Source: an uncultured Bacteroidota bacterium
GTDB lineage: Bacteria; Bacteroidota; Bacteroidia; Bacteroidales; CG2-30-32-10
Length of the DNA stretch: 33,311 bases
Direction: 5' to 3'
Assembly: GCA_903889915.1 (NCBI GenBank)
Contig: CAISZK010000056.1
Span: 1-33,311, forward strand
Shown here piece by piece: positions 1-33,311 of this stretch (within the stretch, counting starts at the first letter, position 1; each line of letters begins with the position of its first letter). Below the pieces are notes generated by a model, which saw only the letters and a program-made list of their open reading frames with translations, was not told where the DNA came from and ran no database searches. A program made the position numbers and the translations under genes.

Positions 1-149
1 ATGGAGCGGAAATATTTTGTCGAATTAGAGGATACATATCTACCTGTCGCAAACAAGGCGTGGCCGTTCTATACGCTATTGAAAAGGCGTTGATGGGCCA
101 ACCCGTCTTTTTGACTCAATTTACTACCTGAACTGTAACTAAAAATTAC
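1..149 (+). mobile_element. right-hand end of an IS66-like insertion sequence
   Basis: This is the transposase tail plus a short AT-rich tract up to where the downstream surface-protein frame begins. IS66 elements normally end in a short inverted repeat shortly after the transposase gene, often finishing ...TTAC. A TTAC occurs at 146-149 (another at 156-159), so the boundary is placed near 149 by inference. The left inverted repeat and the 8-bp target duplication cannot be checked inside the window. Confidence 0.5.
3..131 (+). CDS. IS66-family transposase, C-terminal end (partial)
   Basis: Reading frame 3 from the left edge encodes the last 42 residues of a protein: it opens with GAEIFCRIRGYIST, continues CRKQGVAVLYAIEKAL and ends GQPVF plus a few residues before TGA. 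I recognise this as the conserved C-terminus of IS66-type (DDE) transposases, where a segment like EGAxxFCRIRSYISTxRKxG closes the catalytic domain. Only the tail is inside the window; the rest of the element must lie to the left. The frame-1 ATG at position 1 opens a 30-codon ORF that is just a shadow. The element sits directly upstream of a large gene that has no start codon, which suggests insertion into that gene. Confidence in the family is good because several consecutive family residues are present; completeness and activity cannot be judged. Confidence 0.82.
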   Translation, partial: GAEIFCRIRGYISTCRKQGVAVLYAIEKALMGQPVFLTQFTT

Positions 150-3100
150 TAATTATTACAACCTTACATTATCCGGCTCAGGTACTGATTATTTTTATTT
201 TCAAGCAACAATATTAGGAACACTAACAATAAATAGTGGTGTACAGGCATCCCTATCATACAGTACTAATTCTTCAGCAGCTTACCTTTATCTTAGTGGA
301 GTTAATGAGCCTTCAGGAACATGGGGTTCCTCAAGTTCTACTGCTACCTATCAAAATAATACTTCTTTTGCTTCTACCAATGGTTATGTAACTGTGGGTA
401 TTGGATGTGGTGCAGCAGGCACATGGATAGGCGGTTCCAGCACCAACTTGAACAACCCTTCAAACTGGTGTGGAGGTACTTTACCTACTGTTATCGTTAC
501 AGCTACATTGGGAACAGCATTGGGTGGATACGGCACTTTGAAAGGGGCTTTTGATGCAATCAATGCAGGTACACACAAAGGAGACATTTTGGTTCAAATA
601 TTAGCCAGCACTGTTGAACCTGCAACATGCACACTCAATGCCAGTGGAAGCGGAAGTGCAAGTTATACCACAGTAAAAGTTTATCCAACGGTATCAGGAC
701 TATCAGTAACCGGCAATCTCAATGCCGCTCTAATAAATCTGAACGGAACAAGCAACGTTACTATTGACGGTAGAGTAAACCTCACAGGTTCTGCTACTGA
801 TCTTACTATTAAAAATACGAATGTAGGCAGCAGCGCGTCAACAGTTACAATGACAAATTCTGCTGCAAATAATGCAATCCAATATTGCAACATACAGGGT
901 TCTTCAACTAATACTTCCGGCGGCGTTATTTTCTTTTCAACATCTTTAACAGGAGTTGGTAACTCAAATAATATAATTGACCATTGCAACCTAACCAATG
1001 CAGGTAGCAGGCCATATAATATGATTTACTCATTAGGGTCAGCCACTTATTTGAACAGCAGCAATACCATTTCGAACAACAATATTTATAACTTTTTAAA
1101 TACCGGTGCAACCTCTTACGGAATTAACATTGGAGCATATTCAACTTCCTGGAGTATTACAGGGAATAGTTTTTATGAAAACACAACTTTCGCCGGAACC
1201 GGATATGGTATTGCTTACACTATCATTTCAATTAACAATACATCAGGCAATAACTTTGTTGTTTCTTCAAACTACATAGGTGGAAGTTCTGCCAACTGTG
1301 CTGGTTCAGCATGGAATAAAACTAACTCAAGTTCAAATGTGTTTAATGGCATATATCTGAATGCCGGCACTGGTAACAGTCTTCAGGGGAATACTATCAG
1401 TAACATGATATGGAGTAGTGCTCAGGGTTCAACATGGACCGGGATTAATATTGCAGGAGGTGATATTAATATAGGTACAACTGCAGGTAACACAATTGGC
1501 GCTTCAACCGGTACAGGTTCAATATCTGTAACTGATGGTGACCTGACTGCTAATGTTTATGTCATTTATCTTGCAAGTACCGGAACAATCAATTGTCAAA
1601 ACAATATAATTGGTTCGATTACCAGCGGACATGCAGATGGAAGCAAATCTAACAACCTTTATGGGATTTATAAAACTTCCGGAGCAGGGACAACAACTAT
1701 AAGTAACAATACCATAGGAAGCACCACAACAGCAAATAGCTTTCAGGCAAGTTCTACAAGTACAGGAAATCCTCAATATGTAATTGGCATCAACAGTGAC
1801 GGCACAGGAAACACAACTATTTCTGGTAATACAATATTGAACCTTACAAATGCACAGATTAATTATACCGGAGCAGGTTCTGTGAGTGGAATTCAAACAA
1901 CTGCCGGGTCAAATACAATAACAAATAACACTATTGGAAAAATTTCTATTGGAAATTGTTACTGGGGATCGGCAGGTGTTATTGTTGCTGATGGAATTGT
2001 GCAAAAATCAACTACTTCAGGTTCTACTCAGACCCTTACAGGGAATACAATTTATAACATTTCTAACACAAGTTTTACAGCAGTGGTAAGGGTTGATGGA
2101 ATATTCTTCCAGGGGCCATCATCAGGTACCAATGTAATAGCAGGAAATTTCATTCATGATCTTATAGTTTCTTCTTCCGAAACAAGAGCAGCAGTGGATG
2201 GCATTATGCTTTATGATGGTGCAACAACCGTTTATAACAATGTGATTAGTCTTGGAACAGGGATCTCACAGGGTGATGTGATCAACGGTATCTGGGACAA
2301 TGGCGGATCTGCCAGCAACAATATTTATTTCAATACTATTTACATTGGTGGAACAGTTTTTTCAGGAACTACCGGTAATACAGCAGCACTTTATAACGCA
2401 GCCACTGCCGCCAGAATCTACAAGAATAATATTCTTGATAACGCCCGTTCAGGTGGCTCTACCGGGAAAAATTATGCAATTTATTTAAGCGGAAATTCAG
2501 GGCTCACAATTGATTTCAATGATTATTATGTAAGTGGAACAAATGGTGTTTTAGGTTTCCTGGGATCTGACCAGTCAACAATGGTATTATTTGTAGCTGC
2601 AACCGGCCAGGATGTGAATAGTCTTATTTACAGCCCCAATTTAGTATCAGCCGGTAGCACTACTGCAACAGATTACAAACCTAACTCACAATTATTGTCT
2701 GGTGTTTCAATATCCGGAATAACCACGGATTATTCTGCATCAACCAGAGCAGCAACTCCAACAATGGGAGCCTTTGAAACTGTTTTAAATTTAAACATTG
2801 ACGTTTATAAAGCAGGAGTATTTCAGGCAACTTACTTAAAACTCAAAGATGTTTTTGATAAAATCAATAACGGAACACACACAGGTGCATTGGATGTAAG
2901 AATAAAAGCCAATCTCACGGAGAATACAACAGCTGTTCTTTATCAGAGTGGTTATACAAGCGGAGGTTACACATCAAATTATACTTCAGTCAACATTTAC
3001 CCTACTGTATCAGGACTTACGGTTACAGGTAACATGAATGCTCCGCTTATTGATTTGAATGGAGCCGATAATGTAACTATTGATGGAAGAGTGAATGCAA

Positions 3101-6100
3101 CAGGTTCGTCAATTGATATGACTATCACAAACCCAAATACCGGAACTTCTGCTTCTACCATCCGCTTCATAAATTCGGCAAGTAATAATACGATCAGGTA
3201 TAATACGATTAAAGGATCAACTACCAATACTGCCGGTGGTATTGTCTTTTTCTCAACTTCCACTTCAGGTACAGGAAATGATGGCAATACAATTGATCAT
3301 AACAGCATCACAAGTGAAACAGCAGGCAGAACCTTAAATGCTGTTTATTCAGAAGGAACCTTGTCGCATGATAATAGTGGCAATATCATTAGCAATAACA
3401 GCATTTACAATTTCATGAATGTTGGGACGGCTTCAAATGGTATTTATTTTAACTCTAATACAACTGCCTGTACAATTTCTGGAAATAGCTTTTATGAAAC
3501 AACAGCTTTTACATCAATAACCTCAATTGCCTATAATGCTATCGAGATAAATAATACTTCGGGTATTAACTTTACAATTACTGATAACTATATTGGCGGA
3601 AGTTCAGCCGGCTGCGCTGGCTCAGCTTGGACCAAAACAAGTGCATACAATAACACCTTCAATGGTATTTATCTCAATGCAGGAACAGGAACAGCAAGCA
3701 GTATCCAGAACAATACGATAAAAAACTTTGTATGGAGCAATGTGAATACTACATTGTGGACAGCAATAAACATAGTCGCCGGTGATGTAAATATTGGCAC
3801 AATCAGTGGAAACACCATTGGTGCAGCAACCGGAACAGGTTCCATTTCTCTTTCTGCGAATGATAATACTCCTTATTTTTATGGTATTAACATTGCAAGT
3901 ACGGGAACTATAAATTGCCAGAACAATGTTATTGGTTCTATAACAGCAACGAATACGGATGCAAGCAAATGCTATAATATTTGTGCAATTAATAAAACAG
4001 GTGTTGCAGGAACAACAACAATAAGCAACAATGTTATAGGAAGTACGACCACTCCAAACAGTATTCAGGCCGCTTCCACAAGCACAGGTAATGCACAAAA
4101 TGTTATTGGAATAAATTCTGACGGTACAGGTACAACAACTATTTCAGGTAATACCATACTTAATGTTACAAATGGACAGATTTCATGGAGCGGATCATCG
4201 CCAACAGTAGGTATTCAAACTACTGCCGGTTCTAACACCATCCAGAATAATATTGTTGGAAATTTGACAACTGGCAATGGTTTGTATGGCTCATATGGAA
4301 CAACTTCAATTAGTGGCATTGTTCAAAAAAGTACAACTAATGGCACAACTCAAAACATTACAGGCAATAATGTTTATAATATTACAAATACCAATACAAC
4401 CCGTACAATAAAAGTTGAAGGTATATTTTATCAGGGTCCTTCATCCGGAAATAATACTATTTCAGGAAACTTTGTTCACAACTTAAATATGCCATCACCT
4501 GATAACTCTTCAATCTTGAATGGTATTACAATTTATGATGGCGCCTTAACTTGTACGAATAATATTGTTAGTATTGGTTCAGGAATCACAAATGGCAATA
4601 TCATTAATGGTATCTATGATAATAGCAGTTCAAACAGCACCATTTATTTCAACACAGTTTATCTTGCAGGAAGTGTTTCTTCAGGGACAACTTCAAACAC
4701 CGCCGCTTTATACAATGCCAGCAACTCAACCAGAAATTACAGGAATAATATTTTTGATAATAGCCGTTCAGGAGGTTCCACCGGACAGCACTATGCTATT
4801 TATTTATCAGGAACTTCGAATCTGACCCTTAACTATAATGATTATTATGCACCCGGAACCGGTGGTATTTTAGGATACAACGGAGGCAATCAAACCACAT
4901 TGCCAATCGTGTCGGGCGGTGATGCCAGCAGTGTTGCAGTCAATCCGGGTTTTGCAAATGCAGGAGGTACCATTGCAAACAATTATTTACCTTCAGCAGC
5001 TACACTCGTGGCAGTCACAGGCACCGGTATTTTGACAGATTATAACGGAGCGACCCGCAGCACCACTTATCCTGCAATGGGTGCTTTGGAATATTCAGTT
5101 TCACCTCCTGTCATCGTTGCAGCTACACTGGGAACAACATCGGGCGGATACAACACTCTGAAAGCAGCTTTTGATGCAATTAATGCAGGAACACACAAAG
5201 GTGACATTTTGGTTCAAATATTAGGCAGCACTATTGAACCTGCAACCTGTACACTCAATGCCAGTGGAAACGGAAGCGCAAGTTATAACACAGTAAAAGT
5301 GTACCCTACTCAAACCGGACTATCAGTAACCGGCAATCTGAATGCGGCTCTTATTAATCTGAACGGTACAAGCAAAGTTACAATTGACGGAAGAGTGAAT
5401 GCCACAGGAACTGCCACTGATCTGACAATTAAAAATACTAATGCCGGCAGCAGCGCTTCAACAGTTACGATGACAAATTCCGCTTCAAATAATGCAGTTC
5501 AATATTGCAACATACAGGGTTCTTCCACAAGCACAACAGGCGGTGTTATAGCATTCATTACATCAACATCAGGAGTCAATAGCAATAATACAATAACAAA
5601 TTGCAACCTCACAAATGCAGGAACAAGACCATATTACATGATCTACGCAGCCGATGCAAGCACAGGAAACACAATTTCCAATAATAACATTTACAATTTT
5701 GTGAATGCAGCCAACACATCATTTGGAGTTTATCTTGGTGGAACTACTTCAACATGGAGCATCACAGGCAATAGTTTTTATGATAATGGCTCAATCACGC
5801 CAACAGCAGGTGTTAACTATTATGACATTTACATCAACAACACAGCAGGGAACTATACTGTGACTGGTAATTTTATCGGAGGAAATGCAAGTGCATTACC
5901 AGGTACTGCAATCAACGGAACATGGACCATGGCTGCATCTACCCAGTCATTCACTTATACCGGAATTTATTTAAGTGCCGGTACCTCTAATGCAAGCAGT
6001 GTTCAGAACAATATTATTGGTGGTTTGAATTTAAGCATGAACGGAGCAGCATCTTCATACATTTTCACAGGTATAAATATAGCAGCAGGTGCAGCAAATA

Positions 6101-9100
6101 TCGGAACAATGACAGGCAATACAATCGGTGCAACCAGTGGGACTGGTAGTATTTCAATTACCAATTCAACATCCGGTGCATATATTGCAGGCATTGTTGC
6201 AAATTCAACAGGAATTGTGACTATTAAAAATAATATTATTAGTTCAATCAGTACTGGTGGTAGCGCTGCAATTGGTTATGTATTTTATGGAATAATTACT
6301 TCAGGCTCTGGGGGAAGTTTTTCAATTTCAAATAATACTTTAGGTAGCGCAACTTCTAATTCAATAGCGATAGGTATTAATGGAACTACAACAGCAGCAA
6401 CCGGTATCTATGGTATCAGCAATTCTGGCAATGGTGTCATCTCTATTGCCGGAAACACTATTCAAAACTGTTCATCTTTTGGTTCAGGAGTATCAACTTT
6501 CACTGGTATCTTAAATACCGGTCTGACAACAAGCTTATTTATCGTGAGCAATACACTTTCAACAAATACACTTGCAGGGACCGGAGCTTTTACAGGAATT
6601 TCTAATACTGCAGCGGTTTCATTTATAATTACAATTGGTGCCAACACTATAAATAACGGCAAACTTACTGCTACTACTGCTTCCGGACCGGTGGTTCTGA
6701 TAAATAACGGCAGCGCAGGAACTAATGCAACATTAACCATAGGCTCAAATGTTATAAACGGAATTAATTTCACCAATGCAACCAATGGGACAGGAACAAT
6801 GACAGCTATTAACTGTTCCGGCTCACCTTTAAGCAGTTCAATTTATTCAAATAATATCTATAACCTTAGTACTCCCGGAACTTCTTCAACAATTTATGGA
6901 ATTTATTTAGCCGGAGGGGTTACCAATAATGTGTATAAAAATACAATTTCAATTTTAAATTCTTCAGGCGCCAGCGCTTCTGCTTTTGGTTATTATGTCA
7001 ATGGCGGAACAACCAATAATTTTTATAACAACTTCATTTCTGATATTAAGGCTCCGGCCTCAACCAATGCAAATGCAGTGGCAGGGATTTACCTGAATGC
7101 AGGTACAACAAACAATGAGTACTACAATACCATTTATTTGAATGCAACCTCTACCGGTTCTACATTTGGAACTTCAGGTATTTACAGCAGCACTTCTCCA
7201 ACACTTTCACTTATTAATAACATTATCATTAACAATTCTACATCCGGTGCAAGCGGATATACTGCAGCATTAAGGTTCAACAATACAACTCTGACAAACT
7301 ATGCAATTACATCAAATAGAAATAACTTTTATGCAGGAAATCCCGGAACTACAAATGTGATCTTCTATAATGGTACGGCTACTTATCAAACACTTGCCAG
7401 CTTCAAAACCTTTGTTTCGACAAGAGATGCAGCTTCCATTACTGAAAATACCGTTTTTGTAAACACAGTAACGGCACCTTATGATCTTCATGTTTCAGGC
7501 AGCACCCAGTCTCTATGCGAAAGTGCAGGAGTACGTATCACAACTCCCATTGCAGTCACTGATGACATTGATGGTGATATTCGTTATGGAGAAACCGGTT
7601 ATGCCGGTACAGGCACAGCACCTGATCTGGGCGCTGATGAATTTGCAGGTTGCATTCCTGTGGCTATAACCTCACAACCTTCAAGTCCTACGGCTGCTTG
7701 TGCAGGAGTAAACAGCTTTAGTTTTACAGTGCAGGTTTTAGGATCTCCCAATTTCAATTATCAATGGCAGGTGTTTAATAGTGTTTGGACCAACCTTACC
7801 AATGGCGGAGTTTATGGAAATACTGCCGTGACAAATGGATCTGCATCCACATCAAATACCTTAACCATTACCAATGCTGACTATACTTACAATGGTAAAC
7901 TTTACCGCTGTGTAATTTCAAATTGCTCGGCAAGTGGTTCAGCAACTACCAACGGTCTTGCCGCACTTACTGTAAATCCCTTGCCAACTGTAAGCGTAAG
8001 CAGTTCGTCAATCTGTGTAGGATCTACTGCAAACTTAACACCAAACTCAGGTGGTGCATGGGTTAGCAGCAATACAGCATTAGCTACAGTCACCTCACCG
8101 GCAGGTGTAATTACAGGTGTGGCCGCAGGTAGCCCGACTTTTACTTTTACAAATTCAACCACAGGGTGTGCGAATACAATTTCCTCTTTTACAGTAAATA
8201 CAATGCCGGCTCCGGTTATTTCAGGATCCACCACAGTTTGCAATAGCTCAAATTATACATACAGTGTGAGCAATGTGTCAGGAGATACTTATTCCTGGAC
8301 TGTTTCCGGTGGATCTATTACAGCAGGAGCAGCTACCAACTCTATAACTGTTGCATGGGGCGGCGGTTCAACAGGTACAGTTAATTTGACCGAAACAACA
8401 ACCGCCGGTTGTTCAAAAGCCGCAACGCAAGTATCTGTTACAATTTCTCAGGTTGCAAGCATCGCCTCTGTCACCGGTACAACTCCAATGTGTAAATATG
8501 GAACTGCTACCTACAATGCCAATTCAGTCGTATTAGGCGGAGTCGGAAGCACCGGATCATGGAGTAGTGATAACACTGCTATAGCAACAGTAAGTTCAGC
8601 AGGACTGGTAACTGGTGTTAGCGCCGGAAGCTGTGATATTATTTATACGATCACAGGAGGATGTGGTACAATTCATGCTCAGCAGGTATTAACGATCAAC
8701 CCCAATGCAAGTATTACCGGCGTCTCAGGCACGACTCCTTTGTGCATTGGAGCTTCAGCTACCTATAACACCGCCGGAGCAGTTTATGGTGGCGGAACAG
8801 GTTCATGGACCAGCGACAATACTTCAATTGCTACTGTCAATTCTTCCGGAGTGGTTACAGCAGTTTCTGCCGGTACTACTTATATTGTTTATTCAATTAT
8901 CGGTTGCGGAGGAGCACCTTCTGCCAAACAATTCTTAACAGTAAATCCTAATGGCAGTGTGGCTTCCGTTACAGGCACAAGTCCTTTATGCATCACCGGA
9001 ACTGCAACTTATACAGCCAATTCAGTTGTGTTGGGTGGGGGAACAGGTGCATGGAGCAGCGATGCAACAGGTATTGCTACTGTGAGCACTTCTGGCGTTG

Positions 9101-12100
9101 TAACAGGAGTATCAGCCGGAACCTGCAATATTATTTATACAGTCAACGGTTGTGGGGGAATAACCTCTGCACATAAGGTAGTGACTATTTCAGCCAATGC
9201 CGCTGTTGCTACCGTTACAGGAACCAACGGTCTTTGCCAGGGAGCAACGGCAACCTACAGTGTCACCGGAGTGATATTGGGCGGCGGAACCGGAGCATGG
9301 AGCAGCGACAATACCAACATTGCTACAGTTAATTCTGCTGGATTAGTAACCGGTGTTGCTGAAGGAAGCTGCAATATTATTTATTCAGTTACCGGAGGTT
9401 GTAATGGAATACCTTCCGCACAACATGCAATAACAATAACTCCGATTGCAGGTATCGCCTCTGTAACTGGCGCAAACCCGTTATGCATAGGCGCTGTGAA
9501 TGCAGTGTATTATTCAGCCAATGCTATTGAGCTGGGTGGTGGAACCGGTGTGTGGAGCAGCGACAATACCGATATTGCCACTGTCAATTCTTCCGGTTTG
9601 GTGACAGGTGTTAGTGACGGAACCTGTAATATTATTTATTCAATAACCGGTGGTTGTGGCAGTACACATGCACAACAGGCCTGCACGGTTAATCCAAATG
9701 CCTTCATCACCGGTGTAACAGGTACAACTCCTTTGTGCATCGGAGGTGCTGCAACCTATTCAACTTTCGGAGCCATTTATGGCGGCGGAACCGGTGCATG
9801 GAGTAGCACAAACACTGGTGTTGCAACGGTTAATTCTGCAGGAGTGGTAAACGCTGTTTCTGCCGGAACATGCTACATCGTTTATACAATTTACGGCTGT
9901 GGTGGAACACCTACAGCAAAACAAAAATTGACAGTTAATTCTAACGGAAGCGTTGCTTCTGTAACGGGAACAAGTCCTTTATGTGTTACAGGCATGGCAA
10001 CCTATACCGCCAATTCAGTTGTGCTGGGTGGCGGAACAGGAACATGGAGCAGCGATGCAACAGGTACAGCCACTGTCAGCTCTTCGGGAGTTGTAACAGG
10101 AGTATCTGCCGGAACATGTAATATCATTTATACAGTCAATGGTTGTGGCGGAATTGTCTCTGCACACCGCGCATTGACCATCACAGCCTCAGCCAGTGTA
10201 GCATCTGTCACAGGAACCAACGCTCTCTGTTTGGGAACAACAGCAACATACAGCGTAAGCGGTGTAATCTTAGGCGGCGGTAATGGCGCCTGGAGCTCCA
10301 GTAATACTGCTATTGCCACTGTTAATTCTTCCGGCCTTGTATCAGCAATTTCTGCAGGTACCAGCAATATCATCTATACCGTCAGCGGAGGATGCAACGG
10401 CATGCCTTCTTCTCAACAAAATTTAACTGTAAATGCGTTGCCGGTTGTTTCTTTTACAAGCCAGCCCGGTGACAATACATGTCTCAACCATGATGTAACC
10501 TATACAACGCAAACAGGTATGACAAATTATATCTGGAGTTTCCCCGGAATTTTAAATACGGACTATTCAATCACCTCGGGTGGAACAAGCGCCAGCAATT
10601 TTGCTACGCTGAGGTATCTCACAGAAGGTAGCAGAACGGTTTCTGTCAGATATACCAGCGCGTCAGGTTGCACTGCTGCTTCATCTGCAACTTCTATTCC
10701 TACACTGGTAACCCAGGATGTCTGGATTGGTGGTAGCAGTACCAACTGGAACGACGCAGCCAACTGGTGCAGTGGTATTCCTCATTCCAACACTGATGCA
10801 GTTATTCCAAAAGGTTCAACGATTCATATTATCACAGCACCCGGAACTGCTGCCGTATGCGGCAATCTGAAAATTGATTCAAGTTCCGTTGTCATCGTTG
10901 ATGCCGGAAGCGCCCTCACAGTTACAGGTACTATTACACTTCGCGACACTGCCTGTTTGATCCTTAAATCCAATCCAACCGATGCTTCAGTGCCAACCGG
11001 GTCATTAATTGATAATGGTTTTGCAGGAACAGGAACAGGAAAAGTTGAAAAAACATTATTCACCGGACGTTGGTGGTATATTGGTGCTCCGGTCATCCCT
11101 GTTACCGGTAAAACTGCTTTTGGTCCTTTATCATCAGTGTCAAGCACAGGAACACGACTTCTTTATTGGAATGAAACCACACATGCTTACGTGACCATGA
11201 CCAGTACTGATACTTTGAAAACCACTCACGGATATGCATTCAGAATTTATGGTCCTTCGCCTATCAATGCAAATTATGAGGGCTATTTTAACACCGGAAC
11301 CATCACTACACAGGTTTTGACATACACTGCAGGCGATCATCAGGGATTCAATCTGGTCAGCAATCCTTATCCTTCAGGAGTAAACTGGGGTTCGCAAACT
11401 TCACCTTCTTCAGGTATCACTCTGACAAATATTGAACCTACCATTCATTACCGTACCAACGGAACATTTGCCACATGGAATACAATGGGCGCCGGTACAG
11501 GTATCAATGGAGGACAACAAAACATACCATCCACACAGGGTTTCTGGGTGCGTGTAACTCCAGGGCATACTTCCGGAAGCATTCAATATACTAACAACGC
11601 AAGGGTACATACCACAACAGCGCTCTATAAAGTGACCGATCCACCCAATGTGTTCCGCATGGAGATTGCACGTAATACACTCGTTGATGAAACTGCTGTG
11701 ACTTTCTATGCAGGCGCGTTGACAACTTATGAGGCCTTTGACGGACAAAAAATGTTGTCGGATGATGCAACTTTCCCGCAACTGTTTTCTTACACCTCTG
11801 ACAATGTTCAGGCAGCCATCAACGGACAACCGTTGCTCGTTTCAGGTGTTGAACGCATAGTTCCCCTTGGATTTACCACATATTATTCAGGCACATTCAC
11901 ACTGACAGCTACAAATCTTACACAGTTTGATGCAGGAACTACGGTGTACCTTGAAGACGTTACACTGCATGTTACGCAGAATCTTTCTTCAAATAAAACC
12001 TATACCTTTACTTCGGGTACGGGTACTTTTGCAAGCCGTTTTAAATTGCATTTTGTGAAAAGCGGCAACCCATTGCCAATTCAACTATTGAGCTTCGATG

Positions 12101-12633
12101 CAAAATGTGCAGGCAGTAAAGTTGACCTAAACTGGTCAACAGCTACCGAAACCAACAATGATTATTTTACCATTGAACGCAGCACCGATGCAGTCAACTG
12201 GGAATTCGTGAAGAAAGTGGCCGGCGCCGGAAATAGCAACAGTGTGCTAACCTACACTGCAGAGGACAACAACCCTCTGGGAACAATCGCTTATTACCGC
12301 CTGAAACAAACCGATTTCAACGGACAGTCTGAAACTTTCAGTCCTGTTGCTGTCAATTGCTCGGAACAGGCTGCACAGCTCAACATCACTTATTATCCCA
12401 ATCCTTTTACTTCTGAAGTGAGTGGAGTGATCAATCAGCTGCTTTCGGAAAATGCAGTTGTGAGTGTTTACAATATTTTAGGGAGCAAAGTTTTCAGCCA
12501 AACAATCAGCCAGGATGATCTGCTACTGAAATCATTCAACCTCGATCTGTCGGCGCTGGTGGGTGGCATTTATTTCATCGAATTCAAATCTGATTCTTAT
12601 ACCGGAATTACAAAGGTTATAAAGAGCAGGTAA
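139..12633 (+). CDS. giant multidomain T9SS surface protein (beta-helix, Ig/PKD, Big_2 repeats), 5' end missing
   Basis: A single open frame of 4164 codons. Although a GTG exists at 394, the same frame stays open and protein-like back to the TAA at 136-138 (e.g. LTLSGSG and SGTWGSSSS before 394), so the true start is lost, apparently by IS66 insertion. Domain order by nucleotide: a WIGGSST...NW motif near 427; three parallel beta-helix modules (490-2784, 2794-5100, 5110-7650), each closing with a cap motif such as PTMGAFE or DLGADEFAG; an Ig-like domain (about 7657-7990); a Big_2-like and a PKD-like domain (to 8451); eight Big_2-like repeats (8452-10437); a PKD-like domain; a second WIGGSSTNWN motif near 10726; an FN3-like domain with TATETNNDYFTIERS; and a T9SS type A sorting domain from YYPNPF (about 12391) to ...TKVIKSR. 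It is probably exported and anchored at the cell surface as an adhesin or structural filament; the ligand is unknown. No catalytic motif was seen. Confidence 0.88.
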   Translation, partial: LKITNYYNLTLSGSGTDYFYFQATILGTLTINSGVQASLSYSTNSSAAYLYLSGVNEPSGTWGSSSSTATYQNNTSFASTNGYVTVGIGCGAAGTWIGGSSTNLNNPSNWCGGTLPTVIVTATLGTALGGYGTLKGAFDAINAGTHKGDILVQILASTVEPATCTLNASGSGSASYTTVKVYPTVSGLSVTGNLNAALINLNGTSNVTIDGRVNLTGSATDLTIKNTNVGSSASTVTMTNSAANNAIQYCNIQGSSTNTSGGVIFFSTSLTGVGNSNNIIDHCNLTNAGSRPYNMIYSLGSATYLNSSNTISNNNIYNFLNTGATSYGINIGAYSTSWSITGNSFYENTTFAGTGYGIAYTIISINNTSGNNFVVSSNYIGGSSANCAGSAWNKTNSSSNVFNGIYLNAGTGNSLQGNTISNMIWSSAQGSTWTGINIAGGDINIGTTAGNTIGASTGTGSISVTDGDLTANVYVIYLASTGTINCQNNIIGSITSGHADGSKSNNLYGIYKTSGAGTTTISNNTIGSTTTANSFQASSTSTGNPQYVIGINSDGTGNTTISGNTILNLTNAQINYTGAGSVSGIQTTAGSNTITNNTIGKISIGNCYWGSAGVIVADGIVQKSTTSGSTQTLTGNTIYNISNTSFTAVVRVDGIFFQGPSSGTNVIAGNFIHDLIVSSSETRAAVDGIMLYDGATTVYNNVISLGTGISQGDVINGIWDNGGSASNNIYFNTIYIGGTVFSGTTGNTAALYNAATAARIYKNNILDNARSGGSTGKNYAIYLSGNSGLTIDFNDYYVSGTNGVLGFLGSDQSTMVLFVAATGQDVNSLIYSPNLVSAGSTTATDYKPNSQLLSGVSISGITTDYSASTRAATPTMGAFETVLNLNIDVYKAGVFQATYLKLKDVFDKINNGTHTGALDVRIKANLTENTTAVLYQSGYTSGGYTSNYTSVNIYPTVSGLTVTGNMNAPLIDLNGADNVTIDGRVNATGSSIDMTITNPNTGTSASTIRFINSASNNTIRYNTIKGSTTNTAGGIVFFSTSTSGTGNDGNTIDHNSITSETAGRTLNAVYSEGTLSHDNSGNIISNNSIYNFMNVGTASNGIYFNSNTTACTISGNSFYETTAFTSITSIAYNAIEINNTSGINFTITDNYIGGSSAGCAGSAWTKTSAYNNTFNGIYLNAGTGTASSIQNNTIKNFVWSNVNTTLWTAINIVAGDVNIGTISGNTIGAATGTGSISLSANDNTPYFYGINIASTGTINCQNNVIGSITATNTDASKCYNICAINKTGVAGTTTISNNVIGSTTTPNSIQAASTSTGNAQNVIGINSDGTGTTTISGNTILNVTNGQISWSGSSPTVGIQTTAGSNTIQNNIVGNLTTGNGLYGSYGTTSISGIVQKSTTNGTTQNITGNNVYNITNTNTTRTIKVEGIFYQGPSSGNNTISGNFVHNLNMPSPDNSSILNGITIYDGALTCTNNIVSIGSGITNGNIINGIYDNSSSNSTIYFNTVYLAGSVSSGTTSNTAALYNASNSTRNYRNNIFDNSRSGGSTGQHYAIYLSGTSNLTLNYNDYYAPGTGGILGYNGGNQTTLPIVSGGDASSVAVNPGFANAGGTIANNYLPSAATLVAVTGTGILTDYNGATRSTTYPAMGALEYSVSPPVIVAATLGTTSGGYNTLKAAFDAINAGTHKGDILVQILGSTIEPATCTLNASGNGSASYNTVKVYPTQTGLSVTGNLNAALINLNGTSKVTIDGRVNATGTATDLTIKNTNAGSSASTVTMTNSASNNAVQYCNIQGSSTSTTGGVIAFITSTSGVNSNNTITNCNLTNAGTRPYYMIYAADASTGNTISNNNIYNFVNAANTSFGVYLGGTTSTWSITGNSFYDNGSITPTAGVNYYDIYINNTAGNYTVTGNFIGGNASALPGTAINGTWTMAASTQSFTYTGIYLSAGTSNASSVQNNIIGGLNLSMNGAASSYIFTGINIAAGAANIGTMTGNTIGATSGTGSISITNSTSGAYIAGIVANSTGIVTIKNNIISSISTGGSAAIGYVFYGIITSGSGGSFSISNNTLGSATSNSIAIGINGTTTAATGIYGISNSGNGVISIAGNTIQNCSSFGSGVSTFTGILNTGLTTSLFIVSNTLSTNTLAGTGAFTGISNTAAVSFIITIGANTINNGKLTATTASGPVVLINNGSAGTNATLTIGSNVINGINFTNATNGTGTMTAINCSGSPLSSSIYSNNIYNLSTPGTSSTIYGIYLAGGVTNNVYKNTISILNSSGASASAFGYYVNGGTTNNFYNNFISDIKAPASTNANAVAGIYLNAGTTNNEYYNTIYLNATSTGSTFGTSGIYSSTSPTLSLINNIIINNSTSGASGYTAALRFNNTTLTNYAITSNRNNFYAGNPGTTNVIFYNGTATYQTLASFKTFVSTRDAASITENTVFVNTVTAPYDLHVSGSTQSLCESAGVRITTPIAVTDDIDGDIRYGETGYAGTGTAPDLGADEFAGCIPVAITSQPSSPTAACAGVNSFSFTVQVLGSPNFNYQWQVFNSVWTNLTNGGVYGNTAVTNGSASTSNTLTITNADYTYNGKLYRCVISNCSASGSATTNGLAALTVNPLPTVSVSSSSICVGSTANLTPNSGGAWVSSNTALATVTSPAGVITGVAAGSPTFTFTNSTTGCANTISSFTVNTMPAPVISGSTTVCNSSNYTYSVSNVSGDTYSWTVSGGSITAGAATNSITVAWGGGSTGTVNLTETTTAGCSKAATQVSVTISQVASIASVTGTTPMCKYGTATYNANSVVLGGVGSTGSWSSDNTAIATVSSAGLVTGVSAGSCDIIYTITGGCGTIHAQQVLTINPNASITGVSGTTPLCIGASATYNTAGAVYGGGTGSWTSDNTSIATVNSSGVVTAVSAGTTYIVYSIIGCGGAPSAKQFLTVNPNGSVASVTGTSPLCITGTATYTANSVVLGGGTGAWSSDATGIATVSTSGVVTGVSAGTCNIIYTVNGCGGITSAHKVVTISANAAVATVTGTNGLCQGATATYSVTGVILGGGTGAWSSDNTNIATVNSAGLVTGVAEGSCNIIYSVTGGCNGIPSAQHAITITPIAGIASVTGANPLCIGAVNAVYYSANAIELGGGTGVWSSDNTDIATVNSSGLVTGVSDGTCNIIYSITGGCGSTHAQQACTVNPNAFITGVTGTTPLCIGGAATYSTFGAIYGGGTGAWSSTNTGVATVNSAGVVNAVSAGTCYIVYTIYGCGGTPTAKQKLTVNSNGSVASVTGTSPLCVTGMATYTANSVVLGGGTGTWSSDATGTATVSSSGVVTGVSAGTCNIIYTVNGCGGIVSAHRALTITASASVASVTGTNALCLGTTATYSVSGVILGGGNGAWSSSNTAIATVNSSGLVSAISAGTSNIIYTVSGGCNGMPSSQQNLTVNALPVVSFTSQPGDNTCLNHDVTYTTQTGMTNYIWSFPGILNTDYSITSGGTSASNFATLRYLTEGSRTVSVRYTSASGCTAASSATSIPTLVTQDVWIGGSSTNWNDAANWCSGIPHSNTDAVIPKGSTIHIITAPGTAAVCGNLKIDSSSVVIVDAGSALTVTGTITLRDTACLILKSNPTDASVPTGSLIDNGFAGTGTGKVEKTLFTGRWWYIGAPVIPVTGKTAFGPLSSVSSTGTRLLYWNETTHAYVTMTSTDTLKTTHGYAFRIYGPSPINANYEGYFNTGTITTQVLTYTAGDHQGFNLVSNPYPSGVNWGSQTSPSSGITLTNIEPTIHYRTNGTFATWNTMGAGTGINGGQQNIPSTQGFWVRVTPGHTSGSIQYTNNARVHTTTALYKVTDPPNVFRMEIARNTLVDETAVTFYAGALTTYEAFDGQKMLSDDATFPQLFSYTSDNVQAAINGQPLLVSGVERIVPLGFTTYYSGTFTLTATNLTQFDAGTTVYLEDVTLHVTQNLSSNKTYTFTSGTGTFASRFKLHFVKSGNPLPIQLLSFDAKCAGSKVDLNWSTATETNNDYFTIERSTDAVNWEFVKKVAGAGNSNSVLTYTAEDNNPLGTIAYYRLKQTDFNGQSETFSPVAVNCSEQAAQLNITYYPNPFTSEVSGVINQLLSENAVVSVYNILGSKVFSQTISQDDLLLKSFNLDLSALVGGIYFIEFKSDSYTGITKVIKSR
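490..7650 (+). repeat. three in-frame parallel beta-helix modules
   Basis: Copies start at 490 (VIVTATLG), 2794 (NIDVYKAG) and 5110 (VIVAATLG), with lengths of about 2295, 2307 and 2541 nt. Each opens with a TLKxAFDAINAGTHKG-type segment, then VYPTxSGLSVTGN, then TIDGRVN. Copies 1 and 3 are close to identical at DNA level over their first few hundred bases. Copies 1 and 2 correspond over their whole length, both containing NVIGINSDGTG- or YVIGINSDGTG-type turns. Copy 3 diverges in its second half. Confidence 0.85.
8452..10437 (+). repeat. eight Big_2-like repeats organised as a duplicated block of four
   Basis: Repeats of 82-85 codons start at 8452, 8707, 8953, 9199, 9448, 9700, 9946 and 10192. 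Each carries xSVTGTxPLC, GGGTGxWSSDN, ATVNSSGxVTGVSAGTCNIIY and GGC-type segments. Repeats 1/5, 2/6, 3/7 and 4/8 match each other best: HAQQ in 1 and 5, YIVY with AKQ in 2 and 6, TANSVVLGGGTG with SSDATG in 3 and 7, CNGIPS or CNGMPS in 4 and 8. This implies block duplication of 8452-9447 into 9448-10437. Confidence 0.88.
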
Positions 12634-12670
12634 AATATTAATTACAGTCTTAAAAAGAACAAATATTATT

Positions 12671-12844
12671 ATGATCTCAATTGTAAAGAAAACGGAAAAC
12701 AAAAAGCGGAATTACAAACAACCACAAATTTGCAGGATAAAACTTGATAAAGAAATTTCGCTGGTGATGCAATCTGAAGCGCCGCCTGACCCCGGTGGTT
12801 CCCTGCAACCGGAGCATTTTAGCATCAATCCTTTTAAGCTCTGA
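12671..12844 (+). CDS. short Bacteroidota peptide with EISL...PP...PEHF...NPF motif
   Basis: An ATG-started ORF of 57 codons ending TGA. The N-terminal half is basic (KKTENKKRNYKQPQI); the C-terminal half reads ICRIKLDKEISLVMQSE, then APPDPGG, then PEHFSINPFKL. This pattern (hydrophobic/LDxEISLxLxS, PPxxPG, PEHF or PEYF, NPF or DPF) resembles numerous short, uncharacterised Bacteroidota peptides I recognise from Bacteroides-type genomes; their function is not established. There is no signal peptide or TM segment. It starts 37 nt after the giant surface-protein gene and is followed 28 nt later by a terminator hairpin, so it may be the last gene of that transcript. The opposite-strand ORF over 12677-12907 is a shadow. 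Confidence 0.66.
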   Translation: MISIVKKTENKKRNYKQPQICRIKLDKEISLVMQSEAPPDPGGSLQPEHFSINPFKL

Positions 12845-12872
12845 AGAAATTGTTTTTTTATGGTCCCTGTAC

Positions 12873-12904
12873 AAAAGCTGCCTGGTTTTCAGAGCAGCTT
12901 TTTT
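12873..12904 (+). terminator. rho-independent terminator after the small peptide gene
   Basis: Perfect 9-bp stem AAAAGCTGC (12873-12881) / GCAGCTTTT (12894-12902), 12-nt loop, and the right arm runs into a T tract. It lies just after the stop of the 57-residue peptide gene and could close the giant-protein transcript. Confidence 0.7.
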
Positions 12905-13020
12905 CATTTACAGGAAAAGGGGAAGAAGGTTAGTTGTTAGTTGTTAGTTGTTTCGCGGAATTTTACATTTTGCATTTTTCTGATTTGTATTTCAACCGTT
13001 TTTGATTTAAGGACACGAAC

Positions 13021-13053
13021 AGATTACAAAAGTTTTTGAAACTTTTGTAATCT
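13021..13053. repeat. perfect 15-bp-stem hairpin
   Basis: Arms AGATTACAAAAGTTT (13021-13035) and AAACTTTTGTAATCT (13039-13053) are exactly complementary around a TTG loop. The symmetry suits a bidirectional terminator or a structured repeat; no gene ends close by on either strand, so its role is open. Confidence 0.65.
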
Positions 13054-13322
13054 TTCTGCATTTCTGGTTTCAATCAAAATCCATTTTTTCAATTTCAAAC
13101 AATTTCCAATAAACAATTTCCATTTATCGAAGGGAAATTAACAAATTAGTGACTGACAGAAAGACATGCAGAGTGAAAAAAATTGACTTATTGCTTGACA
13201 AAATGACATAGGTGTCTGCTAATATGTCATGCTGTCTGCTAATATGACATGTTTGAACAAAATTAAACACTTGTGAGTGAAAAAAAAGCATTTGAAAAAT
13301 GAAATTAAGAAATTGCGATTGG

Positions 13323-13414
13323 AAAATAAGCATTTGCAAATTTAAAATAAGAATGTGCGAATTTAAAATAAGAATATTGGAAGTTGAAATAAGGATGGGG
13401 GATAAAGAAATAAG
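13323..13414. repeat. degenerate 21-bp periodic repeat (AAATAAG every ~21 nt)
   Basis: (A)AAATAAG occurs at about 13323, 13344, 13365, 13387 and 13408, a spacing of 21-22 nt, each followed by a variable filler such as CATTTGCAAATTT or AATGTGCGAATTT. The 21-bp period equals two DNA helical turns and seven codons. A minisatellite origin is likely; curved DNA from phased A-tracts is possible. Confidence 0.5.
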
Positions 13415-13460
13415 GAGTGCGATTGTTGAATAAAGCATTGAAAAGTAGGGATATTAAGGT

Positions 13461-13528
13461 GCTCGGATTGCAAATCCTCGCGGACAGATGCTCGGATTGC
13501 ATCCCGAAATTTCGGGACTTGCGGACAG
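13461..13528. repeat. GCTCGGATTGC...GCGGACAG tandem pair with an internal palindrome
   Basis: GCTCGGATTGC at 13461 and 13490, each followed by GCGGACAG (13480 and 13521). The second copy carries an extra 16-bp perfect palindrome, TCCCGAAATTTCGGGA (13502-13517), between the two parts. Looks like a small interspersed repeat family member. Confidence 0.5.
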
Positions 13529-13585
13529 AAAATAGAAAAGGGGGACGATGGGGACTTGGGGGACGGTGGGGAGGTGGTTTAAACT

Positions 13586-13613
13586 CTGCCAGGTTTGAAG
13601 GAAACGCTGGCAG
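13586..13613. repeat. CTGCCAG/CTGGCAG hairpin
   Basis: Arms CTGCCAGGTTT (13586-13596) and AAAC-G-CTGGCAG (13602-13613) pair with one bulged base around a short loop. No T tract follows, so it is more likely a REP-like repeat than a terminator. Confidence 0.45.
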
Positions 13614-13646
13614 GTTTGGGAGGGGGATAGGAATATTTTAGAGGCA

Positions 13647-13682
13647 TGCGTTTGAAACGCACACTAACGGAAATGCGCGCCA
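13647..13682. repeat. GCGTTT/AAACGC hairpin plus GCGCGCCA box
   Basis: TGCGTTT (13647) and AAACGCA (13655) pair around one base and are followed by TGCGCGCCA (13674-13682). Same word combination as the elements at 13904-14018 and 18743-18764. Confidence 0.4.
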
Positions 13683-13855
13683 TCGGAGATTTGCATCGCG
13701 ATTGAAAGTATTTGTAATTCCATTAAAATGTAATGAACTAATAAAGTAAAAGATCCTGTGAGTAATTCTTTTACTAAAGTAATAAAGTTTGAAAGCAGAA
13801 TAAATTTAATGAATCAAATGATGATGCAACAGGGATGTAGAAAACATAAGTTTAG

Positions 13856-13863
13856 TACTTTTG
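13856..13863 (+). promoter_or_regulatory. possible Bacteroidota -7 box
   Basis: TACTTTTG fits the Bacteroidota -7 consensus TAnnTTTG, preceded by AGTTTAG and followed by TAAC. No clear -33 TTTG/TTG is seen at the expected spacing. It would drive the gene starting at 14096 with a long leader that includes the 52-bp repeats. Confidence 0.28.
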
Positions 13864-13903
13864 TAACAAAATAAATTTTCATGCAGAGGCTTGGTGTTAT
13901 AAA

Positions 13904-14018
13904 TTTTGTGTGAAATATGAGTGAGGGCAAGCATTGGGAAAAACGCGCCAACTTGCGTGAAATAAGTTTTGTGTGAAGTTTGAATGAGGGCACGCGTTGG
14001 GAAAAGCGCGCCAGCTTG
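13904..14018. repeat. two 52-bp direct repeats carrying the GCGTTGGG...GCGCGCC element
   Basis: Copies at 13904-13955 and 13967-14018 align without gaps, with about seven mismatches. Both begin TTTTGTGTGAA, pass GAGGGCA and end with GCRTTGGGAAAA...CGCGCCARCTTG. A third partial GCGCGCC follows at about 14023. A related element occurs at 18743. Confidence 0.6.
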
Positions 14019-14095
14019 AGAAACGCGCGCCGGCAGGGGAAAAGACAGTGAGATTGATCAATTTAACGAATAATAATAACTAAAAATTAAATTTT

Positions 14096-14551
14096 ATGGA
14101 ACAAAAAGTAACGGAATGTATCAGGAGTAATTTTAAGGATTATAAAGTTTCTTCAGAAATTGGTAAGGATAAAAAAACCATAACAATTACTGCGCGGAAT
14201 GGCTGGATGAAGGGTTTTGAAATTACCCTGAAAGAGAACAATAAAGTTTCAATTGGTTTTTCAAGTAAAGTGAGGACCATAGGCTATGTGGTAGCACTTG
14301 TGCTTACCCTTGCGCTTACAATGATATTTGGTTTTCAGCTTTTGGATGCATTTGGTTTTGTTGCTGATATGGGCAATGGAAGAGGGGTTACGATCAGGAT
14401 ACTTTACATTATTCCTTTGCTTATTTTTTTAATTCCTTCAATGATCCTCACAAGTTTGATCGCACGGACAATTAATCCAAAAGATAAAATACTGCTTGAG
14501 CAGGTAAAAAATAATTTGTCGGCAACAGGTATAGAATCAACAATAGAATAA
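14096..14551 (+). CDS. uncharacterised two-TM membrane protein
   Basis: 151 residues; I do not recognise a named family. The first ~60 residues are soluble and beta-rich (KKTITITARNGW, then FEITLKENNKVSIGF), suggesting a small globular domain. Two hydrophobic segments follow, about residues 62-82 (TIGYVVALVLTLALTMIFGF) and 100-124, separated by a loop containing DMGNGRG. The C-terminus is a short charged helix. This predicts an inner-membrane protein with both ends on the same side. The ATG at 14096 is preceded by an AT-rich leader typical of this phylum and has no competing start. It sits 93 nt upstream of the reductase gene and could be co-transcribed with it, but nothing else links them. 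Confidence 0.68.
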   Translation: MEQKVTECIRSNFKDYKVSSEIGKDKKTITITARNGWMKGFEITLKENNKVSIGFSSKVRTIGYVVALVLTLALTMIFGFQLLDAFGFVADMGNGRGVTIRILYIIPLLIFLIPSMILTSLIARTINPKDKILLEQVKNNLSATGIESTIE

Positions 14552-14644
14552 AAGGCAGCATTGACGCACATTTCTCAACGCATGTTCATAAAATCTGTTA
14601 ATTAAAAATTGAACATTTCAAACACTTCAAACACCTCAACAACT

Positions 14645-15238
14645 ATGAGAAAAATAACAGTCTTGTCAATGATCACATTGGATGGTGTAATGCAGGGACC
14701 GGGTGGTCCGGGTGAAGATACCTCTGACGGTTTCAGCTATGGCGGTTGGGTTGCCCCTTATTTAGACGAAGTTGGCGCTAAGATCATGAAAAAACAGTTG
14801 CAGCCTGCGGATTATCTTTTGGGCAGAAAAACATTTGAGATATGGGAGCCTTTCTGGCCTGAACATGCAGACTTTTGGCCGGGCATCAACGAAGGTACAA
14901 AGTACATCATGTCGCGAACCAGGAAAAAGTCGGATTGGAAAAACTCTGTATTCATCCAAAGTCTGGCAGATATCAAAAAGCTCAAAAATTCAGCAGGCTC
15001 TGACATTCAAGTTCACGGCAGTGGCGAGCTTGTTCAGTTGCTGGTAAAGAATGACCTGGTGGACGAACTCTGGCTTAAAATTTACCCGTTGACGCTGGGT
15101 AAAGGAAAAAAGTTGTTTGGCAATAGCGGAATTCCGGCAGCATTTACACTAACAGAGAGTACGATCACACCCAGCGGAGTGATCATGGCGAATTACAAGC
15201 GGGCAGGAGCAGTGAGGACGGGGACTATTGGGGCTTGA
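14645..15238 (+). CDS. DHFR-like / RibD C-terminal domain reductase
   Basis: 197 residues from the ATG at 14645 (MRKITVLSMITLDGVMQGPG). An in-frame TTG at 14609 would add 12 Ser/Thr/Asn-rich residues and is less likely as a start. The N-terminal strand followed by SxDGxxxGPGG, the ADYLLGRKTFEIW segment, the KYIMSRTRK segment and the late VHGSGELVQLL, DELWLKIYPLTLGKGKKLF block are the hallmarks of the RibD_C/dihydrofolate-reductase-like superfamily, which binds NADPH. Stand-alone members of this size are common in bacteria and mostly have unknown substrates; they are usually not the housekeeping DHFR. It is cytoplasmic with no signal peptide. The last residues after ANYKRAGA look like a non-conserved extension. 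Confidence 0.85.
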   Translation: MRKITVLSMITLDGVMQGPGGPGEDTSDGFSYGGWVAPYLDEVGAKIMKKQLQPADYLLGRKTFEIWEPFWPEHADFWPGINEGTKYIMSRTRKKSDWKNSVFIQSLADIKKLKNSAGSDIQVHGSGELVQLLVKNDLVDELWLKIYPLTLGKGKKLFGNSGIPAAFTLTESTITPSGVIMANYKRAGAVRTGTIGA

Positions 15239-15335
15239 CGGATAATGGAGGATGGTGGAAAACGAGTGAAAAAATAACTCATGAAAACGCAACAAAATGC
15301 AAAAATTAATTGAATATCCGTTATTGTACCAGTTT

Positions 15336-15358
15336 AATTAATTTGATTAATTTTTTTT
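15336..15358 (+). terminator. AT-rich hairpin with T tract
   Basis: AATTAAT (15336-15342) and ATTAATT (15346-15352) pair around TTG, and the right arm merges into eight T residues (15351-15358). It lies 98 nt after the reductase stop. The stem has no G/C, so it is a weak candidate. Confidence 0.4.
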
Positions 15359-15374
15359 GTGCTGGAAAGAAAGA

Positions 15375-15493
15375 CCTTATTAACTTAGTAACATTATAAG
15401 GCAACAGAGAATACGACCTTATTAACTTATTAATTTTCAATAAGTAATAAGGTTAACGTTTCGCTATATCAGCCTTTTACTATGGTAATAAGG
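15375..15493. repeat. three related CCTTATTA/TAATAAGG hairpins
   Basis: Hairpin 1: CCTTAT (15375) with ATAAGG (15396). Hairpin 2: CCTTATTAACTTATT (15417-15431) with AATAAGTAATAAGG (15439-15452), complementary except for one bulged A. Hairpin 3: CCTTTTAC (15473) with GTAATAAGG (15485-15493). GTAATAAGGTT itself recurs at 15445 and 15485, and a degenerate ATTAAGGTT follows at about 15512. Confidence 0.6.
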
Positions 15494-15763
15494 TTGCCGA
15501 ATCTAATTATCATTAAGGTTGTTTATGACTTTGAACACTTGTTCCTGTTGAAACAAAATTTACTAACGGCACCGGTAAAAAAGAATATAGTGTCATTTCA
15601 TACTGGTATGGTTACGGATATTCAAAAAAATTAAAAAACAATTGCCATTTTCTTTGCATCAGAAAAAAGTGAAGAATCAACCGGAATAAATAATTAATTT
15701 TACAGCGCAATTGGTTAAGCCCAATATCAGAACTGAAAAATAACTTTAAAAAAGTAATAAAAT

Positions 15764-17005
15764 ATGAGAACGATCACAGAATTACTGAATCTTTACGAAG
15801 ATTTTTTTGGCAAACTTAATGCTAAACTTACCACCGACCCTAAAGATCCCGTTGTAAGGTCGGAAAAATTTGAAAACCCTACAGACGCTGAAATTGACGC
15901 TTTTGCCCGGGAGTTTGATGCTTATATTCCTGACGATATCCGTTTGTTTTGGAAATCGCTGAAACGTGTTCACGAAGCCCTGGTTTATGATGAAACTGAA
16001 TGGGTGGCAGGAAGAGATTTCATTTCTATGAAATACATTGTGCGCGACACGCCACAGTTGCGCAATCTTGCTAAAAATTATCCTGATGATGACCCTATTA
16101 AAAAACTTCACGAAAAGGGTGTTCAATTGACTTACGAAGAGCCGGTATTTCTTTTTGATGCGGACATAAAAACCAAAACGGGGAACATTCACCAGTTGCT
16201 CTGGGATGGTGAACCAATACCAGATGCCATTGCTCCGGATTTTACAACATTCTTTGAGCACTGGCTGGCGGCAGGTTGTTTCTTCAATGGTGATTTCAAT
16301 ACTTATCGGGAAATAGTGAAAGACATTGTTCCCGTTCATATTCCTGAGAAGGATAATTTGTGGCTGCAATTTTACAATAAGCAATATAAATCGGTTGATG
16401 AAGAAGCACAGAAGGCTGCAGAGGAAAGGGAAGCCGAGAATAATGCCGCTTACGAACAAGGCAGGGAAGGTATTGCATTATGGCGCGATGGTGAAGAAAA
16501 AGAAGCTGCAAAGCTGTTTGAAAAAGTAATTGAATTTGGTCTGAAGGATGGTGATGAGTATCTTGTTACCGAAACGATATGTAATTATTCATTGCTGTGC
16601 GGAGAAGCCGGTCGTCCTGATGAGAGTATGCAGGTGTTGAGTAACTTTTTTAAAGAACATGAGGAAATTGCATACAAAAACCCGCGTCCATTGAGCCTTT
16701 ACGGTCAGTATCATTATGAAAGAGGCAAGCTGGATGAGGCTTATGAACTATGCAAAAAGGCCATTGAAAAAGGTCCGATGTTCGGATTGGGTTATTATAC
16801 ACTTGCCTGTGCATGCATTCGTTTGAAGAAATTTGATGAAGCGCTTGAAAATGTTATAAAAGCTGCAAAGTTTGACAAGGATCTGATTGAAGAATTAGCG
16901 GCGGATAGTGATTTTGAAGCAATCAAAGACAGAAGTGAATTTAAGAAGGCTTTGGGGTTGGGAAAGGGGGAGATGGAATTTTATCTCCTATATTTTCATT
17001 TGTAA
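15764..17005 (+). CDS. SUKH (SMI1/KNR4)-like domain fused to TPR repeats
   Basis: 413 residues, cytoplasmic, with no signal peptide. Residues about 40-175 look like a SUKH/SMI1-KNR4 domain: a helix EIDAFAREFDAYIPDDIR followed by FWKSLKRV, and later PVFLFDADIKTKTG, then a strand-loop IHQLLWDGEPIPDAIAPDF and the helix TTFFEHWLAAGCFF, the usual final element. A charged linker (about 208-228, EEAQKAAEEREAE) leads to TPR-like helix pairs at about 230-262, 272-300, 310-342 and 343-372. The C-terminal DSDFEAIKDRSEFKKAL is typical of TPR proteins. SUKH proteins include many immunity proteins of contact-dependent and polymorphic toxin systems but also other roles; no toxin gene is adjacent here, so I do not assign one. 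The extreme C-terminus (EMEFYLLYFHL) is non-conserved. Confidence 0.72.
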   Translation: MRTITELLNLYEDFFGKLNAKLTTDPKDPVVRSEKFENPTDAEIDAFAREFDAYIPDDIRLFWKSLKRVHEALVYDETEWVAGRDFISMKYIVRDTPQLRNLAKNYPDDDPIKKLHEKGVQLTYEEPVFLFDADIKTKTGNIHQLLWDGEPIPDAIAPDFTTFFEHWLAAGCFFNGDFNTYREIVKDIVPVHIPEKDNLWLQFYNKQYKSVDEEAQKAAEEREAENNAAYEQGREGIALWRDGEEKEAAKLFEKVIEFGLKDGDEYLVTETICNYSLLCGEAGRPDESMQVLSNFFKEHEEIAYKNPRPLSLYGQYHYERGKLDEAYELCKKAIEKGPMFGLGYYTLACACIRLKKFDEALENVIKAAKFDKDLIEELAADSDFEAIKDRSEFKKALGLGKGEMEFYLLYFHL

Positions 17006-17081
17006 AAACGAGAAGAACCCACAATTTGCAATGGCATATTTATTGAATTTCAAATTGAATACAAATTTTAAAACATAAACA

Positions 17082-17675
17082 ATGAGAGGAAAAATTTTTT
17101 TAATTTTTGGGTTGATTTTATTTACAACCTCACTGAGCATTGCTCAAAAAGACAGTTCATATACTGACAACAGGGATGGTAAGATATACAAAACCGTTAA
17201 AATTGGCACACAGACATGGATGGCTGAAAACCTGAATTATCAAACAACCGACAGTTGGTGTTACAATGATAGTACTGCAAATTGTACCAAATACGGAAGA
17301 TTATACACATGGAAGGCAGCACTAAAAGCATGCCCCTCAGGCTGGCATTTGCCTTCGGATACTGAATGGGCAGTACTTTCAAATAATTCAGGAGGTAAAT
17401 TTATTTCAGGAGGTAATTTGAAGTCCGTTTCGAGCTGGGCAAAACCAAACACCGACGCCACCAACAGCAGCGGATTTTCGTCTCTTGCAGGCGGTTTCCG
17501 TAGTGGTGATGGAAAATACGGCGATGTCGGATACCAGGGCTGCTGGTGGAGCTCTGCTGAAATTGATACCAATTATGCCTGGTATAGGGTGATGACCAAT
17601 GAATCAAGCTATTTACTCAAATACAATCTATTCAGTAAAAGTTTTGGTGTTTCAGTTCGTTGTATCAAAGATTAA
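17082..17675 (+). CDS. secreted FISUMP-domain (C-type-lectin-like) protein
   Basis: 197 residues. The N-terminus MRGKIFLIFGLILFTTSLSIA is a signal peptide, with likely cleavage just before QKDSS. The mature part is a textbook Fibrobacter succinogenes major paralogous domain (FISUMP): DNRDGKIYKTVKIGTQTWMA, ENLNY, YGRLYTWKAALKACPSGWHL, PSDTEW, GFSSLAGGFRSGDGKY, GCWWSSAE and SVRCIKD at the end. Such domains have a lectin-like fold and are found as single or repeated units in exported proteins of Bacteroidota and Fibrobacter; binding partners are mostly unknown. There is no lipobox cysteine and no T9SS tail, so it is probably periplasmic or released. It begins 76 nt after the SUKH-TPR gene, with no identifiable promoter between. 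Confidence 0.88.
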   Translation: MRGKIFLIFGLILFTTSLSIAQKDSSYTDNRDGKIYKTVKIGTQTWMAENLNYQTTDSWCYNDSTANCTKYGRLYTWKAALKACPSGWHLPSDTEWAVLSNNSGGKFISGGNLKSVSSWAKPNTDATNSSGFSSLAGGFRSGDGKYGDVGYQGCWWSSAEIDTNYAWYRVMTNESSYLLKYNLFSKSFGVSVRCIKD

Positions 17676-17777
17676 TCGGCTATTCGTGATAGCACATTAT
17701 AAAATACCAACGAAATGAAAGTGGTAAAGTTGTTATGATTGAGAAAACTATTGAAATTTTCTGTTAGGTAACCGATA

Positions 17778-18692
17778 ATGAAAAATATGACGACCTTAAA
17801 GATCCAATATATTGATTACGAATCCGGAGAGTTTATTAATAAGCATTCGGTAGATTATGATTCTTTTATCAACATATTCAGGCATGAAGCAAATGATAAA
17901 CACTACTCTAAATATTCATGGACAATAGGTCATATCAAAATTAAATATTACCTCTCCACAGATGATACTTACTTTCTGCTTATTGAGCATAATGCAAAAA
18001 ACGGTTACAGAGTTACCTTCTGCTCAAAGGATGACAAATGCTGTCTCAGCAACAACTTTTATTCTAATAGCATAGATGAACTTTGCAAGGAATTTTTTGA
18101 TAAGAATTTTTCGATCTTAAAAAGCAAATTGGGATTTTCGGAAGAAGGTTATCACGGTGTTGTAAAGAGTTTTAAAGAACTTAAATTTACTTACTCATTA
18201 AAATACCCTGCCATTTTTTTACTGTCTTTCATTTTTTATGTAGGTTGGTGGCTGTTAACTATTCTTTTTTTGATAGTCCATTTTTATATTCCCTTTGCGA
18301 TATTTGCAACCGGATTAATAATTTTGATGGGATACCATGTCAGACTGCATTACAGATATTACGTAGAATCAAAGAATAAAACCATTACAATAAGTTCAGG
18401 TCATGAGGAAATTAAAATTACCATTGGTGATGCTGAATATAATTTTTTAAAGTCAGATATTTTGAACGTTAAATTCGTGGGTTACGGTGGACGGCACCCA
18501 TACGCACCTTATGAATATACTCAGCTTGAACTAAGGGATGGCAGTATCGTCAATATTTCAAGCATGCTTATTTCAACATTTAAAATGGAAGACAAAATGA
18601 AGAATGTCAAACATGAAAACGTACATGCTGGTTATGCTTACATTAAGCCAAAGACGAATTTTGCTACTGAGGAATTTAAATTGGTTCAATAG
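17778..18692 (+). CDS. uncharacterised two-TM protein with a possible PH-like C-terminal domain
   Basis: 304 residues; no family recognised with certainty. Residues 1-135 form a soluble, Tyr/Phe/Lys-rich domain. Two closely spaced hydrophobic segments follow (about 143-165, YPAIFLLSFIFYVGWW..., and 168-190) forming a membrane hairpin. After the membrane come beta strands with KTITISSGHEEIKITIGD and YTQLELRDGSIVNISSMLIS, a pattern seen in bacterial PH-like domains that monitor membrane proteins; this is an inference from strand rhythm only. The start could be the ATG at 17778 or at 17787 (MTTLKIQ); the sequence does not decide. It is the last + strand gene before the convergent glycan operon. 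Confidence 0.62.
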   Translation: MKNMTTLKIQYIDYESGEFINKHSVDYDSFINIFRHEANDKHYSKYSWTIGHIKIKYYLSTDDTYFLLIEHNAKNGYRVTFCSKDDKCCLSNNFYSNSIDELCKEFFDKNFSILKSKLGFSEEGYHGVVKSFKELKFTYSLKYPAIFLLSFIFYVGWWLLTILFLIVHFYIPFAIFATGLIILMGYHVRLHYRYYVESKNKTITISSGHEEIKITIGDAEYNFLKSDILNVKFVGYGGRHPYAPYEYTQLELRDGSIVNISSMLISTFKMEDKMKNVKHENVHAGYAYIKPKTNFATEEFKLVQ

Positions 18693-19166
18693 CTTATGAT
18701 ATGTGGGATAGAGTGGGGTGGGGAGAGTTTTCGGATGGCCTCGCGTTGGGGAACGCGCGCCAACAAAGACAAAACATTGGTTGGACGACAGCTTTAAGAA
18801 AAAACATGGGCATGACCAAAACAATACAAAAAGTAGCTAAATACTAAGCTTACAAGTCACGTAGCGCCAATACAATCGTAGTTCTTTGTGTGTGAAAATA
18901 TAGATCGGGTATTTAACCAGAAACTTTAAACATTGTTTTGGAGATAAGTTCAAGATTAATTGGTTGGATTTTATATGTAGAAATAACCACAACAATTAGT
19001 TCCTTGATAGATACAACTTTAAATGCTTTTCCGGATAACTCACAATAAGATTAATATTCAATCATCCATGAGGGTCACTAAAAATCCTGTAGAATCTGAT
19101 CATATATAAAATCAAGTATTTGTAATAAAATTCTGATAGCTAAAATTGGGACTAAAATCGAAATGA
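18693..19166. other. convergent intergenic region
   Basis: 474 bp between the ends of two convergent transcripts. Apart from the GCGTTGGGG/GCGCGCC element at 18743-18764 I see no gene, clear U-tract terminator or other structure; the remainder is AT-rich. Confidence 0.6.
18743..18764. repeat. distant copy of the GCGTTGGGG...GCGCGCCAAC element
   Basis: GCGTT (18743) and AACGC (18752) can form a short hairpin; GTTGG (18745) and CCAAC (18760) form an alternative one. The words match those in 13904-14018, about 4.8 kb away, marking a dispersed family. Confidence 0.5.
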
Positions 19167-20084
19167 TTAGTCATTCAATTTTTTCTTTAGTTTTGAAAAT
19201 GGCTTCAATAAAAAAGCTCCAAACTTATATGAGTATGAGTTAATGATACGTTCATAGTTTTCTTTGTTTCTCTGATTTTCAGCAACTATTTTGTCAACAG
19301 AGTCAATAATACCTTGCATTAATAATGTTTTCTGCTCAAAAAGTAAATTATTGACTTTTTCATCAAATTTTCCGATAAGCACATTTAATATATTTATCCA
19401 TTTTAATTGCATATCAATTAAGGATTTATGTCCCCACAATCCACTTTTTGTGACTCTATATACTCCCATTTCAACAGGAAAATATTTTATCTTTCCAAAT
19501 TGGGCATTTAGCAAATGTAGAACATAATCACCAACTGGCAAATTTTTGCCCCAACTAGGAAATTCATTTATTAAACCATTTCTAAAAACACAGGACGCCG
19601 TATATATATAATTGCCCAATGCAAGATCTTCTATTGTAGTTATTTCTTTCTGGTCGGGCGAATTTGATAAATGCTCTTTTCTGTCATCATCATAAATTAT
19701 TTTCATATTATGATGAGAAATAACAAAATCCTCATTTGCTTCTAAAAAATCCACTTGTTTTTGCAGTTTATATGGATCTGTCCAGTAATCATCGCCTTCA
19801 CAGAGAGCAATGTGTTTTCCACGGGCCATGGGAAAAAGTATATTGATCAATGTGTTTTGTTTTTGGAATTGGTTCTCTGTTTGATAAACACAACGAAATA
19901 AGCCAGGGTATTTTGCTTCATAGACTTTTACAATTTGTGCTGTATTATCAGTAGAAGCATCCTCGTGTACAAGAATTTCAAAAAGGAATGTTGTTTTTTG
20001 CATCACAAACCCATCTAAACATTGACGAATAAAATTTTCGTGATTGTATGTCATGCAACAAATACTTAGCAATGGAATTGACAT
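19167..20084 (-). CDS. family 2 glycosyltransferase
   Basis: 305 residues with a GT-A fold. It starts MSIPLLSICCMTYNHENFIR, the classic GT2 opening. HEDASTDNT (about 40-48) is the nucleotide-binding loop, and CEGDDYWTDPYKL (about 95-107) carries the DXD-like metal/nucleotide motif and the WTDP loop common in LPS and capsule transferases. The C-terminal ~90 residues are helical and basic (KLKKKLND at the end), suiting membrane association. It presumably adds one sugar of the glycan made by this operon; the donor cannot be inferred. It is the last gene of the operon and is separated from the propeller gene by a ~700-bp decayed stretch, so it may be translated from a separate transcript. Confidence 0.9.
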   Translation of the reverse strand: MSIPLLSICCMTYNHENFIRQCLDGFVMQKTTFLFEILVHEDASTDNTAQIVKVYEAKYPGLFRCVYQTENQFQKQNTLINILFPMARGKHIALCEGDDYWTDPYKLQKQVDFLEANEDFVISHHNMKIIYDDDRKEHLSNSPDQKEITTIEDLALGNYIYTASCVFRNGLINEFPSWGKNLPVGDYVLHLLNAQFGKIKYFPVEMGVYRVTKSGLWGHKSLIDMQLKWINILNVLIGKFDEKVNNLLFEQKTLLMQGIIDSVDKIVAENQRNKENYERIINSYSYKFGAFLLKPFSKLKKKLND

Positions 20085-20105
20085 ATTATTTAAAATTAAT
20101 TTATT

Positions 20106-20593
20106 TTAATTTATTACACAACTTGATGACATCAAAATATTTGGAATAAAATGAACTTTTTGATTTGGATGTATTTCGCTGACAACAAGTGTTTTGTTTG
20201 GTGATAATTCATAATTATAATAATCAAATCCAACAGTACCTCGTTGAGTAATTCTCTCCCATATAAAAGGAAGATATTTTATTACAACCTTATGAGTTCC
20301 GGTAACCACAAAAAAAGGTGAAGATTATCTTTTTAAAAGCATTCTAATTCTTCTACAACATCCATTTTCGGGACGAATGTTAGTTTTTAAATTCCAGTTT
20401 ATTAATTTATCGTGAGAAATGTTCATGTTATTTTGCATATTCATCTTGTTCAATTTTCATTTCAATATCATTGTCAATGGTCCTCGAAGATAATCAGATC
20501 CTTGAACTTGGGTTAAAGTTTCAGCTTTAAATATTTTTATAGGCTTGGCAAATAAAAAAATGATGCTCCTTTATAAACGCCAATTTCTTTCAT
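20106..20593 (-). pseudogene. decayed coding sequence in the operon gap (frameshifted pieces)
   Basis: The ~717-bp gap between the GT2 and propeller genes contains successive minus-strand fragments with protein-like composition in shifting frames: MKEIGVYKGASFFYLPSL (20537-20593); a piece from IKIFKAETLTQVQGSDYL to TMILK (20457-20540); a piece containing INWNLKTNIRPENGCCRR (20325-20444); and a 67-codon piece with HKVVIKYLPFIWERITQRG (20106-20309). Each ends in a stop and overlaps or abuts the next. This pattern fits one former gene broken by several indels. I cannot name its family with confidence. The alternative is chance ORFs in AT-rich DNA. Confidence 0.45.
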
Positions 20594-20801
20594 GTGACCA
20601 ATAATTATTTAAATTCTTTTACATAACTCATAATAACTCGTAATACGCCTATATGCCCAAAATAACTTGTAAAGTGCTCCTTCTATATAGCTAACGGAAT
20701 ATTTTTATCTAATTAGTTTAAATATTTACCGAAAGTTTTCTGCTATTATCAAACTTAAAATACTCGAATTTTCCAGTGTGATGTGCCATTTTTCAAAAAT
20801 A

Positions 20802-21758
20802 TTAACTTTTTTCATTTAATTCTAATTCAGCATATCCAAATCCTGATTGTCCAAATCCATTTCCATTATAGAACATATACAATTTGTCTTTATAATGAAA
20901 CACATTGGGATAACAAATCATTTCAGAATCCCAACCTTCTTGTGACAAATCAATTCCAACATTTTTATCATTTCGCTTCCATTTAACACCATCGTTTGAG
21001 AAAGCAAATCCAATTCTATAGGAACTGTCTAATTGATTTCGGTAATTTGTATTTTTCCTGACAGAATACCACATATAATAAGTGCTATTAATTTTCATTA
21101 CTGAAGGTCTTACAATTCCTCCTTCATCTTCATTAAAATCAATACAAATTTGATTTTGGGGATTCCAATGAATTGCATCTCGTGATTCAGCATAGGCAAT
21201 TCTATAAAAAGGTTCAGCATCTCCATTTATTAATTCCCATTTTGTAAAAGAGGCATACCACATTTTATAAATTCCATCTTCAAAAATTATATATGGAGTC
21301 GCACATCCACAAGGGTCAAATATTGATCTGTCCATTATTGGTCCACTTGATTTTTTTTTAAAATTTTGACAAAATTTATCCCCAATTGCAAGACCAATTG
21401 CAATCCGGTATCTTGCAGTTGTTCCTATATTATATCCATTATAATAAAAGTAATATCGATTCTTTACTGGTAAAATGAATGATGAAGTCATTCCCATGTC
21501 ATCATGAGTTCCTAATTTTCCTAAAATTAATATCGGCTCAGGATTCACAAAAAATATTTCCTGTGGATTATCTGGGTTTACATCAATATAAGAAATTCGA
21601 CTTCTCTGATCAGAATCCCTACTAGTATAAAAAATTCTCAATGTATTTTTATTTATTAAGAAGGGTGTAGGCAAAGTAGAGTGTGTTTGAGACCATTCAA
21701 AAAATTTATTCCTTTCAAATATCTTCCCTTTCTTTTTCCAAATAAATTTCGTTTTCAT
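20802..21758 (-). CDS. GH43/GH32-like five-bladed beta-propeller protein
   Basis: 318 residues, with no signal peptide (MKTKFIWKKKGKIF), so cytoplasmic. The blade-like pattern repeats: FYTSRDSDQRSRISYIDV, then GTHDDMGMTSS (about 83-93), YYFYYNGYN, MWYASF, RIAYAESRDAIHW, YYMWYSVRKN, RIGFAFSNDGVKW and LYMFYNGNGFG. This matches the propeller superfamily of GH43/GH32/GH68 and of proteins often embedded in LPS or capsule clusters. Intracellular versions in biosynthetic loci are poorly understood and may trim or transfer rather than digest. A candidate acid is the DD in GTHDDMG; I cannot assign the full catalytic triad. It lies 27 nt after the methyltransferase gene within the operon. Confidence 0.72.
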   Translation of the reverse strand: MKTKFIWKKKGKIFERNKFFEWSQTHSTLPTPFLINKNTLRIFYTSRDSDQRSRISYIDVNPDNPQEIFFVNPEPILILGKLGTHDDMGMTSSFILPVKNRYYFYYNGYNIGTTARYRIAIGLAIGDKFCQNFKKKSSGPIMDRSIFDPCGCATPYIIFEDGIYKMWYASFTKWELINGDAEPFYRIAYAESRDAIHWNPQNQICIDFNEDEGGIVRPSVMKINSTYYMWYSVRKNTNYRNQLDSSYRIGFAFSNDGVKWKRNDKNVGIDLSQEGWDSEMICYPNVFHYKDKLYMFYNGNGFGQSGFGYAELELNEKS

Positions 21759-21785
21759 CGCACATGTAATTGTATGTTATTTAAT

Positions 21786-22796
21786 TTATTTTAAAATAAT
21801 TTCAGCTTCTCGTTTGATTAACATGTCTAACCATTGATGCATAGAAACACCTAATTTTTCGCGAGCTGCTTGTGCTAACCTCTTTGTTTCTGGCGTAACA
21901 CACTCTAAAACACCATAATATCTCGTCCAATGTGTTCCACCTCTTTCACTAGGAATTGGGATATGATAATTTGCAACAGGTTCTCCATTCCCAACAGTAA
22001 ATTCCAATATAAAGAAAGCTCCTAATAATATCCATTCAATTTTAATATCTCTAGCTTCAACCGGTATACAATCAAAAGGAATATTATATTGTAACAATGG
22101 GTTTGAATTCATCATGATTTTACCCATCTCAGTTTCTCTTAGCCATGGAGCCATGCTTTCATCACCAACAACAATCTTTCCTCCTGGCTTAACAACTCTA
22201 GTAATTTCTTTAAAAAATCTTTTTTGATCTGAAAATGTATTTACCCCACCAAAATGTAATGCTGCATCAAAAGTATTATCTGCAAAAGGTAAATACATTG
22301 CGCTAGCCACTGAGTATTCAATGGTTGTTGATTTTTCGTATTTACTTAACCTTTCAATTGCTTTTTTTAAGAATGCTAAAGATAGCTCTTGGACATAAAA
22401 ATGTGCAGATTTTCCAAGTCTTTTTGCAATATGCTCTGATCCTCTTCCATCTCCAGCACCCACTTCTAAAACACTTGAATTTTCCTTTAAATTCAATTTT
22501 TCAGTCATTTTTTCTCTCTCATCGAACTGAGATGAATAGAAGGTTTGGAAAGGAATGTCTGCATATTTATCATATTCATCAGCTAGTTTGTCGTAATTAG
22601 CTCTTGTAGTTTCGTCAATCTGAGCTAATTCTTTGGGATAAGTAAAATCAGGAATTCCATTATTTATTTTATAAATTTCTTTTTCATCATTACCTATAAA
22701 TTTACCTCTTATTATTTTATCCTGACTTTTATGAGTTATTTCTAATTTTAATTTATTTCTGTTAAAAGGACTCTTGTATAGATTATTTTTTTTCAT
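21786..22796 (-). CDS. SAM-dependent methyltransferase with Trm112-like N-terminus
   Basis: 336 residues. The first ~55 residues (LYKSPFNRNKLKLEI, then IIRGKFI, EIYKINNGIPDF) resemble the Trm112-like domain that precedes many polysaccharide-locus methyltransferases, but the zinc cysteines are absent. The Rossmann methyltransferase core follows: VLEVGAGDGRGSEHIAKRL (motif I, about 109-127), the acidic-loop region, FDAALHFGGVNTFSD (motif IV) and VVKPGGKIVVGDES. The C-terminal ~100 residues are specific to this subgroup. It probably methylates a sugar or a small carrier-bound substrate in the cytoplasm; the substrate is unknown. The start codon overlaps the stop of the GNAT gene as ATGA, showing translational coupling. 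Confidence 0.82.
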   Translation of the reverse strand: MKKNNLYKSPFNRNKLKLEITHKSQDKIIRGKFIGNDEKEIYKINNGIPDFTYPKELAQIDETTRANYDKLADEYDKYADIPFQTFYSSQFDEREKMTEKLNLKENSSVLEVGAGDGRGSEHIAKRLGKSAHFYVQELSLAFLKKAIERLSKYEKSTTIEYSVASAMYLPFADNTFDAALHFGGVNTFSDQKRFFKEITRVVKPGGKIVVGDESMAPWLRETEMGKIMMNSNPLLQYNIPFDCIPVEARDIKIEWILLGAFFILEFTVGNGEPVANYHIPIPSERGGTHWTRYYGVLECVTPETKRLAQAAREKLGVSMHQWLDMLIKREAEIILK

Positions 22797-23335
22797 TTTT
22801 TTACTTTAATTAATTCATACCAAATTAAATCGTACCATTTATTGTTTTTAAAAAAAGCATCATGCTCGTGAGCATATTGTGTAAAATTAAGTTTGTTACA
22901 AATTCTTTTCGATTCAATATTTTCTGCTGCATGTGCAATAATTATTTTATGCAGGTTTAGATTTTGAAACCCAAAATTAATAATGCTTTTGCTTGCTTCG
23001 GTGGCATATCCTTTACCCTGAAATTGAGAACCGATCCAATATGATAATTCAGCACGATTAATGATCCAGGTTCTAACTTTTCTTCTCAAATCTATTAATG
23101 AAACAAGTCCAATTATTTTGTAATTCAGGCAAACACACCAATGGTACCCATTGTCATTCTGCTGAGCTAGTATTAATCTTTGTACCACTTCCTTGGTAGT
23201 TTCAATGTTTGTATGAGGTTCCCATGTCAAAAATTGAATAAGTTTTATATCAGACATTAAAACAAATAGCTCATCCACATCTGATAATATTGGAGTGCGT
23301 AATAAAAGTCTCTCTGTATTTATGTTAAAATCCAT
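22793..23335 (-). CDS. GNAT-family N-acetyltransferase (RimJ/RimL-like)
   Basis: 180 residues. It starts MDFNINTERLLLRTPILSD, the standard opening of RimJ/RimL-type acetyltransferases. AELSYWIGSQFQGKGYATEA (about 95-114) contains the acetyl-CoA pyrophosphate loop QGKGYA, and AENIESKRICNKLNF (about 137-151) is the conserved late motif. Within this operon its amine substrate may be an amino sugar or an aminoacyl group rather than a ribosomal protein, which would give an N-acetylaminoacyl end group; this is inference. It overlaps the downstream methyltransferase gene by 4 nt and starts 7 nt after the SDR stop. Confidence 0.85.
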   Translation of the reverse strand: MDFNINTERLLLRTPILSDVDELFVLMSDIKLIQFLTWEPHTNIETTKEVVQRLILAQQNDNGYHWCVCLNYKIIGLVSLIDLRRKVRTWIINRAELSYWIGSQFQGKGYATEASKSIINFGFQNLNLHKIIIAHAAENIESKRICNKLNFTQYAHEHDAFFKNNKWYDLIWYELIKVKK

Positions 23336-23342
23336 TTTATGC

Positions 23343-24092
23343 TTAAATTGTTAACCCTCCGTTTACATTAATTACTTCAGCATTTATAAAGTCGTTCTCA
23401 ATAGCAAAAAGCACTGTTTTAACAACTTCTTCAATAGTTCCTGTACGTCTCAGAGGAGTTTTATCTATCCATTGCGATAACATTTTTTCTTCCAGTGCAT
23501 CATGAGCTCCTGCGGTATCCATAAAACCAGGAGCAATGGCTACTGATCTTATTCCAAACCGTCCAAGTTCTTTAGCCCAAACTTTTGTCATTGCTTCCAC
23601 TGCTGCTTTTGATGCTGCATAGGCTGTTTGGCCAATATTTCCTCTGGCTGATATGGAACTGATATTTAAAATAATACCCTTATTGCGGTTCTTAATCATT
23701 TTATCGGCTACCGATCGGGTCATAAAAAAAACAGAATTTTGATTTACCTCAATTACCCTATTCCATAATTCGATAGAGTGCCTGGAATCAGGGCGGCTCA
23801 TTATATTCACCAATGGAGCATTCCTCATGATTCCGGCATTGTTAATTAAAACTTCCAAGCCATTAAATTTAGAAAATATTTCATTAACTGTCATTTCCAC
23901 CTGAGCATTGTCTGCAACATCACAAACCCATGTTTGAATGCCGGGACATTCTGTTTTTATTATTTCTAACACATCCGGGTTAATGTCAATTGCTGCTATT
24001 TTTGCTCCCTGCTTTGCAAATTGCAGGGCCATTGCCTTTCCAAAACCCGAACCTGCACCAGTAATAATTATTCTGGCATCTCTAATATCCAT
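23343..24092 (-). CDS. short-chain dehydrogenase/reductase (FabG-like)
   Basis: 249 residues, classical SDR. The glycine-rich NAD(P) loop is TGAGSGFG (11-18); Asp36 at the end of strand 2 suggests NAD(H) preference. NNAG is at 84-87, the catalytic Ser at about 145 (LNISSIS), and Tyr158-xxx-Lys162 in AYAASK. The C-terminal INVNGG is typical. It is directly adjacent to the acyl carrier protein gene (1-nt gap), so its substrate may be a carrier-bound acyl chain; alternatively it reduces a keto sugar or oxidises a hydroxy acid for the pathway. All residues needed for activity are present. There is no sign of truncation. Confidence 0.9.
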   Translation of the reverse strand: MDIRDARIIITGAGSGFGKAMALQFAKQGAKIAAIDINPDVLEIIKTECPGIQTWVCDVADNAQVEMTVNEIFSKFNGLEVLINNAGIMRNAPLVNIMSRPDSRHSIELWNRVIEVNQNSVFFMTRSVADKMIKNRNKGIILNISSISARGNIGQTAYAASKAAVEAMTKVWAKELGRFGIRSVAIAPGFMDTAGAHDALEEKMLSQWIDKTPLRRTGTIEEVVKTVLFAIENDFINAEVINVNGGLTI

Positions 24093-24093
24093 A

Positions 24094-24318
24094 TCAGGAA
24101 ATGTATTTTTTAACTGTTTCTCTTATCGCATCGAAAGTTATCATCTCAGCTATATCATCACCTGATAACTGTATGTTGAATTCATTTTCAATATTAACAA
24201 TTAAGTCCATGTGAGTAATGGAATCCCATTTCGCCACCTGATTCATTCCAAGATTTTTCAGGGATTCTTCTGCTGATAATTTAAAAGTTTTGCTAATTAT
24301 ATCATTAATTTTTTCCAT
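24094..24318 (-). CDS. discrete acyl/peptidyl carrier protein
   Basis: 74 residues from the ATG at 24318 (MEKINDIISKTFKLSAEES). A longer open frame upstream (to 24573) is a shadow of the acyltransferase gene. The KWDSITHMDLIVNIENEF segment carries the phosphopantetheine attachment serine (Ser33, DSxxHMDL) and the acidic recognition helix, followed by IAEMITFDAIRETVKKYI. Size and acidity match stand-alone ACP/PCP/DltC proteins. The protein needs activation by a phosphopantetheinyl transferase, which is not in the window. With the adenylation enzyme two genes upstream, it forms a likely two-part system that loads an amino or carboxylic acid as a thioester. It begins 14 nt after the acyltransferase stop. 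Confidence 0.9.
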   Translation of the reverse strand: MEKINDIISKTFKLSAEESLKNLGMNQVAKWDSITHMDLIVNIENEFNIQLSGDDIAEMITFDAIRETVKKYIS

Positions 24319-24332
24319 AATAAAAATTTTAT

Positions 24333-25010
24333 TTAAGTTCTGAAACAAGATGACATGCGTATAAATTGGTCGGAATTCAAGCGATGCGGTTCTGTGTTCG
24401 GAGCGACAAGCACTGTACCTGCGGGAATTGATTTGCATGCGATAGTACCTGCACCAAGCATACACTTTTCGCCAATATTGACTTCGTGTCCCACTACCGC
24501 ACCCAAACCTATAAACGAATTTAAGCCCATTCTTACACTGCCGCCAATCAGACAGCCGCCCGTGAGCCAGCAATTATCTTCAATAACCGCATGATGCCCA
24601 ATCATGGCGCCGCCCCAAACAAATACATTATTTCCAAATTTTACACAGGGTTGAATTAAGGCTCCGTCCATAACAATACTGTTTTCGCCCAGGCTAAAAT
24701 TTCCTTTTACTGATGGACTTTGATAATTTGCAAACACGTATCCATTCTCCTTAAAGAAATCTATTTTAATTCTGCGTAATTGATTCATTCCCTGATAACC
24801 AACAGCAACAAAAACTTGGTAGTCAGAAGATGGATATTGCGCTGCACATTCAGATAATTTAACAACCGGTTTATTATTAAATTGCTTAGACGATTTGAAT
24901 ACATCATCTACAGCATAAGCGCAAATTTCAAATTCACTATCTCTTTCAAAAAAATAGGAAATGCATTCTGAAATTTTTCCCGTTCCGAACATTAATAATT
25001 TTTTCTTCAT
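24333..25010 (-). CDS. NeuD/PglD-type left-handed beta-helix sugar acyltransferase
   Basis: 225 residues. The N-terminal ~80 residues form the PglD/NeuD Rossmann-like nucleotide-sugar domain (MKKKLLMFGTGKISE ... YQVFVAVGYQGMNQLRR). Residues about 95-215 are hexapeptide repeats of a left-handed beta-helix: NSIVMDGALIQPCVKFGNNV, then FVWGGAMIGHHAVIEDNCWL, then IGGSVRMGLNSFIGLGAVVG, then ACKSIPAGTVLVAPN. The GHHAVIED histidines are the likely catalytic base region. Homologues acetylate, or use other acyl-CoA or acyl-ACP donors on, the C4 amine of nucleotide-activated 4-amino-6-deoxy sugars. It partners logically with the VioA-like aminotransferase. It overlaps the adenylation gene by 4 nt. Confidence 0.87.
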   Translation of the reverse strand: MKKKLLMFGTGKISECISYFFERDSEFEICAYAVDDVFKSSKQFNNKPVVKLSECAAQYPSSDYQVFVAVGYQGMNQLRRIKIDFFKENGYVFANYQSPSVKGNFSLGENSIVMDGALIQPCVKFGNNVFVWGGAMIGHHAVIEDNCWLTGGCLIGGSVRMGLNSFIGLGAVVGHEVNIGEKCMLGAGTIACKSIPAGTVLVAPNTEPHRLNSDQFIRMSSCFRT

Positions 25011-26563
25011 TTACTATACTCCTCTTTTAATTTTAATCTGTCAATTTTACCGTTCATATTTTTAGGCAAATATTCCAAAAATACATATTCGTCAGGAATC
25101 ATATATGAAGGCAATAAGTTTAATAAATCCATAGTGATCTTATTTTCATCATTAACATTTGAACTTACAAAGGTAACAATTTTACCAATATCCTGTTTTG
25201 ATTTTACATACACTACAGCATTTTCCTCAATATATTTTAAAGAACCAATCGCGTGTTCAATCTCTTCCAACTCGATACGATAACCCATTCTTTTGATCTG
25301 GTTATCTTTTCTTCCACAAAAATATAATAATTTATCCACATTATTTATACTTACCAGGTCGCCACTTTTATAAATAATTTCTTTATGATCTGTAATAAAA
25401 GGATGTTGCACAAAAACCTCTGCTGTTTGTTCAAGGCTATTTACATATCCTAAACCAACATTTGGTCCTGTAATAAATAATTCACCTATCTCACCACTAT
25501 CAGTGATTTTTCCAAATTCATCAAGTATCAGAAATCCAAAACCGGGTAACATTTCACCAAGCGGTAGCAATTCATCCTTCTGCATATCTGATGCCGTAAC
25601 TTCATATGACGAACAGATACAAGTACATTCTGTCGGGCCATAAACATTAATAAATTTGATTCGATTACCCCACAACTCCCACAAATTCCTCAATTGATTT
25701 TTCGGGAATCCTTCACCACCAAATGATACAATTCTTAAGCATAAAAGGTCATTTTTATTTAAAGCTCTTAATTTTAGTGCGTAAACCAGCATGGAAGGAA
25801 CGCTAAACCATATTGTTGGTTTAATAATATTTAGTATGTCAATCAATTTACGAGGATTCCTTGCCAGGCTTTCAGTCACCGGAACTAATGAAGCCCCACT
25901 AAATAATGATGCATAAAAATCAAATACGGAATTGTCGAAGTGCATTGGATTAATGTTTGTGAAAACATCATCTATGCTTGTATTATAAGCAATTTTTGTC
26001 CAGGCAATAAACCTTAAAATATTTTCATGAGGAATTACAACACCTTTTGGAAAACCAGTTGATCCCGAAGTAAACATTATATATGCAGGAGCAATTCCAG
26101 GGACATTAAAATATGTATCAGACAATGAACTTTTGTGAATATTCAAATTGCTTATAAATTCATTGGAGTTAAAATCAACAATTTTGTTTTCCGGAACACT
26201 ACAGGATTTCAAATTTTCAGTATATGTGCTCTCCGAAAAACACAATACAGGCTTGCATATTGCAATCATTTTTTTCAAGCGTTCTAAAGGGCTGTTATAA
26301 TCAAGATTAGAATAAACCGCACCGATTTTTAAACAAGCAATCATCAAGGCATAAGCCTCAACTGTTTTATTATTGAATATTGCAATTACCTCACCTTGTT
26401 TCAATCCAATCTTTAATAAATAATTTGCAATTTTACATGAAAGCTCATTTAGCTGTCCATATGAAATACAACTGCCGTTCAATAATTTCAAAGCAGGTTT
26501 TTCCTGGTTGGCAGTGGCAATTTCAACAAAAAGGCATCCAAGATTATGTACAGATTTATTCAT
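25007..26563 (-). CDS. stand-alone amino-acid adenylation enzyme (DltA/NRPS A-domain-like)
   Basis: 518 residues, a complete ANL-family enzyme: A3 MFTSGSTGFPKG (163-174), A4 HFDNSVFDFYASL with Asp210, A5 NVYGPTECT (307-314), A6 GELFITGP, A7 YKSGDLV, A8 RKDNQIKRMGYRIELEEIE, and A10 NGKIDRLKL with catalytic Lys506. The FDxS aspartate equals the residue that holds the alpha-amino group in NRPS A domains and DltA, so an amino acid substrate is favoured over a fatty acid. No condensation or carrier domain is fused; the ACP is encoded separately three genes on. Its presumed reaction is amino acid + ATP, then an aminoacyl thioester on that ACP. It overlaps the WbqC gene by 8 nt and the acyltransferase gene by 4 nt, so expression is coupled. 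Confidence 0.9.
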   Translation of the reverse strand: MNKSVHNLGCLFVEIATANQEKPALKLLNGSCISYGQLNELSCKIANYLLKIGLKQGEVIAIFNNKTVEAYALMIACLKIGAVYSNLDYNSPLERLKKMIAICKPVLCFSESTYTENLKSCSVPENKIVDFNSNEFISNLNIHKSSLSDTYFNVPGIAPAYIMFTSGSTGFPKGVVIPHENILRFIAWTKIAYNTSIDDVFTNINPMHFDNSVFDFYASLFSGASLVPVTESLARNPRKLIDILNIIKPTIWFSVPSMLVYALKLRALNKNDLLCLRIVSFGGEGFPKNQLRNLWELWGNRIKFINVYGPTECTCICSSYEVTASDMQKDELLPLGEMLPGFGFLILDEFGKITDSGEIGELFITGPNVGLGYVNSLEQTAEVFVQHPFITDHKEIIYKSGDLVSINNVDKLLYFCGRKDNQIKRMGYRIELEEIEHAIGSLKYIEENAVVYVKSKQDIGKIVTFVSSNVNDENKITMDLLNLLPSYMIPDEYVFLEYLPKNMNGKIDRLKLKEEYSK

Positions 26564-27263
26564 TGTCCACTAAAGAATATTGATTTAACAAACAATTAAT
26601 CTCCTCTATTGAATTATGCATCATCACATCAATTATTGACAACCAGGGCATAAATAAACCACCGCCTTGATTATATTCTATATTATTGCTTTTTAAAAAA
26701 AACAATTGTATGTTTTTTGCCATGAAATCTTTTTTATTATAAAGTTCAATTCCACCGATAGGATTAATATATTCGGTAGCATTCTCCCTTACGGAAATTT
26801 CAATTATTTTTTCCTTTCCCTTTAACTGTTTAGTATTATAACTGCTGGAAGTTTTGATAATGTGGGTACCAATACGTAAATATTCACAAAGTTTTGATAT
26901 GCTATAAAAAAGGTATTCTGATAAATGATTGTTTTCAAAACGGATAATATTTTCAACAAGTGGAAATACTTTAACAAACATCGGTGACTTTCTATAAGCT
27001 GTGCTAATAGTTTTCAATAATTTATCTTTCCACTTTGTATCAATGACGAGATTAATCTCATTTATGAGTTTATTTTGTGAAATTTTTTCAAGAGGGATTG
27101 TGAATAGATATTCTTTTTGATTAAACAAAATTCTGTTTCTATTGATCCATCCCTTTTTAATAAAATTCACATCATCCAATATCACAAATTTATCCACAGC
27201 ATTGATCAATTGGAAATAACCGATATATGGTAGAAAATATGGTTGCATGATGGCTAGTTTCAT
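26556..27263 (-). CDS. WbqC-family protein
   Basis: 235 residues. The opening MKLAIMQPYFLPYIGYFQLI and DKFVILDDVNFIKKGWINRN are diagnostic of the WbqC family, and the closing FMPWLSIIDVMMHNSIEEI is equally typical. Members occur in O-antigen and other glycan loci, often beside sugar aminotransferases; I know of no firmly established reaction for the family as a whole. Here it is sandwiched between the aminotransferase and the adenylation enzyme, with an 8-nt overlap with the latter. I infer it may transfer the carrier-bound (amino)acyl group to the sugar amine, but nothing in the sequence proves this. No signal peptide or TM segment; cytoplasmic. Confidence 0.88.
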   Translation of the reverse strand: MKLAIMQPYFLPYIGYFQLINAVDKFVILDDVNFIKKGWINRNRILFNQKEYLFTIPLEKISQNKLINEINLVIDTKWKDKLLKTISTAYRKSPMFVKVFPLVENIIRFENNHLSEYLFYSISKLCEYLRIGTHIIKTSSSYNTKQLKGKEKIIEISVRENATEYINPIGGIELYNKKDFMAKNIQLFFLKSNNIEYNQGGGLFMPWLSIIDVMMHNSIEEINCLLNQYSLVDNE

Positions 27264-27270
27264 ATTAATT

Positions 27271-28374
27271 TTATGCCTTAATGATTTTGCAAACTTTCTT
27301 TACAGATGATATTTCAAGGTCTGGATAAATAGGTAGGCAAAGCACTTTTTCTGCAATATCATTGGCAATTTTCAGATTCTCCTTATTAGCAGTTTCCAAC
27401 CCTGCGTAAGGTGCATAATTGCTAATAAGAGGATAAAAATACCGACGCGTAAAAATTCCCTGCGCTTTAAGTTTCTCATAAACCTCGTCTCTGGATTTCA
27501 TTAACTTATGGCAATCAATTAAAACAGGGAAATAAGAAAAATTATAATCAATATTTTCAGCTATTTTCATGCAAGTAATGCCAGGTGTAGCATATAACTC
27601 CTCTTGGTAAAATTCTGAAATCAGTTTTCGTTTTTCAATGGACCTGTTAATATACTTAAGCTGTAGCAAACCCATAGCAGCCTGCACTTCATTCATTTTG
27701 GCATTAATACCTGGAGCTACAACAGTAACTTCATCGTGAAAGCCAAAATTCTTTAAATCATCAATATGCTGTTTCATTTCAGCATCATGGCATATAATTG
27801 CACCTCCTTCAAAGGTATTAAAAACCTTAGTTGCATGAAAGCTTAATATGGAAAGGTCACCCCAATTACATATTGAAATGTCATCTTTTTTTACTCCAAA
27901 AGCATGTGCAGCGTCATAAATCAGTTTAAGTTTATTGGTTTCCGCAATTTTTTTAATTTTTTCATGATCACATGGATTTCCATAAACATGTACGGGTAGA
28001 ATAGCAGTAGTAGCGGGAGTTATTAAAGCTTCAATTTTCTCAGGATCAATTGTAAATTGATTATTTTCAATATCACAAAAGACCGGTTTTATCCCATTCC
28101 AGTGTAAACAATGAGTAGAAGCTACAAAACTAAAGGGAGTGGTAATTACTTCGCCCGTAATTTTTAATGCCTGAAGAGCTGTTATTAAAGCAAGAGTGCC
28201 ATTAGCAAATAATGAAATATAATTTACTCCTAGGTATTCGCAAAGTTTTTTTTCTAATTGCTGGTGAAATTGTCCATTATTGGTAAGAATATGACTTTCC
28301 CATATTTTTTCAAGGTATGGGATAAATTCCTCAAGCGGAGGCAGAGCGGGTTGTGTAACGTATATGGTTTTCAT
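27271..28374 (-). CDS. vioA: VioA-like DegT/DnrJ/EryC1/StrS sugar aminotransferase
   Basis: 367 residues, full length for the PLP-dependent DegT family. It starts KTIYVTQPALPPLEEFIPYL; LTNNGQFHQQLE, LFANGTLALITALQAL and ITTPFSFVASTHCLHWNGI are close to dTDP-4-amino-4,6-dideoxyglucose transaminases (VioA). Asp154 in YDAAHAFG holds the PLP pyridine nitrogen, and Lys183 in SFHATKVFNTFEGGA forms the Schiff base. It likely converts a dTDP- or UDP-4-keto-6-deoxy sugar to the 4-amino sugar using glutamate. The 4-keto precursor enzymes (RmlA/RmlB type) are not in the window. It overlaps the upstream methyltransferase gene as ATGA (28371-28374). The symbol is by resemblance; exact sugar and nucleotide are unproven. 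Confidence 0.85.
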   Translation of the reverse strand: MKTIYVTQPALPPLEEFIPYLEKIWESHILTNNGQFHQQLEKKLCEYLGVNYISLFANGTLALITALQALKITGEVITTPFSFVASTHCLHWNGIKPVFCDIENNQFTIDPEKIEALITPATTAILPVHVYGNPCDHEKIKKIAETNKLKLIYDAAHAFGVKKDDISICNWGDLSILSFHATKVFNTFEGGAIICHDAEMKQHIDDLKNFGFHDEVTVVAPGINAKMNEVQAAMGLLQLKYINRSIEKRKLISEFYQEELYATPGITCMKIAENIDYNFSYFPVLIDCHKLMKSRDEVYEKLKAQGIFTRRYFYPLISNYAPYAGLETANKENLKIANDIAEKVLCLPIYPDLEISSVKKVCKIIKA

Positions 28375-29198
28375 TTATTTACAATATACAGAACTGAACG
28401 ATGATGAATTCCACATTTATTAAAGGTCTCCTCCCCAAAATAATTGATGTCGAATTCACTAATTTTAAATCCTGCATTATTTAATTTATTTTTAAATCCG
28501 GGCTTTGAATACATACGAACATGATCGTTTTGCCCATAATACTTCCATCTTAAATCGTCAGTGTTATAATCATCACATTCTAAATCTTCTTCTAATAATA
28601 AGGCTAATGGAACCATAATAATTGCAAATCCATCTGGTTTCAAAATTCTATATATTTCAGAAATAGCTTTTCTGTCCTCCACAACATGCTCAAGTACATG
28701 CGAGCATAAAACGATATCATAACTGCCATCTTTATACATAGGCATACATGTAATATCAACTTTGTCATCAGCATTTTCCATTTTTAAATCTGTTGATCTG
28801 TAATTTACTTTTGGAAAACTTTTTATCCAATTCGATAAATTCTGATCAGGTGCAATATCTAAAAAAGTAACTTCTTTTGTTTGTTTTTCAAATACCGCTT
28901 TCAAATAGAGTGCGTATAATCTATTTCTGTCAGAACTATAACAGTTAGAACAATAATATTTTAAATAATGAAACGTTTCTGAATGAAAAAAAGAGTGTAC
29001 ATTTTGAACTTTATCTAATTTTTCAAAATAAAAATCTTGTAATCTTTCAAAATGAGTAATATTTTCATTACAAACAGGGCAATAAAAATTCTTTTCAGTC
29101 ACATTCAAAAGATTTCCATTTTGTTGTGTGTTTAAGATTTGTTTTTTTATATAATCTTTAATATATGTTGGAATTAATTTTTTAATGAAATTTGTCAT
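28371..29198 (-). CDS. zinc-ribbon SAM-dependent methyltransferase, first gene of the glycan operon
   Basis: 275 residues. A basic amphipathic N-terminus (FIKKLIPTYIKDYIKKQI) precedes two cysteine pairs, CPVC (40-43) and CSNC (83-86), that likely bind zinc, followed by SSDRNRLYALYL, the usual pattern in this methyltransferase group. The Rossmann core has a degenerate motif I, FLDIAPDQN (112-120), then RSTDLKM, CSHVLEHVVEDRKA (165-178) and ILKPDGFAIIMVPL. The end is marked by GIHHRSVLYIV. It probably methylates a glycan or nucleotide sugar. As the first gene downstream of the palindromic promoter candidate at 29350-29373, it is translationally coupled to the aminotransferase. Confidence 0.85.
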   Translation of the reverse strand: MTNFIKKLIPTYIKDYIKKQILNTQQNGNLLNVTEKNFYCPVCNENITHFERLQDFYFEKLDKVQNVHSFFHSETFHYLKYYCSNCYSSDRNRLYALYLKAVFEKQTKEVTFLDIAPDQNLSNWIKSFPKVNYRSTDLKMENADDKVDITCMPMYKDGSYDIVLCSHVLEHVVEDRKAISEIYRILKPDGFAIIMVPLALLLEEDLECDDYNTDDLRWKYYGQNDHVRMYSKPGFKNKLNNAGFKISEFDINYFGEETFNKCGIHHRSVLYIVNK

Positions 29199-29349
29199 TT
29201 TCGCTTTTCATTTGAAACATAATAGTTCTTATTAAAATTACCTACTAATAACAACGAATCAAATTAGGCATAGTAAAATGTCTGATTATTGTTATTTTTA
29301 TTGTATGAAACATGCATGCATACATCCATAAGAACCATCCTCTAAATTG

Positions 29350-29373
29350 ATGCAAAAATAGCTATTTTTGCAT
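29350..29373 (-). promoter_or_regulatory. 24-bp perfect palindrome containing -7 boxes on both strands
   Basis: The half-site ATGCAAAAATAG (29350-29361) is followed immediately by its exact complement CTATTTTTGCAT (29362-29373). Read on the minus strand it contains TATTTTTGCATC, matching the Bacteroidota -7 box TAnnTTTG, about 155 nt upstream of the operon start at 29198. A clear -33 box is not visible. The symmetry also fits a dimeric regulator operator, so promoter plus operator is the leading reading; a transcript hairpin is the alternative. Confidence 0.5.
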
Positions 29374-29493
29374 GACTGTATCCTTTTTTAACCTTTATTG
29401 TAACTCTAAAATCTTGATAATTTAAGATATGTATTAAACATATTCCATGGATTGTTGATATGTTAAGCTTAAAGAAGACATTGACTAATTCAA

Positions 29494-29515
29494 AATCTGA
29501 AAAGCTTCTCAGATT
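29494..29515 (-). terminator. hairpin after the second T9SS-cargo gene
   Basis: AATCTGA (29494-29500) and TCAGATT (29509-29515) are perfectly complementary. On the minus strand the hairpin lies 15 nt past the stop of the T9SS gene and is followed by TTGAATTAG, a weak T-rich tail. Confidence 0.42.
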
Positions 29516-29530
29516 ATCAATTCTTTCAAT

Positions 29531-32500
29531 CTAAAATTTCACAAACCTCAGAATTTTAAAATTATCTCTAAAGGTAATTCGATAAGTATAAACGCCGAGA
29601 TTCAACAATGATACATCTAGGGTAAGTTTATTTAGTCCTTCGACACCCATATCAGAATACACTTTTTTGATATAAGCTCCCTTTGCGTCATAAAGATCAA
29701 TTTGTACCTGATCAGCAAATGGTAGAATAAAATCAATGTGAACAAGATCGTTTACAGGAGTTGGATAAGGATCAAATGCCACAAAATGGCTTGTCAGTGC
29801 AAGGCATTGCTCATTGTTAGCCGGATTATCATCAGGGTTATAGTTCACAATTTCAGCTTCAACACAAATGTAATCTGTAGCCTGCTCCTGTGATATCTCA
29901 TATTTTGCATTAAATGTATAAGTGATGAGTTGTCCTGTAAGAAGAGGGTTCGTAAAATTAGACCATGTTTCTTTGAAAACAGTACCACCTGCAGTTTTTG
30001 CATAAATGTCAATTGCATAAACGCTTCGGGTGCCAAGGTTTGTTATATCAGCTGTGAGAGTAACGAAATTTCCCTGCGTTGTTGAACTAACATTGGTAAC
30101 AGCAATATCGGCTCTTGTTGGTATCACAAATATTTGTCTCGAACTGGAATCCTTGCAGCCATATTGATTTTGCACAACAAGAGAAACATTAAAGGTGTCA
30201 TTATACTGGTAGGTGTAACACGGGTCTTCCAGAGAACTGATCTCTCCGTTGCCAAAATTCCACAAATAATTAACTGCGCTGTCGGAATTATTAGTAAAAC
30301 AAACCTGAAGAGGAGCTATTCCATAGAAATTATCGGGTAAGAAATTGGAAACCGGAACAGGGAAAATATTTGCCATGGTATGTACTGAATCTTTGCAACC
30401 TGCACTGGATACTACTGTCAGAGAAACCGGAATACTTTCAACACCGTTGCTATGGAAAGTCATTGTGGGTGAAGTTAAAGTTGAGGTACCATAACTCCCA
30501 AAATTCCATAAATGTGAAACTATTGAATCCGGAGAATGCACTGTGCTGCTGTCATTAAAGGTAACCGGAGTATTTGAACAAATATCCCCAATAGTCAGTA
30601 TGGCATTAGGATATCCGTGAATAGTTACACTATCTGTCGCGGAAGAAACACATCCATTGATTGCTTTAACAGTTAGTGTTACTGGATAAGTACCGGCGCC
30701 ATTGATAAATATCGTACTTGGATTTTCCTGGTTGCTTGTTTGCCCATCGCCAAAATTCCAATTCCATAAATAAATTGAAGCTTGAGGTTGGGTATGAGAT
30801 GTGTCGCTGAAATATACTGGAGAACCATCACAAACATTATTGAACGAAAATCCTACGATGGGGGCGAAACGGACATGAACATTTTCATTAATAGAATTCA
30901 TACATCCATGATTGGAAATAACAACAAGGTGAACATTATAATTACCAACTGAATCAAATGTGTGTATCGGATTTTGGACCGAATCAATTTGTGGATTATT
31001 CGGATCATTAATTGTCCATTGCCAGATAGAATCATTTCCAAAAATACAGGTGGACTGATCATGAAATTGCAATGGAACATTTGTACAAGCTAGAAAAGGA
31101 GTGAATACAACCTGAGGTTTAGAATATAAATATACGGGTTCGGTAATAGTTTTAAAACACCCCTGATTAGTAACAACAGTAAGCGAAGTATTGTAGATAC
31201 CCGGAGTATTATAAAGATGGGTTGGGTTAGCATTTAAACTATCAAGATGCGATGTTGAAGTGTCACCAAAATTCCACAGAAAGTGATCCACACTGGCAAG
31301 AGGAGGAATTACCCATTGATTGGTAAAATGCGTTGGGTCCTGTTCACAAGCTGAGGAGGCAATGAATGAAACATAAGGATCGGTTCCATGAGTAATAATT
31401 TCTGATGTAAAATTGGCGGTACATCCCATATTATCAGTTATTGTTAAATGAAGTGAATCTCCTGTTGACAAATTATGTGTGATAGTATAATGAGTACTAT
31501 CTGAAACCAATGTTCCATCAGACCAAAGATAATTTACAGTTAAATTAGCACCGATAGCTAAGGAAATTGTATCCCCAATACATTTACTTAAAGAATTACC
31601 ACCAATAGAAACTTTTAATTTAAAACTGTCGGCAGAAACAACAATGTTTTTTGTAACAGAACAACCTAAATAGTCAGTAACAATAAGCCTTACAGTATCA
31701 GGAGCAATAGTAGAGAAAGAACTTGCTGTTGATGTAAGATTTTGCCAGTTGAAAGCGTAGGGAGAACTAAGACCGGTATTCAATGTAACACTCGAACCAA
31801 AGCAACCAATAGTATCATGAGCATGGATAATGGGTTTGTTTACAAAAATACTATCCACTGAAGAATAACCGCAACCTGTAGTCGCAGTCACACTGTAATA
31901 ACCACCTGTAGAAACCGAGATGGTTTGAGTAGTATCACCGTTTGACCAAATGAAATGTGAAAACCTGCTTCCTGCATCCAAAGTAACCGGGCATAAATTA
32001 TTTGAATAAATATCAGGTCCAAGGTTAACGGGTGCCACATACTGGCTCGGAAAATATTTTTGAAGAAGATAATTCTGAGTATTTATTAATTGCGTTGGTG
32101 TTAAGGAAGCATTACAAATAATGAGTTCTGCAATATCAACTGATGAGAAACCAATTGGAGGTAATGAACCACTTGCTGGCAATGAAGCGCCAAGCAGAAA
32201 ATTGAAAGTGGAGTTAATATTGTAAGATGGATAAATTGCCTTTTCTCCAAGAAGACTGCAACTATCATTCAGATACATTTTCGCATCTCCCCTTACAATG
32301 CGCGAATATAAAAGCTCATACATTCCATTTGTTCTTGGAACATCCATCTGATAATGAATATTGCTCTGATCATCATAATAGAAGTGAACCTGTTGCCCCT
32401 GATAATATAAACCATACCGGTTGGGTATAGCACCGGCTGCTGATTTGGTGAAATAAATAGCTACATCATTGCTGGCTTTTCCAACAATAAAAGCATAAAA

Positions 32501-33310
32501 ATCATTAGTGTTGATGTCCAGAATATCTCCGCCATCCATATAATTATGGGCGTTGGCGTCAAAACGAACCACAGGTAAATTATTCAGCGCATTATTAATC
32601 AACAAAGGTTGTTTGGTTACGTCATTCTGAGCAACATTGTTAGGATTTCCACTATGGGTTGCATCTTTCCACTGAACAACATTAGCTCCGTTCATTATTA
32701 AGGTTGATGGATCATCAGCGCGCAACCAGAGATTAATACCCGGAAGCTGAGATGGTGAGAAACGTTTGAACTCAAAAACATTTGAATAAGTAGTGTCACC
32801 ACAAATGCCAATTGCCAATACTCTCCAGTAAAAATCATTCAATGTGTCAATAGTTGTCTGGTAAGTATTCCCATAAATATCCGGAACGGATAAAAGAATA
32901 TCGCCAAAACCGGGGTCTGTTGAATATTGCCAAATGTAGGAAAATGCATTTGTGGATGAATTCCAGGCAAAATTTATAATACTATCGTACGTTGAGAAAT
33001 TGTTTATCGGAGAATAGAGTGTAAAATTTCCCGGAGGTGCGGCAGAACTAACAACGGTTATCGGATGGGTAATGGAATTCTGACAGCCAATATTGGTTTG
33101 AATTGTGAGTATGACATTATAATTACCAGCAGCAAGGTAAGTATGTGTCGCATTTTGTGTGGTAGCATGGGTAGTTCCATCTCCAAAATTCCAGTCCCAT
33201 GAATTAATTGTTCCTTCATTACTTAAACTTTGATCCGTAAATGTAAGTGGATGGCCAATACAGGCGGAATCTACAATGAAAGATGCTATAGGATTTTGAG
33301 GAATATGAAT
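29531..33310 (-). CDS. large T9SS surface protein with FN3-, LamG-, Ig-, PKD- and CARDB-like domains (5' end beyond window)
   Basis: 1259 codons, open through the right edge; the TTG at 32842 is internal, not the start, because the frame continues upstream as DIYGNTYQTTIDT and further. Domains from the edge inward: a PKD domain (SWDWNFGDGTT near 33180), an FN3-like segment (WQYSTDPGFGD), a LamG/ConA-like domain of about 235 residues from GINLWLRADDPS (about 32740), three Ig-like repeats with FIWSNGDTTQTI- and YLWSDGT-type cores, then five PKD domains with LWNFGDTSTS, WNWNFGDGQTS or LWNFGNGEISS cores (about 31390-30130), a CARDB-like region (TADITNLGTRSVYAIDIYAK), and a T9SS type A sorting domain from FDPYPTPVNDLVHIDF to ILRFVKF. 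The usual YPNP is YPTP here. It is probably secreted through the outer membrane and cell-surface attached. No catalytic domain seen. Confidence 0.87.
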   Translation of the reverse strand: MHIPQNPIASFIVDSACIGHPLTFTDQSLSNEGTINSWDWNFGDGTTHATTQNATHTYLAAGNYNVILTIQTNIGCQNSITHPITVVSSAAPPGNFTLYSPINNFSTYDSIINFAWNSSTNAFSYIWQYSTDPGFGDILLSVPDIYGNTYQTTIDTLNDFYWRVLAIGICGDTTYSNVFEFKRFSPSQLPGINLWLRADDPSTLIMNGANVVQWKDATHSGNPNNVAQNDVTKQPLLINNALNNLPVVRFDANAHNYMDGGDILDINTNDFYAFIVGKASNDVAIYFTKSAAGAIPNRYGLYYQGQQVHFYYDDQSNIHYQMDVPRTNGMYELLYSRIVRGDAKMYLNDSCSLLGEKAIYPSYNINSTFNFLLGASLPASGSLPPIGFSSVDIAELIICNASLTPTQLINTQNYLLQKYFPSQYVAPVNLGPDIYSNNLCPVTLDAGSRFSHFIWSNGDTTQTISVSTGGYYSVTATTGCGYSSVDSIFVNKPIIHAHDTIGCFGSSVTLNTGLSSPYAFNWQNLTSTASSFSTIAPDTVRLIVTDYLGCSVTKNIVVSADSFKLKVSIGGNSLSKCIGDTISLAIGANLTVNYLWSDGTLVSDSTHYTITHNLSTGDSLHLTITDNMGCTANFTSEIITHGTDPYVSFIASSACEQDPTHFTNQWVIPPLASVDHFLWNFGDTSTSHLDSLNANPTHLYNTPGIYNTSLTVVTNQGCFKTITEPVYLYSKPQVVFTPFLACTNVPLQFHDQSTCIFGNDSIWQWTINDPNNPQIDSVQNPIHTFDSVGNYNVHLVVISNHGCMNSINENVHVRFAPIVGFSFNNVCDGSPVYFSDTSHTQPQASIYLWNWNFGDGQTSNQENPSTIFINGAGTYPVTLTVKAINGCVSSATDSVTIHGYPNAILTIGDICSNTPVTFNDSSTVHSPDSIVSHLWNFGSYGTSTLTSPTMTFHSNGVESIPVSLTVVSSAGCKDSVHTMANIFPVPVSNFLPDNFYGIAPLQVCFTNNSDSAVNYLWNFGNGEISSLEDPCYTYQYNDTFNVSLVVQNQYGCKDSSSRQIFVIPTRADIAVTNVSSTTQGNFVTLTADITNLGTRSVYAIDIYAKTAGGTVFKETWSNFTNPLLTGQLITYTFNAKYEISQEQATDYICVEAEIVNYNPDDNPANNEQCLALTSHFVAFDPYPTPVNDLVHIDFILPFADQVQIDLYDAKGAYIKKVYSDMGVEGLNKLTLDVSLLNLGVYTYRITFRDNFKILRFVKF

Positions 33311-33311
33311 A

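Follow-up and report, generated by a model that had tools for sequence, protein, structure and literature searches.

A recurrent gene cassette proposed to build a capped aminoacyl amino sugar for bacterial surface glycans

A set of genes encoding a DegT-family aminotransferase, a WbqC family protein, a stand-alone adenylation (A) protein, a PglD-like acyltransferase, a carrier protein (ACP) and a short-chain dehydrogenase (SDR), followed by an exchangeable N-acylating enzyme, was found in a Bacteroidota genome, and recurred in the same order in loci of other bacteria. With somewhat more confidence than doubt, we regard it as a cassette that moves horizontally and whose product is an N-(capped aminoacyl)-4-amino-4,6-dideoxyhexose destined for a surface glycan. 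Many bacterial surface sugars bear amino acids, the activation and attachment of which are poorly known. The cassette is a compact and conserved set that would link a named amino sugar pathway with the activation of an amino acid by the A protein and ACP. Additionally, it suggests a testable role for WbqC, which to our knowledge is a widespread family of no known function, present in about half of the sampled Bacteroidota genomes and also encoded in the O-antigen cluster of E. coli O121. In the literature searched, we found no direct report of this gene set, no description of a conserved transferable cassette that combines an NRPS-type A domain, WbqC and a VioB-like enzyme, and no earlier statement of WbqC as an aminoacyl ligase. 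The principle of passing an amino acid from a carrier to a surface sugar amine is, however, already proposed for SerRS-like carrier ligases, in a note added in proof to PMC2922099.

The gene run and its surroundings

The window, i.e., the whole analysed stretch of 33,311 nucleotides, corresponds to contig C56 in full; the draft genome, of a member of Bacteroidota, amounts to 5.55 Mb. Ten tightly packed genes occupy its minus strand from 29198 to 20802, the A, acyltransferase and ACP genes all included, and a glycosyltransferase gene lies 717 bp past this run (Table 1). The G+C content of the stretch with the gene run is 31.6%, as compared to 40.0% in the left flank and 37.4% in the right flank, which fits a foreign origin. 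No close homologue of the methyltransferase that opens the run was found at the same place in the compared loci of relatives. In several relatives, the glycosyltransferase gene adjoins the GH130-like gene.

Table 1. Genes of the run in the window and the glycosyltransferase gene beyond it
Product	Position	Strand	Length (aa)	Basis	Remark
SAM methyltransferase	28371..29198	minus	275	PF13489	opens the run; not among the conserved cassette genes
DegT/DnrJ-family sugar aminotransferase	27271..28374	minus	367	PF01041	
WbqC family protein	26556..27263	minus	235	PF08889, AF2 model	
Stand-alone NRPS-type A protein	25007..26563	minus	518	TIGR01733, LgrA alignment	code kept in relatives
NeuD/PglD/VioB-type left-handed beta-helix N-acyltransferase (PglD-like)	24333..25010	minus	225	TIGR03570, VioB 7txp	
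Stand-alone carrier protein (ACP)	24094..24318	minus	74	Pfam PP-binding	phosphopantetheine site WDSITHMDL
FabG-like SDR	23343..24092	minus	249	PF13561/PF00106	Ser-Tyr-Lys motif
GNAT N-acetyltransferase	22793..23335	minus	180	PF13302	another GNAT or a formyltransferase instead in other cassettes
SAM methyltransferase	21786..22796	minus	336	PF08241	also in cassettes L010, L011, L016, L017
GH130-like beta-propeller protein	20802..21758	minus	318	PF04041, 34 bits	conserved
Family 2 glycosyltransferase	19167..20084	minus	305	GT2 call from sequence features	resembles proteins in the corresponding place of relatives

GH130-like proteins also occur in some clusters that have DegT and WbqC genes and no A module. 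Besides the window, such propeller proteins were seen at L116:11008-11937 and L117:8761-10697, and they are kept even in clusters lacking the A protein and ACP, with two copies in Rhizobium. The whole region is flanked by two very large repetitive proteins (394-12633 and 29531-33311), the C-terminal ends of which resemble type IX secretion cargo; the one at 29531-33311 continues past the contig end.

Conservation of the cassette and its exchangeable capping gene

A single scan of bacterial genomes yielded nine relatives at 43-64% identity, distributed over Bacteroidota, Nitrospirota, Fibrobacterota and Gammaproteobacteria (Halochromatium). The order DegT-WbqC-A-PglD-ACP-SDR was found in seven of them (one of these contigs ends within the DegT gene), and the remaining two, which are cut within the A gene, agree with this order as far as they are visible. 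A tenth relative, L071, was the single one found among 394 other Bacteroidota genomes, and has its A gene split into two frames, either genuinely or through a draft error. The recurrence of the same gene order in ten other loci of four phyla is more than chance would be expected to give, and the rare and patchy distribution of the cassette fits its horizontal transfer.

Behind the SDR gene, sometimes one gene further downstream, a gene encoding a GNAT of one of two families or a formyltransferase was present in all ten loci in which this place is visible. It was a PF13302 GNAT in the window and in L009, L011, L012 and L017, a PF12746 GNAT in L010 and L013, and a formyltransferase in L016, L071 and, more weakly, L014. 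The occurrence of different N-acylating families in the same slot points to the capping of a free amine. Moreover, two N-acyl-transfer enzymes, one PglD-type and the other a GNAT or formyltransferase, were encoded in all ten loci showing both, which implies two amines: that introduced by DegT, and another, for which the alpha-amine of an amino acid is the simplest candidate. This exchangeable capping slot is the strongest contextual argument for an amino acid in the pathway.

The adenylation protein

The A protein reached 329.4 bits with the amino acid adenylation domain model TIGR01733, passing its curated cut-off of 317.4. As proposed in the original prediction, it has the ANL motifs, namely YIMFTSGSTGFPKG, HFDNSVFDFY, NVYGPTEC, YKSGDL, GRKDNQIKRMGYRIE and NGKIDR, and Lys506, the equivalent of K517, lies within the last of these. 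Asp210, which had been named as the FDxS aspartate, is exactly that: it occupies the D235 position, aligns with the FDxS aspartate of both A domains of LgrA, and is conserved without exception in the alignment of ten A proteins. The solved sequences closest to the A protein were those of LgrA, PltF, DltA and CytC1. Its AF2 model (mean pLDDT 83.4), the least certain part of which is around Asp210 (block pLDDT 61), matched amino-acid-activating A domains, e.g., Txo2, THR1 and GrsA. By motif alignment, the pocket consists of D210, N211, F214, S254, S280, G282, V307, C315, I316 and K506, i.e., DNFSSGVCIK, and this code, as DNFS[S/T]GVCIK, is nearly constant across the ten A proteins, suggesting that they probably have one common substrate. 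It fits no substrate code known to us. More distant A proteins (L020-L037) were in other gene contexts and gave no clue to the substrate. In a separate group of other Bacteroidota loci (L060, L061, L064 and L068), an A protein with a separate carrier lies inside another conserved block, flanked by a conserved protein of 340 aa, possibly a luciferase-like monooxygenase, and a protein of 373-386 aa, possibly GNAT-like.

In the DltA/DltC systems of D-alanine activation, a stand-alone A protein charges a separate small carrier with an amino acid. The same split arrangement in the cassette, and the presence of DltA among the nearest models of the A protein, could speak for a DltA/DltC-like system exporting an amino acid to esterify a cell envelope polymer. 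We consider this very improbable. With the two DltA models, the A protein reached only 293.8 and 310.9 bits, far under the respective cut-offs of 559.85 and 476, and a DltA-type identity was rejected on these scores and on gene context. DltB and DltD were not recognised in the cassettes, which are tied to amino sugar genes instead, and the genome has a separate dlt-like locus on contig C208 (L055:1-3506), encoding the end of a DltD, an MBOAT DltB-like protein and a DltA-like protein of 504 aa with the pocket code DLYSLCTVAK. The existence of this separate DltA-like protein is some evidence that the A protein of the cassette serves something else.

An NRPS-type A domain with an ACP, in a genome with NRPS modules elsewhere (condensation domains on contigs C82 and C86), would also be compatible with a pathway to a small nonribosomal peptide or natural product unrelated to surface glycans. 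However, neither a condensation domain nor a thioesterase was recognised in the cassettes, and the A and ACP genes are in the constant company of DegT, PglD-like, GH130-like and glycosyltransferase-like genes, which makes such a pathway highly unlikely. The original prediction had taken the lack of DltB, DltD and condensation domains nearby to mean that the acceptor is most simply the amino sugar. Indeed, none of the three was recognised in the cluster of the window, but the search elsewhere in the genome, which had been suggested as a check, found both a dlt-like locus and NRPS condensation domains, and thus the argument by exclusion is weaker than stated. The choice of an amino acid as the substrate and an amino sugar as the acceptor is nevertheless the best-supported reading, on the grounds of Asp210, the amino-acid type of the A protein, a DesI/VioA-like aminotransferase, a VioB-like N-acyltransferase and the exchangeable GNAT or formyltransferase. 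The aminoacyl ligase may be WbqC itself.

The carrier, the acyltransferase and the dehydrogenase

The carrier is, exactly as predicted, a separate protein of 74 residues with an intact DSITHMDL site; its true reading frame is 24094-24318, and the mechanically called frame 24094-24573 is a longer in-frame read-through. It scored 21.4 bits with Pfam PP-binding (cut-off 20.8), and all nine aligned carriers share the WDS and HM letters of its site. The enzyme and carrier genes that had been described as a split pair are both real, but they are not adjacent: the gene of the PglD-like acyltransferase between them had been missed, and so had that of WbqC. The ACP resembles GmACP3 (2lml), a specialised LPS carrier reportedly encoded near LPS genes, in being a stand-alone ACP with a WDS..HM site, whereas the sequence match between the two is only weak (E 0.0015).

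The PglD-like protein scored 142.1 bits with TIGR03570, under the cut-off of 160.8, as a close yet divergent relative. Among sugar N-acyltransferases, it is nearest to VioB (7txp, E 5.5e-11), the VLSH of which, with the presumed catalytic His, aligns with its IGHH, and it has a conserved C-terminal tail, HRLN..QF...S.CFR. Its top PDB matches were to LpxD, which uses acyl-ACP; as they extend through hexapeptide repeats only, we do not claim carrier use by the PglD-like protein from them.

The nearest solved structure to the SDR was 4nbu, and the SDR gene directly follows the ACP gene in all cassettes compared. The presence of a FabG-like SDR beside an ACP also fits 3-oxo/3-hydroxyacyl chemistry. 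Accordingly, the A protein could load a hydroxy or keto acid, such as 3-oxobutyrate, on the ACP, the SDR would reduce it, and the PglD-like enzyme would transfer the hydroxyacyl group to the sugar amine, giving a product like 3-hydroxybutyryl-Qui4N; 3-hydroxybutyryl groups are known on Qui4N (PMC3210612). We consider this unlikely, as the A family is of the amino-acid-adenylating type with an invariant Asp at the D235 position, a ketoacyl synthase was not recognised in the cassettes, and the extra GNAT or formyltransferase would be left without an amine to cap.

WbqC and the E. coli O121 cluster

WbqC scored 243.1 bits with PF08889 (gathering cut-off 21.3). In searches with its sequence, nothing was found in the PDB, and hhalign gave no meaningful alignment with twelve BshC sequences; Foldseek alone gave no significant match of its AF2 model (pLDDT 89.7). 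By VIA re-alignment, however, the model matched BshC 4wbd over 221 of 235 residues with a Z of 13.9 and an rmsd of 3.2, and class I LysRS 1irx with a Z of 12.2, the next row having 7.8. This supports a class I aminoacyl-tRNA synthetase/BshC-like (HUP) fold of aminoacyl-ligase type, and makes WbqC a candidate aminoacyl ligase on the strength of the model. BshC, the bacillithiol synthase, joins an amino acid, cysteine, to an amino sugar. It differs from WbqC in having no detectable sequence relation to it, and WbqC is less than half of its length. No BshC was found in the genome of the window, and it was present in the other 60 of the 61 genomes of the phylum sample.

The O121 cluster of E. coli RM8352 encodes rfbB, rfbA, DegT, WbqC and a GNAT. 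The last three are in the same order as in the window, the DegT proteins being 55% and the WbqC proteins 44% identical, and the likeness would extend to an N-capped aminoacyl amino sugar: N-acetylglycyl appears in the list of Qui4N substituents in the review PMC3210612, with the E. coli O121 structure as the reference. Since the three genes match in number the three steps of amination, glycylation and acetylation, WbqC is a candidate glycyl ligase in O121. In contrast to the window, the O121 cluster is without the A protein, PglD-like protein, ACP and SDR between WbqC and GNAT, and its GNAT belongs to another subfamily. In appearance, the cassette of the window is the O121 triad plus an A-PglD-ACP-SDR module inserted between WbqC and GNAT.

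The predicted fold of WbqC, and the position of its gene directly before the A gene in the cassettes, would also suit another division of labour, in which aminoacyl-S-ACP is the donor, WbqC forms the amide, and the PglD-like protein acetylates another position. This is rather doubtful, as E. coli O121, Rhizobium and others have the DegT-WbqC-GNAT set and no ACP with it, so that a carrier-bound donor is not necessary for WbqC. Conversely, as this set seems sufficient in O121 without the A protein and ACP, what these two contribute may not be the first amino acid. We therefore also entertain, tentatively and with less belief than disbelief, that WbqC is a class I aminoacyl-tRNA synthetase/BshC-like ligase for nucleotide-linked amino sugars, and that the A-PglD-ACP-SDR module extends its product to a capped dipeptide-like chain, partly by NRPS-type logic.

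The proposed pathway

The best NCBIfam match of the DegT protein was DesI (TIGR04427, 307 bits, under the cut-off of 650 bits), and its best solved relative was 2po3. Its product is probably dTDP-4-amino-4,6-dideoxyglucose (Qui4N), judging from the relatives of DegT, from the relation of the acyltransferase to VioB, and from the presence of RmlB elsewhere in the genome.

For the capped aminoacyl sugar, we infer each reaction and substrate as follows. DegT would aminate a 4-keto-6-deoxy nucleotide sugar, probably dTDP-linked and supplied by RmlA/RmlB encoded elsewhere, to a viosamine-type (Qui4N) sugar. The A protein would adenylate an amino acid and charge the free-standing ACP with it. The aminoacyl group would then pass to the sugar amine through the PglD/VioB-like acyltransferase, the BshC-like WbqC, or each in turn, in which last case the product would be a dipeptidyl sugar. 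Thus, the inserted module might either replace WbqC's own amino acid supply or add a second acyl unit. The FabG-like SDR would act on the carrier-bound acyl group or on the sugar, the free alpha-amine would be capped by the GNAT, or by a formyltransferase in other genomes, and a methyltransferase and a glycosyltransferase would complete and attach the product.

A similar acceptor has been suggested for the SerRS-like enzymes that ligate amino acids to carrier proteins (Mocibob et al. 2010; see the discussion in PMC2922099). Like the cassette, they combine an aminoacyl-ACP with a neighbouring redox enzyme, glycosidase and LPS genes, a surface sugar amine being the proposed acceptor; they differ in that the activation is by a homologue of class II aminoacyl-tRNA synthetases, while the cassette has an NRPS-type A domain and a different candidate ligase.

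Distribution of WbqC

Of 80 Bacteroidota genomes sampled, 41 encode WbqC. In the WbqC tree, the proteins of the cassettes did not form a single clade, and were placed inside one supported set with the DegT-linked WbqC proteins of E. coli O121, Rhizobium, Hymenobacter and Bernardetia. Neighbouring DegT and WbqC genes, often with a GNAT gene, recurred in other genomes without the A protein or ACP. The genome of the window encodes a second, divergent WbqC on the minus strand of contig C195 (L058:4546-5166), alone beside a gene for a LepB-like signal peptidase. Similar divergent copies are present in many Bacteroidota and cluster apart from the DegT-linked WbqC proteins, suggesting that they have another role.
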